Source: Akkermansia sp. RCC_12PD (GTDB lineage Bacteria > Verrucomicrobiota > Verrucomicrobiia > Verrucomicrobiales > Akkermansiaceae). From it: DNA of 64,000 bases. Both the position numbers and the translations under genes were made by a program. Positions 1 through 64,000 of this stretch are shown here, piece by piece. The stretch covers positions 2,852,001 to 2,916,000 of the forward strand of contig NZ_CP143889.1 of NCBI RefSeq assembly GCF_036417355.1, in the 5' to 3' direction. Each line of letters opens with the position of its first letter. Position 1 is the first letter of the stretch. The notes under the pieces are model-generated. The model saw only the letters and a list, made by a program, of their open reading frames with translations. It was not told the DNA's origin and did no database searches.

Positions 1-885
1 GGGCGTCTGGGACCCGTTTCCATCGGCAGCCTGCACAGTCCAGTCAGCTGCGGCTGCTGCAGCGACGATCCCCGGTATTACGTGACCATTCAGGAACTGG
101 TCGGCCGCATCGACTGGACACCCTTCTTCCATGCCTGGGAACTGCACGGCGTCTGGAGCGACTCCCGGCAGGAATTCCGCACCAAGGACCCGGCCAAGGC
201 GGACGCTGCCGCGGCCCTGTACAAGGACGCCCGCGACCTGCTGGAACAGGCCGTCAAGGAAAACCGCTACCAGGCCCGCGGCGTCATCGGCATCTTCCCG
301 GCCAATTCCGCTCCCAACCATGACGACATCACCGTCTGGACGGATGAATCCAGAACCATGCCGCAGGCCACCCTGCTGACCCAGCGGCAGCAATTGAACG
401 CCCAGGGAAGGAAGCGTCTGGCCCTGGCGGACTTCATTGCCCCGGAAGGGGTGAAGGACTACATCGGGGCCATGGCCGTCAGCATCCACGGAGCCAGGCG
501 ATGGGCGCAGGAATGGGAAGCCAGGAATGATTCCTACCGCGCCCTTCTGGTCAGTTCCCTGGCGGACCGGCTGGTGGAAGCCTTTGCCGGGGCCGCCCAT
601 GAAAAACTGCGCGTGCTGTGGGGCATACCCGCCGGAACGGGAGTGCGCCCGGCCTGCGGCTACCCCAGCCAGCCGGACCATCAGGAAAAGGAAACCGTGT
701 TCCGCCTGCTCCATGCCGGAGAAGAGGCGGGCATGAGCCTGACGGAAACATGGATGATGCAGCCCGTTTCCGCCGTCTGTGCGCTGGTATTCTCCCACCC
801 GGAAAGCTCCTACTTCTCCGTAGGGGCCACGGACGGGGACCAGCAGCGGGACTACGCCACCAGAAAACAGCAGGCCCATTCCTGA
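1..885 (+). CDS. metH: Cobalamin-dependent methionine synthase, C-terminal part (5' end outside window)
   Basis: The reading frame is open from base 1 with no stop, so the gene enters from the left; the GTG at 82 is internal. The visible 294 residues match the AdoMet-binding reactivation domain of MetH. The segment IDWTPFFHAWELHG opens the domain, and RPACGYPSQPDH followed by EKETVFRLL matches the family AdoMet-binding motif (usually RPAPGYPACPDH). The tail LTETWMMQPVSAVCALVF is also typical. In the family this domain binds S-adenosylmethionine to remethylate oxidised cob(II)alamin, so the enzyme can keep transferring methyl from methyltetrahydrofolate to homocysteine in the cytoplasm. The substrate and B12 domains must lie upstream. 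A 32-base gap separates it from the exporter pair that follows on the same strand. Confidence 0.9.
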   Translation, partial: GRLGPVSIGSLHSPVSCGCCSDDPRYYVTIQELVGRIDWTPFFHAWELHGVWSDSRQEFRTKDPAKADAAAALYKDARDLLEQAVKENRYQARGVIGIFPANSAPNHDDITVWTDESRTMPQATLLTQRQQLNAQGRKRLALADFIAPEGVKDYIGAMAVSIHGARRWAQEWEARNDSYRALLVSSLADRLVEAFAGAAHEKLRVLWGIPAGTGVRPACGYPSQPDHQEKETVFRLLHAGEEAGMSLTETWMMQPVSAVCALVFSHPESSYFSVGATDGDQQRDYATRKQQAHS

Positions 886-917
886 CCCGCCCCTTTCTTT
901 CCTTGCTCCTCCAGCCA

Positions 918-1694
918 ATGCCCCATACAGACCAGATTCAGGCCCTGTCCGAGTTCCTGCTGGAATACGCCACCACGCTCATGGGCGCCGGGGTGCACAC
1001 CAACCGGGCCGTGCGCAACATCTCCCGCATTGCCGCCGCCTACGGGTACGCGGCGGACATGACCATCTTCCAGCGCAACATCACCATGAGCCTCATCAGC
1101 ACGGATGACGAGAATCTGCGCCGGACTTCCGTCAGGAAACTGAAACCCCTGGCCTTCAACCTGAACCTAATCCAGCAGCTCAGTGAACTGAGCTGGCTTC
1201 CCGTGGACAACAACGTCAGCATTGAAGAAATGGAGAGGGCCTTCCGGTCCATTGCGGCGACAAAACGCTTTTCCCCCTGGACGGATCTTCTCCTGGTCAG
1301 CGTGGGCAATGCCGCCTTCTGCCGCCTGTTCAACGGGGACATCTGGGCCATGCTGACCGTCTTCGGCGCCACCCTGCTGGGCTTTCTGGCAAAGCAGCAA
1401 TTCTCCCGGCTGAAATTCAATCCCCTGGGCGTCGTCATCCTGTCCGCGTTCACGGCCTCCATGGCGGCGGCCTGCGCCGTCATCTTCCAGTTCGGGGAGA
1501 CGCCCCAGATCGCGCTGGCCACGAGCGTCCTGTTCCTGGTTCCCGGCGTGCAAATGATCAACTCCATCATGGACCTGATGCACGGCCACATCCTGATGGG
1601 GATTTCCCGGGGCGTCCATTCCATCATGATGATCACCTGCATCACCATCGGCCTTTCCGCAACCATGCTTATTCTGGGGGTGAACAGCTTATGA
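918..1694 (+). CDS. Threonine/serine exporter family protein, large (DUF1212/ThrE) subunit
   Basis: A 258-residue inner-membrane protein of the ThrE/YjjP type. The N-terminal half is soluble and family-typical (LLEYATTLMGAGVHTNRAVRNI, then RKLKPLAFNLNLIQQLSEL). The C-terminal half has about four or five hydrophobic segments, including LLLVSVGNAAFCRLF and SVLFLVPGVQMINSIMDL. In this family the soluble part precedes a membrane domain that exports small amino or organic acids by proton exchange. ATG 918 is chosen because it lies just after metH and the protein then starts at the family N-terminus. The stop overlaps the next start by four bases (ATGA), so the two halves of the split transporter are translationally coupled. 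Substrate is not determinable here. Confidence 0.85.
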   Translation: MPHTDQIQALSEFLLEYATTLMGAGVHTNRAVRNISRIAAAYGYAADMTIFQRNITMSLISTDDENLRRTSVRKLKPLAFNLNLIQQLSELSWLPVDNNVSIEEMERAFRSIAATKRFSPWTDLLLVSVGNAAFCRLFNGDIWAMLTVFGATLLGFLAKQQFSRLKFNPLGVVILSAFTASMAAACAVIFQFGETPQIALATSVLFLVPGVQMINSIMDLMHGHILMGISRGVHSIMMITCITIGLSATMLILGVNSL

Positions 1695-2194
1695 ATCCGG
1701 ACTTCTTCTCCTCCATCCTCTGGGACGGCCTGATGGCCGCCATAGCGGCTACGGGCTTTGCCGTCATTTCCAATCCCCCCAAGCGGGCGATCGCCGTCTC
1801 CGCCCTGCTTGCGGCCGTCGGCCACGCCTTCCGCTTCTACATGATGCACTCCTGGTCCATCGACATTTCCAGCGCCACCTTCATAGCCGCTTTCACCATA
1901 GGCATGCTGGGCGTGCTGACGGCCAAGCTGGTGAAATGCCCCGCGGAAATCTTCGCCTTCCCCTCCCTCCTGCCGATGATTCCCGGCGTGTATGCCTACA
2001 AGACCATTCTGGCCCTGATGCAGTTCATGCAGGAAAACCAGGACATGGAAACCATGAACAGGCTGATCGTGGATATCTGCAAAAACGGTATCACCGCCTT
2101 CTTCATCATCTTCTCCCTGGTCATTGGCATAGCCATTCCCCTGCTGATGTTCAAGAGGCTGAACTATACCCGCATCATCAGGCCCCGGAATTGA
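1691..2194 (+). CDS. Threonine/serine exporter family protein, small (ThrE_2/DUF3815) subunit
   Basis: A 167-residue all-helical membrane protein, the usual partner of a YjjP-like subunit (YjjB type). Hydrophobic stretches lie near residues 10-25, 35-50, 58-75, 85-100 and 135-155. The motif CPAEIFAFPSLLPMIPGVY is typical of the family, where the PxxPMIPG stretch sits in the translocation core. It starts within the stop of the preceding gene (ATGA overlap), so the two form one unit. About 90 bases follow before tRNA-Gln. Confidence 0.85.
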   Translation: MNPDFFSSILWDGLMAAIAATGFAVISNPPKRAIAVSALLAAVGHAFRFYMMHSWSIDISSATFIAAFTIGMLGVLTAKLVKCPAEIFAFPSLLPMIPGVYAYKTILALMQFMQENQDMETMNRLIVDICKNGITAFFIIFSLVIGIAIPLLMFKRLNYTRIIRPRN

Positions 2195-2286
2195 AACACA
2201 AACGCGGAGGAGTCCATTTTTCTCTTGCCAGAACTGGTCCGCTGTGATTAACTACGCCCCGCAAAGGCAGCAATGCCCTTTTCCAC

Positions 2287-2361
2287 AGCCCCATAGTGTA
2301 ATTGGTAACACACCTGATTTTGGTTCAGTATTTCTAGGTTCGAGTCCTGGTGGGGCTGCCA
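2287..2361 (+). tRNA. tRNA-Gln (anticodon TTG)
   Basis: A 75-base cloverleaf with the CCA end encoded. The acceptor strand AGCCCCA (2287-2293) pairs with TGGGGCT (2351-2357), followed by G and CCA. The anticodon arm CCTGA-TTTTGGT-TCAGT carries TTG. The T arm contains GGTTCGAGTCC. It is followed directly by a terminator-like hairpin. Confidence 0.95.
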
Positions 2362-2371
2362 GCTTTAAACA

Positions 2372-2408
2372 AAATATCCCGTCTCTCCGGAGGCGGGATA
2401 TTTGTTTT
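2372..2408 (+). terminator. Intrinsic terminator after tRNA-Gln
   Basis: Perfect 10-base arms AAATATCCCG (2372-2381) and CGGGATATTT (2394-2403) are followed by GTTTTT. It lies 10 bases past the tRNA CCA end, so it very likely ends that transcript. Confidence 0.75.
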
Positions 2409-2572
2409 TACAATGAAGCAATTTTTAGCGGCAGAATCTTCCGTATCCACAGAACACCCTTAAACGGTGATTCAAAAATTGCATAATCCATAGCTCCTGC
2501 AGGACGGCCTTCATTTTCCGATGGAATTCTTGCGTGATTCCGCTGTTTTTCCGGAACCTTTGATAAACGAAT

Positions 2573-2609
2573 ATTGGGCATGGCGGAAATACATTCCGCC
2601 ATGCCCAAT
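2573..2609. repeat. Perfect 16-bp inverted repeat (strong hairpin)
   Basis: ATTGGGCATGGCGGAA (2573-2588) and its exact complement (2594-2609) enclose a 5-base loop; TTATTTT follows on the + strand. It lies about 100 bases past the 3' end of the leftward gene 2715-4049, so it could act as a bidirectional terminator. The arms are unusually long and perfect for that and may instead be a dispersed palindromic repeat. Bases 2409-2572 show no gene. Confidence 0.7.
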
Positions 2610-2714
2610 TTATTTTCCGTGATATGGCCTTTTTATCCTTTGGGATGCCCATCCGCCGATATTGACAGGGAAACTTCTCTGAGCTATTCCATCCGCAGGC
2701 CTCCGTCCAATTTC

Positions 2715-4049
2715 TTAACCCTGTTGATTAACAACAATGGTGTAAGTGATTCCATTATATAGCAAAACATTCACAAGGCCTTGCCTGGCCGAGCCCGTGT
2801 TGTTGGGCGTTACGAGAAGTTGCCACGCTCCCGTTCCGCCTTCCCCATCCAGCCATGTTATCCAATCCGGACAATTCACGCACGTATAAGACTTGTCTTC
2901 GCAAGTCAGTTCAATATTCAGCGTACTACCCTCTGCCAAAACATCAAAAAGGCTTTGTCGGAGAGGCCATGAACAATCGTCTGCAGGGCGCTGCCCCCCT
3001 ATCCAGGACTCTTGAACTTTTGAAACAAGATCAAAAGGATCATCCTTCCTTGCCCACCAGCCGGCTGCGCCGGAAACCCCATGTCTGGACATGCTCAGGA
3101 GATGATGGCTGAACGCATAGCTCGATTTCATCGCTCCCACCAGTTTTATGGAGCCGTCGCGGCCCTGGGAAAACAGATACAGACGTTTGCGTCCTTGATA
3201 ATGAGAGTTCGTCTCGCGAAATACAATGAATCTTGCTGTTTTATAACGGTCATAGACAGCGTATAAATAATGACTGTTATCACGTACGCCGCCAGGTCTT
3301 TGTGTACTCTGGAATCCACACCGGGGCAGGAAATCACCACCGGTATTGCCGGGCCATACCGATGCCACAGGGCCACCATGTTCATTCTCCGTATAGGAAT
3401 AAATGAGGGGATCAGCATAATCATTTTGCCGATATGGCCAGGTGACTGGCGGCCATGCTACCCAGAAAACGGCAAACCAGGGTTTATAACACGGTCCGAA
3501 ATTTGCCCGTACTCCAAATTTTGACGTAGATTCATTCATGGCGTCAATCTGGCCGTAATTGAACAATGTATTAAGCTCAAGTACAAACGTGGTAGGATAC
3601 CAAGCATACAGATTATCGTCTCCTCCTCCGATTATCCGATGTTCGGACATGATGAATGGGAAATCTTCTGATACGCATGTAGTCACACCGCCCGCCGTAA
3701 ACGCATTGCCAAGTTTATGATAGAAACCTACGCCATTTTCCTGCTGGGAGGAAAGCATGGGTATCAACGGCTTGGTTAAATCAGCCTTGCGTACCGCATC
3801 TGTATCATCTCCAGGTATTATGGGAATATTGACGCCGCCGGCAGCATTAATTGCATTGGAAAATGTTCCACCCTTGGCTTTCAGATTGCCGGAAAGGGAC
3901 ATATTGCCGGCTGCATCCGTAACCGGAGCCTTGTTCCATTTTTCCTTCTCTTGCTCTGTGACGTGGACTGTTGTATTCTCTACATGCTCAGTAAAATCAT
4001 TCTGAGCGGTCATAAGAATTCCGTTAATGGTAGTAATTTTATCCATCAT
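2715..4049 (-). CDS. Phage-fibre-like protein with a C-terminal BACON-like domain
   Basis: A 444-residue protein not recognised as a whole. The N-terminus has HVTEQEKEKWN, a pattern common in phage tail and head fibre proteins (H-[IV]-x3-E-x-x-x-W-N). It is followed by a coil-like section ending in DTDAVRKADLTK, like the repeated linkers of tail fibres. The middle is rich in Trp, Tyr and Gly. The last ~80 residues contain CPDWITWLDGEGG and end in ITYTIVVNQQG, which resembles the closing strands of BACON/Ig-like domains. There is no signal peptide. The gene stands alone in an island of lower GC than its neighbours, between tRNA-Gln and the GH20 pair. It may be a remnant or moron of a mobile element, or a surface adhesin; the function is inferred weakly. 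Confidence 0.6.
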   Translation of the reverse strand: MMDKITTINGILMTAQNDFTEHVENTTVHVTEQEKEKWNKAPVTDAAGNMSLSGNLKAKGGTFSNAINAAGGVNIPIIPGDDTDAVRKADLTKPLIPMLSSQQENGVGFYHKLGNAFTAGGVTTCVSEDFPFIMSEHRIIGGGDDNLYAWYPTTFVLELNTLFNYGQIDAMNESTSKFGVRANFGPCYKPWFAVFWVAWPPVTWPYRQNDYADPLIYSYTENEHGGPVASVWPGNTGGDFLPRCGFQSTQRPGGVRDNSHYLYAVYDRYKTARFIVFRETNSHYQGRKRLYLFSQGRDGSIKLVGAMKSSYAFSHHLLSMSRHGVSGAAGWWARKDDPFDLVSKVQESWIGGQRPADDCSWPLRQSLFDVLAEGSTLNIELTCEDKSYTCVNCPDWITWLDGEGGTGAWQLLVTPNNTGSARQGLVNVLLYNGITYTIVVNQQG

Positions 4050-4460
4050 GGTTTTTATTGGTTAAGAAGTGTCATGCCGTCTTCATCCTGGCGGAGCATT
4101 CAGGTTAAATCGTAAAGTAGGAACCTTCACGGCGCCGTGGATATTTCTCCCATGCCCTCTTCATCCGGTTCCGGCTGTCCGGATTTTAATGGATTCTCCA
4201 TCCAGCGGTTCATGGCTGGCATTACTTCGACGGAATCCTGCCCCTCTTTCCGGAAAATATCATCCAGTCTGTTGCGTTGAAACCGCCCCGGCCGACGCCG
4301 GCCAATAAGACACCGGAGCATGGAATGAACAATCAGACACGGTATTGACGGTTTGTTTTTTTCACGGAAAGGCTGCGTTCCCGATGAAAAAAAAGGCATC
4401 TGCGATTGAAATCTGCATTTTTCGACGGACTTCTTCCCTGGTTCGGCTTATACTGGAAAC
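4050..4460. other. Intergenic region upstream of the GH20 pair
   Basis: A leftward open frame at 4127-4399 (90 codons) has a plausible acidic C-terminal half (LDDIFRKEGQDSVEVMPAMN) and lies 78 bases before the fibre-like gene on the same strand. It has no recognisable family or clear start, so it is not called. The segment must also hold the promoter of the GH20 genes, but no confident -35/-10 pair was found. Confidence 0.3.
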
Positions 4461-5942
4461 ATGAAACATCTTCTCTACATACTGGCCGGTGTCCTGTGGT
4501 GCGCAGTCTTTCCGTCCGGGGCTGCGGATAAATACAGCATTATTCCGGAACCGGAGCGCACGGAACTGAAGACGCAGATCACCAAAACGCTCAAGCTTCT
4601 TTCCGACAAGGCCGAAGCTTCCCTGGGCAAGGACGCCTACCGGCTGGCCGTCACCCCCGGGGGCGTGCATCTGGCTTCCGGCGGACGGGAAGGCAGGCTG
4701 TACGGACAGGCCACCCTCCGCCAGCTCCAGGACCAGCTTGCCGCACAGCCGGAGGGCATCCCCTGCGGCGTCATCAAGGACAAGCCCCGCTACCCCTGGC
4801 GCGGGCTGATGGTGGACCCGGCGCGCCATTTCATCCCGCTGGCGGATTTGAAAAAATTCGCGGACCTGATGGCCTACTACAAATTCAACAAACTGCATCT
4901 GCACCTGACGGACAACCAGGGCTGGCGCCTGCCCGTTCCCGGCTACCCCAGACTGAAAAGCGTGGCCTCCAAGAGGGCGGAAACCTTCGGTGACGGAATT
5001 CCCCACGAAGGCATGTACACCCGGGAGGAACTGAAAGAGCTGGTGGCCTACTGCGCGGAACGCGGCATTGAGGTGATTCCGGAAATCGACGTGCCGGGCC
5101 ACAACGAAGCCCTGGCCGCGGCCTATCCCGAATTCTTCTGCTTCCCCAAACCGGACATGAAAGTCCGCACCGTGGCTGGAAACAGCAAGGAACTGGTCTG
5201 CCCGCAAAAGCCGGAAGTATGGAAATTCTACGCGGCCGTCTTCAAGGAATTGAAGGACATCTTTCCGTCAAAAATCGTCCATCTGGGCGGGGACGAAGCA
5301 CCCACGGAACTTTGGGAAAAATGCCCCCTGTGCCGCCAGGCGCGCGCCAAGGCCTCCATGAGGGACGAGCAGGAACAGATGCGTGACTTCTTCGCCCGGA
5401 TGACCTCCCTTCTCGCCAAAAACGGACAAACGCCGCAATTCTGGTACGAAGGAAATGCCGGAATCTATCACCCGGGGGAAACAGTGTACGCCTGGCGTCA
5501 GGACCAGGCGCGCCAGTCCATCGACAAGACGAAAAAGGCCGGGCTGAACCTGATCATGGCCTCCAACGAATACTGCTACCTGGACTTCCCCCAGATACAG
5601 GGACAATACAACTGGGGATGGATGCAGACGACCACCCTCCGGAAATGCTATGAACTGGACCCGGCCTTCGGAAAATCCCCGCAGGAAACCGGCCATATAC
5701 GGGGAGTTCACGCCGCAGCGTGGGCGGAACACCTGCCGGACCTGAACCATCTGCTCTACCGCGTCTATCCGCGGGCCATGGCCATCGCGGAAGCGGGCTG
5801 GTCCCCGATGAACGTCCGCTCCTGGGACAACTTCCGGCGCAAGGTAGCGGATCACCGCGCTTTCGTCCTCAAACGCTTCAACTACGATCTGGAACGAACG
5901 AAGGAAAACGAACCTCCCTTCCGCTGGGAAAACAAAAAGTAA
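4461..5942 (+). CDS. Secreted beta-N-acetylhexosaminidase, GH20 (copy 1)
   Basis: A 493-residue exported glycoside hydrolase. A signal peptide (MKHLLYILAGVLWCAVFPSG, cut near SGAA) precedes a GH20b-type N-terminal domain (about residues 25-110) and the GH20 barrel, which begins at PRYPWRGLMVDPARHF. The catalytic pair is D278-E279 in HLGGDEAP. In GH20 the Glu is the acid and the Asp stabilises the substrate N-acetyl group acting as nucleophile. The expected activity is release of terminal GlcNAc or GalNAc from glycoproteins, which fits mucin use. Start 4461 gives the complete signal peptide. The next gene is a close paralogue 67 bases downstream, so the two probably form one transcript. Confidence 0.93.
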   Translation: MKHLLYILAGVLWCAVFPSGAADKYSIIPEPERTELKTQITKTLKLLSDKAEASLGKDAYRLAVTPGGVHLASGGREGRLYGQATLRQLQDQLAAQPEGIPCGVIKDKPRYPWRGLMVDPARHFIPLADLKKFADLMAYYKFNKLHLHLTDNQGWRLPVPGYPRLKSVASKRAETFGDGIPHEGMYTREELKELVAYCAERGIEVIPEIDVPGHNEALAAAYPEFFCFPKPDMKVRTVAGNSKELVCPQKPEVWKFYAAVFKELKDIFPSKIVHLGGDEAPTELWEKCPLCRQARAKASMRDEQEQMRDFFARMTSLLAKNGQTPQFWYEGNAGIYHPGETVYAWRQDQARQSIDKTKKAGLNLIMASNEYCYLDFPQIQGQYNWGWMQTTTLRKCYELDPAFGKSPQETGHIRGVHAAAWAEHLPDLNHLLYRVYPRAMAIAEAGWSPMNVRSWDNFRRKVADHRAFVLKRFNYDLERTKENEPPFRWENKK

Positions 5943-6009
5943 TTCCGCTGTTTTTCCTTATCACGCACGATTCATCATGATAAAATAATTCCGGAAAACA
6001 CTTCTCCTC

Positions 6010-7488
6010 ATGTTCAACTTCCTTCGTATTCTGGCCTGTACTCTTCTCTCCTCCGCAGCCATGGCTCAAGCCGCGGACAAATACAGCATTATTCCGGAGC
6101 CGGAGCGCACGGAACTGAAACCGCAGACCACCAGGACGCTCAAGCTTCTTTCCGACAAGGCCGAAGCTTCCCTGGGCAAGGATGCCTACCGGCTGGCCGT
6201 CACCCCCGGCGGCGTGCACCTAACGTCCGGCGGACGGGAAGGCAGGCTGTACGGACAGGCCACCCTCCGCCAGCTCCAGGACCAGCTTGCCGCACAGCCG
6301 GAGGGCATCCCCTGCGGCGTCATCAAGGACAAGCCCCGCTACCCCTGGCGCGGGCTGATGGTGGACCCGGCGCGCCATTTCATCCCGCTGGCGGACCTGA
6401 AAAAATTCGCGGACCTGATGGCCTACTACAAATTCAACAAGCTCCAGCTCCATCTGACGGACGACCAGGGCTGGCGGCTGCCCGTTCCCGGCTACCCCAG
6501 GCTGAAAAGCGTGGCCTCCAAGAGGGCTGAAAGCTTCGGCAACGGCATCCCTCACGAAGGCATGTACACCCGGGAGGAACTGAAAGAGCTGGTGGCCTAC
6601 TGCGCGGAACGCGGCATTGAGGTGATTCCGGAAATAGATATGCCGGGCCATAACCAGGCCCTGGCCGCCGCCTACCCTGAATTCTTCTGCTTCCCGGACC
6701 ACAACACGAAAGTCAGCACGACCGGCGGAGTGGGCTTGTACCTGGTCTGTCCGCAAAAGCCGGAAGTATGGAAATTCTACGCGGCCGTTTTTGATGTGCT
6801 CAAGGACATCTTTCCGTCAAAAATTGTCCATCTGGGCGGTGACGAGGCCCCTCTTGAAAAAACCTGGCAAAAATGTCCCCTCAGCGTCAAATACCGCCAG
6901 AAAAAGGGCATGAAGGACGTCCACGAGGAACTAAAGGAATTTGAAGGGAAAATGGCCTCCATGCTTGCCGCGCGCGGCAGGCGTCCCCAGCTCTGGTATG
7001 AAAAGCCGTGGGCGGAAGCCGGAATCTACCGCAAGGGGGACACCGTCTTCACCTGGCGCATGGGGCTGACTCCCTCCACCATCACGGAAACCAAAAAACA
7101 GGGGCTTCCCCTCATCATCGCCGCCGGGGAACACTGCTACCTGGACTACCCGCAAATCCCCGGCCAGGACAACCGCGGCTGGATGCCCACCACCACGCTG
7201 GAACGAAGCTACAAGCTGGACCCCGCCTATGGCAGGCCGGAAAAGGCAACGGACCATATCATCGGCGTGCAGGCCACCATGTGGGCGGAGCATCTCCCCA
7301 CTCTGAACCATCTCCTTTACCGCACCTACCCGCGGGCCATGGCCATCGCGGAAGCGGGCTGGTCCCCGATGGACGTCCGCTCCTGGGACAACTTCCGGCG
7401 CAAGGTGGCGGATCACCGCGCCTTCGTCCTCAAACGCTTCAACTACGATCTGGAACGAACGAAGGAAAACGAGCCTCCTTTCAAATAA
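6010..7488 (+). CDS. Secreted beta-N-acetylhexosaminidase, GH20 (copy 2)
   Basis: A 492-residue paralogue of the gene just upstream, with its own signal peptide (MFNFLRILACTLLSSAAMAQ). Catalytic D278-E279 are kept in HLGGDEAP. From DKYSIIPEPERTELK to about residue 285 it is nearly identical to copy 1, including at the DNA level. Residues ~286-430 diverge, and the last ~60 residues (from YPRAMAIAEAGWSPM) are again almost identical. The variable block forms the second half of the barrel and its loops, so linkage or aglycone preference could differ. The product is periplasmic or outer-surface. MeaB starts 20 bases after its stop on the same strand. Confidence 0.93.
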   Translation: MFNFLRILACTLLSSAAMAQAADKYSIIPEPERTELKPQTTRTLKLLSDKAEASLGKDAYRLAVTPGGVHLTSGGREGRLYGQATLRQLQDQLAAQPEGIPCGVIKDKPRYPWRGLMVDPARHFIPLADLKKFADLMAYYKFNKLQLHLTDDQGWRLPVPGYPRLKSVASKRAESFGNGIPHEGMYTREELKELVAYCAERGIEVIPEIDMPGHNQALAAAYPEFFCFPDHNTKVSTTGGVGLYLVCPQKPEVWKFYAAVFDVLKDIFPSKIVHLGGDEAPLEKTWQKCPLSVKYRQKKGMKDVHEELKEFEGKMASMLAARGRRPQLWYEKPWAEAGIYRKGDTVFTWRMGLTPSTITETKKQGLPLIIAAGEHCYLDYPQIPGQDNRGWMPTTTLERSYKLDPAYGRPEKATDHIIGVQATMWAEHLPTLNHLLYRTYPRAMAIAEAGWSPMDVRSWDNFRRKVADHRAFVLKRFNYDLERTKENEPPFK

Positions 7489-7508
7489 ACACTCCGTATC
7501 CCTTTCTC

Positions 7509-8528
7509 ATGAGCAGCATCAAAATAGTACGCCCCCACCGCCCCTCCGTGGAAGAACTCGTCCAGGGGGTCATCTCCGGAAACAGAGCCCTCCTGGGCAG
7601 GGCCATCACCCTGATAGAAAGCAACGCCGCCAGGGACCAGGAAGCCTCCCGGGAACTCATCTCCAAGCTCCTTCCCCACTCCGGCAATGCCGTCCGGATC
7701 GGCATCACGGGCGTTCCGGGAGCGGGCAAATCCTCCTTCATCGAGGCCTTCGGCACCTACCTGTGTAGAAAAGGCTTCAAAGTGGCCGTCCTCGCCATCG
7801 ACCCCTCCTCCTCCGTCTCCAGAGGTTCCATCATGGGGGACAAAACCCGTATGGAAGAGCTCTCCGGGGAGGAAAACGCCTTCATCCGCCCTTCCCCGTC
7901 CGGAGGCTCCCTGGGCGGCGTGGCCCGGAAAACGCGTGAAACCATGATCGCGTGCGAAGCCGCGGGCTTCGACGTCATCCTCATTGAAACCGTCGGCGTG
8001 GGCCAGTCGGAAACCACGGTGCGCTCCATGGTGGACATCTTCATGCTCCTGCTCATCACGGGGGCCGGGGACGACCTTCAGGGCATCAAGCGCGGCATCA
8101 TGGAACTGGCGGACATCCTCGTGGTCACGAAAGACGACGGCGACAACCGCCAGCGCGCCGCCGCCCACTGCCAGGAACTGAAAATGGTGCTCCACTACCT
8201 GCAAAGCCCCACTCCCGGCTGGACGCCCTCCGTCCTCACCTGCTCCTCCCTGGAAGGGCGCGGGCTGGACACCATTGAAGAAACGCTCTTCCGCTTCCGG
8301 GACAGCATGAAGGAATCCGGCTTCTGGTACAACCGCAGGCGGAACCAGTCCCTCTCATGGGTGCAGGCACTGGTGCACGAGGCGCTCCTCACCTCCTTTG
8401 AGCAGCACCCTGCCGTGGCGGAACGCATGCCCATTCTGGAAAACATGGTGGCGGCGGACAAAATGGACCCCGTCTCCGCCGCCCATGACCTGCTGAGCCA
8501 CTTCACCTATCCTCTGCCCGGACATTGA
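7509..8528 (+). CDS. meaB: Methylmalonyl-CoA mutase-associated GTPase MeaB
   Basis: A 339-residue cytoplasmic G3E-type P-loop GTPase of the MeaB/ArgK family. The Walker A GVPGAGKS is followed by the family signature AIDPSSSVSRGSIMGDKTRM, then SPSGGSLGGVARKTRE, the Walker B-like ILIETVGVGQSE and the base-recognition VVTKDDGD. MeaB gates adenosylcobalamin loading into methylmalonyl-CoA mutase and protects it from inactivation. The mutase itself lies at the right end of this window, about 54 kb away, so the pair is not in one operon here. ATG 7509 gives the family N-terminus; the frame is open upstream only as a shadow of the GH20 gene. Its last 26 bases overlap the convergent Nudix gene. Confidence 0.93.
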   Translation: MSSIKIVRPHRPSVEELVQGVISGNRALLGRAITLIESNAARDQEASRELISKLLPHSGNAVRIGITGVPGAGKSSFIEAFGTYLCRKGFKVAVLAIDPSSSVSRGSIMGDKTRMEELSGEENAFIRPSPSGGSLGGVARKTRETMIACEAAGFDVILIETVGVGQSETTVRSMVDIFMLLLITGAGDDLQGIKRGIMELADILVVTKDDGDNRQRAAAHCQELKMVLHYLQSPTPGWTPSVLTCSSLEGRGLDTIEETLFRFRDSMKESGFWYNRRRNQSLSWVQALVHEALLTSFEQHPAVAERMPILENMVAADKMDPVSAAHDLLSHFTYPLPGH

Positions 8529-8979
8529 AGAAATCCGCCAGAACCCTGGCGTACACCTCCTTCTTGAAATCCGGCAGCCATTTCAGCCTGAACTCCTCCG
8601 GGGCTATCCATCTGAAGGCGCAAAACTCCCGGTAATCCAGCGTGGGTTCCGGAGCGTCCGCGTGCAGGCGGCACAGGAAATACTCCTGTTCCTGCCCCAC
8701 GAAAGGCTGGTCCCTCTTCTTCCGGACGTAATCGAGCACCTCCGGCGGATAATCATAGCGATATCCGCCGCGGGACTCTTCAATGGAATACTGGGAAGGC
8801 AGAAAACCGACCTCCTCGCAAACCTCCCGGTGCACGGCCTCCAGGGCCGTCTCACCCGGATCAATTCCCCCCTGGGGAAACTGCCAGGCCCCGGGATCCC
8901 TGGAACGCTCACAAATCAACAGCTTTCCGTCCTCCCGGATCATCAACCCCGCCACATTGGGACGATACAATCTTTCCAT
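8503..8979 (-). CDS. Nudix hydrolase, RppH-like
   Basis: A 158-residue Nudix protein. The Nudix box spans residues 37-59 and is complete: G37, E43, then REVCEEVGF with the metal-binding Glu residues. The preceding WQFPQGG and the N-terminal YRPNVAGLMI match the RppH/diadenosine polyphosphatase group. RppH converts 5'-triphosphate mRNA ends to monophosphate; a dinucleoside polyphosphatase role is equally possible from sequence alone. The gene is monocistronic and leftward, and its 3' end overlaps meaB tail-to-tail by 26 bases. Confidence 0.85.
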   Translation of the reverse strand: MERLYRPNVAGLMIREDGKLLICERSRDPGAWQFPQGGIDPGETALEAVHREVCEEVGFLPSQYSIEESRGGYRYDYPPEVLDYVRKKRDQPFVGQEQEYFLCRLHADAPEPTLDYREFCAFRWIAPEEFRLKWLPDFKKEVYARVLADFFNVRAEDR

Positions 8980-9320
8980 GTCTTTCTAACTAGCACAAAT
9001 TTCCGGTCATTTCCAGTCATGTCTCTCACAAGCTTGTTGCAAACATATAAAAATAACTCGAATACAGACACTTTATCTTTCTTCCGAACGGCTCCGGATG
9101 TAAATCACAATGCATCAGGGAAATAAGAGGCATAAAAAACAACAACGCCTTTCTTGATAATGGAATTTCCTGCAAACCATCCAAAAAACTCTGGCAGTCA
9201 GATATTAACATACTGCCATCCTTCGAACACTGTTTTTTAACGGCAAGTCTATTTTTCTACAAGTAAAAATCGGCACACAGACTGTTTTTACACTTCACGT
9301 CTAATTAATAAAATCTGATC
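8980..9320. promoter_or_regulatory. AT-rich divergent promoter region with an inverted repeat
   Basis: This 341-base gap separates the leftward Nudix gene from the rightward alkylsulfatase. It is clearly AT-richer than its surroundings. The perfect inverted repeat TGGCAGT (9192-9198) / ACTGCCA (9212-9218), with centres 20 bases apart, could be an operator for the sulfatase gene. No gene was found in it. Confidence 0.35.
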
Positions 9321-11309
9321 ATGAAAACTAGAATAAGTTATTTTTCTGCCCTGCTGCTGGCAATATCCTCACTGGCAAGCATAGACGCCAGCGGTGCGGA
9401 GCAGTCCAAAAAGGCGACGAGCCACACTATTGAATACAACAAGAACTTTCTCGGCGCTCATGGGCTGGATGAAAATGATCGACAAGACTTTCAGGCCTCC
9501 GAAAAGGGATTTATAACAACACTTAAAAATCCAAACATTAAAAACAAGGAGGGACGCACGGTCTTTGACGTTTCTTCCTTTGATTTTACCAAGAACAAGC
9601 CGGCCCCCGATACTGTGAACCCGAGTTTATGGCGCGTCTCACAGCTTAATGCCAAAAGCGGTCTGTTCAAGGTTATGGACGGCATCTACCAGATTCGCGG
9701 CTTTGATCTTTCCAACATGACTATCATCGAAGGAAAGGAAGGCCTCATCATCATTGACCCCCTCATTTCAGCAGAAACGGCAAAAGCGGGCCTTGAGCTT
9801 TACTATCAGGAAGTGGAGCAACCGAAAACAGGGAAACGCCCGGTCAAGGCAGTGGTTTATACGCACTCCCATGTCGACCACTTTGGAGGAGTGAAAGGAG
9901 TAATATCCGAACAGGACGTCAAGTCCGGCAAAACGCAGGTACTGGCGCCGGAAGGATTCATGAAAGAAGCCGTCTCCGAAAATGTCTACGCAGGCAACGC
10001 CATGGGAAGGCGCTCCACGTACATGTATGCGGCGCCTTTTCACAAAGGTCCGGAGGGGACCGTAGGCTCCGGCCTGGGAACCGCCAGTTCCAGCGGAACC
10101 ATTACGGTTATTCCACCTACTGATACCATAACCAAAACAGGAGAAACGCGAACGATCGACGGAGTGGAGATGGAATTCATGATGGCTCCCGGAACGGAAG
10201 CTCCTTCCGAAATGCTGATGTATTTCCCTCAATTCAAGGCACTTTGCAGTGCGGAAGATGCGACGCATACCATGCACAACCTTTACACTCTGAGGGGAGC
10301 CAAGGTACGGGACGCAAGCAATTGGTGGAAGGCTCTTGATGAAGCCATTCAGCGCTATGGCAACAAAACGGACGTTCTGTTTGCGCAACACCACTGGCCC
10401 AGATGGGGAAAAGAAAGCATCAACCAATTACTGGCCAAGGAGCGCAACGGTTACAAGTACATGCATGACCGGACGTTAAACCTGATCAACAAGGGATATA
10501 CACCTGTAGAAATTGCGGAAATGATCAAGCTTCCTGCGGAAATAGACAAGCAATGGTACTTCAGGGGCTATTACGGCACGCTGAATCACAACGCCAAGGC
10601 CATTTATCAACGGTATATGGGCTGGTATGACGGTAATCCGGCCAACCTGTATCCCCTCCCTCCTGTGGAAGCGGCCAAGCGCTATGTTGAACTGGCAGGC
10701 GGACCCGACAAGATGATCGACAATGCCCAAAAGGCCTTTGACCAAGGAGATTACCGTTGGACAGCCGAGGTTTTAAAGCACGTGGTTTTTGCTGATCCGC
10801 AAAACACCAAGGCAAGAAATCTGGCGGCGGACGCTCTGGAACAGCTCGGCTACCAGGCGGAATCCGGCCCGTGGCGCAATGAATTTCTCGTGGGCGCCTA
10901 CGAACTGAGAAATGGACTGCTTAAAAACCCCCTGAACCTGGTATCCACGGACATTCTGTCCAACCTGACTCCGGAAATGTTGTTCGACTACATGGGAATC
11001 AGTTTGAACAGTGATAAATCCAAAGGAAAGAAGCTGTCCTTCAACTGGATAGATCAAAATGGAAAACCGCACGGCTTCTGGGTTGAGGACGAAGTGTTGA
11101 TGTATCGAGAAGGAAAACCGGTCCAGCATCCGGATGCAGTCATTACCGGAGACCAGCTCAATTTCGCCCTGGTTGCCATGCAGGCGATGCCCCTGAAGGA
11201 AGCTCTGGACAAAGGCACGATCAAGATCGAAGGCAATCCGGATAAATTCAAGGAACTGATCGGATACATGGACAAATTCAATGGGAACTTCCACATCATA
11301 GAACCCTGA
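9321..11309 (+). CDS. Secreted linear alkylsulfatase (SdsA1/BDS1-like)
   Basis: A 662-residue exported metallo-beta-lactamase-fold sulfatase. A signal peptide (MKTRISYFSALLLAISSLAS) precedes the MBL domain. The zinc motif THSHVDHFGG holds H182, H184, D186 and H187; CSAEDATHTMHN and AQHHWPRWG supply further metal and active-site residues. After a helical dimerisation region, the last ~130 residues (from DILSNLTPEMLFDYMGI) form an SCP2-like domain that in SdsA1 recruits the alkyl chain. Known relatives hydrolyse primary alkyl sulfates such as SDS into alcohol and sulfate. Length and domain order match the family. Codon use is a little AT-richer than the GH20 genes nearby. It is monocistronic with its own terminator. 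A natural gut substrate is not evident. Confidence 0.9.
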   Translation: MKTRISYFSALLLAISSLASIDASGAEQSKKATSHTIEYNKNFLGAHGLDENDRQDFQASEKGFITTLKNPNIKNKEGRTVFDVSSFDFTKNKPAPDTVNPSLWRVSQLNAKSGLFKVMDGIYQIRGFDLSNMTIIEGKEGLIIIDPLISAETAKAGLELYYQEVEQPKTGKRPVKAVVYTHSHVDHFGGVKGVISEQDVKSGKTQVLAPEGFMKEAVSENVYAGNAMGRRSTYMYAAPFHKGPEGTVGSGLGTASSSGTITVIPPTDTITKTGETRTIDGVEMEFMMAPGTEAPSEMLMYFPQFKALCSAEDATHTMHNLYTLRGAKVRDASNWWKALDEAIQRYGNKTDVLFAQHHWPRWGKESINQLLAKERNGYKYMHDRTLNLINKGYTPVEIAEMIKLPAEIDKQWYFRGYYGTLNHNAKAIYQRYMGWYDGNPANLYPLPPVEAAKRYVELAGGPDKMIDNAQKAFDQGDYRWTAEVLKHVVFADPQNTKARNLAADALEQLGYQAESGPWRNEFLVGAYELRNGLLKNPLNLVSTDILSNLTPEMLFDYMGISLNSDKSKGKKLSFNWIDQNGKPHGFWVEDEVLMYREGKPVQHPDAVITGDQLNFALVAMQAMPLKEALDKGTIKIEGNPDKFKELIGYMDKFNGNFHIIEP

Positions 11310-11330
11310 TCTTCCATGGTCTTTTTAATG

Positions 11331-11369
11331 AAACCGCTTTTCCCGGTATCTGGGAAAAGCGGTTTTTTG
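11331..11369 (+). terminator. Intrinsic terminator of the alkylsulfatase gene
   Basis: A perfect 14-base stem AAACCGCTTTTCCC (11331-11344) / GGGAAAAGCGGTTT (11352-11365) with a 7-base loop leads into a T run, 22 bases after the stop codon. Confidence 0.9.
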
Positions 11370-12105
11370 CGTATGTTCCAACACAGGGTAAAACAAGCTC
11401 TTCCGCGTCTTGGTATCAGCTTGTCATGATTACACAAATCCTCCCAGCCTTTCCATGTCCGCCGTCCTAGCACAGCCCCGGCATTTCCAGACATGTACCT
11501 GCAATAAATGTGCTGTTACAGGACATAAAACGTGAAAAGGATCTCCGGCTCTTCATAAATTCCTGCCTTCAAATGGGAAAAATCCAGCCCGTCAAAAATT
11601 GTTCCGGATACAAGAACTGACAGAAAAACGCCGTGGGAATTTGAAGCAAGAAAAAGAACGGTAGAAAAAGGATTGCCGATGATGCCTCATCTCTTGGAGA
11701 AAAAAATCGGCCTCAACAAACTTCCGCCTTGTAACACAGCAACGGAGGATTCTGACAAATTGAGAGAGTGCAGAAGTTGAACATGAACAGTGCATGCAAC
11801 CAATGGAACACGGGAAATGGACTGTGGAAGAAACAAGGAAGGGGAAAGACGGATGAAAGCAGCGGCAGAAAAAATCATGCCCACTTCTTGAATTGATCAT
11901 ATTTCAACCTTACATCCCGGGACAAAAATGAAACAACCGCCTTCTTCTCCCTTTTCCGCCAGTCGGTTCCTCAACAGGCGGCAGCATTCGCAACCAGGCA
12001 ATCGGAAATCGGCAGACCGTCCAAAGGACAATCGATGCCCCCTGCACCGCAGGAGATGAAACAATGTGCCAGATTCCTTTTCCGATGCTGATGAAGAAAG
12101 CCTCC
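11370..12105. other. Long intergenic region without a supported gene
   Basis: About 735 bases between the alkylsulfatase terminator and the leftward acyltransferase. Short open frames exist on the minus strand (for example 11592-11900), but their predicted products are rich in Cys, Ser and Phe and show no family features. No tRNA, array or mobile-element end was seen. It may be decayed sequence. Confidence 0.5.
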
Positions 12106-13254
12106 CTACCCCTTCACACTGTTCTTGGGCTTTAAAAATCGGCCGATCAGGTACTTCCGCACGGGTATATCATACCATCTCAAGCAGACATAAGCTAATA
12201 CAATGCTCCCGACGACCACACCCAGCGCACCGGGAAACGACTCCCAAAAGGTAAGCTCTTCATTCTTGACCCAGGCATAATACAGGTAAATGAACGGATA
12301 ATGTACCATGTACAGGGGATAGGAAATGTCTCCCAGGAAATTGCAGATCCGCGTCGTGTATTTATCGGTCGTCTTGCCGGAAGCCCCAAGATAGACGAGA
12401 AGCGGGAAAAACAGGGCAAAGCAGACCGTATCATACAAACCGTTCATCCATAAATTCTCTGCCCCTCCCAGGCGCGGCACGGCCAGAAGAACGACGATGG
12501 ACAGGCTGCATATCCAAAAAGCCCCCTTCACCCGGGCAGGTTTGAATATGCGGAAAAGAAGCAACCCTGCGGAAAAGGAAAACATCAGCCGCAGGAATCC
12601 AGCGGTAAACTCCGTCCCGGTCAGGGAAAATCCGGCACAAATATCACCGTACGGCCCCAGGATGGCAAATGCGGCCAGGCCGCAGCCGGCGGCAAAAACC
12701 AGCAAGGCAAGAGCCCTGGTGGAAAACTTGTGGATGAACAAGGCATAAAGAACGTTTCCGATATACTCGAAAAACAGGGACCAGCTGGGACCATTCAAGG
12801 GATACATCTCTCCGAGTCCCCGGACTTCCGTTCCCGGCGTGGCCGGAATCAACAATGCGTTGATAAACGTAGCAATAAACAGGGCCAGGACAGTCACGGT
12901 GGACACATCCCACACGGAGCAGCCCTGAAAATAAAACATGATTCCCCCGATGACGGCCCCCATCACCACCATCGGATGCAGGCGTATCACCCGGCGCTTG
13001 ATGAACTCCTTGATCCCCATCTTCCCCCAGCGGTCATCATAAGCATACCCGATCACGAACCCGGACAGGATAAAGAAAAAATCGACCGCCAGATAACCAT
13101 GGTTGATATTCTGATCCAAATGGCTGGTCGCGTAAGCCTCAAAAATGTGGAACCATACCACCATGATAGCCGCTACCCCACGCAGCCCGTCGAGAATATG
13201 ATAATGCGGTTTTGTATTGGGAAGGGTAGCTGTAGAGAGTTGTGTTTCTAGCAT
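12106..13254 (-). CDS. Membrane acyltransferase, acyltransferase-3 family
   Basis: A 382-residue integral membrane protein with about ten hydrophobic segments. The N-terminal motif ILDGLRGVAAIMVVWFHIFE carries the family R and H residues, and AVDFFFILSGFVIGYAY is the second signature. The C-terminus holds YPLYMVHYPFIY, typical of this family. Such enzymes O-acylate exported carbohydrate (lipopolysaccharide, capsule, peptidoglycan) or other hydroxyl acceptors using acyl donors from the cytoplasm. The acceptor cannot be told here, since no glycan synthesis genes are adjacent. It is monocistronic; the 273 bases upstream are AT-rich and shared with the divergent gene at 13528. Confidence 0.88.
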   Translation of the reverse strand: MLETQLSTATLPNTKPHYHILDGLRGVAAIMVVWFHIFEAYATSHLDQNINHGYLAVDFFFILSGFVIGYAYDDRWGKMGIKEFIKRRVIRLHPMVVMGAVIGGIMFYFQGCSVWDVSTVTVLALFIATFINALLIPATPGTEVRGLGEMYPLNGPSWSLFFEYIGNVLYALFIHKFSTRALALLVFAAGCGLAAFAILGPYGDICAGFSLTGTEFTAGFLRLMFSFSAGLLLFRIFKPARVKGAFWICSLSIVVLLAVPRLGGAENLWMNGLYDTVCFALFFPLLVYLGASGKTTDKYTTRICNFLGDISYPLYMVHYPFIYLYYAWVKNEELTFWESFPGALGVVVGSIVLAYVCLRWYDIPVRKYLIGRFLKPKNSVKG

Positions 13255-13527
13255 AAATAAGTTCCGGAACGATATTTTTCCTTCTTAAAGGGAGGCGTTT
13301 ATGAATGGTACCTGTGCAATGATGCGTAATATTTGGATAACGGTCACTCACTTAATTGACTTTTTTGAAAATATTTGTAAAAACATTAAAAACATGTCAT
13401 TTACTTTTTCATGTTACCATATGTACGCTGAACTTTTCAGATTCTTTCTCAGCTCATTGATAAATTCTTGCGGACAATTCTGAGAATTTTCCTTCCCTCG
13501 GCTACTTGGCTGATATTAAATAGCGGC

Positions 13528-14049
13528 ATGAAACGGTTTTTCTTTTCTGTGCTGGTGCTGTGCGTTTGTGCCGCAACTCCACTTTCAGCCCAGTCCAGAA
13601 CGGGGGCTCCTACTCAGTCCACGGACGATTACAACCAGAGCCAGTTCTGGATCGGCAATTTTCCGGAGGGGCAGTATGTGGTGCATCTCAGCCGTATTGT
13701 AGCCGTAGCCCAGCACAGGTATATCCTAGATAATGCCTGCATGGTGCATGAGGTGACCCTCATCACCATGGGGAATACGCCCACCAAGTTTTATTATCTG
13801 GAAACGCTGGGACAGGGGTCGGGAATCAACGCCATTAAAAATGTGACCGAACGGGCGAAGGAACTCGGTTCCGGCGCCGTCAACCGGGCGAGCGGAGGCG
13901 GCATCGACCCGGATACGACCGTCGTCAAGGCATACCCGAACACGAATACCGTCGAGTTCCGCGTGGCTACGCTGGAACAGCTCAACAAGATGTATGCCTC
14001 TCTCCTGAAAGCGTGGCAGGACGGAAAGGGAAGGACTTTCAAGCCGTAA
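13528..14049 (+). CDS. Exported protein of unknown function
   Basis: 173 residues with a clear signal peptide (MKRFFFSVLVLCVCAATPLS, cut near LSAQ). The mature part is about 150 residues and begins with a polar Ser/Thr/Gln-rich stretch. It contains QSQFWIGNFPEGQYVVHLSR and ends with EFRVATLEQLNKMYASLLKA. No family was recognised. The frame is open further upstream, but ATG 13528 places the signal peptide at the N-terminus. It stands alone between a divergent acyltransferase and the convergent ruvC. Confidence 0.7.
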   Translation: MKRFFFSVLVLCVCAATPLSAQSRTGAPTQSTDDYNQSQFWIGNFPEGQYVVHLSRIVAVAQHRYILDNACMVHEVTLITMGNTPTKFYYLETLGQGSGINAIKNVTERAKELGSGAVNRASGGGIDPDTTVVKAYPNTNTVEFRVATLEQLNKMYASLLKAWQDGKGRTFKP

Positions 14050-14066
14050 AGGCGAGAGGGAATACT

Positions 14067-14140
14067 AAAGATCAAAGACTAAAGTTGTTGATGTCCAGGG
14101 ACGGAATGTCCGGACATTTGTTTTTTGGTCTTTGATCTTT
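14067..14140. repeat. 13-bp inverted repeat around a 14-bp palindrome, between convergent genes
   Basis: AAAGATCAAAGAC (14067-14079) is exactly complementary to GTCTTTGATCTTT (14128-14140), with a 48-base spacer. Inside it lies the perfect palindrome AATGTCCGGACATT (14105-14118). T-rich sequence follows on the + strand. The position between convergent genes suggests a bidirectional terminator, although the spacer is long for one. Confidence 0.6.
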
Positions 14141-14166
14141 TGTCTTCCGTATTTGAGGCCTCGACC

Positions 14167-14671
14167 TCAAATATATTTCCGTTCTATCATGTGGGCCTTC
14201 AAAGGGTCCGCGGCAAAGAGGTGGGTGAGGCCGATGGCCAGGGCGTCAGCGGCGTCGGATTCCGGCGTTTCCCGTAGTTCCAGCAGGGCGCGCACCATGA
14301 AGGCTACTTGCGCCTTTTGCGCTCCCCCCCCGCCCCACGACGGAGAGTTTGACGCTTTTGGGGGAGTATTCCATGATGCGCAGTCCGGCTTCCGCCGCGG
14401 CAATGACCACGGCCGCCTTGGCCGCCCCCATCGTGATGGCGGTCTGGTGGGACTGGACGTAGATGATGCGTTCCACCGCCATTTCATCCGGCTCCCATTT
14501 GTCAATGAGGTTGCCCAGATGCTGCTTGATGGCGAGCAGGCAACCGGATTGGGACACGGTCCGGGGAATGGACAGCGTGCCGTAGTCCAGGGCATGCGCC
14601 CGGCGGTGGTCGCCTTCCACCACGGCGTACCCCGTATTGCGGATGGCTGGGTCTATGGCAAGAATACGCAT
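14167..14671 (-). pseudogene. ruvC: Holliday junction endonuclease RuvC, frameshifted at a G8 run
   Basis: The first frame starts at ATG 14671 with [20 protein letters not shown] (catalytic Asp) and continues through [18 protein letters not shown] (catalytic Glu) to SVVGRGG. It then leaves frame inside a run of eight Gs (C8 at 14324-14331 on the + strand). The other frame continues as [20 protein letters not shown] and [13 protein letters not shown], which holds the last two catalytic Asp residues. Removing one G restores a 167-residue protein of normal length. As read, the product is cut off from two active-site Asp and would be inactive. RuvC resolves Holliday junctions with RuvAB. The gene ends a leftward series with the DEAD-box helicase 36 bases upstream. 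The lesion could be real, phase-variable or a sequencing error. Confidence 0.88.
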
Positions 14672-14707
14672 GGGACACGGTTTCTTCCCCACCGTTCCTT
14701 GTGATTC

Positions 14708-15910
14708 CTAGCGCCTGCGGCGCTTGGGAGCCGCGTGCTTGGGCTTGCGGACGGAGCGCACAGGCTCGTCTTCCAGAAGGGCGGAGTAAGTGTAGTTGAA
14801 GCCTTCCAGCTTTTTGCGGGCAATGGGTTTGCCGATGAAGTTTTCCACGGCGGCGGCAAAGTCCACCTCATCCGCCGTCATGATCGTGAAAGCGTCTCCC
14901 GTGGCTTCGGCACGGCCCGTACGGCCGATGCGGTGCACGTAGTCTTCCGCGTTTTCCGGAACGCGGTAGTTGATGACGTGGGTGACGCCGCTGATGTCAA
15001 TGCCGCGCGCGGCCACGTCCGTAGCCACCAGAATATCGTATTTGCCAGCCTTGAATCCCTTGAGCGCCTCCATGCGTTCCTTCTGAGGAATGTCGGAGTG
15101 CATGACGGCCACTTCACCGCGGTAGCCGTGCTGCTTCAGCATGCCGCACACGGCGTCCGCCTCCTTGCGGGTGCGGGTGAAGATCATGACGGAGTGGAAG
15201 TCCGTTCCCTTGAGCAGGGCCAGCAGCAGTTCGTCGCGCTGGTCCAGAGCCACCGGATAGATGGCGTGGTTGATGGTGGCGGCCACTTCCCGGCGGGCGA
15301 TGGTGACTTCCGCGGGGTCTGTGAGGCACCATTTGGCAAATCCGGCGATAACCGGAGGCATCGTGGCGGAGAAGAAGAGGGTCTGCCTGCCCTCCCACGG
15401 GCACAGGTTGACGATTTTACGGACGATGGGCAGAAAGCCCATGTCCAGCATGCGGTCCACTTCATCCAGCACCAGAGCCTTGATTTCTCCGAAGCGCATC
15501 GTGCCGCGGTAGAAGTGGTCCACCAGGCGTCCAGGCGTGGCGACGACGATATCCGCGCCCTTTTTCAGCTCTTCCGTCTGCTTGCCGTAGCCCAGGCCGC
15601 CGTACAGCAGGGCCACTTTCAGCCCGGTGAATTCGCCGTATTCGGCAAAGGCTTCCGCCACCTGGTCCGCCAGTTCGCGGGTGGGTTCCAGCACCAGTAT
15701 CTGGGGCTTGCCCATCGGCTGTATCTTGGTCAGCAGCGGCAGGGCGAAGGCCGCGGTCTTGCCCGTTCCCGTCTGGGACGCTCCGATCAGGTCCCTGCCC
15801 TCCAGGATGATGGGGATGGCCTGCTCCTGAATGGGGGTGGGATGTTCATAACCGCATTTTTCCACCGCCTTCAAGACGGGTTCCGATAGGCCTAATTCTG
15901 AAAATAACAT
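14708..15910 (-). CDS. DEAD-box RNA helicase, RhlE-like (DEVD variant)
   Basis: A 400-residue superfamily 2 helicase with all core motifs: a Q motif near residues 23-30 (HPTPIQEQ), Walker A ASQTGTGKT (44-52), PTREL, TPGR, motif II at 149-152, SAT (181-183), ARGID and HRIGRTGRAE. Motif II reads DEVD instead of DEAD, a conservative change that keeps both metal-coordinating acids. The basic tail ends KPKHAAPKRRRR, a likely RNA-binding extension. The family remodels RNA during ribosome assembly or decay. It lies in a same-strand run after the MBL hydrolase (64 bases) and before ruvC (36 bases). Confidence 0.92.
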   Translation of the reverse strand: MLFSELGLSEPVLKAVEKCGYEHPTPIQEQAIPIILEGRDLIGASQTGTGKTAAFALPLLTKIQPMGKPQILVLEPTRELADQVAEAFAEYGEFTGLKVALLYGGLGYGKQTEELKKGADIVVATPGRLVDHFYRGTMRFGEIKALVLDEVDRMLDMGFLPIVRKIVNLCPWEGRQTLFFSATMPPVIAGFAKWCLTDPAEVTIARREVAATINHAIYPVALDQRDELLLALLKGTDFHSVMIFTRTRKEADAVCGMLKQHGYRGEVAVMHSDIPQKERMEALKGFKAGKYDILVATDVAARGIDISGVTHVINYRVPENAEDYVHRIGRTGRAEATGDAFTIMTADEVDFAAAVENFIGKPIARKKLEGFNYTYSALLEDEPVRSVRKPKHAAPKRRRR

Positions 15911-15974
15911 TGATTTTGTATGTTTGATAAACGCAAGACCCCCAACGCGGCGCCGGACGGCGAGGCAGGCGGGG

Positions 15975-16604
15975 TCAGGAAATAAACGGATTGGTCAGCA
16001 ATTCGTTTTTCACGGTGGTGTACGGTCCGTGGCCCGGGAAGATCATGGTGGTGGCCGGCTGGTTGAGCACTTTTGTTTCTATGCCCTTCTTCAGCAGGCG
16101 CAGATTGCCGCCGGGAAGGTCCGTCCTGCCGATGGAACCGACAAAGATGACATCCCCGGTGAACATAATCCCCTCGTCCGGAAGATCGTACACGATGCTG
16201 TCCGGAGAATGGCCGGGCACCTGGTGCAGGTGCCAGAGCAAACCGCCCCAGTTGGCCGTATGGATGTCGGACGTGAGCACCTCATCCACCACGAAGGGCT
16301 GGACGTTGAGGGGGAGCCCCCACGCGTCGCGGGCCATTTTTTCAAGTGTCAGGTTCTCATTGTACGGCTGGCCGGCATGAATGCGGCAGTCGAAAATCTG
16401 GCGCATCCGGCAGGCATCCTCCACATGGTCAAAGTGCTGATGGGTGATCAGCAGGTCCGTGATGATGATGTCGGGTTTTTTGGAGTAAATCCAGTCCGCG
16501 AATCCGGAGGGAGCGTCCACCGCCACATAAGTGTTATCCTTTGTCTTGAAAAGATAACCATTACAGGAAGCTACTCCGCCCGTATAAACACGAATCCGAT
16601 CCAT
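15975..16604 (-). CDS. MBL-fold metallo-hydrolase, glyoxalase II-like
   Basis: 209 residues from ATG 16604 (MDRIRVYTGGVASCNGYLF). A start 57 bases upstream is possible but adds an unconserved N-terminus. The binuclear metal motif THQHFDHVED is clear, followed by HQVPGHSPDS, IMFTGDVIF and the terminal FPGHGPYTTVKNE, the standard order of hydrolases of the glyoxalase II/persulfide dioxygenase-like group. Likely a cytoplasmic thioester or related hydrolase; the substrate is unknown. It sits between pyrC and the helicase on the same strand with ~63-base gaps. Confidence 0.85.
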   Translation of the reverse strand: MDRIRVYTGGVASCNGYLFKTKDNTYVAVDAPSGFADWIYSKKPDIIITDLLITHQHFDHVEDACRMRQIFDCRIHAGQPYNENLTLEKMARDAWGLPLNVQPFVVDEVLTSDIHTANWGGLLWHLHQVPGHSPDSIVYDLPDEGIMFTGDVIFVGSIGRTDLPGGNLRLLKKGIETKVLNQPATTMIFPGHGPYTTVKNELLTNPFIS

Positions 16605-16667
16605 GGGGAGGGATTGTAATGGAATCGGCGGGGATATCCAGTACAAAGACAGGGCATGCAACCCGCT

Positions 16668-17693
16668 TTATGTCATTTTTATAAAGCCGCCCTGCATCAG
16701 GCTCCACGGGATGACGTGCCCGGCTTCCATGGGTACTACTTTCTGCCCGTATCCTTCATAAGCGTCCGGCACCAGCATTTCCCGCCTTTCCAGGCGCACC
16801 GTTTTGGAGGGCGGCGTGAGTCCGTACAATGCGCACGCATGGCCGGAAACAAATCCCTGCAGGCGGTTCAGCGCATTGTGTTCTTCAAACAGGGCAGCCA
16901 GGCGCGGCAGGGCGATGGGAGCGGTAAACACGCCGGCGGCGCAGCCGCAGGCTTCCTTGGCATGGACGGGATGAGGCGCCGAGTCACTGCCGAACATGAG
17001 GCGGGGATGTCCGGACAGGGCGGCTTTCAGCAGCGCTTCCCGGTCTTCCGGCCTTTTCGCGATGGGTTTGCAAAACAGGTGGGGGCGCAGCATGCCGCCC
17101 GCCACGTCGTCCAGCGTGATGAGAAGATGCTGCAGGGTGACGGTGGCCGCCAGATTTTCAAATTCGTCCAGAAGCCGGACGGCGGCAGCCGTGGTGATAT
17201 GCTCCATGCAGATGGTCAGCCGGGGATATTGTTCCGCAAGCTTCCTGTAAATACCCAGGAATTCCGTTTCCCGGTCCATTACGAATCCATGGGTTTCACC
17301 GTGCACCAGCAGGGGTATACCCATTTCCTGCATCATGGACATGGTGGCTTCTGCGTCCTTCATGGCCTTCACACCGCCTTCGCTATTCGTGGTAGCCCCC
17401 GCCGGATAAAGCTTGATCCCGAAAACCAGGTCCTTGAGCCGCTCCAGCTCCCTTTCCGTGTAAGAGCGGAAAAACGCCGTCATATAGGGCTTGAATACAT
17501 CGCCGCCGCAGGCGTCCATAATGCGGCCGCGGTAGGCCTGCACCTCCTCCGCATCCGCTACGGGGGGAACCAGGTTGGGCATGACGACCGCCCCGGCGAA
17601 GGAGGCGGAACTCAGGGGGGCGACCAGTTTCAGCATGTCGCCGTCCCTCAAATGAAGATGCATGTCCAGCGGAGAGTGCAATTCCAGAATCAT
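16668..17693 (-). CDS. pyrC: Dihydroorotase
   Basis: 341 residues from ATG 17693 ([20 protein letters not shown]). The open frame continues 43 codons upstream, but that stretch lacks family character. The metal motif [10 protein letters not shown], the lysine in [17 protein letters not shown] (the carbamylated bridging Lys in this family), histidines in LVHGETHG and CMEHIT, and FGSDSAPHP give a complete active site of the type-II (PyrC) class. The reaction is reversible cyclisation of carbamoyl-aspartate to dihydroorotate in pyrimidine synthesis. It heads the leftward run with the MBL hydrolase, the helicase and ruvC; tRNA-Asp lies upstream, separated by a terminator. Confidence 0.93.
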
Positions 17694-17865
17694 GCGGGCA
17701 TCATGCCGGAAGCAACTCCCGAAATCAAGCATGGTCCCCCGCCCTCGGAAAGGAAGCGGCATTGCCGAAGGAAAACGCGGGAACGGTCCGTTCCGTTCCT
17801 TTTCCTGAAAAGACAGGGACAACTACCGCAGAGATGACCCATGCCGCCTCCGGCAAATCGGGCAC

Positions 17866-17888
17866 AAAAAAACCGCCCGGAGGCGGTT
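17866..17888 (-). terminator. Intrinsic terminator of tRNA-Asp
   Basis: On the minus strand AACCGCC (17888-17882) pairs with GGCGGTT (17877-17871), followed by a run of Ts (A run 17866-17872 on +). It lies 18 bases past the tRNA end and upstream of pyrC. Confidence 0.85.
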
Positions 17889-17905
17889 GTTTCTGCAATG
17901 CAAGG

Positions 17906-17983
17906 TGGCGAAGCGGACGGGGCTCGAACCCGCGACCTCCAGCGTGACAGGCTGGCGCTCTAACCGAACTGAGCTACCGCTCC
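17906..17983 (-). tRNA. tRNA-Asp (anticodon GTC)
   Basis: A 78-base cloverleaf with encoded CCA. GGAGCGG pairs with CCGCTTC (one G-T pair); the anticodon arm CCAGC-CTGTCAC-GCTGG carries GTC; the T arm is GCGGG-TTCGAGC-CCCGT. Confidence 0.95.
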
Positions 17984-18177
17984 ATAACCTTGACTGCCGT
18001 CCCCTGCCTTGCGGTGAGGACGTGGGGTTTATATACGCCTGAAAATATTCTGACAAGAAAAAAAGTTTATTTTTGCAACCGGAAACGGTCGGCTGTGTTT
18101 ATCATTGAAGAGATTTATCATTTTAACTTTCTATTTATTTCAAAATAATAACAACTTCCCTGCATTATTTATTTTAG

Positions 18178-18208
18178 TTTGACAACTATTCACTGCATTT
18201 GACATAAA
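18178..18208 (+). promoter_or_regulatory. Candidate marR promoter with TTTGACA direct repeats
   Basis: TTTGACA occurs at 18178-18184 and again at 18198-18204, exactly 20 bases (two helical turns) apart, just before the marR start at 18215. The first copy contains a perfect -35 hexamer TTGACA with an ACATAA/CATAAA -10-like stretch at 18202-18208. The paired repeat could also be the site of autoregulation. Confidence 0.45.
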
Positions 18209-18214
18209 AGCCAT

Positions 18215-18685
18215 ATGATCCAACCTGCCATAGATATTACCACCTCCGTCCACAAGTTTGAAACCATTCTCTACCAGTTCAAAAGGGACAATCTGAACGA
18301 GGTGGACGAGAACCATTACCAGAAAATCATGGGGCTCTCCGTCCGCCAGATGAACGCCCTTGGGGCTCTCAACAGGCTCATGACCAACCGCCATGAGGGC
18401 ATACCGCTGAAGACGCTGGCCCACCACCTCCGCATGAGCGTTCCCTCCACGTCTCTGCTGGTGGACAGCATGGTGAAGAAAGGCCTGTTCGACCGCAAGG
18501 AAAACCCGCGCGACAGGCGTTCCCTCTGCATTCGCCTTTCCGAGGAGGGAGAATCCAGATTCCAGCTGCTTTACAACGGCATGAAGAAGCGCCTGGATTC
18601 CCTGTTCGGCATCCTTTCCGATCAGGACCAGGAAGATTTCTGCCGCATTGTGGACACCCTTTACACCCACGTTTATACCAAGTAA
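18215..18685 (+). CDS. MarR-family transcriptional regulator
   Basis: A 156-residue winged-helix protein. The DNA-binding core runs from about residue 45 to 115: LSVRQMNALGALNRL, then LKTLAHHLRMSVPSTSLLVDSMVKKGLFDR as the recognition region and NPRDRRSLCIRLSEEG as the wing, which is the MarR signature. Flanking helices form the dimer interface. It starts an operon with an RND pump (the next gene begins 7 bases after its stop), so by analogy with MarR/MexR-type systems it probably represses the pump and itself and is released by a ligand. The AT-rich 230 bases upstream hold the likely promoter. Confidence 0.9.
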   Translation: MIQPAIDITTSVHKFETILYQFKRDNLNEVDENHYQKIMGLSVRQMNALGALNRLMTNRHEGIPLKTLAHHLRMSVPSTSLLVDSMVKKGLFDRKENPRDRRSLCIRLSEEGESRFQLLYNGMKKRLDSLFGILSDQDQEDFCRIVDTLYTHVYTK

Positions 18686-18691
18686 TACCAT

Positions 18692-19825
18692 ATGAACACA
18701 CACACGCATGAACGGAAAATTCCGCTCCGCCTGCTGGCCGGCTCCGGACTGCTTTTCAGCCTCATGATGCCGGGTTACTCCCAGGGAATGCCGGGGGCTC
18801 CCGCCAAACCCAGTACCGTGCTCGTCCAGAAGGCCAGCACGATCGACAGCGCGGTGAACAAGAAATACATAGGCCAGGTGGAATCCATCGACCGGGTTAC
18901 CGTGCAGCCTCGCGTTTCCGGCAACATTGTGGCCACAAGGTTCCGGGAAGGGAACGTAGTCAAGCAAGGCGACCTCCTTTTTGAGATAGAAGACACGCGC
19001 TACAAGGCCGCCGTGGAAGAAGCCGAGGCCAAAAAAGCGCAGCTGGAAGCCAAGCTCCTTTACGCCAAGAACAGTTTTGAACGCTATAACAAGCTGCTCG
19101 CCTCCAAATCCGTCTCCATGGACACGGTGGAAAACGCCAAAAGCACCATGCACGCCCTGGAAGCGGAAATACAGTCAGCAGACGCCTCCATCATCGTGGC
19201 CAAGGATGACCTGAATTACACCAGAATCATGGCTCCCATCACGGGCCGCACGGGCAGGGTCACGTTTTCCACGGGCAACTACATCACCCCTACTTCCGGC
19301 TCCCTGGTGACCATCACAGGCATTGAGGAAGTATACGTGAAGTTCCCCATCAGCGAACGCGACTTCCTTTCCCTGTTCGGCACCCAGGATGACATGAAGA
19401 AGGAGGCCATCGTCACCCTGACCCTGGCCAATGGCAAGGCCTATGCCCATCCGGGCAAGGTGTTCATGACGGACAACACCGTCCAGACTACCACGGACAC
19501 GCTGAATGTCTGGGCCAAATTCCCCAACCAGGAGGATATGCTGACTCCCGGCGGCGTGGTGACCGTCAATCTCTCCAAGAAGAATGTGGACCGATTCCCG
19601 GCCGTGAACATCTCCTCCGTCATGCATGACGCCTACAAGAGCTATGTTTACGTCGTAAACGACCAGGGCGTGGTGGAACGCCGGGACGTCACGCTGGGCA
19701 ACACGGTCAACAACGAACAATGTTTCAGCTCCGGCGTCAAGGAAGGGGAAGTCATCATCATCGACGGCATGCACAAGGTGCGTCCCGGTGCCAAGGTGAA
19801 CCCCGTGTATTCCACTCAAAACTGA
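18692..19825 (+). CDS. RND efflux pump periplasmic adaptor (membrane fusion protein)
   Basis: A 377-residue AcrA/MexA-type adaptor. A signal peptide (around LLAGSGLLFSLMMPGYSQG) is present but no lipobox Cys. The lipoyl half-motifs flank a long alpha-hairpin: VTVQPRVSGNIVATRFREGN, hairpin residues ~110-170, then YTRIMAPITGRTGRVTFSTG. Beta-barrel and membrane-proximal domains follow. It bridges the inner-membrane pump to an outer-membrane channel. It lies between marR (6 bases) and the pump gene (7 bases), clearly one operon. No TolC-like channel gene is adjacent, so the channel must be encoded elsewhere. Confidence 0.93.
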   Translation: MNTHTHERKIPLRLLAGSGLLFSLMMPGYSQGMPGAPAKPSTVLVQKASTIDSAVNKKYIGQVESIDRVTVQPRVSGNIVATRFREGNVVKQGDLLFEIEDTRYKAAVEEAEAKKAQLEAKLLYAKNSFERYNKLLASKSVSMDTVENAKSTMHALEAEIQSADASIIVAKDDLNYTRIMAPITGRTGRVTFSTGNYITPTSGSLVTITGIEEVYVKFPISERDFLSLFGTQDDMKKEAIVTLTLANGKAYAHPGKVFMTDNTVQTTTDTLNVWAKFPNQEDMLTPGGVVTVNLSKKNVDRFPAVNISSVMHDAYKSYVYVVNDQGVVERRDVTLGNTVNNEQCFSSGVKEGEVIIIDGMHKVRPGAKVNPVYSTQN

Positions 19826-19832
19826 TATTTCC

Positions 19833-22800
19833 ATGATTGCGGACCTGTTTATCAAACGTCCCAAATTCGCCATTGTCATCGCCATCCTGATGGTGCTGGC
19901 CGGGCTGCTTTGCCTGGAAAAGCTGCCTGTGGCGGAATATCCGGAAATCGCCCCCACCAGCATCAATGTGCAGGCCACCTATACGGGAGCCAGCGCCCAG
20001 GTGGTGATGGAAACCCTGGCCTCCCCCATTGAGGAGGAACTCAACGGCCTGGAAAACCTGATCTATTTCTCCTCCAAGTCGGACAACACCGGCGGCTATT
20101 CCCTGTCCCTGACGTTCAAGAGCGGCACGGACTCGGACATCAACATGGTGAACGTCCAGAACGCACTCAAACGGGTGGAATACAAGCTGCCCAAGGAAGT
20201 GACGGACCAGGGCATCAAGATCAGGAAGCGTTCCTCGGACATCCTGGGCTTCTTCGCCTTCCGCTCCACCAACATGAGTTCCCTGGAGCTGAACAACTTC
20301 GTCAAATCCAGGGTGAAGGACGAAATCGCCCGCGTGCCGGGCATTTCCGCCATCAACCTGATGCCGGAAAAAAACTACAGCATGCGCATCTGGCTGGACG
20401 CCCTGCGTATGTCCGCCCTGAACATCACGCCCGATGACGTTTCCAACGCCATCAAGGCGCAGAATGTTCAGGCTGCCGCCGGTTCCATCGGTTCCGAAGG
20501 GGAAAACAACTTCATCCAATACAAGGTGAACGTTACCGGGCGCCTGAAGACGGTGGAAGAATTCAGCAAGATCATTGTCCGCACAGGTCAGGACGGCCAT
20601 GTCACCCGCCTGGACGACATCGCCAGAATCGAACTGGGTGCGGAAACCTATTCGGGCAGCAGCCGCAACAACGGGGAAGACTCCGTGAACATGGCCGTGT
20701 ATCGCCTTGACGACGCCAACGCCATGGAAGCCATGACCGGGGTGAAGGACGCCCTGCAGGAGCTTTCCAAGCGCTTCCCTCCCGGCGTTTCCTATGAGGT
20801 GAGCTACGACCCCACGCAGTATATTTCCGCCACCATGGCGGAAATCGTGGAAACGCTCGTCATCGCCCTCATCCTGGTGGTGGGCATCACCTACCTCTTC
20901 CTGCAGGACTGGCGCGCCACCCTCATTCCGGCCCTGGCCATTCCCGTTTCCCTGATCGGCACATTCGCCATCCTGTACCCGCTGGGTTTCTCCATCAACG
21001 TGCTGACCATGTTCGGCCTGATTCTGGTGATCGGCTCCCTGGTGGACGACGGGATCATCGTGGTGGAAAACACCATGCGCATTCTGGAGACGGAGGACCT
21101 GCCCCCGGAAGAGGCCACCAAAAAGAGCATGCACCAGATTACGGGCGCCATCATCGCCACCACGCTGGTAACGGTGGCCATTTACGTCCCCATCGCCTTC
21201 TTCGGCGGCATGGTGGGCAACATCTACATGCAGTTCTCCGTAACCATGTGCGTGGCACTCTGCCTTTCCGCCGTAAACTCCCTGACGCTCAGCCCCGCCC
21301 TGTGCGCTCTGCTGCTGAAGAACAGGAAGGGCAAGAAGCAGAAAAGGTTCAATCTTTTCCGGCCTTTCAACGCCACGCTGGAATGGGCTCGCCAGAGCTA
21401 CATCAAGTGCGCCGGCGTCATGGTGCGCCGCGCGTGGCTCACCCTGATTCTCCTGGCCGCAGTCTTCGCCGCCAACTGGAAACTGTTTGAAACCGTTCCC
21501 AAATCCTTCCTGCCCAAGGAAGACAAAGGCACCGTCTTTTGCGACATCCAGCTTGCGCCCGGCGCCACCCTGGGCCGTACGGAACAGGCCCTGCGCAGTG
21601 CGGAACAAAAGCTCATGGGCATCCCCGGCGTGCGCCAGGTTTCCTCCACCTCCGGCTTCAGCTTCATGGGTGGGAACGGGGAAAACCTGGGCATGTGCAT
21701 CGCCCAGCTTGATTCCTGGGACAAACGCAAGACTCCGGAACTCTCCGTGGATTCCATTATCCATCAGGCCTCCAACCTGTGCGATGAGATTCCCGCGGCC
21801 AAGGCCACCGTCTTCAGCCCGCCGGCCATCATGGGGCTAGGCCTGACCGGCGGCGTCTCCTTCATGCTCCAGGCCAGCGGGAATGAAACCCCAAAGGATC
21901 TGGAGCGTGAGCTGGAAAAACTGATCGACCAGATTGAAAAACTCCCGGGAGCCCTGTTCCCGCGCAGCTCCTATGAGGCGAACACGCCCCAGCTTTTCCT
22001 GAACATTGACCGTGAAAAGGCGCAGAGCATGCACGTGCCTGTCAACCGTATTTTCACCACGCTTCAGAGCAAGCTGGCCTCCATGTACATCAATGACTTC
22101 AACCTGATCGGCTACACGTTCAAGGTGAAAATGCAGTCCGCACCGGAGGACCGCACCACCATCAACGACATCATGAACACCTACATCCAGAACGATCAGG
22201 GCCAGATGGTGCCGCTCAGCTCCGTGGCCACCTTGTCGTACATGGTGGGGCCCCGCCAGATCGCGCGGTTCAACCAGCTCATGTCTGCGGAAGTGACCGT
22301 GCAGACTAGGCCGGGAACCAGCAGCGGGGACCTGATGAACCAGATTGAAGCCATTCCCCTGCCGGAAAACTACTCCATCACCTGGACGGACATGAGCTAC
22401 CAGGAGCGCCAGAACGACGGAAAGATCGTCCTGCTGATGGGCCTGGCCCTGCTCTTCGGCTACCTGTTCCTGGTAGCCCAGTATGAAAGCTGGACGGTTC
22501 CCATCTCCGTGATTGTCTCCGTATCCGTGGCTCTTCTGGGCGCCCTGCTCGGCTTGCTGATCTGCAACACGCCCCTGAGCATTTACGCCCAGCTCGGGCT
22601 GGTCATGCTCGTAGGCTTGGCCGGGAAGAACGCCATCCTGATGGTGGAGTTCTCCAAGGCGGAGCGCGAACACGGCGTCCCCATCCAGCAGGCGGCCCTG
22701 GAAGGAGCCCGGCAGCGTTTCCGCGCCGTGATGATGACGGCCATCTCCTTCATCATCGGTGTGTTCCCGATGGTGATCGCCTCCGGGGCGGGAGCGGAAA

Positions 22801-22943
22801 GCCGCAAGGCCATCGGCATCACCACCTTCTATGGAATGATCCTGGCCACAATCGTGGGCATTCTATTCATTCCGGCTCTGTATTCCATGTTCCAGCGCTA
22901 CCGGGAGTGGGTGAAAAACCTGTTCTCCGGCAAGGCCGGCTAA
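19833..22943 (+). CDS. RND multidrug efflux pump, inner-membrane permease (AcrB/HAE1 type)
   Basis: 1036 residues, full length for the HAE1 family, with twelve membrane segments and two large periplasmic loops. The N-terminus IADLFIKRPKFAIVIAILMV and SLVDDGIIVVENTMR (the proton-relay Asp pair of TM4) are present. GLAGKNAILMVEF in TM10 carries the matching Lys. The C-terminal TFYGMILATIVGILFIPALY is also typical. It exports hydrophobic or amphiphilic drugs, detergents or bile compounds using the proton gradient; the substrates here are unknown. It is the last gene of marR-adaptor-pump and is followed by a strong terminator. Confidence 0.95.
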   Translation: MIADLFIKRPKFAIVIAILMVLAGLLCLEKLPVAEYPEIAPTSINVQATYTGASAQVVMETLASPIEEELNGLENLIYFSSKSDNTGGYSLSLTFKSGTDSDINMVNVQNALKRVEYKLPKEVTDQGIKIRKRSSDILGFFAFRSTNMSSLELNNFVKSRVKDEIARVPGISAINLMPEKNYSMRIWLDALRMSALNITPDDVSNAIKAQNVQAAAGSIGSEGENNFIQYKVNVTGRLKTVEEFSKIIVRTGQDGHVTRLDDIARIELGAETYSGSSRNNGEDSVNMAVYRLDDANAMEAMTGVKDALQELSKRFPPGVSYEVSYDPTQYISATMAEIVETLVIALILVVGITYLFLQDWRATLIPALAIPVSLIGTFAILYPLGFSINVLTMFGLILVIGSLVDDGIIVVENTMRILETEDLPPEEATKKSMHQITGAIIATTLVTVAIYVPIAFFGGMVGNIYMQFSVTMCVALCLSAVNSLTLSPALCALLLKNRKGKKQKRFNLFRPFNATLEWARQSYIKCAGVMVRRAWLTLILLAAVFAANWKLFETVPKSFLPKEDKGTVFCDIQLAPGATLGRTEQALRSAEQKLMGIPGVRQVSSTSGFSFMGGNGENLGMCIAQLDSWDKRKTPELSVDSIIHQASNLCDEIPAAKATVFSPPAIMGLGLTGGVSFMLQASGNETPKDLERELEKLIDQIEKLPGALFPRSSYEANTPQLFLNIDREKAQSMHVPVNRIFTTLQSKLASMYINDFNLIGYTFKVKMQSAPEDRTTINDIMNTYIQNDQGQMVPLSSVATLSYMVGPRQIARFNQLMSAEVTVQTRPGTSSGDLMNQIEAIPLPENYSITWTDMSYQERQNDGKIVLLMGLALLFGYLFLVAQYESWTVPISVIVSVSVALLGALLGLLICNTPLSIYAQLGLVMLVGLAGKNAILMVEFSKAEREHGVPIQQAALEGARQRFRAVMMTAISFIIGVFPMVIASGAGAESRKAIGITTFYGMILATIVGILFIPALYSMFQRYREWVKNLFSGKAG

Positions 22944-22966
22944 TGGGTCTCCGGGATCTTCCATCC

Positions 22967-22998
22967 GGACGGAGCGGCTCATCCGCTCCGTCCTTTTT
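22967..22998 (+). terminator. Intrinsic terminator of the marR-RND operon
   Basis: A perfect 11-base stem GGACGGAGCGG (22967-22977) / CCGCTCCGTCC (22983-22993) with a 5-base loop is followed by TTTTT, 24 bases after the pump stop. Confidence 0.92.
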
Positions 22999-23163
22999 CA
23001 TTTCCGGAATTTGTAAATTCCACCATTTTCTTAAAAAGAAATAAAATCTGAAAATCAGCATGTTACGCAGAAAAAAATGGATCAGGTTTTCCCCGCTTCC
23101 CGAAGATAGACGCCGTTTTTTCTATCTTGCATGCCGGTCTGGTCCAATTATGATGCACCGTAC

Positions 23164-25497
23164 ATGAAACAAACTCCATTACTCCCTATCCTCCTTGCAT
23201 CGGCCGCCCTCCACGCCCAGGCAGTCCCGGCCCCCATGGAAGTGACCGCCCACGAGTCCGCAACCATCTGGACACAGGGCTACGGAGTCGGAAACGGCAG
23301 GCTGGGAGCCCTTTCCTATGGAGAATTCCCCAAGGAAATTCTCGTCCTCAATGAAGAAAGCATCTTTGCCAAGTCCAGCATTGTCCCCAGGGAGGGCGCG
23401 GCGGAAGGCCTGAAAGAGGCCAGGGAATTGTGCGCCCGCGGGGATTATAAAAAGGCGGACGAAACTTTCCGCAGCAAAGTCCTGTCAAACAAATCCTCCT
23501 CCGGCAGCTACCAGCAGGGCGGCCTGCTTGACGTCCAGTGGCAGGATCTGCCCCCTTCCACTTCTTTCTCCAGAAAGCTGGACATGAAACACGGGAAGGC
23601 CCAAATGGACGTACATTTTGCGGACGGGGCACTGAAAACGGAACTGGTCGCCGCTCCATATTCCGATTGCATCGCCTACCGCATGGCCTGCTCCCTTCCC
23701 AAGGGCTGCACCGTTACCCTCTCCCTGCGCCATCCGGATAAAAAATCAGAAATCACTCCAACCAGGGACGGATGGATTCTCAAAGGCCAGGGCCACAACG
23801 GAGGTACCCGCTTTGAAAATGCCGTCAGAGTGCAGGCCATCGAGGGACGCGTTTCCCTGGACGGCGGCATTCTCAGGATAGACAACTGCAAGGAACTGCT
23901 CGTCCTCTCCTCCACTAAAACCGACTACAACAGCCGGAAACCGGACAGCCCGCTGAAAAACGACCTGGGAACCCTCAACCGGAACATTCTGGACGCCGCT
24001 TCCAGGGCAGGATGGAAAAAGCTGGAACAGGAAACGGCCAAATACTTTTCCGAACGCATGATGCGCTGCCAGGTGGACATTGGAGACACGCCCGCCGAAA
24101 CCGCTCAAAAAACGACCCCCGAACGCCTCCAGCTGGTCAGGCAGGGAGGCAAGGACCCGGACCTGATTGAACAGCTTTTCCAGTTCGGCCGCTACTGCAT
24201 CATTGCCAACACGCGCCCAGGCGCGCTGCCCTGCGGCCTGCAAGGACTGTGGAACCCGGATCTCAACGCCGCCTGGAAAGGGTGCTTCTTCCTGAACATC
24301 AACTGCCAGATGAACCAGTGGCCGGCCGACGTGACCGGACTGGGGGAATACCACCGCCCCTTCCTTGAATTCGTGGTCAGCCTTCAGCCCACCGGTGAAA
24401 AATTCGCCCGCTTCCTGAAACTTGACGGCTTTTGTTTTGCCCACAACGTGGACTGCTGGAAGGAAACCTACTATGTCGGGAACGTACCCGAATACTCGGC
24501 CAGCCTGATGAACGGGGCATGGGCCTGCGCCCACCTGATGGACAGCTACCGCTTTACGGGGGACAAGGCGTTCCTGAAAAAATCCATTCCCATTCTGGAA
24601 TCCAACGCCCGGTTCATCATGTCCTGGTTCCAGAAAGACGGGAAAGGGCGCTATATCTCCGGTCCGGGAACTTCTCCGGAAAACATCTTCAGAGTCCTGG
24701 ACGAGACAGGAAAAAAAATCAACCTTTCCGTCTCCAACGGCTGTTCCCATGATCTCCTGCTCGGCAGGGAATCCCTGCGCAACTACATTGCCGCGTGCCG
24801 GGAACTCGGAATCAATACGCCAGTACTGGCAAAAGCCCTCCAGTTCCTGCCGCACATCCCCCAGCCGGCCATCGGGGAGGACGGCCGCATCCGGGAATGG
24901 CAGGAACCCTTTGAGGAAGTCCAGAAGGGGCATCGCCACATCAGCCACCTGTACGGCCTGTTCCCGGGAAATGAATGGGATGTGCTCAACACCCCTGAAT
25001 ACGCCGCCGCCGTCAAGAAATCCGTGGACTACCGCCGCAGCTTTACCGGAAAAAGCGGCATATGCACCGGCTGGAGCACCGCGTGGCTGATCAACATGTA
25101 CGCCACGCTCGGCTGCGGCAACGACGCGGAGGAACGCATCTACACGCAATTGAAAAAATACATCAGCCCCAACCTGTTCGACATGCACCCCCCTTACCAG
25201 ATCGACGGCAACTTCGGCATGACTTCCGGCCTGGCCCAATGTCTGATCCAGAGCCAGATTGAACAGCAAGGCTACCGTGTGATTATGCTCGCCCCGGCCC
25301 TGGCCGATTCATGGACGGAGGGTTCGGCCACGGGACTCCACGCTCGCGGAGGGCTTACGGTAGACCTGTCCTGGAAAGACGGGGGCATCAAGGCCACGGC
25401 CAAAGCCTCCCGTCCCGGCAAATTCCGTTTCATGCACCGGGGCAGGAAAAAAGATGTGGTCATGAAAGCAGGGGAAAGCATCAACATCTCCTTTTAA
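23164..25497 (+). CDS. Secreted alpha-L-fucosidase, GH95
   Basis: 777 residues from ATG 23164, which places the signal peptide (MKQTPLLPILLASAALHAQA) first; the frame is open 11 codons upstream. GH95 hallmarks in order: the N-terminal GYGVGNGRLGALSYG and LNEESIFAKSS, the catalytic-domain LPCGLQGLWNPDLNAAWKG, NINCQMNQWPADVTGL (family Asn residues that activate water), GHRHISHLYGLFPGNEWDV and QIDGNFGMTSGLAQCLIQSQ. The fold is an (alpha/alpha)6 barrel between beta domains. Known members are inverting enzymes that remove terminal Fuc-alpha-1,2-Gal, an H-antigen cap of mucin and milk glycans. It would uncap chains for the hexosaminidases and GH16 in this window. It appears to be transcribed alone. 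Confidence 0.93.
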   Translation: MKQTPLLPILLASAALHAQAVPAPMEVTAHESATIWTQGYGVGNGRLGALSYGEFPKEILVLNEESIFAKSSIVPREGAAEGLKEARELCARGDYKKADETFRSKVLSNKSSSGSYQQGGLLDVQWQDLPPSTSFSRKLDMKHGKAQMDVHFADGALKTELVAAPYSDCIAYRMACSLPKGCTVTLSLRHPDKKSEITPTRDGWILKGQGHNGGTRFENAVRVQAIEGRVSLDGGILRIDNCKELLVLSSTKTDYNSRKPDSPLKNDLGTLNRNILDAASRAGWKKLEQETAKYFSERMMRCQVDIGDTPAETAQKTTPERLQLVRQGGKDPDLIEQLFQFGRYCIIANTRPGALPCGLQGLWNPDLNAAWKGCFFLNINCQMNQWPADVTGLGEYHRPFLEFVVSLQPTGEKFARFLKLDGFCFAHNVDCWKETYYVGNVPEYSASLMNGAWACAHLMDSYRFTGDKAFLKKSIPILESNARFIMSWFQKDGKGRYISGPGTSPENIFRVLDETGKKINLSVSNGCSHDLLLGRESLRNYIAACRELGINTPVLAKALQFLPHIPQPAIGEDGRIREWQEPFEEVQKGHRHISHLYGLFPGNEWDVLNTPEYAAAVKKSVDYRRSFTGKSGICTGWSTAWLINMYATLGCGNDAEERIYTQLKKYISPNLFDMHPPYQIDGNFGMTSGLAQCLIQSQIEQQGYRVIMLAPALADSWTEGSATGLHARGGLTVDLSWKDGGIKATAKASRPGKFRFMHRGRKKDVVMKAGESINISF

Positions 25498-25521
25498 TTT
25501 CCCTGCACTTGAACACGGATA

Positions 25522-25578
25522 AAGGCGGCCATGCCTCTTTCATCCCGGCGTCCCGCTGCCGGCAGGTGTGGCCGCCTT
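25522..25578 (+). terminator. Possible terminator after the GH95 gene
   Basis: AAGGCGGCCA (25522-25531) is exactly complementary to TGGCCGCCTT (25569-25578), but the loop is 37 bases and no T run follows. It is a hairpin between convergent genes with only a possible role in termination. Confidence 0.35.
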
Positions 25579-25772
25579 CCATGCCGTGCCGAATGAAACG
25601 GGGGCGGACGGTCCGGAAGCTCCGGCCTTCGCACCGCCTCTTTAACAAGGCTCCGATTCCCCATCCACGGAATAAACGGCAAAAAAGGAACCGCCCTCTA
25701 CATGAAAGCAACGGGGAACCGACGCTTTTTTCCAAATCGCGCCTATACCGTGCAGGGAACCGGGGAATGCAC

Positions 25773-26282
25773 TTATTCCACCCGCACGGTCTGTTCAATC
25801 AATTGGTCCAAACGGGCTGCGGAAACGCCGCCCACCATTTCACGGAGTTTCATTCCTTCCAGATACAGAACCGTCAGCGGAACCGCCTCCAAATGGTACT
25901 TGCGTGCCAGCTCCGGATGCGCGTCCGCGTCAATCAACACGGCAAAGGCCTTCCCGTCCTGCGCCTCGGCATAGGATTTGACCGCCTGGACGTATTCCAT
26001 GGCCTGGGAACTCCACGGGGCGTAAAAGACAATCAGCACCCTGCGGCCGGAAAGTTCCGTCAACTGCCGCATATCCTCCCCCTTGTAAACCATCCATGCC
26101 GGCTCCTTCTTTTTGGGGGCGGAAGGCGGCAATACCTGCCTGGGAGGGTCAAAATTCCGCTCCAGCGGGCGCGGGGCGGGCTTCTTCTCCGCATAGCGGG
26201 AACGCCTGTCATTGGAATCGTCGCAACCGGCCAGTGCGGCCAGCAGCAGCCCGCTGATCACTATAAACGCTCCCTGCCTCAT
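25773..26282 (-). CDS. Thioredoxin-like lipoprotein lacking the CxxC cysteines
   Basis: 169 residues from ATG 26282. The signal peptide ends in the lipobox LAGC (Cys 20), so the protein is probably lipid-anchored at the inner or outer membrane. A Pro/Lys-rich linker (about residues 25-62) leads to a thioredoxin fold: VLIVFYAPWSSQAMEYVQAV, then FAVLIDADAHPELARKYHLE with the cis-Pro loop AVPLTVLY. The usual WCxxC is replaced by WSSQ, so it cannot do dithiol exchange and may bind proteins or peptides instead. A start 54 bases upstream is possible but spoils the signal peptide. It diverges from the YwaF-type gene with 114 bases between. Confidence 0.8.
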   Translation of the reverse strand: MRQGAFIVISGLLLAALAGCDDSNDRRSRYAEKKPAPRPLERNFDPPRQVLPPSAPKKKEPAWMVYKGEDMRQLTELSGRRVLIVFYAPWSSQAMEYVQAVKSYAEAQDGKAFAVLIDADAHPELARKYHLEAVPLTVLYLEGMKLREMVGGVSAARLDQLIEQTVRVE

Positions 26283-26396
26283 CACGGAGGCAAGTATGCC
26301 CGCGAAAGTCGAATTTGCAAGACTGAACCTTTCCATCCGAATTCCGCGTTTTCGCGGTTGCCTTGGCCGCCCCGTATCTGTTATGGTAGTTATTGA

Positions 26397-27116
26397 ATGA
26401 ACAGCTTGCCGCCACTGGAATTTGGAGGAGTGTCCCATTGGACGGCCCTGGCCGTTCTGCTGGTGGCGGGGCTGTGCATTGTGGAACTGGGGCAATCCTA
26501 CAAAAAATCCGTCAGAAACCGCACGGCGTTCTGGCTGGGGACCGCATGCCTGTTGAGCCTGGTTCCGGACCTGATCGCCCTGCTTGCCGACGAGCCGGAC
26601 AAATCCTGGGAGTGGATGCTGCCCCTTCACTTCTGCTCCGTGATGCAGGTGGCGTGCGCCCTGAGCCTCTGGATACCTTCCCGCATTCTGCGCTCCATCG
26701 TATACTACTGCGTGCTGTGCGCCACTCTTCAGGGGCTGGTGACGCCTTCCGTGGCCCACGACTTCCCTTCATGGACGTACTTTGCCTTCTTCCTTTCCCA
26801 CGGCGTTACGGTCATTGCAGCCCTTTACCTGCCCCTGGCCCTGCAATGGAAGCCGGCGCGGTGGGACTTCCTGTGGGCTCTGCTGTTCGCCAACCTGTAT
26901 CTGGCCGCGGTGCATCCCGTCAACAAATTCCTGGGCACCAATTACGGCTTCACGGTTTCCACTCCCGCCTCCGGGTCCGTGCTGGACCTGCTGGGGGCAT
27001 GGCCCTGGTACCTGCTGTGGATGCAAATTCCGGCCCTGATCCTGATGTACCTGCTCACACTGCCCTTCCGCCATTATCCCATGGGGCGCACGGGGGGAGC
27101 CCTGTTCCGGAGCTGA
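26397..27116 (+). CDS. TIGR02206/YwaF-family membrane protein
   Basis: A 239-residue integral membrane protein with about seven hydrophobic helices. The family features are WMLPLHFCSVMQVACALSLW, FLSHGVTVIAALYL and the conserved NKFLGTNYGF followed by WPWYLLWMQI. The TIGR02206 family has no established biochemical role. The next gene, GH16, starts 53 bases downstream on the same strand, and its frame is also open backwards through this gene, so the two are probably co-transcribed. The upstream 114 bases are shared with the divergent thioredoxin-like lipoprotein. Confidence 0.8.
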   Translation: MNSLPPLEFGGVSHWTALAVLLVAGLCIVELGQSYKKSVRNRTAFWLGTACLLSLVPDLIALLADEPDKSWEWMLPLHFCSVMQVACALSLWIPSRILRSIVYYCVLCATLQGLVTPSVAHDFPSWTYFAFFLSHGVTVIAALYLPLALQWKPARWDFLWALLFANLYLAAVHPVNKFLGTNYGFTVSTPASGSVLDLLGAWPWYLLWMQIPALILMYLLTLPFRHYPMGRTGGALFRS

Positions 27117-27169
27117 AAAACTTATGTGGAAAAAACATCCCCGCAAACTTGAACCGCCCAGCCTTCCAT

Positions 27170-28861
27170 ATGATCCCATACCTCTTCCTGTTTCTTCCCG
27201 CCGAGGCGGTCTTTTACTTCCTTCTTCACCTTTTTCTGGGCGCCCCTCCCCATCCCCCTGCAGCGCAGGCTTCCGTGTCCCTCCCCTCCGGCTACGCCCT
27301 TTCATGGAATGATGAATTTGACGGCTCGTCCCTTGACATGGAAAAGTGGTCCTACCGCCAGACCGGGCCGCGCCACAATGCGTTGAACACTCCGGAAGCC
27401 ATTTCCACGGGCAATGGAATTCTGAGCATCCGCACTTATACGGAAAACGGAAAACATCATACCGGAATGATCGCCACAAAAAAGAAGAGCCTGAACCGGA
27501 CATACGGCTTTTACGAGGCTTCCATTGAATTTGCCGGAGACAGGAATGCTTCCTCCGGCATGTGGTCCGCCTTCTGGCTCCAGAGCGACACCATTTCCAC
27601 TGTGGGCAACACGGGTAAATACGGTACGGAAATAGACATTGTGGAATACAGGCCCAACCCCTCCAACGGATATGAAACCAACCAGGCCATCCACTACCAC
27701 GGCTACGGGGAACACCACAAATCGGCGGCAAAACAGCACAAAACCGGACTTCTGGAAGGCTATCACACCTACGGCGTACTCCGGACGGCCGGAGGATACA
27801 CGTTCTATATGGACGGAAAGGAAGTCTGGAAAACGCAGGAAGCCCTGTCCTGCATTCCGGAATACATCATCCTGAGTTCGGAAATCCGGGATAAAAACTG
27901 GGCAGGCGACATCCCCGCAAACGGCTACGGCAGCAGGGACAAAAGCCCAACGGCCATGAACGTGGACTATGTGCGGGTTTACTCCCTGCCCGATTCCTAC
28001 CGGACCGCGCCCGACGGAAAATGGAGCGACCGCCAATGGGAAACCGTCCTGCCTTCCGGCAGGAAAATCGCCCGGCTGGCGCCCCCGGACGGAGCCAACG
28101 TCTGGTTCAACAGGGAAAGGACAAGCAGCCTGCTTCTGGATCGCGACGCCGTCGTGGATTCCCTCACCGTCGGGAAAGGGAAATTCTTCCACCTGCAAGG
28201 CAGGAATAAAACGCTGGCCATACGGAGCGGAATCGCCGCACTGGAAAGAATGGATCTGATCTTTGACGCGAAGATGGCGCTTGAAGGCGAAGACGTTACC
28301 TGGACTCTGTTTGAACCCTATTCCTCCTTGTATGCCAACGGCCCCGTACATGGAAAAGGCAGCCTGATCCTCCGCTGCGGCAGCGGAACACTCGTGGACT
28401 CCACGTTTCTCTTCAACGCCCCCGTCACCCTCCAGGGGGGAATGGACGTGAAAGGGCAAGTCGCTCTCGGTCCTTCCGGGAGCCTGTCCATCTCCGGCAA
28501 AACCGTTTTCCGCCGGAATTCCCGTCTTGTCGTTCATCTGGACGGCAAAAATGCGTCTCCCAAAATAAAGGCGGAGGGAGGGCTGGAACTGGAGAAAAAC
28601 GTTTCCCTGTACCCCGAATTTTTCTATGTCCCGGAACCGGGCGACCGGATCATCCTGGCGGACGGCCTTAAAAAGACTGCCGGGGGAACTTTCTTCAACC
28701 TGCCGGAAGGCCGCGTTTTTGACGCTGAAATATACCGTGATTCCCCGTTGAAAACCTCGCTCGCCGGAAAAGCCTCCCTGCGCATCCATTACACGGATAC
28801 GGGAATTCTGCTGACGGTCCTCTCTGTGGACAGGACGGCCCTTTCATCCGTCCCGGATTGA
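27170..28861 (+). CDS. Secreted GH16 endo-glycosidase with a C-terminal beta-rich domain
   Basis: 563 residues from ATG 27170, giving a hydrophobic export signal (MIPYLFLFLPAEAVFYFLLH). The GH16 domain spans about residues 40-275. It begins LSWNDEFDGSSLDMEKWSYR, and the retaining active site GTEIDIVE has nucleophile E154, helper D156 and acid/base E159. The C-terminal ~270 residues are beta-rich with repeated short strands (for example SLTVGKGKFFHLQGRNKTLA), like a solenoid or autotransporter-associated stalk, but no known domain was recognised. GH16 enzymes cut internal beta-1,3/1,4 bonds; some gut-bacterial members, including Akkermansia ones, are known to act as mucin O-glycanases. That activity is inferred here. 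It is convergent with the next gene, 40 bases apart. Confidence 0.88.
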   Translation: MIPYLFLFLPAEAVFYFLLHLFLGAPPHPPAAQASVSLPSGYALSWNDEFDGSSLDMEKWSYRQTGPRHNALNTPEAISTGNGILSIRTYTENGKHHTGMIATKKKSLNRTYGFYEASIEFAGDRNASSGMWSAFWLQSDTISTVGNTGKYGTEIDIVEYRPNPSNGYETNQAIHYHGYGEHHKSAAKQHKTGLLEGYHTYGVLRTAGGYTFYMDGKEVWKTQEALSCIPEYIILSSEIRDKNWAGDIPANGYGSRDKSPTAMNVDYVRVYSLPDSYRTAPDGKWSDRQWETVLPSGRKIARLAPPDGANVWFNRERTSSLLLDRDAVVDSLTVGKGKFFHLQGRNKTLAIRSGIAALERMDLIFDAKMALEGEDVTWTLFEPYSSLYANGPVHGKGSLILRCGSGTLVDSTFLFNAPVTLQGGMDVKGQVALGPSGSLSISGKTVFRRNSRLVVHLDGKNASPKIKAEGGLELEKNVSLYPEFFYVPEPGDRIILADGLKKTAGGTFFNLPEGRVFDAEIYRDSPLKTSLAGKASLRIHYTDTGILLTVLSVDRTALSSVPD

Positions 28862-28901
28862 GATGAATAAATAAGGGAAAATCTCCGCAAACCAGCCGCC
28901 C

Positions 28902-30275
28902 CTATCTCACGATCGGCTTGAGCACGCCCAGATAGGTATCCGCCGTGCCCGTCCCGGGATAAATGGAATCTATCCTGATCCTGATGGTATGCACGGGAGC
29001 CTTGTAATAGGGGGGAATGACAATCTGCGGCGTCCAGTCGTCCCGCAGGGTGGCGTCAAAAGTGTACTCCCCGTTCAGAATTACCTGGACGCTTTTAGGA
29101 CGGCCGAACATGGAATACGCAATATTCGGATGGCGGCGAGCCTCCGTATCGTTTTCCGGCAACGTTACCGGGGAAATTCCGGATTCCAGCATGATCCCCA
29201 GCAAACGGCCCGGATTCTTAAGCTTCACCTCCAGGGTTTCCCCCTGCCCGTCTCCGGAAACGCCCTCCGCCCAGTATCCCTGGCCGTGCTTCAGGTTGTC
29301 CGGAGAGCAGGGATTGCCGTAGGGGTCCTTTTCCAGGGTGGAACTGGCCGTAATGTCGTACTGGTCCGTCAGGGAACCCTTCTCCCCGCGGATGGTGACA
29401 TGGCCATCCTTGTCCAGTGTCCAGCCGGGGCCGGGGGTCAGCACCATGGAGGGCGCGTACGGGCGGCCATCCGCCCCCAGCAGGGACCAGGTATAAACGC
29501 CCTGGGGCGTCGTGACGATGGACTTGGCATCGGCGGAAGGATCCAGCTTCACGGACTGGTTGGTCATCTCGGAGCTGTACACGTTCACCACTGCCCTGGG
29601 CGTCCCTCCCGTCCACGTCATGAGGGGGGAGGTAAGCAAGGTCAGGCGCGGTTCCCCCATCCTGACTTTCTCTCCGGGGGTGATGCTGATATCCTGCGTG
29701 TAAGGCACGGAAAACTGAAAAGTCAGCACGTGCGTTCCCGGCTTGTTGGGAACCTGGGCCACCAGCCAGTGGGCAATGCCGGCCACGGGAGCCATGGTGG
29801 GCGCGTCCGCCTGCTGGTGGCGTCCCTCGGTAAGGGAGGAATCGCACTTCAAATCGTCCACGGACGCCACGGCATCCAGCACCGCCTTGGTGAAGGGAAG
29901 ATTGCGTATGGGCTCCGGACTGGCGGCGTTGGTCTTTTCGTCAGGGGGACTGTACCGGAACGGAACTCCCACGGGAATCGTCTTCCCCTTGATGCCTTTG
30001 GAAATGTCCAAAGCGCAGGTGTAAATCAGTAAAGTCTGGTGCTGCTTCAGGGAAACGGTCAGGTCCAGGGCATTCAGACGGATGCCGTCCGCCTGCGTCA
30101 AATCCATGGGAACCGGAAGTCCGGGCACCGGAGCTATGCACTGGACCGCGACATCGCGCGGAGCATCCTGCCGGGTCTTTTCCACGGCGGCCTGTTCCTG
30201 ATGCGTAGGCTCTGCGGCCATGCACGGCGCACAGCCCACGGCGCCGGCCACACAAATGAGAGAAGCCAGTCTCAT
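28902..30275 (-). CDS. Exported protein with a C-terminal F5/8-type (discoidin-like) domain
   Basis: 457 residues from ATG 30275, which gives a signal peptide (MRLASLICVAGAVGCAPCMA, cut near MAAE). Residues ~40-300 are beta-rich with no family recognised. The last ~130 residues (SPDNLKHGQGYWAEGVSGDG through FGRPKSVQVILNGEYTF to IRIRIDSIYPG and YLGVLKPI) look like the F5/8 type C/NADase-type glycan-binding fold often found in exported bacterial proteins, so glycan or surface binding is plausible. It lies 31 bases after the upstream exported protein on the same strand and is probably co-transcribed with it. No catalytic motif was seen. Confidence 0.65.
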   Translation of the reverse strand: MRLASLICVAGAVGCAPCMAAEPTHQEQAAVEKTRQDAPRDVAVQCIAPVPGLPVPMDLTQADGIRLNALDLTVSLKQHQTLLIYTCALDISKGIKGKTIPVGVPFRYSPPDEKTNAASPEPIRNLPFTKAVLDAVASVDDLKCDSSLTEGRHQQADAPTMAPVAGIAHWLVAQVPNKPGTHVLTFQFSVPYTQDISITPGEKVRMGEPRLTLLTSPLMTWTGGTPRAVVNVYSSEMTNQSVKLDPSADAKSIVTTPQGVYTWSLLGADGRPYAPSMVLTPGPGWTLDKDGHVTIRGEKGSLTDQYDITASSTLEKDPYGNPCSPDNLKHGQGYWAEGVSGDGQGETLEVKLKNPGRLLGIMLESGISPVTLPENDTEARRHPNIAYSMFGRPKSVQVILNGEYTFDATLRDDWTPQIVIPPYYKAPVHTIRIRIDSIYPGTGTADTYLGVLKPIVR

Positions 30276-30306
30276 GCCGTTAAAATAATGTCTATCCTTC
30301 CATTCA

Positions 30307-31134
30307 TCAAGGTTCATTTTCCGGACGTCCGGGGTCCGTCCGTTTGCCCCCGGCCGGAGGCTGGGAAAATTTCTTCCCGTTCCAGTCTTCGCCGATCGCC
30401 CAATCCGGCGCCATGAAAAAGGAAATGGGAACGGGCCCCAATCCGTCCATGAACACAACGGTTTCTTCCTGACAGACGCCGGAAAGGAAAATGTCTTCCC
30501 CCTGAGCCTGCCGCCAGTCAGCGCTGAACATGTCTTTCACTACATAAAAATCCCTTACGCCAAAACACGCCGCAAGAATGGAATCCTGTTCCTCACTGGT
30601 CACATCCGGAGAGAAAACAACAAACCGGATGGACAAGGCTCCGGTATTCTTCCCAATCTCATCCAGGGAATGGCAAACCTTTCCACGGTAAAGAAAAATA
30701 TGGGAATGGCCTTCCTCCGGAAGAGGATTTTCCGCAACAACGAGCGTATCTTCCAAGGCATCTTCCAGTTCTTCACGATCCACGACACAAGGCAATTTGC
30801 CGGAACAACAAAAATCCGGCACCGCAAGTGCGTGGGGAACCTTCATCAAGCGACCGCTTCTATAGCTCCATTGGTACCGTACGCACGCCATGCCGGAATC
30901 CCGGGAAAAAGGGTCATGAAGCCATTGGCCGCCCTCTTTTCCTTCCGCCGTTCCGGTTCCGAGCCGGCCAGGATTTTTCCATTCCCGCGAAAGCCGCGTC
31001 CCGCGGCTCCTTCCCTGAGGAGTGACGCCACATCTGTAAACAGGACCGCGGGCTTCGGGAAAGGGTTCCGGCAGAGCAACGCCGGAATCGGCAACTCCCC
31101 AGCAGAACAGGAGAAAAATTACAGGGTAGTTCAT
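30307..31134 (-). CDS. Exported protein of unknown function
   Basis: 275 residues from ATG 31134, which puts a signal peptide first (MNYPVIFLLFCWGVADSGVA). The mature part contains REELEDALEDTLVVAENPLP, HSHIFLYRGKVCHSLDEIG and ETVVFMDGLGPVPISFFMAP, and has several cysteines. No family was recognised. An in-frame ATG 21 bases upstream (31155) is an alternative start. A run of ten Gs on the coding strand lies 67 bases upstream of the start (31201-31210), within the range of a promoter or leader. The next gene on the strand starts 31 bases after its stop. Confidence 0.6.
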   Translation of the reverse strand: MNYPVIFLLFCWGVADSGVALPEPFPEARGPVYRCGVTPQGRSRGTRLSREWKNPGRLGTGTAEGKEGGQWLHDPFSRDSGMACVRYQWSYRSGRLMKVPHALAVPDFCCSGKLPCVVDREELEDALEDTLVVAENPLPEEGHSHIFLYRGKVCHSLDEIGKNTGALSIRFVVFSPDVTSEEQDSILAACFGVRDFYVVKDMFSADWRQAQGEDIFLSGVCQEETVVFMDGLGPVPISFFMAPDWAIGEDWNGKKFSQPPAGGKRTDPGRPENEP

Positions 31135-31580
31135 GTTAGATAATACTATATTCATCTCATTAACAACATTCAAGAAATAATCTTCCTTTTCCGGAGTTGG
31201 CCCCCCCCCCTCATCCGCCTTCCACGTAAAAAAGCACTCCCGCCAGCTGTTCGCCGGAAATTCCGCCGTCCGGAACCGCTGCCGTTTCATAGCTCTTTCA
31301 TGATGAAAGGAAGCAGGGGAAAAGAAGAAAAAACGTCCACGGAAGAGCATTCCCGTCAAGCAAAAAAAGTTGAATTCGGAAGACAAAAAAAATGTCCGCA
31401 AGACCGGACGGAAATCCCTTGGAAACAACGCCAATACTACCATATGTGGTATACATTAAAAATATCCGTACAATATTTCCTTTTCATCGCGATTTTTTTT
31501 CAGTAGATAATGCAAACGTTACGCGCCGCCCCCAACACCGCGACGAAGCAACGCCCTCAGTACCTTTCACTTCGCAAACC
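31135..31580. promoter_or_regulatory. Divergent regulatory region between an exported-protein gene and nrdJ
   Basis: 446 bases without a supported gene. It holds a C10 homopolymer at 31201-31210, A-rich tracts, and the near-palindrome TACCATATGTGGTA (31438-31451, TACCA/TGGTA arms) about 130 bases before nrdJ, a possible operator. The palindrome does not match the NrdR-box consensus. No cobalamin riboswitch could be recognised although nrdJ depends on B12. The nrdJ frame is open back to 31392, so a longer start cannot be fully excluded. Confidence 0.4.
31201..31210. repeat. C10/G10 homopolymer
   Basis: Ten consecutive Cs on the + strand, the longest G/C run seen in the window. It lies upstream of the leftward exported-protein gene (start 31134). 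Runs of this length are prone to slipped-strand length change. Confidence 0.9.
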
Positions 31581-34500
31581 ATGACTACTGACAACTCGCA
31601 AATTACGCTCAAATTACGCACCGGACAGGAAATCATCCTTCCCCCCAGGAAGGACCTGCTGGGCGGCCTGAAGTTCACCAGAAGATTTTCCCATAACGAG
31701 GTTCATCCCTACGATGAAGTGGACTGGGCGCGGCGCGACGTCCGCATCATGGACTGGAAAACCGGAAAAACCATTTATGAGCGCCTGGGCCTGGAAGCCC
31801 CGGCCCACTGGGACGACAACGCCGTGAAAATCACAGCGGACAAATACCTGTTCGGCAGCGAGCCGGGCTCCCTGGAATACGAAGACAGTTTCCGCAACAT
31901 TTACGACCGCATTTCCAACACCTACACCGTCTGGGGCTGGGAGGAAGGCTACTTCGCCACGCTGGAGGACGCGGAAATCTTCAATGAGGAAATAAAGGCC
32001 ATGCTCGTCCAGCAGATCTGGGCTCCCAACTCCCCCGTCTGGTTCAACATCGGCCACTGGGAGCAGTGGCGCTGGGGGCGCCCGGACCTGCGTGAAAACT
32101 ATACCGGCCACGGCAACAAGGCCTACCACGCCAAGGGCTCCAAGAACAATCTGAAAACCTACACGGTGCAGTCCACCTATGAATATCCGCAGTGCTCCGC
32201 CTGCTTCCTGACGGAAGTGGGAGACAGCATGGAGGACATTCTGGACCACCTGACCACGGAAGGCCGCATCTTCGCGTCGGGGTCCGGCGTGGGCATCAAC
32301 CTTTCCACCCTCCGCTCCTCCAAGGAGCCCATCAGCGGCAAGGGCCGTTCCTCCGGCCCCATCTCCTTTGACCGCGGCTGGGACCGCATGGCAGGCGCCA
32401 TCAAATCCGGGGGCAAGACGCGCCGCGCCGCCCGCATGGTGCTGATGTTCAGCGACCACCCGGACATTTTCGAATTCATCAACACGAAAAACCGCCAGGA
32501 AGACATCGCCAAGGTGATCCTGCGGGAGCACAACGTGCATGTGGAACTCAAGCAAATTGCGGAAACCAAGCTGGTGGCCGGCACCCCTGCGGAAAAGGCC
32601 GCCGCCCGCGTCATCCTTTCCCTGCCCCTGGCTACCAAAAACAGCTTTGACCCCCACATGGACGCCCTGCTGTACGGGGAAACGCTTTCCCACCAGAACG
32701 CGAACCACTCCGTTTCCGTAAAGGGGGACTTCTGGCAGGCGCTGGCCAACAACGGCAACACCTACACGCGCTGGGTCACGAACCCCGCCCACATTGAACA
32801 GACCTTCCGGGCCCAGGAACTGCTGGAAGCCATGGCCAAATCCATCTGGGAAAACGGGGAGCCCGGCGTGCACAACAACGACGTGATCAACCTCTGGAAC
32901 CCGGTCAAATCCATCGGCTCCATCACCACGTCCAACCCCTGTTCCGAATACGTCTTCCTGAACAACACGAGCTGCAACCTTTCCTCCTTCAACGCCTACC
33001 GCTTCCTGACAAAGGGCGATGACGGCAAGCCCGTCTTTGACGCGGATGCCCTGACCCACGCCGCGCGCCTGGCAATGGTCTGTGCTGACCTGAACGTGGA
33101 ACGAGGCGGCTTCCCGATTGAAGAAATCGCGGAAGGAACGTACAAGTACCGCACCACCGGCATCGGCTTCGCCAACGTGGGCGGCTCGCTGATGGCCCTG
33201 GGCGTGCCGTACGACTCTGACGAAGGCCGCTGGATCGCCTCCCAGCTTTGCAGCGCGCTGACGGCGGCCTGCTGGACGGCTTCCGCGGAAATGGGCGCGG
33301 AACTGGGTTCCTATGTGGAGTACCCCGCCAGCAAGAAGGACCTGCTGGCCGTGCTGCGCCTGCACCATGCGGCCCAGAAGCTGGCCGTCGCCCTGCCCGC
33401 CCAGAAGGACGCCAAGGCCCTGGACGACATGATCGACAACATCATCGCCAATGCCGGAGGAGTCCTGCCGGAAGCGCAGGGGCTGACCGCCTCCTACGCC
33501 CTGCATGCCTATCTCAAGAGCTTCAAGGCGCCCACCCAGATGAACAAGGAGCGCATCGCCCCCGCCGCCAAACTGGCGGAAGCCGCCTCCGCCATGTGGG
33601 CCAGGGCGGCCAAGGCCACCGCGCACCGCAACGCCTTCGTTTCCGTCATGGCCCCCACGGGCACCATTTCCGCCCCCCTGGGCTGTTATGACGAAGGCAC
33701 CACCTCCATCGAACCGGACTACACGCTGGTGAAATGGAAGCAGCTTGCGGGCGGCGGCTCCCTGAAAATGTTCAACCGCCTGGCCCTGGAGGGCCTGCGC
33801 TCCCTGGGTTATCCGGAAGACTTCGTCAATGAGGCCGCTCTGGAAGTGGCCGGCCTGGACGGCCTGATTTCCGCCTTCCAGGGGAACATGGACTCCGTCG
33901 TCAACCAGATCATCATCGACCCCTGCAACGACCAGGCGGGCCCCGTGCGCCTGGCGTGGCGCCGCCTCCTCTCCGGCACGGAATCCCGCAGTGAAATTCA
34001 GGAAAAGGTGGCTTACATCAGCAATCCGGCCAACATGTCCGTGCTGACTGCGGACGAGCTCACCGTCGTGAACGGCGCGGCCCATATCGAATCCATCCCG
34101 TGGCTGGACAAGAAAGACCTGGCCGTCTTCGACTGCGCCGCCACCAACGGCAACGGCGTGCGCTCCATTACCCCGGCCGGGCACGTGCTGATGCTGGGCG
34201 CTCTCCAGCCCTTCATTTCCGGCGCGTGCTCCAAGACGGTGAACATGCCCGTCTCCGCCACCGTGCAGGATATTTACGACTCCCTGATCATGTCCCATGA
34301 ACTCGGCGTCAAGTGCATCGCCATCTTCCGGGCCGGGTCCAAGGCAAATGCCGTGTATGTGGTGGACACGCCGGAAACGCGCATGTTCAAGGCCAACCAC
34401 GTCTGGGAACAGCTCGTGGGAGCCGGATCGGAAGCGATTGACGAGATCATCGCGGAGGCGTCCAAGCCGCGCCAGCGCAAACTGCCCGGCCGCCGCCTGG

Positions 34501-35123
34501 GCCAGACCGTGAAATTCTCCGTGGGCGGCCAGCTCACGGGCTACCTGACGGTGGGCGTCTATGCGGACGGCACCTGCGGGGAAGTCTTCGGACGTCTGGG
34601 CCAGGTAGGCTCCTTTGCCTCCGGCATGTTTGAAGCGTACTGCAAGCTCCTTTCCACGGCCCTTCAGTTCGGCGTACCCCTCAAGGAAGTGGTGAAGGGC
34701 TTCCGCAACTACTCCTTCGAGCCCTCCGGCTTCTGCCGCGTGGGGGACGACACGGATGCGGACACCTGCACGGAAATCCGCTCCTGCGCGTCCGTGGTTG
34801 ACCTCATCGCCAAAATTCTGGCGTGGCTCTTCCCGGAAAGCAACGGCTACCGCCTGCGGGACGTATTCTCCATCCCCAGCGTCAGCCTGCCCGGGCAAAG
34901 TCCGGACACCACGGTAAGCGTGCTGCCTCCCCGCATCATTACTACGCCGGCCCACAAGCAGAATCCGGTCCTGCCGGAAATTCCCGCCGGAAAAGCGCCG
35001 GAAGGCACCATGCTCAACGGAGCCTCCCTCTGCCCGCAATGCCATTCCCTGGCCTACGTCCAGGACGGCAAGTGCAAATCCTGCCGCTCCTGCGGCTACA
35101 AGGACGGCGGCTGCGGGGAATAA
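31581..35123 (+). CDS. nrdJ: Adenosylcobalamin-dependent (class II) ribonucleotide reductase
   Basis: 1180 residues from ATG 31581 (MTTDNSQITLKLRTGQEIIL). Class II features: QCSACFLTEVGDSMEDI with the first redox Cys, NPCSEYVFLNNTSCNLSSFN with the Asn-Cys-Glu radical site, VMAPTGTISAPLGCYDEGTT, and a long C-terminal part typical of NrdJ. The C-terminus ends in a zinc-ribbon-like CPQCHSLAYVQDGKCKSC with a further SCGY and CG pair, which serves electron transfer. It makes deoxyribonucleotides without oxygen, using AdoCbl to generate the thiyl radical, which suits an anaerobe or microaerobe. It is monocistronic; no NrdR gene is adjacent. Confidence 0.94.
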   Translation: MTTDNSQITLKLRTGQEIILPPRKDLLGGLKFTRRFSHNEVHPYDEVDWARRDVRIMDWKTGKTIYERLGLEAPAHWDDNAVKITADKYLFGSEPGSLEYEDSFRNIYDRISNTYTVWGWEEGYFATLEDAEIFNEEIKAMLVQQIWAPNSPVWFNIGHWEQWRWGRPDLRENYTGHGNKAYHAKGSKNNLKTYTVQSTYEYPQCSACFLTEVGDSMEDILDHLTTEGRIFASGSGVGINLSTLRSSKEPISGKGRSSGPISFDRGWDRMAGAIKSGGKTRRAARMVLMFSDHPDIFEFINTKNRQEDIAKVILREHNVHVELKQIAETKLVAGTPAEKAAARVILSLPLATKNSFDPHMDALLYGETLSHQNANHSVSVKGDFWQALANNGNTYTRWVTNPAHIEQTFRAQELLEAMAKSIWENGEPGVHNNDVINLWNPVKSIGSITTSNPCSEYVFLNNTSCNLSSFNAYRFLTKGDDGKPVFDADALTHAARLAMVCADLNVERGGFPIEEIAEGTYKYRTTGIGFANVGGSLMALGVPYDSDEGRWIASQLCSALTAACWTASAEMGAELGSYVEYPASKKDLLAVLRLHHAAQKLAVALPAQKDAKALDDMIDNIIANAGGVLPEAQGLTASYALHAYLKSFKAPTQMNKERIAPAAKLAEAASAMWARAAKATAHRNAFVSVMAPTGTISAPLGCYDEGTTSIEPDYTLVKWKQLAGGGSLKMFNRLALEGLRSLGYPEDFVNEAALEVAGLDGLISAFQGNMDSVVNQIIIDPCNDQAGPVRLAWRRLLSGTESRSEIQEKVAYISNPANMSVLTADELTVVNGAAHIESIPWLDKKDLAVFDCAATNGNGVRSITPAGHVLMLGALQPFISGACSKTVNMPVSATVQDIYDSLIMSHELGVKCIAIFRAGSKANAVYVVDTPETRMFKANHVWEQLVGAGSEAIDEIIAEASKPRQRKLPGRRLGQTVKFSVGGQLTGYLTVGVYADGTCGEVFGRLGQVGSFASGMFEAYCKLLSTALQFGVPLKEVVKGFRNYSFEPSGFCRVGDDTDADTCTEIRSCASVVDLIAKILAWLFPESNGYRLRDVFSIPSVSLPGQSPDTTVSVLPPRIITTPAHKQNPVLPEIPAGKAPEGTMLNGASLCPQCHSLAYVQDGKCKSCRSCGYKDGGCGE

Positions 35124-35157
35124 AGCCCCGGAACGCTCCCGTTCCATCCATTCATCA

Positions 35158-35188
35158 GGCGGAATCCGGACTTTCCGGGTTCCGCCTT
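35158..35188 (+). terminator. Probable terminator of nrdJ
   Basis: AGGCGGAATCCGG (35158-35170) pairs with CCGGGTTCCGCCT (35176-35188) with one G-T pair and a 5-base loop, 34 bases after the stop; the T tract beyond is weak. Bases 35189-35415 hold no gene. ACGCGGTT/AACCGCGT (35394-35401/35409-35416) and a CGCC/GGCG hairpin with six Ts on the minus strand (near 35342-35358) may end the leftward operon. Confidence 0.6.
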
Positions 35189-35415
35189 CCTCATGCTCTT
35201 ATACCGTATGGCACGGGCCGACTCTCCATGTTCAGGAAATGCCGCATGCCCTTGCGGTGCTGAAAATCATGGAACACCCGCAAATGGGTCTTTAAATCCC
35301 TCCCCAACGCGGACGGAAACGGGAGCCAGCAACAGGCCAGGAAAAAACGCCCTGCGGCGCCAGCCCAGATTGCCGCATGGCAGGCGGAGCTCCACGCGGT
35401 TAAAGAAGAACCGCG

Positions 35416-38400
35416 TCAGCGCACCGCACCCCAGACGATAATGGCCGCCAGGCACAGGAAGAGGACGCCCAGCAGCATCTTCACCAAAAAGGCGTGCTTC
35501 TGCTGGTAGCGGATCAGGGACTCCGCCTTCATTCCCCGGTAGGCCAGGAAGAAAATAAGCAGCAGGGGCAGGATGAATGCCAGGTTGTACAGGGCCAGCA
35601 TGCCCACGGCGGACGAACTCCCCTGCCTGATCTGGTAAATGATGGGGGCGTACACCTGCCCGGTGCAGGCCAGTTCCAGCGCGGAAATGACGATCCCGGC
35701 AACGAACGCCGCCACGATGAAGCGGGCGGACTTGCTCTGCTCCCTGGCCGTCCGGCGGATGCGCTTCTTCAGGAAATCCGGCAAAGTCAGCGACATGTCC
35801 GCCAGCCGTCCCCGGCGGGCCAGCCACGCATCCCGGAAGGAAAGGACCGCCGCAAGCAGGGCCAGCAGGGAGAACAGGACGTCCATGACCATCTTCAGGG
35901 AAGACCACGCCTGCAACTGCCCGATGAGTTCATGAAACGCCAGACCAATAGCGAAATACGTCAGATAAACGGAAAGAACGAAGCTGCCGCCCGTCAGCAG
36001 CAGCTCCCGCGGGGAGCGCCGCGCAATCTGCAGATAGGACAGGAAGAAAATCAGGGTGGCGAACGCGCACGGGTTGACGCCGTCTATCAGGCCGCCCAGC
36101 AGCACCACGCCCAGGGAAAGGCTTTCATACGTGTTCCGCACCTCCTTCCCGGCCTGTTTCATGTCTTCCCGCTCCATCATGGCCCACGCGGGCCTGGTCC
36201 CATCCGGACGGATGCCGCTTTCCGGCTGCCTTCTCGAATCTTCCAGCAGGGCCTTCAGGTTGCCGGAGGTCAGGCGGTCGCGCATCAGCCCCCCTGCCGC
36301 TCCGAATACGGACGGGGCGATCAGTCTGTCCCGCTGGGGAATCCTGAACCGTGAAGACAGCAGGGCGTTGAACTCCGTTCCCCGGTCATCCGTGATGGAA
36401 TAGGTCTCCAACTGCATGGCGGGATATTCCCGGCGCAGGCTTTCCAGGTCCCGCATGACCCTGGCGCATTCGTCGCAGCCACTTTTCTCAAAGAAAACGA
36501 CCAGGAACGGCGCATTCGGATCGGGGGGATGTGTCCCGGCCGTCTCCCGGACCGCAACGGAATCCGTCTCCGCCGCCGGCGCGGCTTTTTCCCTGCCCTG
36601 CATCATGGACGCAAAGCTCATGACCGCCGGAACGGCCGCGGCTCCGTACTTGCCCGTCAGGGAGGAAGACCAGTACATGTCCTTCAGCACCTCGGTGGAG
36701 ACGCGGACGAACAACCGGCGTTCCTCTTCCGTCAGCTTGCCCTTGCCGGGGAGAGGATCCGGCGGTTCAAAGGCAAACATGGTGCCTCCACCGCTAAAGT
36801 TCTCGTACATTTCATATTCGCGACTCTGTAAACGGTCCGTAAACACATTCTGGAAATAATCGAGAAGCTTGTCCCATTCATTGTTATACCGGCCCTGTTC
36901 CTCCAATTCCTCATTCTTCCGGGAAACCTCCCCCAGTATCGCACAAAAGGCGTCCACATCGCACTTGCGCGAAACCACCAGTTGTGCCAGGGAGGCGTAA
37001 ACCCGTACGCGAAGATCCGGGTCCTTGACGGCCAGCCGGGAAAGGGAGGCCAGCACATCCGGAAGGAGGGATGACTTTTCCGCCTTCCTGCCGCCCAGGT
37101 AGGATTTCTCGTAAAGCCGCCTCAGCGCGGGGAAATCCCCTTCCAGAAGTTCCCCCTCAGGCGACCTGAGCGCCATTTTGATCCCGCTTAACGGCATCAG
37201 CAGGGTGATGGCGTTGCATCTGACCATGGGGTCGGGAGAGGAAAGGGTCTGAACGATCCATTCCGGAATCTCCCGGATGCCCTGCGGAAAAGTCCTGAGG
37301 GACGCGAGAACCGGGTTTTCATCAACTCCGGCGGGAGGGAAAACGGCATGGGGATACTCCTGCAGGAACAGGGCGAATTCCGCAGAAGCCCGCTGCCATG
37401 GAGAACGGGCGGGATCATCCGCCACGCCGCGTATGTACTTCCGCGGGAAAAAGATGGAATACTTGTCCGGCGGAATCCTTTCAAACAGCCTGGAAATCTC
37501 GTAACTGCCCAGGAAATTCCTGAGGAAATACGTCCAGTACTGGTCGCCGTACTTTTGCGTGAACACTTCGTCCAGAAATGCCTGCATCTCCGCGTTCCTC
37601 CGGGAATTATTCAGGATGGTGAGCTTCCTTCCTCTGGATTCTTCCCTTTTGCTGGAAGAATAATATTCACAGACCTTTTCAAAAAATGACTTCATGCGTT
37701 CGCGGACTTCCGGGTCCTCATCCTGCGCCACCAGCTTCACGAGAGGCAGGTTCCTGAACAGGAAATCCTTTTCATTATTTACCCTGTAGGCAATTTCAAA
37801 CCGCATCTCCTGGGACAGGGTGCGGTAGGAAGACAAAACACTGCGGAACGCTTCCTCATCCCCGTATTGCAGCAGGCTCCGGATACATTTGTTCTTCAAA
37901 CCGGAATATTCCTCATCCTCCAGCGTGGAAAATTCTCTCAGGATATTCACCAGTTCCACTCCGAAAGACTGTATTTTTTTAAGTTTTTTGATTTTTTGAG
38001 TCTCCCAGGAGTCATTGGGATCAACCTTGATATCACCGAGAATGACCAGTTTGCACAATTTGCTGATTTCCCCGTAGGTGAGGGACATGGCAGAAACCAT
38101 TTTCTCCTTTGTTTCAAGGGGAACGGAGGAATCTTTCAGCCGGTCCAGCACAAATCTCCAGGCCTCAGGGGAAGAATCTTCATCCAGGCGGCCCGCCTCC
38201 ATGACAGCCAGAATGCTTTTCACCTCCGGGTCCGGATGTTCCAGAAGGCACCGGATGACGAGTCTGGCCGTATCATTGAGTTCAGAAGCCGTCAGCATGT
38301 TATCCCACTGGTCTTCCTGACGGACCAGTACGTTCACCTTTTCCGCGGGCATTCTCTTGAGCATGGCCTGCATGGCGGGGCTCAGCTCCGCATTTCCGGC

Positions 38401-39675
38401 CATCATGGCATACAGGATGACGGGGACCATGTCCGGCATGTCGAATGCAAGCTGTTCCAGAGCCGGAGCCAGTGCGGCACTTTTCATCCGCGCCGCCACT
38501 AGAAACGCCGCTGCGCGCACGGATTCGTCTTCATCCCGGAACATTTCCACCACGCGCGGATACAGGAGTTCCGCAGAAGAGGGCCGGACAACGCCGCTCC
38601 TGACCGCCGCCGCGCGTATTTCTCCCAGCTTCCCGTCCAGGGGAGGCTGGACGATCCTGTGTTTTCCGGCATACAGCAGGGCCTGATGGCGGATTCTCCA
38701 TTCCGGGTGCCGGAACAATTTCAAAAGCTGTTCGGGATCAATGGCCGTTTGGAGCTTTTCGATTTCCGACAGGGACTTCAAGGCGGCCAGGCACAGGTCT
38801 TCCGATTCCGAAGTGGCATGCCTGATCAGCAGCTTCTCCAACCCCGGCAGGGACTCTTCATTGTCGCTGGCCCTCCGGAACGCGATTTGCAGCACATTTT
38901 CATCCGTTTCCCGTTCCAGGAAGGGAACGATGTGGTCCACGGCGCTCTTTTCTCCATTCTGCAGGAATACGTCCACCGCCACTTCCCGGACGAGCGGATC
39001 GCGGTGGTCCAGAAATTCGTGAATGACGGGCAAGGTGGAAACGGGCTTCTTGCGGAGAGCTTCCAGAGCGTCGATGATGTCGTTCCGGTGGCTGCCGGCC
39101 AGTTTGCGCGCCAGCAGGGAGGCGTCCGGCGTCATTTCATCCAGTTGTATCCGGAAACGCGCCTGACGGATGGCCCGTTCCGTATCCGCATCCAGGTCCG
39201 GATGCTTTTCCAGATATCCCGTCAGGAATTCCAGCGCCTGCCGCTTGCGGGAGAGAAGAGCCCGGCAGGCACTTTCCCTCGCCTTTTCCGTTCCCGTCAG
39301 GATCATGGAATACAGGCGGGTATCGTCCTGTTCCCTTCCCCCGTTTTCGGCCCGGGAAGGCTGTTTCAGCCACGCTTCCCAGGACAGGAGGGGGCCGGGG
39401 TCGGCCTTGTCCGGGTCCGTCCAGGGGTCAAAGCCGAAGTCGTTCCCCGCCATATCCTCCAGCGCATCCAGTGCCTTGCTCCGAACGGCCAGGCGCTGGC
39501 TTTTCAGCATGGCCACCAGGTCCGGGCGCGGGTCCTTCCCCTCCTTTTCCAGAGACTTGACCAGCGCGGACGGCTGTTCCGCCGCTATCAGCTGCTCTTC
39601 CGTCAGAACGGCTCCCCCGGCGTTCAGGCCAAGGAACATGGACAGGCACAGGAAATGGAACAGGAAGGGCTTCAT
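35416..39675 (-). CDS. Giant membrane protein: HEAT repeats + thioredoxin domain + CcdA/DsbD-like membrane domain
   Basis: 1419 residues. A signal peptide (MKPFLFHFLCLSMFLGLNAG) is followed by about 1000 residues of HEAT-like helical pairs (for example DHRDPLVREVAVDVFLQNGE, HPEWRIRHQALLYAGKHR, PDLRVRVYASLAQLVV). Next is a thioredoxin-like domain with FLVVFFEKSGCDECARVM (C1067-x-x-C1070). The last ~240 residues form about six membrane helices like CcdA/DsbD-beta, with cysteines in NPCAF (C1203) and ELACTGQVY (C1337). The likely role is moving reducing power across the inner membrane to the periplasmic thioredoxin, tied to a protein-interaction scaffold. This domain mix is unusual. It is the last gene of the MoxR cluster and overlaps the DUF4159 stop (TGATG). 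Confidence 0.82.
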   Translation of the reverse strand: MKPFLFHFLCLSMFLGLNAGGAVLTEEQLIAAEQPSALVKSLEKEGKDPRPDLVAMLKSQRLAVRSKALDALEDMAGNDFGFDPWTDPDKADPGPLLSWEAWLKQPSRAENGGREQDDTRLYSMILTGTEKARESACRALLSRKRQALEFLTGYLEKHPDLDADTERAIRQARFRIQLDEMTPDASLLARKLAGSHRNDIIDALEALRKKPVSTLPVIHEFLDHRDPLVREVAVDVFLQNGEKSAVDHIVPFLERETDENVLQIAFRRASDNEESLPGLEKLLIRHATSESEDLCLAALKSLSEIEKLQTAIDPEQLLKLFRHPEWRIRHQALLYAGKHRIVQPPLDGKLGEIRAAAVRSGVVRPSSAELLYPRVVEMFRDEDESVRAAAFLVAARMKSAALAPALEQLAFDMPDMVPVILYAMMAGNAELSPAMQAMLKRMPAEKVNVLVRQEDQWDNMLTASELNDTARLVIRCLLEHPDPEVKSILAVMEAGRLDEDSSPEAWRFVLDRLKDSSVPLETKEKMVSAMSLTYGEISKLCKLVILGDIKVDPNDSWETQKIKKLKKIQSFGVELVNILREFSTLEDEEYSGLKNKCIRSLLQYGDEEAFRSVLSSYRTLSQEMRFEIAYRVNNEKDFLFRNLPLVKLVAQDEDPEVRERMKSFFEKVCEYYSSSKREESRGRKLTILNNSRRNAEMQAFLDEVFTQKYGDQYWTYFLRNFLGSYEISRLFERIPPDKYSIFFPRKYIRGVADDPARSPWQRASAEFALFLQEYPHAVFPPAGVDENPVLASLRTFPQGIREIPEWIVQTLSSPDPMVRCNAITLLMPLSGIKMALRSPEGELLEGDFPALRRLYEKSYLGGRKAEKSSLLPDVLASLSRLAVKDPDLRVRVYASLAQLVVSRKCDVDAFCAILGEVSRKNEELEEQGRYNNEWDKLLDYFQNVFTDRLQSREYEMYENFSGGGTMFAFEPPDPLPGKGKLTEEERRLFVRVSTEVLKDMYWSSSLTGKYGAAAVPAVMSFASMMQGREKAAPAAETDSVAVRETAGTHPPDPNAPFLVVFFEKSGCDECARVMRDLESLRREYPAMQLETYSITDDRGTEFNALLSSRFRIPQRDRLIAPSVFGAAGGLMRDRLTSGNLKALLEDSRRQPESGIRPDGTRPAWAMMEREDMKQAGKEVRNTYESLSLGVVLLGGLIDGVNPCAFATLIFFLSYLQIARRSPRELLLTGGSFVLSVYLTYFAIGLAFHELIGQLQAWSSLKMVMDVLFSLLALLAAVLSFRDAWLARRGRLADMSLTLPDFLKKRIRRTAREQSKSARFIVAAFVAGIVISALELACTGQVYAPIIYQIRQGSSSAVGMLALYNLAFILPLLLIFFLAYRGMKAESLIRYQQKHAFLVKMLLGVLFLCLAAIIVWGAVR

Positions 39676-40337
39676 CAGCGCAGAAGGGCGTAAGCCAGAA
39701 TATTGGCGTTGATTTCAAGGGCGTTTCCCAATTCGCTGCCCCCGCAGCAGCAGCACCCCTTGGAATGGCGGCTGTCGTTGAGGCCGTCCGCGGAATAAAT
39801 GATGACCAGCTTGTCATTCAGCGTGACTCCTTCCAGATGGCCTTTCGCGGCCTGTTTTCCCGCCTCCAACTGCTTGATGTTGAAGACGGTTGAAAAAACA
39901 GGATGGCGCATGGACACGGGCTTGAGAACGGCTTCTCCGAAGATGGTGCGCATCTCCCTGCGGAAGGAAGCGTCCCAGGCGGCATTGGAGCACCCGGCGG
40001 AGGCCAGCAGGAAGCCGCCCGACTGGACATATTTTTTCAGGTTTTCCCGTTCCCGTGCCGTAAGGACGAAGTCCCCCTCCCCGGTCATTACCACAAAGGG
40101 GAAGCGGAACAGTTCCTCATTGTCCAGCCGTACGGCCCGGAACCGCCTGCTGGTAGAAATGCTGGTTTTCTGCTGGACGGTGGACAGGAATTCGTCACTG
40201 AAACAGCGGGAAGTCTGCGTACCCGCATAAATCAGGTTGCCGCACTGAACCACGCCTTCCTTTCCACGGCTTTCCGCCGGATACAGGAACAGCGCGGCAA
40301 GAACCGCCGTCATCATTCGTTTAAGGGTCGTTTTCAT
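39675..40337 (-). CDS. DUF4159 domain protein
   Basis: 220 residues with a signal-like N-terminus (MMTAVLAALFLYPAESRGKE). The pattern FRFPFVVMTGEGDFVLTARE, LKKYVQSGGFLLASAGCSN and DKLVIIYSADGLND fits DUF4159, a glutamine-amidotransferase-like fold of unknown activity. A four-Cys stretch (GCCCCGGSELGNALEIN) near the C-terminus is noteworthy and could bind metal. It overlaps the upstream DUF4175 gene by four bases and the downstream giant protein by one base, so translation is coupled. DUF4159 is known to occur in MoxR/VWA clusters of bacteria. Confidence 0.8.
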   Translation of the reverse strand: MKTTLKRMMTAVLAALFLYPAESRGKEGVVQCGNLIYAGTQTSRCFSDEFLSTVQQKTSISTSRRFRAVRLDNEELFRFPFVVMTGEGDFVLTARERENLKKYVQSGGFLLASAGCSNAAWDASFRREMRTIFGEAVLKPVSMRHPVFSTVFNIKQLEAGKQAAKGHLEGVTLNDKLVIIYSADGLNDSRHSKGCCCCGGSELGNALEINANILAYALLR

Positions 40338-43147
40338 TGTTTTGGCTCGTTTTGCCTGTGTTGTTCAAAGTATTGCCTGACGGCATCCCGGTAAAGGCCG
40401 GGCACCTGCTGCATGGCCGGACTGCCCAGGCCGTCCCCCGGCGTTTTTTCCTGTTTCCGCCCGGCTTCTTCATCCTTATGGCCGGAAGAGGAATGCCGGC
40501 CGTTCGTTGCGGTCCCGTCTCCGCCTTCCCCCTTCTGCGGACCCTCGCCCGCTCCTTCCCGGGACGGGCGGGGCTGCTGGAACTTCTCCCTCTGGGGGCC
40601 GAACATGGGGACTCCATTCATCAGGCCGTCCCCGCCATCCCCCTGTCCGCTCCCAAATCCGCCTCTTCCCTGCCTTCTGCTCAGCATGGAATTCAAAAGC
40701 TGCTGCATGGCTCCGGCGCATTCCCGGCTCATACCGCTTACGGAGCATGCTCCTGACGATGCGGCGGAGTTTTCCCCCAGCAGCTTCATCATGATTTCCC
40801 AGGCTCTCTGCGCCCTGTCCGCCGCTGCCGCGGGCTTGCCCGCGTAACAGGCGGAAGCGCTCTCCTCCATGAGTTCCGCAATGCCTGTCTGAAGGCATGC
40901 CTGGATGAAGCCGGCCATCTCCCGCTTGAATTCCTCCGCTTCCTCCGGAATGGCGGAAATGACGGCGGGAGCCCTGCTGTGCCAGAGCCAGTACAAAGCC
41001 AGTATTTCTTTCTGGGACTCGCCCAGAGCCTTCAACTGCTCCCTCGTCACGGGACGGCCCTCCTTCCGTTCGGACAAAAAGCGCCCCAGCATGGTCGCCG
41101 TCTCCTTCTGGGAATCCGCCAGACGGCGGAATTCCATGATCAGGCCGTACCCCTGCATGACTTTTGCGGCCATTTCCGCTTCTCCGCTCTGCCGGGCCGT
41201 TTCCTCCTGCGGAGCGCGCAGCCTGTCGCGCATGGTCCGGAAAAACTCCTGGGTGGATTCCTGAGTGCCGGGAAGTTCTCCGGAAAGGTCTTCCTCATTC
41301 TTCGCAATGATTCCGGCCAGGGAGGAAGCCGTTTCCGACAGTTTTCCGTCCGTGTCGAAAATAGGAAAATCCTTCGCCATCTTTTCCGCCAGTTTTCTGA
41401 CTTCCGCGTGCTTTTCCTTCAATTGGACGGCTTCTTCCCGGCTCAGTCCGGACGGATTGGCTTTCTTCGCCCTGTCCAATTCCCGGACCAGATCGTCAAT
41501 GGACTGGGCCAAAAGGCGGTATTTGTTGACGAACTCATCCACGCCCGTCCTGATGCGGAGCATTTCCCGGTACTGTTCCTCACTAATGACATGTACCGTG
41601 ACAGGTTCTGAAACCGTCATGTTCAGCAGGTAGGGATTGGCGTCGCGGGCCTCCACGGACAACTGGAGCACATCCCCGGCCCTGGCCCCCAGCGCCGGCA
41701 GGGAAAGCTGTTCCGCCAGGAACAGGGACTTTTTGGACGCTTCCGGTACCGGCATTTCAAGCGAACGCGCGCGGGAGCCGCTCACGCTCCTGACCCACGC
41801 CACACGGGTGACGCCGTAGTCGTCCTGCACCTCCGCATGGAAGGGAATCACCACGTCTTCCAGGGCCACGGAAACCGGAGCGGGGGCATGAATAACCACG
41901 GACGGACGGGCGTCCGCATTCACCCTGACGCGGTTTTCCAGAGGCCGCGCCATCCCGGTCCCGCGGTAATCCGTCATCTGGATGGACGCCGTCCCTGACT
42001 GGCGCACGCGGAGGGGGAAGGAAATGCGGCCGTCCGGCAGAAGGACTCCCTGCACGGTTTGCGCCTTCAGGTCCTTCCTGTCCGGCGTAAAGACGGCTTT
42101 TCCGGACATCAGAGGACGATTGCTTTCCAGAATGAAATCCGCCGTGCCGCCGTCAATCACCGTCACATCCTGGCCGTTCAGGGGATATTCCACGGGCGGC
42201 AGACCGGTATATTCCGGCGGAGACACGATCACGGAGCCGCCCGCCACCTTGGGCTGGTAGTTGATTTCCAGCGGATACCATTCGCTCCTGGCCTTTCCGC
42301 CGGCAGTGGCGAAGGCGATCCGGCACGGAGCCGTCAGTTTTTCCAGCCTTCTGGCCCAAATGCCGGACTGGTCGCGGAACGCGGCCAGCTTCTGGACGGG
42401 ATGGCCGTCCGGCCTGACCCATATTTCCACGGGAGAAGTCAGCGGAGCCCCCGTGACGCGCACCTGCATCAGGGCGTCCTCACCGTACACGACGGAAGAA
42501 GGGGAGTCCACCAGTTCAAAACGGTAGGGGGAAAGGGGCGGTATGTCCTCCCACGGGGTGCACAGCCTGCCGTACAGCACTCCGGCCGCGTCCCGGTTCC
42601 ATGAAACCAGCGCCGCGCACAGGGCCAGCAGCAAAAGCAGGCCCCATACGGATTTTCTTTTCAACAGGCGCCACAGGCGGTCGTTCTGCGCGTATTGCTC
42701 CAGCCTGGAACGGGCGGCGCGTTCCGTTTCCCCCATCAGCCAGGCTCCCAGGGAATGGCCGGAAGACTCCGGCGCAAGAGGGCTCCGGCTCATTTCCCAG
42801 AAGGAAAGCACGGTTTGACGGGCGTCATGATTGGCGGAATCCGCCTTGCGCGCCAGGTCCGCCGGATTCCTGCGCCACGCATGCGCCAGCAGTGCGGCCA
42901 GCAGAACCAGCAGCAGGAGCGCCAGAACGGGGGAGGCCCATTCCCGCGTCTTATTCTCCAAGGGGGAATAAACGTCGGCCAGGACATACAGGCCGCATGC
43001 CAGGATGACCGCCATCCCCCACAGGGAGCAGGCGGCGGCCAGCGCCCGGCGTCTTTCCCGGCGCAGAACGGCGGAAAACAGTCCGCGAAATCCCGGAGCG
43101 GGCCGGGAGGCGGATGAAGCCGGAGTGTTGGAGTCCTTTTCCTTCAT
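40334..43147 (-). CDS. DUF4175-type membrane protein
   Basis: 937 residues from ATG 43147 (MKEKDSNTPASSASRPAPGF); the frame is open 13 codons further but only 8 bases separate it from the upstream gene. The N-terminal part has two or three membrane helices (LAAACSLWGMAVILACGLYV, VLALLLLVLLAALLAHAW, then LLLLLALCAALVSW). A periplasmic Ig-like beta region follows. The C-terminal half is helical coiled-coil (about residues 530-800), and the Gly/Gln-rich tail contains RRQGRGGFGSGQGDGGDG. This layout matches DUF4175 proteins found next to DUF4159 and MoxR genes. The function is unknown; a scaffold for an envelope complex is an inference. Confidence 0.75.
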   Translation of the reverse strand: MKEKDSNTPASSASRPAPGFRGLFSAVLRRERRRALAAACSLWGMAVILACGLYVLADVYSPLENKTREWASPVLALLLLVLLAALLAHAWRRNPADLARKADSANHDARQTVLSFWEMSRSPLAPESSGHSLGAWLMGETERAARSRLEQYAQNDRLWRLLKRKSVWGLLLLLALCAALVSWNRDAAGVLYGRLCTPWEDIPPLSPYRFELVDSPSSVVYGEDALMQVRVTGAPLTSPVEIWVRPDGHPVQKLAAFRDQSGIWARRLEKLTAPCRIAFATAGGKARSEWYPLEINYQPKVAGGSVIVSPPEYTGLPPVEYPLNGQDVTVIDGGTADFILESNRPLMSGKAVFTPDRKDLKAQTVQGVLLPDGRISFPLRVRQSGTASIQMTDYRGTGMARPLENRVRVNADARPSVVIHAPAPVSVALEDVVIPFHAEVQDDYGVTRVAWVRSVSGSRARSLEMPVPEASKKSLFLAEQLSLPALGARAGDVLQLSVEARDANPYLLNMTVSEPVTVHVISEEQYREMLRIRTGVDEFVNKYRLLAQSIDDLVRELDRAKKANPSGLSREEAVQLKEKHAEVRKLAEKMAKDFPIFDTDGKLSETASSLAGIIAKNEEDLSGELPGTQESTQEFFRTMRDRLRAPQEETARQSGEAEMAAKVMQGYGLIMEFRRLADSQKETATMLGRFLSERKEGRPVTREQLKALGESQKEILALYWLWHSRAPAVISAIPEEAEEFKREMAGFIQACLQTGIAELMEESASACYAGKPAAAADRAQRAWEIMMKLLGENSAASSGACSVSGMSRECAGAMQQLLNSMLSRRQGRGGFGSGQGDGGDGLMNGVPMFGPQREKFQQPRPSREGAGEGPQKGEGGDGTATNGRHSSSGHKDEEAGRKQEKTPGDGLGSPAMQQVPGLYRDAVRQYFEQHRQNEPKQ

Positions 43148-43155
43148 GGGGTCGT

Positions 43156-45375
43156 TTACAGTAATCCGTTGCGGCGGCGCACCCACCAGTACAGGGCCGG
43201 AAGCACGGCCAGCACCAGCAGGACGTACCAGCGGTTCCAGAGGGGGAAGAAGGCTTCCTCCCTGCTCGTGTAGTCGGGCGGCGGTTCCATCATGGCTGGC
43301 AGGGTTCCGTCCAGTTCTTCACGGGACAGGCGGCGGCCCCCGGTCAATTCGCTCATGGAAGCCAGAAAAGCCGGGTCCGCATCCAGATTGTCCCGTTCTC
43401 CCGGCGGTTCGGGAACATCCAGACAGACGTCCGGCATGGGGGAAGCGCCGCTCCCCGCCATGCGTGCGCGGAGAATGTAGCGGCCCGGTCGGGGGGAAGT
43501 GAACACGCCGTTCCAGCGGGGCAGCCCCCCGCGGGAGGCGTCCTGCCGCGCGGCGGCTGAAAAGATGGTTTTTTCCGGATTCCTGATGTCCGCCACTTCA
43601 ACGGACACCCCGGACGGGCGCCCTCTGCCCCTCCAGCTCATGGAGAAGGAGACGGGAACGCCAGGTTCCACGGAAGTGCGCTCCACATGCAGGGAAAGGT
43701 CATAGCCGGGGAGGAATTCGGCCGCCGTCTGCATCCACGGCAGGAACTGCCCCCAGAAATCCTCATACCAGTTCCCCAGCCTGAGTGCCTCCGGGAAAAA
43801 GTCCCACTTCCACAATCCGTCGCCGTTGATCATGCCCGCGGCGCCCATGCCCACTCTTTTGACGGCCAGCAGGGGAATGCGGCCGTCCGGGGACCGGGCC
43901 ACTACCCGCGTGCCGGGGAAAATTCTTTCCACGTCCCAGGAATCCTCAAGCGGCGGCAGAGAACGCCACACGTCGGCCCCGGTCCCCGGCAGCACGACGC
44001 CGAACAGGCCGTCCTTCACCCCTTCCGGGGACGGGGTGAGCTGGTGGTCACCCGGGAACGGCGCCTTCCAGGCGAAGGGTTCCAGGGCTTCCATCTCCGG
44101 AAAGCGGCCCGCATACGACTTGCCGCGCGCAAAAACGAGCAGGCCGCCGTAATCGCGTACAAAGGAATGCAGAGCGGCGGCGCGCGCCGGGGTGATGATC
44201 CGTTCCGCCCCCTTGCCCAGAATAACCATGTCAAAGCGCAGGAAATCCTCCAGGGAGGACGGGATGGACTCACCGTCCGCCTTCGCGCCGGTTTCCTCCC
44301 CGGTGTTGATGCTGTAAAAACGCTCCTGGGTCAGCATGTGGATGGAGCGGACGTCGAACGAAGGCTGGCGGCGCAGGAACTGGGCCAGGAATTTGCTGTC
44401 CCAGTACGGGGCTCCCTCCGCCATGAACACTCGGATGCGCGATCTCATGGCTTGTACGGAAAAAAGGGCTTCATGGCCTTCCGGTCCGGATTCGTCGCCG
44501 GGCACGGCATCGCATTTCAAGGAAAAATGGGCCGATTTGGGCGGGCATTCCAGAGTGAAATTCACTACGGCGTCCGCATCGTCGGCCACATTGACCACCT
44601 TCCTGTCCAACACCCTACCCCCGGCATCCAGCAGGGACACGGCGGTCTGGACGGCACCCAGCTTCCTGTTCCTCACCCGCGCGGACGCCTGAACCGTATT
44701 TCCGGGGAAGGAGTGAATGATGGTCTTGGTCGCTTCCAGCGTCAGGCGGGGGGCCTCCCACTTCTCTCCGTAGCACAGGGTATGGACCGGAACTCCCAGA
44801 TTCCCGGCCTCCCGTGCCAGCCTTCCCAGATGCGCGGGCTCCGTGTCCCTGCCGTCGGAAAGAAGGATAAGGCCGGAAGGGGCGCGCCCTCCAGAGCGTT
44901 CATCCTCCAGCAAGGCGGCCAGGGAGCGGGACAGGGGGGAGGAACTGCCGTCCGCCTCCACACGGGCGAGTGCTCCCGCATCCGGCAGGATGGAGGAAGA
45001 ATCTTTCACAGAAACCCAGCGCACGTCCACGCCGTCCGGCACCAGGCCGGCGATGGATTTCAGGTCCCTGCGCGCGGCATCCACCCGGGAACCTCCCGCA
45101 CCGGAGGACTGCATGGGGGAGGTCATGGAGGAAGAAGCGTCCAGAGCGACGATCCAGACGGGACGGGAATGCACCGTCAGCGTTTCCTTCCTGCCCGGAT
45201 TGGCAAGCAGGAACAGGGTTCCTGCAATTCCGGACAGGTAGGCCGCGGACACGAGCATGCGGGTGCGCGGGCGGAAACTCCGCGTGCCGCGCGCCAGAAG
45301 AAAACAGAACAGGACCAGGCAGGCCGCGGCAACGACGCCCAGCCAGCCCCAGGGAATGACGGGTTCAAAGATCAT
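43156..45375 (-). CDS. Membrane-anchored VWA-domain protein
   Basis: 739 residues. Two N-terminal membrane helices (WLGVVAAACLVLFCFLLARG and LVSAAYLSGIAGTLFLLANP) lead to a VWA domain with the MIDAS motif IVALDASSSM. A glutamine-amidotransferase-like region follows (FDMVILGKGAERIITPARAA, then FVRDYGGLLVFARGKSYAG). The C-terminal helix WYVLLVLAVLPALYWWVRRR returns to the membrane. The start overlaps the BatA-like gene by four bases and the stop is 8 bases before DUF4175. Such proteins are partners of MoxR ATPases in assembling or activating envelope complexes. Confidence 0.82.
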   Translation of the reverse strand: MIFEPVIPWGWLGVVAAACLVLFCFLLARGTRSFRPRTRMLVSAAYLSGIAGTLFLLANPGRKETLTVHSRPVWIVALDASSSMTSPMQSSGAGGSRVDAARRDLKSIAGLVPDGVDVRWVSVKDSSSILPDAGALARVEADGSSSPLSRSLAALLEDERSGGRAPSGLILLSDGRDTEPAHLGRLAREAGNLGVPVHTLCYGEKWEAPRLTLEATKTIIHSFPGNTVQASARVRNRKLGAVQTAVSLLDAGGRVLDRKVVNVADDADAVVNFTLECPPKSAHFSLKCDAVPGDESGPEGHEALFSVQAMRSRIRVFMAEGAPYWDSKFLAQFLRRQPSFDVRSIHMLTQERFYSINTGEETGAKADGESIPSSLEDFLRFDMVILGKGAERIITPARAAALHSFVRDYGGLLVFARGKSYAGRFPEMEALEPFAWKAPFPGDHQLTPSPEGVKDGLFGVVLPGTGADVWRSLPPLEDSWDVERIFPGTRVVARSPDGRIPLLAVKRVGMGAAGMINGDGLWKWDFFPEALRLGNWYEDFWGQFLPWMQTAAEFLPGYDLSLHVERTSVEPGVPVSFSMSWRGRGRPSGVSVEVADIRNPEKTIFSAAARQDASRGGLPRWNGVFTSPRPGRYILRARMAGSGASPMPDVCLDVPEPPGERDNLDADPAFLASMSELTGGRRLSREELDGTLPAMMEPPPDYTSREEAFFPLWNRWYVLLVLAVLPALYWWVRRRNGLL

Positions 45376-47429
45376 GATTGCGCCTCCTTTCCATCACGGA
45401 CCGTCCGGACAGGCAGGGAGGAAAGCCGGAGTTCCAGGGCAAGAAGAAGAACGGCCGCCCCCAGCAGCCACGGCCACAGAGGTATTCTGCCCGTTACTTC
45501 CACCAGTTTTCCGGAAGCCGTGACGACAGCCGCGGATGCGGGCAGGTTCCCCGCCGCCAAGGTTTGCAGGTTGGATTCCCCCGCCGGGAAATTGACTACC
45601 TGGGTATGCAGAGGCATTCCGGCAGCATGACAGCCGCTCCACACGTAGGTTCCGGGAACGGCGGGAGTCATGGAGGAAAGAAGGCGCTTGCCGGAAGAAA
45701 GGCGGGATTCCTTGCACAGAAGTTCCGCACCGTCCGGCCCGGTCAGAACCACGTCCGCGGCATCCAGCGTATCCGGCAAAATCCAGGAAGGAAAGTCCCT
45801 GCCCGGCTCCGGAGCGGCTTCCCCCACCCCCTCCTGGCGGGATTTCAGCATGGCTTCCGCCAGGAACGGGAGGAAAAGGGGGGATTTCCCCCAGTCCGCA
45901 TCCATGGACTGGACCGGAACATTCCACAAAACAAGGGCTCCCCGCCCCTTCGCCCTTCTGGCAATGGCCGGAACCCCGTCTTCATAGCGGACGAGAACGC
46001 TGACCAAATCATTCCAGGAATCCGGAGCCAGCCCTTCGTTCAGGCGCCGGAACACGCGGGCATCCAGGGGGGAGGCCGCGTCCCCTCCGCGGAACAGATC
46101 GAACACGGGGTCGTCCGGCAGGGCGGCATTCAAAGTCCAGCCTTTTCCCGTCTTCTCGTATTCGGAAAAGGTCCTGGGGCCGTCCGGAAGGCCCATGAGG
46201 GCGTTTGCCACGGCATCCCCGGAAAAATCAGGCACGGCCACAATGACGGAACCGGCCTCCGCCAGCGCCTCCATCTTCTTCAAATCCTCTTTTTCCGGCT
46301 TGTTCCAGACAATGAAATCCGGCTGTTCCCTCCCCAGCCCCCCGGCGGACTGGACATCCAGAAATGGAATGAACCGGAGAGCCTTCATCATGAAACCGAG
46401 CTGCGCCTCGTCCTGCGTTACGGCGTCGCACTCCAGGGAAGCTCCCACCCTGACCACCGTTCCGGCGGTATCGTCCGCAGGGAACGCATCATGGTCCAGC
46501 GTGACGAAAACGGGCCATTCCTCCACGGAACTTGGAACTTGCGCCTGGAAGGAAACCGTTTCTTTGGCTCCCGCGGGAATTTCAGCCGTACGGGAAGCCC
46601 GCAAGGAACCGGCCTCCAGATGGGCCGTGACGCGTACGGGCTGGGAACCGAAGTTGGAAAGAACGGCCTGCACCGTTACGGACTGCCCGGGAAGCACCGT
46701 GGCGGGCATCACCTTCAGGGAAGTCACGGCCGTGTTGGGAAGACATTCATGGACCGCCACCTGAATGCACCGCACGTCCAGGTCCGGAGGAAAAGCCTTC
46801 TCCCAGTCCACTCCGCTCCAGTTGGACGACTGGAAATCGGAAAGAATGTAAACGGAGGTGGGACGCGTGGAAGCCGTCCGTGCCGCCTGCTCCACGGCCA
46901 GGGCCAGCGCGGCGGCGGTATTGGCCGCCTCCGGCCTGCTGTGGATGCGCTGAAGCTCCCTGTTCACCAGGTCATGGGAGGGCATGGGCTCCCGGAACAG
47001 GGCGGCGGGGGCCGCATCCGCCCAGATGAGGTTCACTAGGTCCCCCCTTTTCAGATCCGACATGATTTGTCCGGCAAAGACACCCGCCTTGGAAATGCGG
47101 GATTCCTGGCCGTCCGCCGCGGACATGGAAGCGGAACGGTCCACCACCAGAATGACGGAGCGGCTGCCCTGCTCCTCCATGCTCCTCCCGGCCATGTAGG
47201 GAAGCAGGAACGCCGCCGCCAGACAAGCCGCCGCCAGTGTCCGGACAGCCAGAAGCAGCCAGTCCTTGGGCCTTCTCAGGCGCACATGGCGCTTCACCGC
47301 CCTGCGCAGGAAAATCAGGGAGCTGAATTCCCGTTCCCTGGGCCTGCTGCGGGCAAAAAGATGCACCAGCAGCGGAACGGCCGCCGCGGCCATCAGCCAG
47401 AACAGGGGGTTGGAGAAAAACAGGTTCAT
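45372..47429 (-). CDS. BatA/VWA domain protein
   Basis: 685 residues from ATG 47429 (MNLFFSNPLFWLMAAAAVPL). The N-terminal BatA region contains PLLVHLFARSRPREREFSSL and a second helix (LLLAVRTLAAACLAAAFLLP). The VWA domain carries the MIDAS motif VILVVDRSASMSAADGQ. A CARDB-like beta region follows (VLPGQSVTVQAVLSNFGSQP), then an amidotransferase-like part and a C-terminal helix (WPWLLGAAVLLLALELRL). It is the first VWA gene after DUF58, 28 bases downstream, and overlaps the next by four bases. Two VWA proteins in one cluster resemble BatA/BatB arrangements. Confidence 0.83.
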   Translation of the reverse strand: MNLFFSNPLFWLMAAAAVPLLVHLFARSRPREREFSSLIFLRRAVKRHVRLRRPKDWLLLAVRTLAAACLAAAFLLPYMAGRSMEEQGSRSVILVVDRSASMSAADGQESRISKAGVFAGQIMSDLKRGDLVNLIWADAAPAALFREPMPSHDLVNRELQRIHSRPEAANTAAALALAVEQAARTASTRPTSVYILSDFQSSNWSGVDWEKAFPPDLDVRCIQVAVHECLPNTAVTSLKVMPATVLPGQSVTVQAVLSNFGSQPVRVTAHLEAGSLRASRTAEIPAGAKETVSFQAQVPSSVEEWPVFVTLDHDAFPADDTAGTVVRVGASLECDAVTQDEAQLGFMMKALRFIPFLDVQSAGGLGREQPDFIVWNKPEKEDLKKMEALAEAGSVIVAVPDFSGDAVANALMGLPDGPRTFSEYEKTGKGWTLNAALPDDPVFDLFRGGDAASPLDARVFRRLNEGLAPDSWNDLVSVLVRYEDGVPAIARRAKGRGALVLWNVPVQSMDADWGKSPLFLPFLAEAMLKSRQEGVGEAAPEPGRDFPSWILPDTLDAADVVLTGPDGAELLCKESRLSSGKRLLSSMTPAVPGTYVWSGCHAAGMPLHTQVVNFPAGESNLQTLAAGNLPASAAVVTASGKLVEVTGRIPLWPWLLGAAVLLLALELRLSSLPVRTVRDGKEAQS

Positions 47430-47457
47430 GGGGAAAGGAAATCGGGAGAGGAAAAGA

Positions 47458-48339
47458 TCAGCCTGCCAGTTGGTCGAAAAGGCCGTAGTACGGCTCCCTG
47501 GTGGTTGCGGACATGAAGGCCACGCCCCTTGAAGCGGCCATGGAACGCAGGACCTGACGGTGGCGCATGAAATCGCGCTGGTAGTCCGCACGCACGCTGG
47601 CCGCGTTCAGCACCAGGCGGTCTCCCGTCTCCATGTCCCGGTAGCGGACGGCGCCCTGGTCCCTCAGGGAAAGTTCGCCGGGGTCGAGAACCTGGATAAG
47701 GATGATCTTGAATCCCCGGTGCAGGTAGGGATTCAGTGCGTGGAAAATGGAGGCGGGGTCGTCCAGAAAATCAGAGACGACGACCAGCGTCCCCTTCCTG
47801 CGGAGAAGCCCACGGGAACGCTCCAGCGCGGCGCTGACGGAGGTGAGGCCGCCCGGCGTGTTGTGTTCCAGCCGGTTCAGTATCTGGTCCAGGTGCTTCA
47901 TGGATGAACCGGGAGGAATGAAACTGCGTATCTTTTCATCAAACAACTGGAGGGAAACCATGTCATGCCCCCGCACTACCAGCCACGCGAAACAGGCGGC
48001 AAAAAAAGAGGCGTACTCCAGCTTGCTCATGGGGCCGAGGTCCCGGAAGCCCATGGACGCGCTGCTGTCCACCAGCAGATGGCATTCCAGATGCGTCTCA
48101 TGTTCAAACGTCTTCAGATAATGCCTGTCCGTACGGGCATACACGCGCCAGTCCACCATGCGGACGTCGTCCCCCTGGGCATACTGGCGGTACTCCAGAA
48201 AGTTGCTGGAAGCCCCCCTGCCCCTGGCGCGGTGGCGGCCGGACATCCACCCTTCCACCATCATTTTGGCGGCAAAACGGTAGTTTGCCAGGCGCCGCAC
48301 GTCTTCGGGACGCAGATATTTGTGGCTCGTTTCGCTCAT
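47458..48339 (-). CDS. DUF58 domain protein
   Basis: 293 residues. The DUF58 signature is clear: GRGASSNFLEYRQYAQGDDV followed by RMVDWRVYARTDRHYLKTFE. A VWA-like part has LLVDSSASMGF (MIDAS) and TLVVVSDFLDDP. DUF58 proteins nearly always follow a moxR gene and are thought to act with the ATPase as an adaptor, here 51 bases after it. It has no membrane segment, so it is probably cytoplasmic. Confidence 0.9.
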   Translation of the reverse strand: MSETSHKYLRPEDVRRLANYRFAAKMMVEGWMSGRHRARGRGASSNFLEYRQYAQGDDVRMVDWRVYARTDRHYLKTFEHETHLECHLLVDSSASMGFRDLGPMSKLEYASFFAACFAWLVVRGHDMVSLQLFDEKIRSFIPPGSSMKHLDQILNRLEHNTPGGLTSVSAALERSRGLLRRKGTLVVVSDFLDDPASIFHALNPYLHRGFKIILIQVLDPGELSLRDQGAVRYRDMETGDRLVLNAASVRADYQRDFMRHRQVLRSMAASRGVAFMSATTREPYYGLFDQLAG

Positions 48340-48390
48340 GAGCGGTCTTCCGGATTGAAAAAAGGAGCGGAAGCGGGATGCTGCGGCAAG

Positions 48391-49410
48391 TTACAGGGAT
48401 TCCTGCAATCTGCCCAGAATGTCTTCCACGGAAACACCTTCCCCGGTGGCGTTGTAATTGGGAATCAGGCGGTGGCGCAGAACGGGCCGCATCACTTCCC
48501 TGACTTCCTCCACGGAAACGGAGGTCTGGCCGCGCAGCAGGGCCAGCGCCCTGGCCGCCCTCAGCAGGCACTGGGAGGCGCGGGGACCCGCGCCCCACGC
48601 CAGATAGGAGCGGATGTAATCCGGCGCGGAAGCGGATTCCGGCCTCGTGCTCTGCACCAGGCGCACGATCGCCTCATACACGTGTTCGGGCACCGGAATC
48701 TCCGTGACGGCATTCTGCAGGGCGATCACCTGTTCCGCATCCAGCAGGACTTCCGGCTCCGGCATGGCCAGGCCGCCGGTGCGCCGCAGGATTTCCACTT
48801 CCTGCGCGGCATCGGGATACTTGATCAGAATCTGGAAGAAAAAGCGGTCCAGCTGGGCTTCCGGCAGGGGATAGGTGCCTTCATGCTCCAACGGGTTCTG
48901 CGTGGCGTACACGACAAAGGGTTCCGCAAGCGTCCGCGTCTTTCCGGCCACGGTGACCTGCTTTTCCTGCATGGCCTCCAGCAGGGCCGCCTGGGTCTTG
49001 GGGGGAGTGCGGTTGATTTCGTCCGCCAGCAGCAGGTTCGTGAACACCGGGCCCGGCACATACTCGAACGCCCGGCTGCCGTTTGCGGCAGTCTGTAAAA
49101 TCTCGCTGCCCAGAATATCCGGCGGCATCAGGTCAGGCGTAAACTGGATGCGCTTGAAATCCAGACCCAGAATCCGGCCCAGCGTGCCGACGAGCAGGGT
49201 CTTCGCCAGACCGGGAACGCCCACGATCAGACAATGCCCGCGGCACAAAAGAGAAACGAGCATTTGATCCACCACATCCTCCTGCCCCACGATCACCTTG
49301 GCGGCTTCTTCCCGGACGGACGCCACAACAGCGCGGATACGCTCCCAGTCCGAGAAAACGGGTTCTTGTTCTTCAGTATTTATCATAAAATAGTTGGTAG
49401 AAATCTCCAT
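48391..49410 (-). CDS. MoxR-family AAA+ ATPase
   Basis: 339 residues. Walker A GVPGLAKT (residues 64-71), Walker B LLLADEINRTPPKTQAALLE, sensor YATQNPLEHEGTYPLPEAQL and the arginine finger DRFFF give a complete MoxR AAA+ module with its C-terminal lid. MoxR ATPases act as chaperones that insert metals or activate complexes together with VWA proteins. It heads the seven-gene leftward cluster. A second in-frame ATG at 49386 (MINTEEQEP) is an alternative start; neither has a strong ribosome-binding site. The 133 bases upstream are shared with divergent aroE. Confidence 0.92.
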   Translation of the reverse strand: MEISTNYFMINTEEQEPVFSDWERIRAVVASVREEAAKVIVGQEDVVDQMLVSLLCRGHCLIVGVPGLAKTLLVGTLGRILGLDFKRIQFTPDLMPPDILGSEILQTAANGSRAFEYVPGPVFTNLLLADEINRTPPKTQAALLEAMQEKQVTVAGKTRTLAEPFVVYATQNPLEHEGTYPLPEAQLDRFFFQILIKYPDAAQEVEILRRTGGLAMPEPEVLLDAEQVIALQNAVTEIPVPEHVYEAIVRLVQSTRPESASAPDYIRSYLAWGAGPRASQCLLRAARALALLRGQTSVSVEEVREVMRPVLRHRLIPNYNATGEGVSVEDILGRLQESL

Positions 49411-49543
49411 CAGATTCTCATAACCATGTCCCCTGCGTCAATTCCATAATGGAAAAAATCAATGATATGCGTTTGCCTTGAAATCCGGCGGGGTTTCCGC
49501 CATAATATAACCTGAACGCCAGCCTCCGTTCCTCTATCTTTCC

Positions 49544-50476
49544 ATGAAACCCTATTACACCCTGGCCGATCTTCTGGATGAAGAAAACCCGATTAACGCC
49601 GGCGAATCCGTTCCCGCCGGACTGGCCGTCATCGGCTTCCCCATCGCCCATTCCAAATCCCCGGCCATGCAGCAGGCCGCGCTGGATGCCGCGGGCATCA
49701 AGACGCGCTACATACGCATTCAGGCGTCTCCGGAAGAATTCGCGGACGTGGTGCGCCTGATCAGGGACAAGGGATTCATCGGCGCCAACGTAACCGTTCC
49801 CCACAAGCAGGCCGCCTGCGCGCTGTGCGACGATACGGATGCCCTGTCCCGCGCCACGGGGTCGGTCAACACGCTCGTCTTCCAGAAAGACGGCTCCATC
49901 ACCGGATTCAACACGGACGGGCCCGGTTTTTCCCGCGCCATCCGGGAGGAATTCTCCGTGGACCTAAGGGATTTGAAAATCGTTCTTCTGGGCGCCTGCG
50001 GAGGCGCCGGACTGGCCCTGGCCTACACCTGCGCCATGCAGCGCTGCGAACGGCTGACGCTGGCCGGCAGGTCGGAGGACAAACTCCAGGACCTCAAGAA
50101 CAGGCTGAGCTCCTTCTTCATTGACGAAAACAGGCTGGAAGGGGCGTCCGACCGCCTGGCTGCCCACCTGAACAACACGCCGCGCTTCAATGCGGCCCTA
50201 GAGGATGCCGACCTGATTGTCAACGCCACGGCCCTGGGCCTGAAACCTACGGACCCGTCCCCCGTGCCGTCCTCCCTGTTTTCCGCGCACCATCTGGTAT
50301 ATGACCTCCAGACGCATAATGACGCCTTCCAGATGGAAGCCCGCTTCCAGGGAGCCAGAACGGCCAACGGCCTTTCCATGCTGATTCACCAGGGCGCTCT
50401 CTCCTTTGAACGCTGGTTCGGCGTCAAGCCGGACGTAGCCGTCATGCGCCAAGCTCTTGAAAGGAAAGATGCCTGA
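49544..50476 (+). CDS. aroE: Shikimate dehydrogenase
   Basis: 310 residues. AVIGFPIAHSKSPAMQQAAL binds shikimate, NVTVPHK holds the catalytic Lys and GFNTDGPGF the catalytic Asp. The nucleotide loop is VLLGACGGAGLALAY, slightly different from the common GAGGA. It reduces 3-dehydroshikimate to shikimate with NADPH in aromatic amino acid synthesis. The N-terminal ~25 residues are longer than in the E. coli enzyme. It is first in an overlapping aroE-mutY-aat operon; its stop lies 8 bases inside mutY. Confidence 0.93.
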   Translation: MKPYYTLADLLDEENPINAGESVPAGLAVIGFPIAHSKSPAMQQAALDAAGIKTRYIRIQASPEEFADVVRLIRDKGFIGANVTVPHKQAACALCDDTDALSRATGSVNTLVFQKDGSITGFNTDGPGFSRAIREEFSVDLRDLKIVLLGACGGAGLALAYTCAMQRCERLTLAGRSEDKLQDLKNRLSSFFIDENRLEGASDRLAAHLNNTPRFNAALEDADLIVNATALGLKPTDPSPVPSSLFSAHHLVYDLQTHNDAFQMEARFQGARTANGLSMLIHQGALSFERWFGVKPDVAVMRQALERKDA

Positions 50477-51494
50477 GACCGCCCCTACCTTCGACATTCA
50501 GGCCTTCCGGAACGCCCTGGTGGAATGGTTCAGGCGGGAGGGAAAAGACTACCCGTGGCGGCGCACGGAAGATCCATGGCACATCCTCGTCTCCGAGCTG
50601 ATGCTCCAGCAGACCACCATCCCCACGGTGCTGGGCAGGTATGAACTCTGGATGCACCGCTTCCCCACTCCGCACCACCTGGCCGCGGTGGACGAACAGA
50701 CGGCCCTGCGTTCCTGGGAGGGTCTGGGGTATTACCGCCGCGTGCGCTCCCTCCAGGCCATTGCGCGGGAAATCGTCACTTCGTTCGGCGGAACATTCCC
50801 CTCCGACAAGGAAGGGCTGAAAAAGCTTCCCGGCATCGGCCCGTACACGTCCGGGGCCCTGCTTTCCTTCGCCTTCAACAAGCCGGCCCCCATCGTGGAC
50901 GCCAACGTGGCGCGCGTGCTGTCCCGCATAGACAACTATTCCACGGCCGTGGACTCCACGGAGGGACTGAAATATTTGTGGGCGCGGGCGGAAGAACTGG
51001 TGGACCCGGATCATGCGCGGGAATTCAACTCCGCCATCATGGAACTGGGGCAGACCTATTGCCGGATCAGCGCGCCGGACTGCCTGCTCTGCCCCGTGCG
51101 CTCCTTCTGTACGGCGGAACGGCCGGAAACGCTGCCCGTCAAAAATCCCAAGCCGGAAATCACGCGGGTGGAGCACCACGACATCCTCTACATCCGCAAT
51201 AAATCCATCCTGCTGTCCAAATGTCAGGAAGGCGAACGCCACGCGGGCATGTACCGCTTCCCCCAGCGGGACGACGACCACACGCTCTCCCTGCCCCATC
51301 TGCTGAAACAGACCTACAGTGTGACCCGCTACCGGGTCACGCGCTATATCCACCATGTGACGGACGCCCCCGCTTTAAGACCGGAGGAGGAACTGATCCC
51401 GCTGGAAAAAGTTCATGAACTGCCCATGGCCTCCCCGGACCGCAAGGCCCTGAATTCCGCCGCACTCGGCAAACTGCTGGACAAGATCAAATGA
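50469..51494 (+). CDS. mutY: A/G-specific adenine DNA glycosylase
   Basis: 341 residues from ATG 50469, preceded by GAAAGGAAAG as a ribosome-binding site. The HhH-GPD core has SELMLQQTTIPTVLGRYELW, LPGIGPYTSGALLSFAF and catalytic Asp D144 in PIVDANVARV. The iron-sulfur loop is CRISAPDCLLCPVRSFC (C198, C205, C208, C214). A C-terminal Nudix-like domain recognises 8-oxoguanine. It removes adenine mispaired with oxidised guanine. It overlaps aroE by eight bases and aat by four. Confidence 0.94.
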   Translation: MPETAPTFDIQAFRNALVEWFRREGKDYPWRRTEDPWHILVSELMLQQTTIPTVLGRYELWMHRFPTPHHLAAVDEQTALRSWEGLGYYRRVRSLQAIAREIVTSFGGTFPSDKEGLKKLPGIGPYTSGALLSFAFNKPAPIVDANVARVLSRIDNYSTAVDSTEGLKYLWARAEELVDPDHAREFNSAIMELGQTYCRISAPDCLLCPVRSFCTAERPETLPVKNPKPEITRVEHHDILYIRNKSILLSKCQEGERHAGMYRFPQRDDDHTLSLPHLLKQTYSVTRYRVTRYIHHVTDAPALRPEEELIPLEKVHELPMASPDRKALNSAALGKLLDKIK

Positions 51495-52069
51495 CTTCCG
51501 GCCTGACACCTGAACTCACTCTCTCCGCTTACTGCCAGGGATGCTTCCCGATGGCGGATCCGTCCACCGGGGAAATTTCCTTTTATGAACCGGACCCGCG
51601 AGCCCTGATTCCCCTGGACGAGCGCTTCCACATTCCCCACGGCCTGCGCCGCACCCTGCGCAAAAAACCTTTTGAAATACGGATGGACACGGCTTTTGCG
51701 GAAGTCGTCCATGCGTGCGCCCGGACGGACCGGCCCGAAGAACAGTGGATAGACGGCCAGATTGAGGAAGTGTACGGCAAACTCCATGAAATGGGATTTG
51801 CACACAGCGTGGAATGCTGGGATGGAGAAGGACTGCAAGGCGGCCTGTACGGGATTTCCCTGGGAAAGGCGTTTTTCGGGGAAAGCATGTTCCACCGGAA
51901 AACGGACGCCAGCAAGATAGCGCTGGTGGCGCTGGTGCAGTACCTGCGGGCGCACCAGTTCCTTTTTCTGGACACACAGTGGACGACGCCGCATTTGCTG
52001 AAATTCGGCACGTATGAGGTGCCGGCCCGGGAATACCGGGAAATGCTGAAACGGGCGCTGGAGGGGTAA
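51491..52069 (+). CDS. aat: Leucyl/phenylalanyl-tRNA--protein transferase
   Basis: 192 residues. The family motifs YCQGCFPMAD, WTTPHLLKFGTYEVPAREY and GGLYGISLGKAFFGESMF are all present. It adds Leu or Phe to N-terminal Arg/Lys of proteins, marking them for ClpS/ClpAP decay by the N-end rule. It overlaps mutY by four bases (ATGA) and is last in the operon. A nonamer array begins 14 bases after its stop, so no room is left for a normal terminator. Confidence 0.94.
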   Translation: MTSGLTPELTLSAYCQGCFPMADPSTGEISFYEPDPRALIPLDERFHIPHGLRRTLRKKPFEIRMDTAFAEVVHACARTDRPEEQWIDGQIEEVYGKLHEMGFAHSVECWDGEGLQGGLYGISLGKAFFGESMFHRKTDASKIALVALVQYLRAHQFLFLDTQWTTPHLLKFGTYEVPAREYREMLKRALEG

Positions 52070-52083
52070 AAGGGGCGGCGGCT

Positions 52084-52146
52084 TTAATGGACTTAATGGA
52101 CTTAATGGACTTAATGGACTTAATGGACTTAATGGACTTAATGGAC
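52084..52146 (+). repeat. Left nonamer array, 7 x TTAATGGAC
   Basis: Seven exact tandem copies of the 9-base unit TTAATGGAC, followed by degenerate continuations (GGAAGGGAC, then AAGGATGGAC) that run up to the ATGGAC start of the next gene. The core TGGAC is shared with the much longer array on the other side of that gene, where it lies on the opposite strand. One + frame reads Leu-Met-Asp repeats with an ATG in every unit. Confidence 0.97.
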
Positions 52147-52159
52147 GGAAGGGACAAGG

Positions 52160-52723
52160 ATGGACAACGGATTTATTCCCAAACACGGAGGTTACAAAAA
52201 TCTGGTTGTTTACCGGATTGCAGAGGTCATTTATGATTTCACCTTCCGGTTCTGTAACAAATACGTAAAAAATCAGGGACGAACGTATGACCAAATGGTT
52301 CAGGCGGCACGTTCCGGCATGCAGAACATCGCGGAAGGAAGCGTGGATTCGGGCGTCAGCAAAGCATCTGAATTGAAACTCACCGGAATCGCTAAAGGAA
52401 GCCTTCAGGAGCTAAGGGAAGACTATAGTTCCTACATGCGCCAGCGGGGGCTGGAACAATGGAAAAACAACAGTCCTTATGCACAGGAACTGATTAAAGC
52501 CAGATTTTCTTCAGCACAGGAAGTCATCCGCTGGGTAGGAATACACAAGGAGTTCCGGCCCGACCACTTTGGAGCCAATGCGGCGATTATCCTCATCAAT
52601 GTGGCTCTTGGCCTTCTCACGAGGCTGATCCAGACTCAGGAACGGGATTTCCTGCAAAACGGCGGCATTCGCGAACGCATGACCCGCGCCCGTTTGGAAC
52701 AGCGCAAGCGCCGGGACAAGTAA
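52160..52723 (+). CDS. Four-helix-bundle protein with suffix domain (TIGR02436/TIGR04258-like)
   Basis: 187 residues. The N-terminal ~115 residues match the four-helix-bundle family related to 23S rRNA intervening-sequence proteins: YKNLVVYRIAEVIYDFTFRF, MVQAARSGMQNIAEGS, then GIAKGSLQELREDYSSYM. The C-terminal region, with ANAAIILINVALGLLTRLIQ and a basic tail (RERMTRARLEQRKRRDK), fits the longer suffix-domain version. No function is established; the basic tail and family suggest nucleic-acid binding. The start codon ATGGAC is itself part of a degenerate nonamer. The gene is bracketed by nonamer arrays in opposite orientation, which implies a repeat-linked cassette inserted between aat and ppdK. 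Confidence 0.85.
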   Translation: MDNGFIPKHGGYKNLVVYRIAEVIYDFTFRFCNKYVKNQGRTYDQMVQAARSGMQNIAEGSVDSGVSKASELKLTGIAKGSLQELREDYSSYMRQRGLEQWKNNSPYAQELIKARFSSAQEVIRWVGIHKEFRPDHFGANAAIILINVALGLLTRLIQTQERDFLQNGGIRERMTRARLEQRKRRDK

Positions 52724-52744
52724 CCCATCATAGGAGGGATACCT

Positions 52745-53338
52745 CACCCAATCCACCCAGTCCACCCAGTCCACCTAGTCCACCCAGTCCACCCAGTCCA
52801 CCCAGTCCACCCAGTCCACCCAGTCCACCCAGTCCACCCAGTCCACCCAGTCCACCCAGTCCACCCAGTCCACCCAGTCCACCCAGTCCACCCAGTCCAC
52901 CCAGTCCACCCAGTCCACCCAGTCCACCCAGTCCACCCAGTCCACCCAGTCCACCCAGTCCACCCAGTCCACCCAGTCCACCCAGTCCACCCAGTCCACC
53001 CAGTCCACCCAGTCCACCCAGTCCACCCAGTCCACCCAGTCCACCCAGTCCACCCAGTCCACCCAGTCCACCCAGTCCACCCAGTCCACCCAGTCCACCC
53101 AGTCCACCCAGTCCACCCAGTCCACCCAGTCCACCCAGTCCACCCAGTCCACCCAGTCCACCCAGTCCACCCAGTCCACCCAGTCCACCCAGTCCACCCA
53201 GTCCACCCAGTCCACCCAGTCCACCCAGTCCACCCAGTCCACCCAGTCCACCCAGTCCACTCTGTCCACCCAGTCCACCCAGTCCACCCAGTCCACCCAG
53301 TCCACCCAGTCCACTCTGTCCACTCTGTCCATTAAGTC
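52745..53338 (-). repeat. Right nonamer array, 66 units, consensus TGGACTGGG on the minus strand
   Basis: 594 bases, exactly 66 nine-base units in constant phase. Sixty read CACCCAGTC on the + strand. Variants are CACCCAATC (first unit, 52745), CACCTAGTC (52772), CACTCTGTC (53258, 53312, 53321) and CATTAAGTC (last unit, 53330). In every unit but the first, the minus strand carries TGGAC plus a variable 4-mer (TGGG, TAGG, AGAG or TTAA). The outermost unit is identical to the unit of the left array. All six frames are free of stops across the consensus, so the Gly-Leu-Gly and Val-Asp-Trp open frames here are by-products. Confidence 0.97.
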
Positions 53339-53357
53339 CATTCCCCCTCCCTATCCA

Positions 53358-53391
53358 CAAAAAAGCCCGCGGCTCCGGAGAGCCACGGGCT
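53358..53391 (-). terminator. Intrinsic terminator of ppdK
   Basis: On the minus strand AGCCCGTGGCTC (53391-53380) pairs with GAGCCGCGGGCT (53375-53364) around a 4-base loop, with one mismatch, followed by six Ts. It lies 24 bases past the ppdK stop and 20 bases from the nonamer array. Confidence 0.9.
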
Positions 53392-53414
53392 GACTTTTAA
53401 CCCTTAACAAAGAC

Positions 53415-56159
<2,745 letters not shown>

Positions 56160-56372
56160 ATCGATTGTTGTAGTCGAATTAATGATTCTGCCCCAAAGCC
56201 GGCCGCATGAGTCAACAAGAGACCCAAAAGCAAGTTGGGGTCGAGTAAAGATGCCCGGCGCACCCGCCTTTGTCAACTCGAAATTGTAAGGAAAACAAAA
56301 ATGTTTTTCAGTTTTTTTGGGGAAAAACAACGCAGCCAAAAAACTTTTTCCGAAGCGTCAGAACCGGAATTT

Positions 56373-56852
56373 TCATTCCTCCCAGTATTTCCATTCTCTA
56401 TTTTCCCAGACGGCCCGGAATTTCTTCCGGTCAGACTCATCGGGTTCATGATAGAGGATATTCACCGGAATTTCCACGTAGTAGGTTCCGCCCGTCCAGT
56501 ACAGCAGCGGAATCAGGATGCCAGGTATTTCGTAACTCCGCGTGCGAGAGACAACCATGTTCCCCTTCATCTGCATGTTGACGACGTGGGCGGAGCTGCT
56601 TTTTCTGAGAGGAATCCCCCGGATGTCCCCGCTGACCGGTTCATAGTCTACGTCTGTAGAGAACACCAGAATATTGGAACTGATATTGCCATACCCCGCC
56701 ACGCGGCAAGCCTTTATCGCTTCCTGACGCAACTCTTCCCTGGCCGTGAAAGAGAGATCGGAAGGGATATAGATTTTCATGGGATTTTCCTGCGTGATGG
56801 CGCAGGATGCAAGAAGGAGGGAAGCCCCCCCGAGGAGAAGAACGGATTTCAT
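56373..56852 (-). CDS. Small lipoprotein of unknown function
   Basis: 159 residues from ATG 56852, giving a lipoprotein signal (KSVLLLGGASLLLASC, lipobox LASC). The mature part contains SFTAREELRQEAIKACRVAG, ILVFSTDVDYEPVSGD and a hydrophobic patch YEIPGILIPLLYWTGGTYYV. No family was recognised. The open frame extends 34 codons upstream, which would bury the signal peptide, so the internal start is preferred. It is a single gene between pgi and ppdK, transcribed leftward. Confidence 0.72.
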   Translation of the reverse strand: MKSVLLLGGASLLLASCAITQENPMKIYIPSDLSFTAREELRQEAIKACRVAGYGNISSNILVFSTDVDYEPVSGDIRGIPLRKSSSAHVVNMQMKGNMVVSRTRSYEIPGILIPLLYWTGGTYYVEIPVNILYHEPDESDRKKFRAVWENREWKYWEE

Positions 56853-56975
56853 GACTATGAGAGAATAGAGAGGACAGGAGAGTACGATGGAACTAATGTT
56901 TTGACGGACGAATGAACGCTTTTCGGTCTTCAGGAACCACGGAGGCGGATTCATAGGGTGATTGTTTTAATAAAT

Positions 56976-57011
56976 AAAAAGCGGACACTTATCAACCAGA
57001 TAAGCGTCCGC
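56976..57011 (-). terminator. Intrinsic terminator of the pgi transcript
   Basis: On the minus strand GCGGACGCTTATC (57011-56999) pairs with GATAAGTGTCCGC (56993-56981) with one G-T pair and a 5-base loop, followed by TTTTTATTTA. It is 24 bases after the pgi stop. Confidence 0.92.
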
Positions 57012-57034
57012 CGGAAGGAATATGTTTTTTATTT

Positions 57035-58573
57035 TTACGCCTTGCAGAAGGTGTCTTCATCCGCACAGGAGGACTGGACCCACTTGACGGAGGAATCACT
57101 GGAGGCGATATGCACCAGGCAGTGGTACACGGCTTCCTGTTCGGCATCCAGCCGGACGGCCACCTGCGCGGCCGTTTCCGGAGCGGAGCCGATGGCTTTC
57201 CGGACTTTCCCCAGCAGGGCCAGGAAGGTTCCGGCGGCTTTTTTGCCGGCTTCCACGCCGGGCTGGTGGTAGGCGTTGATGTTCACCAGGGACGCATAGA
57301 AGGAAACGGCGCGCTCAAAGAGGGCGATCAGCATGCCGAGCGTTTTGGCGTTCACTTCCGGAATGGAAATGGTGATGGAGGAACGTCCGGATTCCGCAAG
57401 AGCCTGGCGCGTACCGCGCAGGAAGCCCTGGAGGAAGTCCCCGCAGGTGGCGCCCGCTTCCACTTCCACCGCGTCCGCGGAGCATTCCCGCACTTCAATG
57501 AAGGTGGCGAAGAAGTTGTTCACGCCGTCGCGGAGCTGCTGCACATACGCGTGCTGGTCCGTGGAACCCTTGTTGCCGTACACGGAAATGCCCTGGAAGA
57601 CTTCATTGCCGTCCAGGTCCAGCCTTTTGCCGAGGGATTCCATGATGAGCTGCTGAAGGTATTTGGAGAAAAGCACCAGGGCATCCTTGTAAGGGAGGAC
57701 CACCATGTCCTTTTCCCCTTTGCCGCCGGTGGCCTTGTACCAGGCCAGGGCCAGCTTCATGGAGGCGTTGCACTTCACGCATTCCCGGCGTGTCTTTTCA
57801 TCCATCAGGCGCGCGCCTTCCAGCATGGCGTCCACGTCCACGCCCTGCAGAGCGGCGGGAACAAGGCCCACTACGGACATGACGGACGTTCGGCCGCCCA
57901 CCCAGTCTTCCATCGGGAAGCGCTTGAGCCAGCCTTCCGCTTCCGCCGTCTTGTCCAGTTTGGAGCCCACGCCCGTAATGGCTACGGCTTGCGCGGCGAA
58001 GTCCAGCGCGTGCTTGTTGAAAAAGTCCTGGGCCACCATCATGCCGTTGCGTGTTTCCGGAGTGCCGCCGGACTTGGAGATGACCACCACCAGCGTTTCT
58101 TCCAGAGGCAGGGATTCCAGCACGCGGTACATGCCGTCCGGGTCCGTATTATCCAGGAAGAACATGTCCAGCCCCGCGGCGGGAATGGCGTCGGCCACCA
58201 GTTCCGGCCCTAGGGCGGAACCGCCGATGCCGATGACGAGGGCCGCGGAGTATTGTTCCGCGCGGGGAGGGGCGATCCTGCCGTCCAGCACGTCCCGTCC
58301 GAAGTCCTTGACGTCCGCCAGAGGGCCGTCAATGGCGGCTTTCAGTTCGGGAGTGGGAGCCAGGGCGGAATTGCGCAGCCAGTAATGGCCCACCATGCGG
58401 CCTTCGTCCGGGTTGGCGACGGCGCCGGATTCCAGCGCCTTCATGTCGGCGAAAGCCTTGTCGATCCTGCCCTGCATGGAGGACAGGAAAGCGTCGTCCA
58501 GCGGCAGTTTGGAAAAATCAAGGGAGATACCCATTTCCGGGTAGCGAACGAGTTGTTGTGCGTATAGGCTCAT
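57035..58573 (-). CDS. pgi: Glucose-6-phosphate isomerase
   Basis: 512 residues, full length for the compact bacterial PGI. Sugar-phosphate-binding motifs are [18 protein letters not shown] and [37 protein letters not shown] carries the active-site region with the catalytic His. It interconverts glucose-6-phosphate and fructose-6-phosphate. It follows the Sel1/TPR gene by 23 bases on the same strand, so they are probably co-transcribed. Confidence 0.94.
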
Positions 58574-58596
58574 GATAGTAATAGAGTGAGAAAGAA

Positions 58597-59685
58597 TTAT
58601 TTAAGTTTTTTAAGCACGCTTTTCGCCTGCACGTCATCCTGGTCCGCCGCCTTCTGGAACCATTCCCTGGCCTTGGCCGCGTCCTGCTGTACGCCGAAGC
58701 CTTTCTGGTACATGATGCCCATGTTGTACTGTTCGGAGGCATAGCCTTCTTCGGCAGCCCTCTTGCGGCGGTTGAGCTGTTCCTTCGCCTCCGCGGGGGA
58801 CAGGCCCACGGCCCGCGCCGCGTCCGGCCAGGTGTCGCCGTATTTCATGGCGGACGGGGCATAGGCGGCGGCGGCGGCCTTGCGGTTCAGTTCATCGGCC
58901 TTTTTCTTGTCCCGCTTCACGCCGTATTTGCCCAGGTCATAGAGAAACGCCATGCCCCAGTAACCGCGGGGACTGCCCAGTTCCGCCGCCTGCTGGAAGC
59001 ATTCAAAGGCGTCCTCATATTTTTTGGTTCCCATGGAACGGACGGCATCCGCAATATGAAGTTCCGCCTCTTTCAGATCAGGGAATTCCGGAATGGCGGC
59101 CCATTCCCTCTTCAACTCCTCCCGGTCCCTCTTGGATTTGGGAGGCATGCCCGCCGGACCGGAAAGGCGGAATACGGGGAAGTACCCCTCCATGGCCCCC
59201 ATGTTCCCCAGGCCGGACATTAAAAACACGCTGGGAGCCACCCTCCACATGTGCATGTACAGGATGCGCCCTTCCTGCAGGGAATCCTTCGGCAGCCATT
59301 CCGGCATGTTGGAAGGTTCCCCGTACTTTTCCGTCAGGCCCACCAGCAGGGCCTTGTAGGCTGATTTGAGCCTGGTTTCATATTCGGCACCCTTGAATTT
59401 GCTGCGGGAGTAGAAAACGACGCCGCGCAGGCCGCCGGAAGGGTCGTAGTCAAAATTCAGGGAAAAGGTCTGGCCGCCCACGGGCTGCCTGGTCTTGAAC
59501 ACGCCGTTCAGCCCGGTGCGCCCCAGCAGGGCGTCCGTAGGCGGCCCTTCAATCCGCTTGCTCTGCCTCAGCGCTTTCAGCACCTGGTCCTTGTCCATTC
59601 CCGTCTCCAGATTCTCATAAAGGGCGGCAAAGAGATGCGGGCACGCGAACGCAAGAATACTGATGACACAGACTAGTTTTTTCAT
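58597..59685 (-). CDS. Exported Sel1/TPR-repeat protein
   Basis: 362 residues with a signal peptide ([20 protein letters not shown]). Residues ~25-185 form an unrecognised domain ([20 protein letters not shown] resembles SmpA/OmlA-type modules). The C-terminal half has three or four Sel1-like TPR units: [20 protein letters not shown] with [20 protein letters not shown], and [20 protein letters not shown] with [20 protein letters not shown]. Such repeats bind proteins in the periplasm. It lies 23 bases upstream of pgi, an unexpected partner; no functional link is known. Confidence 0.82.
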
Positions 59686-59779
59686 ATAAGAAGCAATGGG
59701 CGGTTTCCTATCAAAGGGGCATGGTTTTCAAAAGAATAAAATGCGTCAGCGCAGGTGAGGAAAATTTTTCATAAAATAT

Positions 59780-60673
59780 TCACTTCCAGTCCACCCACAG
59801 TCTTTTCAGATAATCCTCCCCCGTAAAGTCCGCAGGCATGGGATCATGGGTGAGGCGGGCCCCGGGAGCGGCGGCCTCCACCATCCTGCGGAAGTCGGAA
59901 TGGCTCAGCTTGCGGCAATTGCTGGTGCACAGCATCCAGCCGTCCCGCTCCAGGCATTTCCGCGCCAGGGAGACGAGTTCACCGTAATGGGATTCCACCC
60001 GGAACACCCCGCCCCTGTCGTCCCGAGAAAAAGTGGGGGGGTCCAGAATGATGCCGTGGAAGGTTCGGCCCTGTCTGGCGAACCGTTCCAGCCAGTGAAG
60101 CACGTCCCCCTTGCAGAAGTACTGGCCGGCGGGGTCCATCCCGTTCAGCCTGAAATTTTCCCTGGCCCATTCCAGGCACGGCTGGGCCAGGTCCAGTGTA
60201 GTCGTCTGCGCGCCGCCCAGGGCGGCATAAACGGAAAAAGCCCCCGTGTAGGCGAAGGTGTTCAGCACTTTCATGCCCGGCCTGCTCCGTTCCCGCACCC
60301 GGCGGCGGTGGTCGCGCTGGTCCAGAAAGATTCCCTGGGAGTAACCCGCGGACATGTCCAGCCTGAACAGAACGCCCTGTTCCTCCGCCTCAAATTGCAG
60401 GGGAAGGACCGGTCCGGCAATCTGGATGGGCACCTCCTTCTGATTCTGTTCCAGACGCTTGTTAAATACGGGAACATCAAGTCCAGCGAGCTCCTTCCTC
60501 AAATTCACGGGAACGGCACAGTCACGCGTGGAAACCAGAATGCGATCTCCCAGGCGGTCCACAAACACGTCAGGATAGCCATCCCCTTCCCCGTCAATCA
60601 CGCGGAAAATATCAGTACGCGGGGGAATCAGTCCTTTCTTGTATTCCAGGCAATGGCGGTACGTGCGGCTCAC
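59780..60673 (-). CDS. Class I SAM-dependent rRNA methyltransferase (RlmI/RlmK-like)
   Basis: 297 residues. SAM-binding motif I is LNTFAYTGAFSVYAALGGA with the acidic residue in TTLDLAQPCLEWA. The catalytic loop is IILDPPTFSRDD, and CTSNCRKLSH is the Cys-containing tail. The N-terminus has GDGYPDVFVDRLGDRILV and SAGYSQGIFLDQRDHRRRV, which places it in the RlmI family of cytosine-5 23S rRNA methyltransferases, though without a full PUA domain. The target base is inferred only. It is monocistronic; the upstream 305 bases show no gene. Confidence 0.85.
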   Translation of the reverse strand: MSRTYRHCLEYKKGLIPPRTDIFRVIDGEGDGYPDVFVDRLGDRILVSTRDCAVPVNLRKELAGLDVPVFNKRLEQNQKEVPIQIAGPVLPLQFEAEEQGVLFRLDMSAGYSQGIFLDQRDHRRRVRERSRPGMKVLNTFAYTGAFSVYAALGGAQTTTLDLAQPCLEWARENFRLNGMDPAGQYFCKGDVLHWLERFARQGRTFHGIILDPPTFSRDDRGGVFRVESHYGELVSLARKCLERDGWMLCTSNCRKLSHSDFRRMVEAAAPGARLTHDPMPADFTGEDYLKRLWVDWK

Positions 60674-60978
60674 GGCACGGAGAGACTACGGAATTTGACC
60701 GCCGGGGGCAATGGCAAAAGCAGGGAAAATGGATTCTGAAACAATCTTCTCGTGCCGGCAGAGAAAACCATGTTCCGCACACCATCCATTTCCCCGGATT
60801 ATTCCGGGGCATGCCGCCAGCCGGGCGGAATGCTTTCCATTCTTCTCCATGCGGCCCCCGCCACTTTTACACTGAAAAACTTCCTCTTAATTCTGAAAAA
60901 ATAATTGAAAAATAGTCACTTATTTAAAATTCCAACAAATTCATAAAGCACAAGCAGAAGATATCATCCCTTTCCCGC
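60674..60978. other. Intergenic region, nothing recognised
   Basis: The GC-rich part near 60674-60870 turns AT-rich up to 60978. It contains the promoter of the leftward methyltransferase and possibly that of the decayed gene to the right. No RNA gene or repeat was seen. Confidence 0.5.
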
Positions 60979-61401
60979 ATGAAAAAATATTCCTTGCATC
61001 CTTTTTTCTGATACCCTCCCTTTTTTCTGCCGTCCCGGCGGCAGACGGCAATCCCCCCGGAAACAAGAAGATAAAAATAGAGAAGATCTACTGCGGAGAC
61101 AGAACTTTTTCCTTCAAGCTCCCGGTGGAAGGAAAAATCCTCACGCCTCTGGAAGTTGAGGAAGGGGAAACCATCTTCATCGGCGTCCATTCAGGCAAGC
61201 CCTGTCCGTTTTAAGATTCTGCCGTTTCCACCAAGGATGAAAAACTCTCACAGGGAAATCTGGATACCCATGAAATTTCCGTGCTTTTATCCCGTTATCA
61301 GCCACCCACGCCATGAAGGCGGCCCGGCACATGATCCGGAAATATTTCCGAACATCAACCGTTTAGAGGACGGCTCCTTTAAAGCCCGTTCCAACCGCTG
61401 A
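60979..61401 (+). pseudogene. Decayed small secreted protein (frameshift plus in-frame stop)
   Basis: ATG 60979 is followed by a run of six As. If one A is added the frame reads M-K-K-IFLASFFLIPSLFSAVPA, a perfect signal peptide, then ADGNPPGNKKIKIEKIYCGD, RTFSFKLPVEGKILTPLEVE and GETIFIGVHSGKPCPF before a TAA at 61212. In the same frame beyond the stop it still looks coding (STKDEKLSQGNLDTHEISVL) up to a TGA at 61314. A further frame change would reach DPEIFPNINRLEDGSFKARS, ending at 61401. Two or three lesions point to a true pseudogene. The parent family is not recognised. As read, none of it can be exported. Confidence 0.5.
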
Positions 61402-61695
61402 ACGGCGACCTGCCTTCCGGGGACGCAGCAAACAGCCGGAGAAGCTTTGATTTTTTTTGAAGGAAGAGCTCTTCCGGCAGCCCCTCTTCAAATCGAGCAA
61501 TGAAGTTTCCAAGCGCATTTTATCCTGTCTTTCCTGAATAATTTCCTGCGGAAATTCCTGTAAGAACAACGTTTCCTTTCTTCTCCTCCCGGTATATTTG
61601 GCGCCTTCCGCGACATCGGGCAGCACGGAATTATTCCCAGATATGAGTAAGGCATCTTTTTCCCCGTCTCGTAAATATCACCCGGTCCGGGAATA

Positions 61696-62422
61696 TCAGG
61701 GTCTGCGCCGACGCACCATCAGAACGGCCACGCCAAGCACCCCCAGGGATGCCGCAGCCGGTTCGGGAACCACGGAGAAGGCCATGGCCGCCACACCGGC
61801 TTTCTGCCCCCCCAATGCGAAAATCAAGCGTGTCCGATGTTGCCGTTCCCGTCCATTTGACCAGCGTCAGCTTGTTGTTCGCAAAAGAAGGAACTGCAGA
61901 GAACCCCGTTCCATCCGTGGCGGCGTATTCAAAGGAACCCGTTCCTCCGGTGACGGTTGTAGCTCCGGGAGTAACAGCTATACTGGAAACGAACATATAA
62001 AAGGTTATGGTGTCCCCTGCCGTCAATCCGCCTAGCTGGACGGAGGATGTCGTGGAACCGCCGGCTCCGGGATTCATGAATGTAGACAGCGCTCCATAGT
62101 CGAAAGAACCAAGGGTATTGACCAAGTCCGTCATCGCGGCCTCGTTCTGGTAATAGGCGTAATAAGGGGGGTCTCCTTCTCCGGGAGTGATGGCAGTGAC
62201 ATTGGTGTTAAAGAAGTTCCCGCCGCTTTTAACGATTTTAAGCGTGTAGGGAGTACCGTTTCCCGAAGCATCCTGAAGCTGCAATTCAGCCGCGCTGTTG
62301 GACGTATACTGATTCATGCCGGGCCTTCCCGTGCCGTCCCTGTACACATCCACCAAGACGGAAGCCGCCTGTGCAAGGGGAAAAAACCCTCCGGCCATAA
62401 GTAAAAATAATGTTTTCTTCAT
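61696..62422 (-). pseudogene. PEP-CTERM surface protein, frameshifted at a G7 run
   Basis: ATG 62422 gives the signal peptide MKKTLFLLMAGGFFPLAQAA and a beta-rich Ser/Thr/Gly-rich body (VLVDVYRDGTGRPGMNQYTS to SDTLDFRIGG). At seven Gs (C7 at 61807-61813 on +) the frame is lost and the read-through frame runs on to 61631 without sense. Removing one G gives QKAGVAAMAFSVVPEPAAAS, then LGVLGVAVLMVRRRRP and a stop at 61696, a classic PEP-CTERM tail (VPEP, hydrophobic helix, basic end) recognised by exosortase. The intact protein would be 241 residues and surface-sorted. As read it lacks the sorting signal. Whether this is phase variation, decay or a base-call error is open. Confidence 0.8.
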
Positions 62423-62510
62423 GGTTTCCAGCTTTTGTGAAAGATGAAAACAAATGTAGGGATTTTGAATCCGAAACACGTCATAAATACTATTTTTTCA
62501 TATTCTTACG

Positions 62511-62538
62511 AAAAAAACACCCCCGTATAGTCGGGGTG
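62511..62538 (-). terminator. Small hairpin with T run upstream of the PEP-CTERM gene
   Basis: On the minus strand CACCCC (62538-62533) pairs with GGGGTG (62523-62518), followed by seven Ts (A7 at 62511-62517 on +). It could be a second terminator after the mutase or an attenuator in the leader of the PEP-CTERM gene. Confidence 0.5.
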
Positions 62539-62629
62539 AAGAACCAAGCTCCGCACCTCTTGTTTATTTTTATAACTTTTTATTTTTCATCTTTTCTTGT
62601 TGACACCGGATTCAAAATCCGCGTTGAGT

Positions 62630-62662
62630 AAAAAAGAGGCCGGATCAAATGATCCGGCCTCT
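62630..62662 (-). terminator. Intrinsic terminator of the methylmalonyl-CoA mutase gene
   Basis: A perfect 13-base stem AGAGGCCGGATCA (62635-62647) / TGATCCGGCCTCT (62650-62662) with a 2-base loop; reading leftward it runs into TTTTTT. It lies 34 bases after the mutase stop. Confidence 0.92.
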
Positions 62663-62695
62663 GGTTTTCAATTTGTTCCGCGAACAGCGTTTTCG

Positions 62696-64000
62696 TTAGT
62701 CGGCGTATTGTTCGTTGAGGGCTTCCATGATTTCCTTGGAGGCTTCCGGAATATTCGTACCGGGGCCGAAGATGGCTACGGCTCCGTGTTCCCTGAGGAA
62801 GTCGTAGTCCTGGGCGGGAATGACGCCGCCGCAGAAGACCATGATGTCCGGACGCCCCTGCTTCTGGAGTTCTTCCACCAGGGCGGGCAGAAGCACCTTG
62901 TGGCCTGCGGCCAGGGAGCTCATGCCGATCATGTGCACGTCGTTTTCAATCGCCATTTTGGCGGTTTCCTCCGGCGTCTGGAAGAGCGGGCCTACGTCCA
63001 CGTCGAAGCCGAGGTCGGCATAGGCGGAGGAGACCACCTTGGCGCCGCGGTCGTGGCCGTCCTGGCCCATTTTGGCAACGAGGATGCGGGGACGGCGCCC
63101 CGTGCGTTCGGCGAAGTCGTCCGTCATCTTGCGGACTTCCTCCACCAGCGGATCTTGACCATAGGATTGTGCGTACACGCCGGTAATGAGTTTAATTGGA
63201 GCTTTGTGCCGCCCGAAGTGCTTTTCCAGGGCGGAGGAAATTTCACCCAGAGAGGCGCGAGCCTTGGCCGCCTTGATGGCGAGGTCAAGGAGGTTGCCTT
63301 CTCCCGTACGGGCGCATTCGGACAGGGCTTCCAGCGCGGCTTCGCACGCAGCGGAGTCGCGTTCAGCACGCAGTTTCTGCAGGCGGGCGATCTGGGCGTC
63401 CCGGACGGTGGTGTTGTCCACTTCCAGAATGTCGATTTTTTCCTCCTGCTCCAGACGGTACTTGTTGACACCGATGATGGGCTCCTTGCCGGAGTCAATG
63501 GCCGCCTGGCGGCGGGCCGCGGCTTCTTCAATGCGCATCTTGGGCAGCCCGGTTTCAATGGCCTTGGCCATGCCGCCGAGTTTTTCCACTTCCTGAAGGT
63601 GGGCCCAGCCCTTGCGGATGAGCTCGTTGGTGAGGTATTCCACGTAGTAGGAACCGCCCCACGGATCGATGACCTTGCAGATGGTGGTTTCATCCTGCAG
63701 GTGGAGCTGGGTGTTGCGGGCAATGCGGGCGGAGAAGTCCGTCGGCAGGGCGATCGCCTCGTCCAGGGAGTTGGTGTGCAGGGACTGCGTATGGCCGCAG
63801 GCGGCGGCCAGGGCTTCAATGCAGGTGCGGGTCACGTTGTTGAACGGGTCCTGCTCCGTGAGGGACCAGCCGGAAGTCTGGGAGTGCGTGCGCAGGGCCA
63901 GGGACTTCGGGTTCTTGGGGTTGAACTGCTTGATGAGCTTGGCCCACAGCACGCGCGCGGCGCGCATCTTGGCCACTTCCATGAAGTAGTTCTTGCCCTG
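62696..64000 (-). CDS. scpA: Methylmalonyl-CoA mutase, C-terminal part (5' end outside window)
   Basis: The frame is open through base 64000 (codons upstream of 63982 read QGKNYF), so the gene continues to the right. The visible ~434 residues hold the end of the substrate barrel ([40 protein letters not shown], then GSYYVEYLT) and a linker. The cobalamin-binding domain follows, with the base-off motif D-x-H-x-x-G in [15 protein letters not shown], then [20 protein letters not shown] and [10 protein letters not shown]. It isomerises succinyl-CoA and methylmalonyl-CoA with adenosylcobalamin, a step in propionate formation. Its chaperone MeaB is in this window but far away. The domain order is that of the large catalytic subunit. 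Confidence 0.95.

Follow-up and report, generated by a model that had tools for sequence, protein, structure and literature searches.

Why should a membrane module of the thiol-reducing type be joined to a HEAT-repeat scaffold and encoded in a MoxR cluster? The question is raised by one gene of Akkermansia sp. RCC_12PD, found in a stretch of 64,000 nucleotides (contig NZ_CP143889.1, positions 2,852,001 to 2,916,000; hereafter the window). Here, we describe the protein it encodes, the genes that accompany it and the counterparts of both in relatives. The DUF4159 gene next door is the likely reason for the presence of the fusion in this cluster.

The fusion and its cluster in the window

The cluster comprises seven genes, listed with the CCCC motif and the domains of the fusion.

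48391..49410, minus strand: MoxR-type AAA+ ATPase (Pfam AAA_3, E 9.8e-60; AAA_lid_2)
47458..48339, minus strand: DUF58 protein with a VWA match (Pfam DUF58, E 1.6e-52; VWA_2, 7.6e-11)
45372..47429, minus strand: BatA-type membrane protein with VWA (Pfam BatA, 8.8e-14; VWA_2, 8.5e-12; NCBIfam two_anch, 1.3e-14)
43156..45375, minus strand: second VWA-like protein, 739 residues, conserved in place
40334..43186, minus strand: DUF4175-like protein, 950 residues, conserved in place; the name is that of the original prediction and is unconfirmed
39675..40337, minus strand: DUF4159 protein (Pfam DUF4159, E 1.1e-28)
39744..39755, minus strand: CCCC motif, DUF4159 residues 195–198; 11 relatives have UGA as its fourth codon
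35416..39675, minus strand: HEAT–thioredoxin–CcdA fusion, 1,419 residues (open reading frame, ATG start, Pfam, structural model)
39607..39663, minus strand: N-terminal hydrophobic segment of the fusion, residues 5–23, a probable export signal (hydropathy scan)
36793..39600, minus strand: HEAT-like alpha-solenoid, about residues 26–961 (Pfam HEAT_2/HEAT, nearly all-helical model)
36232..36507, minus strand: thioredoxin-like domain with CDEC (C1067, C1070), residues 1057–1148 (model topology, invariant CxxC and proline)
35434..36120, minus strand: DsbD/CcdA-type membrane domain, residues 1186–1414, with C1203 and C1337 (Pfam, hydrophobic segments)

The original prediction had named all of these neighbours. 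Pfam bears out MoxR, DUF58, the BatA-type VWA protein and DUF4159, while in the window the second VWA-like protein has no match at E 1 and the DUF4175-like protein no supporting one. Relatives of the second VWA-like protein (27–97% identical) keep its position and have no conserved cysteine, and one of them (L069, from Luteolibacter pohnpeiensis) gives weak VWA matches (E 0.06 and 0.11). MoxR relatives, 61–98% identical by blastp on the relatives' stretches, also head the same cluster. The BatA-type gene probably starts at the ATG at 47429, although its reading frame extends to 47591, and the stop codon of the DUF4159 gene overlaps the start of the fusion (TGATG). A promoter scan of the cluster returned three sites against a shuffle mean of 2.7, which is no excess. 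Terminator-like sites in the cluster numbered 29 versus 17.8.

The proposal of a three-part fusion holds: one reading frame encodes a probable export signal, a HEAT solenoid, a thioredoxin-like domain with CDEC and, after it, the DsbD/CcdA-type membrane domain. Pfam recognises the repeats (HEAT_2, E 1.5e-18; HEAT, E 1.8e-12), and the predicted structure (mean pLDDT 73, pTM 0.46) consists almost entirely of helices up to about residue 940, in keeping with the HEAT-like character first suggested. The best Foldseek matches of the solenoid model are importin-beta, SF3B1 and the PP2A scaffold; a sequence search of the PDB with the fusion gave just a weak designed-repeat match (E 0.042). The thioredoxin domain falls under Pfam cut-offs (best E 0.03) and is modelled as b-a-b-a-b-b-a, in which the CxxC opens the first helix and the third strand is preceded by an invariant proline; its cysteines lie at the predicted positions, 1067 and 1070. 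The two core cysteines of the membrane domain are C1203, in GVNPCAFA, and C1337, in ELACTGQ. In isolation this domain passes the DsbD_TM gathering cut-off marginally (28.8 versus 27.1 bits, E 9.4e-7), as it does that of DsbD_2 (25.6 versus 24.9 bits, E 1.3e-5); in the whole-protein search DsbD_2 scored 20.9 bits, under its cut-off, and three of four isolated membrane domains of relatives had no Pfam match at E 0.01. A chance reading frame is ruled out by alignment with 19 relatives, 18 at 19–28% identity and one at 93%. Antisense reading frames across the region were dismissed as mechanical only.

The DUF4159 protein and the genes that follow it

The DUF4159 protein of the window carries four consecutive cysteines (GCCCCGG), the fourth encoded as cysteine in the window's own gene. 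In an alignment of 31 rows, near-duplicates included, C45, C116 and C195–C197 are present in 31/31 rows and C32 in 30/31; C198 is cysteine in all 29 readable rows, and the remaining two have UGA. Among the BatA, VWA, DUF4175-like and DUF4159 proteins, only the last has invariant cysteine columns. Conserved cysteines also occur in MoxR (15/15 rows) and DUF58 (15/16 rows), both presumably cytoplasmic. The DUF4159 protein looks exported, having a signal-like N-terminus by inspection. Hoch_4089 (4i66; DUF4159, PF13709) shares its fold (Z 21.3 across 186 residues, Foldseek E 8.1e-13) but, unlike the window protein, lacks the CCCC motif, which is also absent from the eight generic DUF4159 proteins of the order that could be read (ten were extracted; L016 and L017 were wrong reading frames and were left out). 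A search of open-licence PMC papers found no mention of DUF4159, and none of HEAT repeats, DsbD and MoxR together. The original prediction had overlooked DUF4159 as the cluster's own cysteine protein.

The usual gene order in Verrucomicrobiota is MoxR, DUF58, BatA-type VWA, second VWA-like, DUF4175-like, DUF4159 and fusion; the fusion is usually the last of the seven, and all seven occur together in 15 stretches examined. The HEAT gene was detected by blastp in 33 relatives' stretches, usually with thioredoxin and CcdA parts in the same reading frame. CxxC is present in 31/31 HEAT proteins examined, and both membrane-domain motifs, NPCAF and E(L/F)(A/S)CTGQ, in the 25 that are CcdA-bearing forms. 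At 84 loci encoding a DUF4159 protein with CCCC or CCC-UGA (CCC[C/U]), the next gene is a HEAT..CcdA reading frame in 48, a HEAT frame lacking CcdA in 6, an UshA-like gene in place of the HEAT gene in 16, and neither in 9; the next HEAT frame is cut by the contig end in 4, and the contig itself ends in 1. This count leaves out the window and G004, in both of which the fusion adjoins the DUF4159 gene, and also L270, which carries GCCCCG on inspection.

Conservation of gene order thus bears out the proposed tie between the MoxR cluster and the HEAT scaffold with its thiol-reducing-type module, and the linkage is strong. It is not universal, since six clusters of the window's own genus (G227, G647, G652, G666, G711 and G719) have no adjacent partner and UshA-like genes stand in elsewhere. 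Five of these six genomes encode a HEAT–thioredoxin protein lacking the CcdA part on another contig, whereas none was found elsewhere in G652; the membrane module is therefore dispensable or replaceable. Five HEAT proteins that do adjoin the CCCC gene also lack CcdA (L168, L169, L181, L182 and L186). Nor is the MoxR link absolute: at L086 (G258) the VWA, DUF4175-like, DUF4159 and fusion genes are present, but the further 7.6 kb gave no match to MoxR, DUF58 or BatA. A Trx–CcdA frame of 498 residues (L073) also occurs in a stretch of 21 kb where neither HEAT nor any gene of the cluster was detected.

An adjacent DUF4159 protein bearing CCCC, or CCC-UGA in relatives, is an obvious target for a reductase, and is the probable thiol or selenol partner of the fusion. 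We therefore favour, at a probability of roughly 60%, a reading of these sequences in which the fusion serves as a membrane relay dedicated to keeping the CCC(C/U) DUF4159 protein reduced. The motif could bind metal instead of undergoing redox cycling. In that case CCC(C/U), together with C32, C45 and C116, would hold a metal or cluster (Cu, Fe-S, Zn or Hg), the fusion would just reduce thiols for metal loading, and MoxR and the VWA proteins would be chelatase-like AAA–VWA insertion chaperones. Four adjacent cysteines are, to our knowledge, unusual for a dithiol catalyst, and MoxR matches the Mg-chelatase and cobaltochelatase models in an NCBIfam scan, though far below their cut-offs. According to the part of a 2026 review drawn on here (PMC13188914), metals or molecules derived from them figure in some 70% of the binding interactions predicted for selenoproteins. 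We nevertheless consider a metal site unlikely, as selenocysteine would, as far as we know, be an unusual choice for a purely structural metal ligand and both kinds of neighbour look like electron carriers: the UshA-like partner is a tetraheme protein, and its haem motifs suggest that it too is a redox protein. The two UshA-like proteins scanned score 246 and 225 bits against UshA_like_PCGU (NF041198), whose cut-off is 275.

The fusion might also be a DsbD-like hub that reduces many exported proteins, the MoxR cluster being merely its genomic home. DsbD-type domains serve several clients, and a HEAT solenoid could bind several proteins. Such a general role is improbable because across the 84 loci the HEAT form goes with the CCCC gene, whereas short Trx–CcdA or CcdA proteins, candidates for the general job, sit away from the cluster: in 0/20 of their stretches (4 to 20 kb, mostly upstream) did blastp detect any of the other six cluster genes.

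The in-frame UGA of the DUF4159 gene

Of the 60 genomes in the order found to encode a CCC[C/U] DUF4159 protein, 11, belonging to six genera, have an in-frame UGA as the fourth codon of the motif; each of these genes has exactly one TGA, always at this position, and cysteine is found there in all 74 other loci examined (L270 included). All 11 genes continue for 22 conserved residues before a stop, with 7, 2 and 21 columns that vary at the first, second and third codon positions, so that change in this tail is mostly at the third position. All 11 adjoin a HEAT–thioredoxin–CcdA fusion.

A SECIS-like hairpin is present at 11/11 UGA loci versus 1/73 cysteine loci, with a GUC or GUU loop 23–24 nt past the UGA and a stem of 5–7 bp; in G404 the closing pair is lost and the loop is 5 nt. 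The bacterial SECIS model, as given in the part of PMC13188914 used here, has a 3–9 nt loop with an early G, a 4–16 bp stem, a spacing of 16–37 nt and a minimum free energy of at most -7.5 kcal/mol; 7/11 hairpins reach this energy limit and 4/11 fold more weakly. Two pairs are changed on both sides in the hairpin alignment. The numbers of paired cells and of doubly changed cells, like the covariation score, exceed 500/500 shuffles, whereas the number of pairs altered at both positions is no better than in shuffles (276/500 as high) and that of further pair types is equalled or exceeded by 500/500. Single-sequence fold z-scores are not significant, and some cysteine homologues scored lower; the case for the hairpin is thus made by the comparative tests, not by single-sequence folding.

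SelB is encoded in 11/11 UGA genomes versus 10/49 others, and SelA in 10/11 versus 10/49, the exception being G675 (86% complete). ARAGORN found a tRNA-Sec with a tca anticodon in both UGA genomes examined (G029 and G404); it alone was used, as the Rfam tRNA-Sec search was unspecific (positive in 24/24 genomes and 14/14 controls). The UGA genes and one cysteine gene form one clade (support 0.984), so the association with SelA and SelB cannot be taken as independent of phylogeny. That cysteine gene retains the hairpin and is likely a Sec-to-Cys reversion, an event described as rare in prokaryotes in the portion of the 2026 review consulted (PMC13188914).

With its conserved tail, hairpin and SelB/SelA, and its absence from a 2026 catalogue of 119 selenoprotein entries (PMC13188914), the CCC-UGA DUF4159 protein is very probably a new, undescribed selenoprotein family, in which selenocysteine would be inserted at the UGA. 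Judged by titles and the start of abstracts, open-licence PMC papers combining CCCU and selenocysteine are all unrelated. That the UGA is a true stop or a sequencing error, the relatives' protein ending in CCC, would suit a recoding deduced from sequence, the missing SelA match in G675 and the non-significant single-sequence folds, yet it is highly improbable given the same codon in 11 genomes of six genera, cysteine at the 74 other loci, the mostly synonymous change in the tail, the compensatory changes in the hairpin and SelB in every case.

Proposed role and relation to known systems

The proposed dedicated relay is built on features evident in the sequences, namely the architecture, the gene order, the conserved cysteines and the in-frame UGA with its hairpin and Sec machinery genes. 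Electrons would pass from cytoplasmic thioredoxin to the CcdA-type domain (C1203/C1337) and on to the envelope-side CDEC domain. The HEAT solenoid may serve as a docking arm that places the CDEC domain on a MoxR/BatA-type complex, coupling the relay to MoxR and the VWA proteins. The original prediction had suggested that the cluster may serve to build or repair an envelope complex, with thiol reduction as part of that work. The main client would be the presumably exported DUF4159 protein encoded just upstream, whose CCCC or CCC-selenocysteine motif would have to stay reduced or be recycled; within a single clade of the order, UGA recoding would make the client a selenoprotein. More tentatively, and with rather less confidence than even odds, the CCC(C/U) DUF4159 protein could be a new envelope selenol/thiol enzyme or metal centre that MoxR and the VWA proteins mature or remodel, with the HEAT–thioredoxin–CcdA and tetraheme UshA-like proteins as interchangeable electron partners.

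MoxR/VWA (Bat) operons are widespread, and one branch of them carries a fixed Cys/Sec protein with what appears to be a dedicated reductase, so that operon function becomes an assayable redox question. Interchangeable electron partners and MoxR/VWA maturation, if true, would give this branch a biochemical job. A probable selenoprotein family is added, with an unusual CCCU motif and a likely Sec-to-Cys reversion retaining the hairpin.

The fusion shares with the DsbD/CcdA/ScsB relays a two-cysteine membrane domain and a thioredoxin-like domain; in that family electrons presumably come from cytoplasmic thioredoxin. It differs from DsbD in its solenoid of about 940 residues, where DsbD carries an Ig-like alpha domain, and in being the last gene of a MoxR/VWA cluster. 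With the Bat (Bacteroides aerotolerance) operons the cluster shares MoxR, DUF58, BatA-type VWA and second VWA-like genes, in order; DUF4159-CCCC and the redox fusion then take the place that batC/D/E have in Bat operons. Removing every bat reading frame from Leptospira biflexa left growth and oxidative tolerance unchanged, according to the part of the study used here (PMC3557215). The TsoB rhodanese/DsbD fusion-like selenoproteins of the 2026 catalogue also pair selenium with a DsbD-like module.

The fusion protein and its gene cluster

The HEAT-thioredoxin-CcdA fusion is encoded by a single open reading frame (ORF):

39675 to 35416, minus strand, HEAT-thioredoxin-CcdA fusion ORF, 1,419 aa

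In the sequence and hydropathy scan, an N-terminal hydrophobic segment is followed by helical repeats that span approximately 940 residues, then by CDEC at residues 1067/1070 and a C-terminal part with six or seven hydrophobic segments and cysteines at 1203 and 1337. The three-part HEAT/thioredoxin/DsbD-type architecture of the original prediction is borne out by the ORF, the CDEC site, C1203/C1337 and Pfam, which backs HEAT and, when the membrane domain is scanned in isolation, matches DsbD_TM and DsbD_2 barely over the cut-off. A structure model of residues 22-1175, made from an input alignment of 20 sequences, has a mean pLDDT of 73, a pTM of 0.46 and an unreliable overall shape. It is predicted to be almost entirely helical up to approximately model residue 940 and thioredoxin-like thereafter, with the CxxC opening the first helix of the thioredoxin-like part. 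The closest structural matches of the whole model are HEAT solenoids (importin beta, SF3B1 and the PP2A scaffold among them), and the helical prediction and these matches agree with the HEAT-like nature proposed earlier for the repeat region.

Overlapping or closely spaced genes for DUF4159, DUF4175-like, VWA-like, BatA-type VWA, DUF58 and MoxR proteins lie 5′ of the fusion gene, whose start overlaps the DUF4159 stop (TGATG). With the thioredoxin-CcdA part as query, 94 genomes out of 387 surveyed in the phylum gave matches, and 24 of these matches fall within open frames of at least 1,000 aa; relatives with matches include Akkermansia glycaniphila, Luteolibacter pohnpeiensis and metagenome-assembled genomes labelled Haloferula and Prosthecobacter. 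HEAT was matched in 33 of 55 stretches from relatives, 15 of which carry the complete seven-gene cluster in order (one, L098, without CcdA); many of the remaining stretches end before MoxR would be reached. Around the shorter-frame matches, blastp found none of the other six cluster genes in 20 stretches, four of them under 9 kb; the 20 include one from genome G352, with a 1,069 aa frame and no HEAT match.

The proposed placement of the fusion in a MoxR/VWA/DUF58/DUF4159 cluster is well supported, with some unlinked or partial cases. Locus L086 (genome G258) has the fusion, DUF4159, DUF4175-like and VWA genes; the 7.6 kb available upstream of VWA gave no match to MoxR, DUF58 or BatA. In G227, a member of the window's genus, a HEAT-thioredoxin protein without CcdA is located away from the cluster. 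This CcdA-less form was found in six of eight genus members searched directly (G227, G647, G666, G691, G711 and G719); G013, placed in one genus with the window's genome, has the full fusion, and in G652 no HEAT-thioredoxin protein was found. Among 39 sampled relatives, the fusion occurs in 3/25 genus genomes (the window's own counted) and the DUF4159 gene in exactly those three; the cluster is therefore patchy in the genus. Locus L073 has a short thioredoxin-CcdA ORF with no HEAT or cluster gene across 21 kb, and L068 and L078 are truncated by contig ends.

Two other features of the window were recorded:

31614-35147, minus strand, open frame of 1,177 aa without a Pfam match, lying antisense across a plus-strand gene of 1,243 aa
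approximately 52000-52294, minus strand, ORF translating to a PLSPLSPLS run, a short tandem repeat

The former is probably a composition artefact; the plus-strand gene opposite it resembles a ribonucleotide reductase.

The DUF4159 neighbour and its predicted selenocysteine

The DUF4159 neighbour is the key to the fusion's setting. In an alignment that includes near-duplicates, C45, C116 and C195-C197 are present in 31/31 rows, C32 in 30/31 and C198 in all 29 readable rows; the other two rows stop before C198 because the codon is TGA, beyond which the frame continues with the subfamily's own C-terminus. The cluster-protein alignments have no invariant cysteine column in BatA, the VWA protein or the DUF4175-like protein, and one conserved cysteine each in MoxR (15/15) and DUF58 (15/16), both presumably cytoplasmic. 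A profile of the subfamily, termed CCC[C/U] after its four consecutive cysteines (U, putative selenocysteine, Sec), separates it cleanly from other DUF4159 proteins across the phylum: 34 loci score at least 229 bits and the next best scores 128. None of the eight generic DUF4159 proteins that could be read in the order contains CCCC.

The CCC[C/U] protein occurs in 60 of 386 genomes of the order, and in 11 of the 60 its gene contains exactly one TGA, at the fourth cysteine in every case; the window's own gene has a cysteine codon. Reading past the TGA gives 22 residues and then a stop in 11/11 genes, and this tail has 7, 2 and 21 variable columns at codon positions 1, 2 and 3, with 440 synonymous versus 204 nonsynonymous pairwise codon differences. 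SelB was found in 11/11 UGA genomes versus 10/49 Cys genomes and SelA in 10/11 versus 10/49, associations whose Fisher values disregard shared ancestry; the UGA genome without a SelA match, G675, is 86% complete. ARAGORN found tRNA-Sec (anticodon tca) in G029 and G404, the Rfam tRNA-Sec search being unspecific by itself. In the window's own genome SelA was not matched, and SelB did not exceed the cut-off.

A GU-loop hairpin lies 3′ of the UGA, its loop 24 nt downstream (23 in G404), within the 16-37 nt spacing of the bacterial SECIS model as set out in a 2026 review (PMC13188914). Its seven pairs are 93.5% formed, with double changes at two (C-G to U-A and G-C to A-U), and pairing falls below 50% when the partner strand is slid out of register. 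The in-register test is positive in 11/11 UGA loci versus 1/73 Cys loci. From these sequence features, DUF4159-CCCU is very probably a selenoprotein, with Sec insertion predicted.

The single positive Cys locus, in G677, branches in the tree as the sister of a UGA lineage, and its genome retains SelA and SelB; it is likely a Sec-to-Cys reversion. The UGA genes and G677 form one clade (support 0.984), so Sec probably had a single origin. In G677 (L222, 5386-9431) the fusion appears as two overlapping frames, HEAT (1,005 aa) and thioredoxin-CcdA (374 aa), which may reflect a frameshift or a true split.

Partner genes and a proposed electron relay

When 84 CCC[C/U] loci were sorted by the next gene, 48 were followed by a single HEAT..CcdA ORF, including 11/11 UGA loci, and six, G677 among them, by a HEAT ORF from which CcdA is missing. 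The next gene is UshA-like in 16 (two on stretches ending shortly after), for example at L170 8102-9460 and L184 9925-11298; in four the HEAT ORF is cut by a contig end, nine have neither partner and one is at a contig end. The UshA-like neighbours contain a cytochrome c554-type region in 3/3 checked with Pfam and four CxxCH motifs in 7/7 inspected, making these seven tetraheme. Two of them gave NF041198, UshA-like (seleno)protein, as best NCBIfam model, with scores under its cut-off. In L172 and L175 a further thioredoxin-like gene follows the UshA-like gene. HEAT-thioredoxin lies beside the CCCC gene in L168, L169, L181, L182 and L186, the CcdA part being absent from the same ORF.

CcdA/DsbD domains pass electrons from cytoplasmic thioredoxin to an outer thioredoxin-like domain. 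By analogy, the CcdA-type domain of the fusion would hand electrons to its outer thioredoxin domain and thence to the neighbouring CCC(C/U) protein, while the HEAT arm is predicted to tether the thioredoxin domain to the MoxR/VWA complex. Other clusters have a multiheme protein in place of this relay, suggesting that a supply of electrons to the DUF4159 protein is the requirement that stays constant. It is rather unlikely that CCC(C/U) is instead a metal site held in the reduced state.

Comparison with known systems

In the model of the DUF4159 protein (pLDDT 86), the predicted fold matches the solved DUF4159 structure 4i66 (Z 21.3), which lacks CCCC, and also resembles folds of the class I glutamine-amidotransferase type (Z approximately 8-10). 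Some distant HEAT proteins (L089 13295-14101 and L186 5866-6900) have an extra N-terminal thioredoxin of the Thioredoxin_7 type, which is missing in the window's fusion. Table 1 of the 2026 review (PMC13188914; 119 families and subfamilies) has no DUF4159 or CCCU entry, and the two Sec forms scanned matched no NCBIfam model at E 0.01. Among open-licence PMC papers, 'DUF4159' was not found, nor was any paper combining HEAT repeat, DsbD and MoxR. The component parts are of known kinds; within the review table, NCBIfam and the open-licence PMC literature, their combination and the selenoprotein appear to be new.
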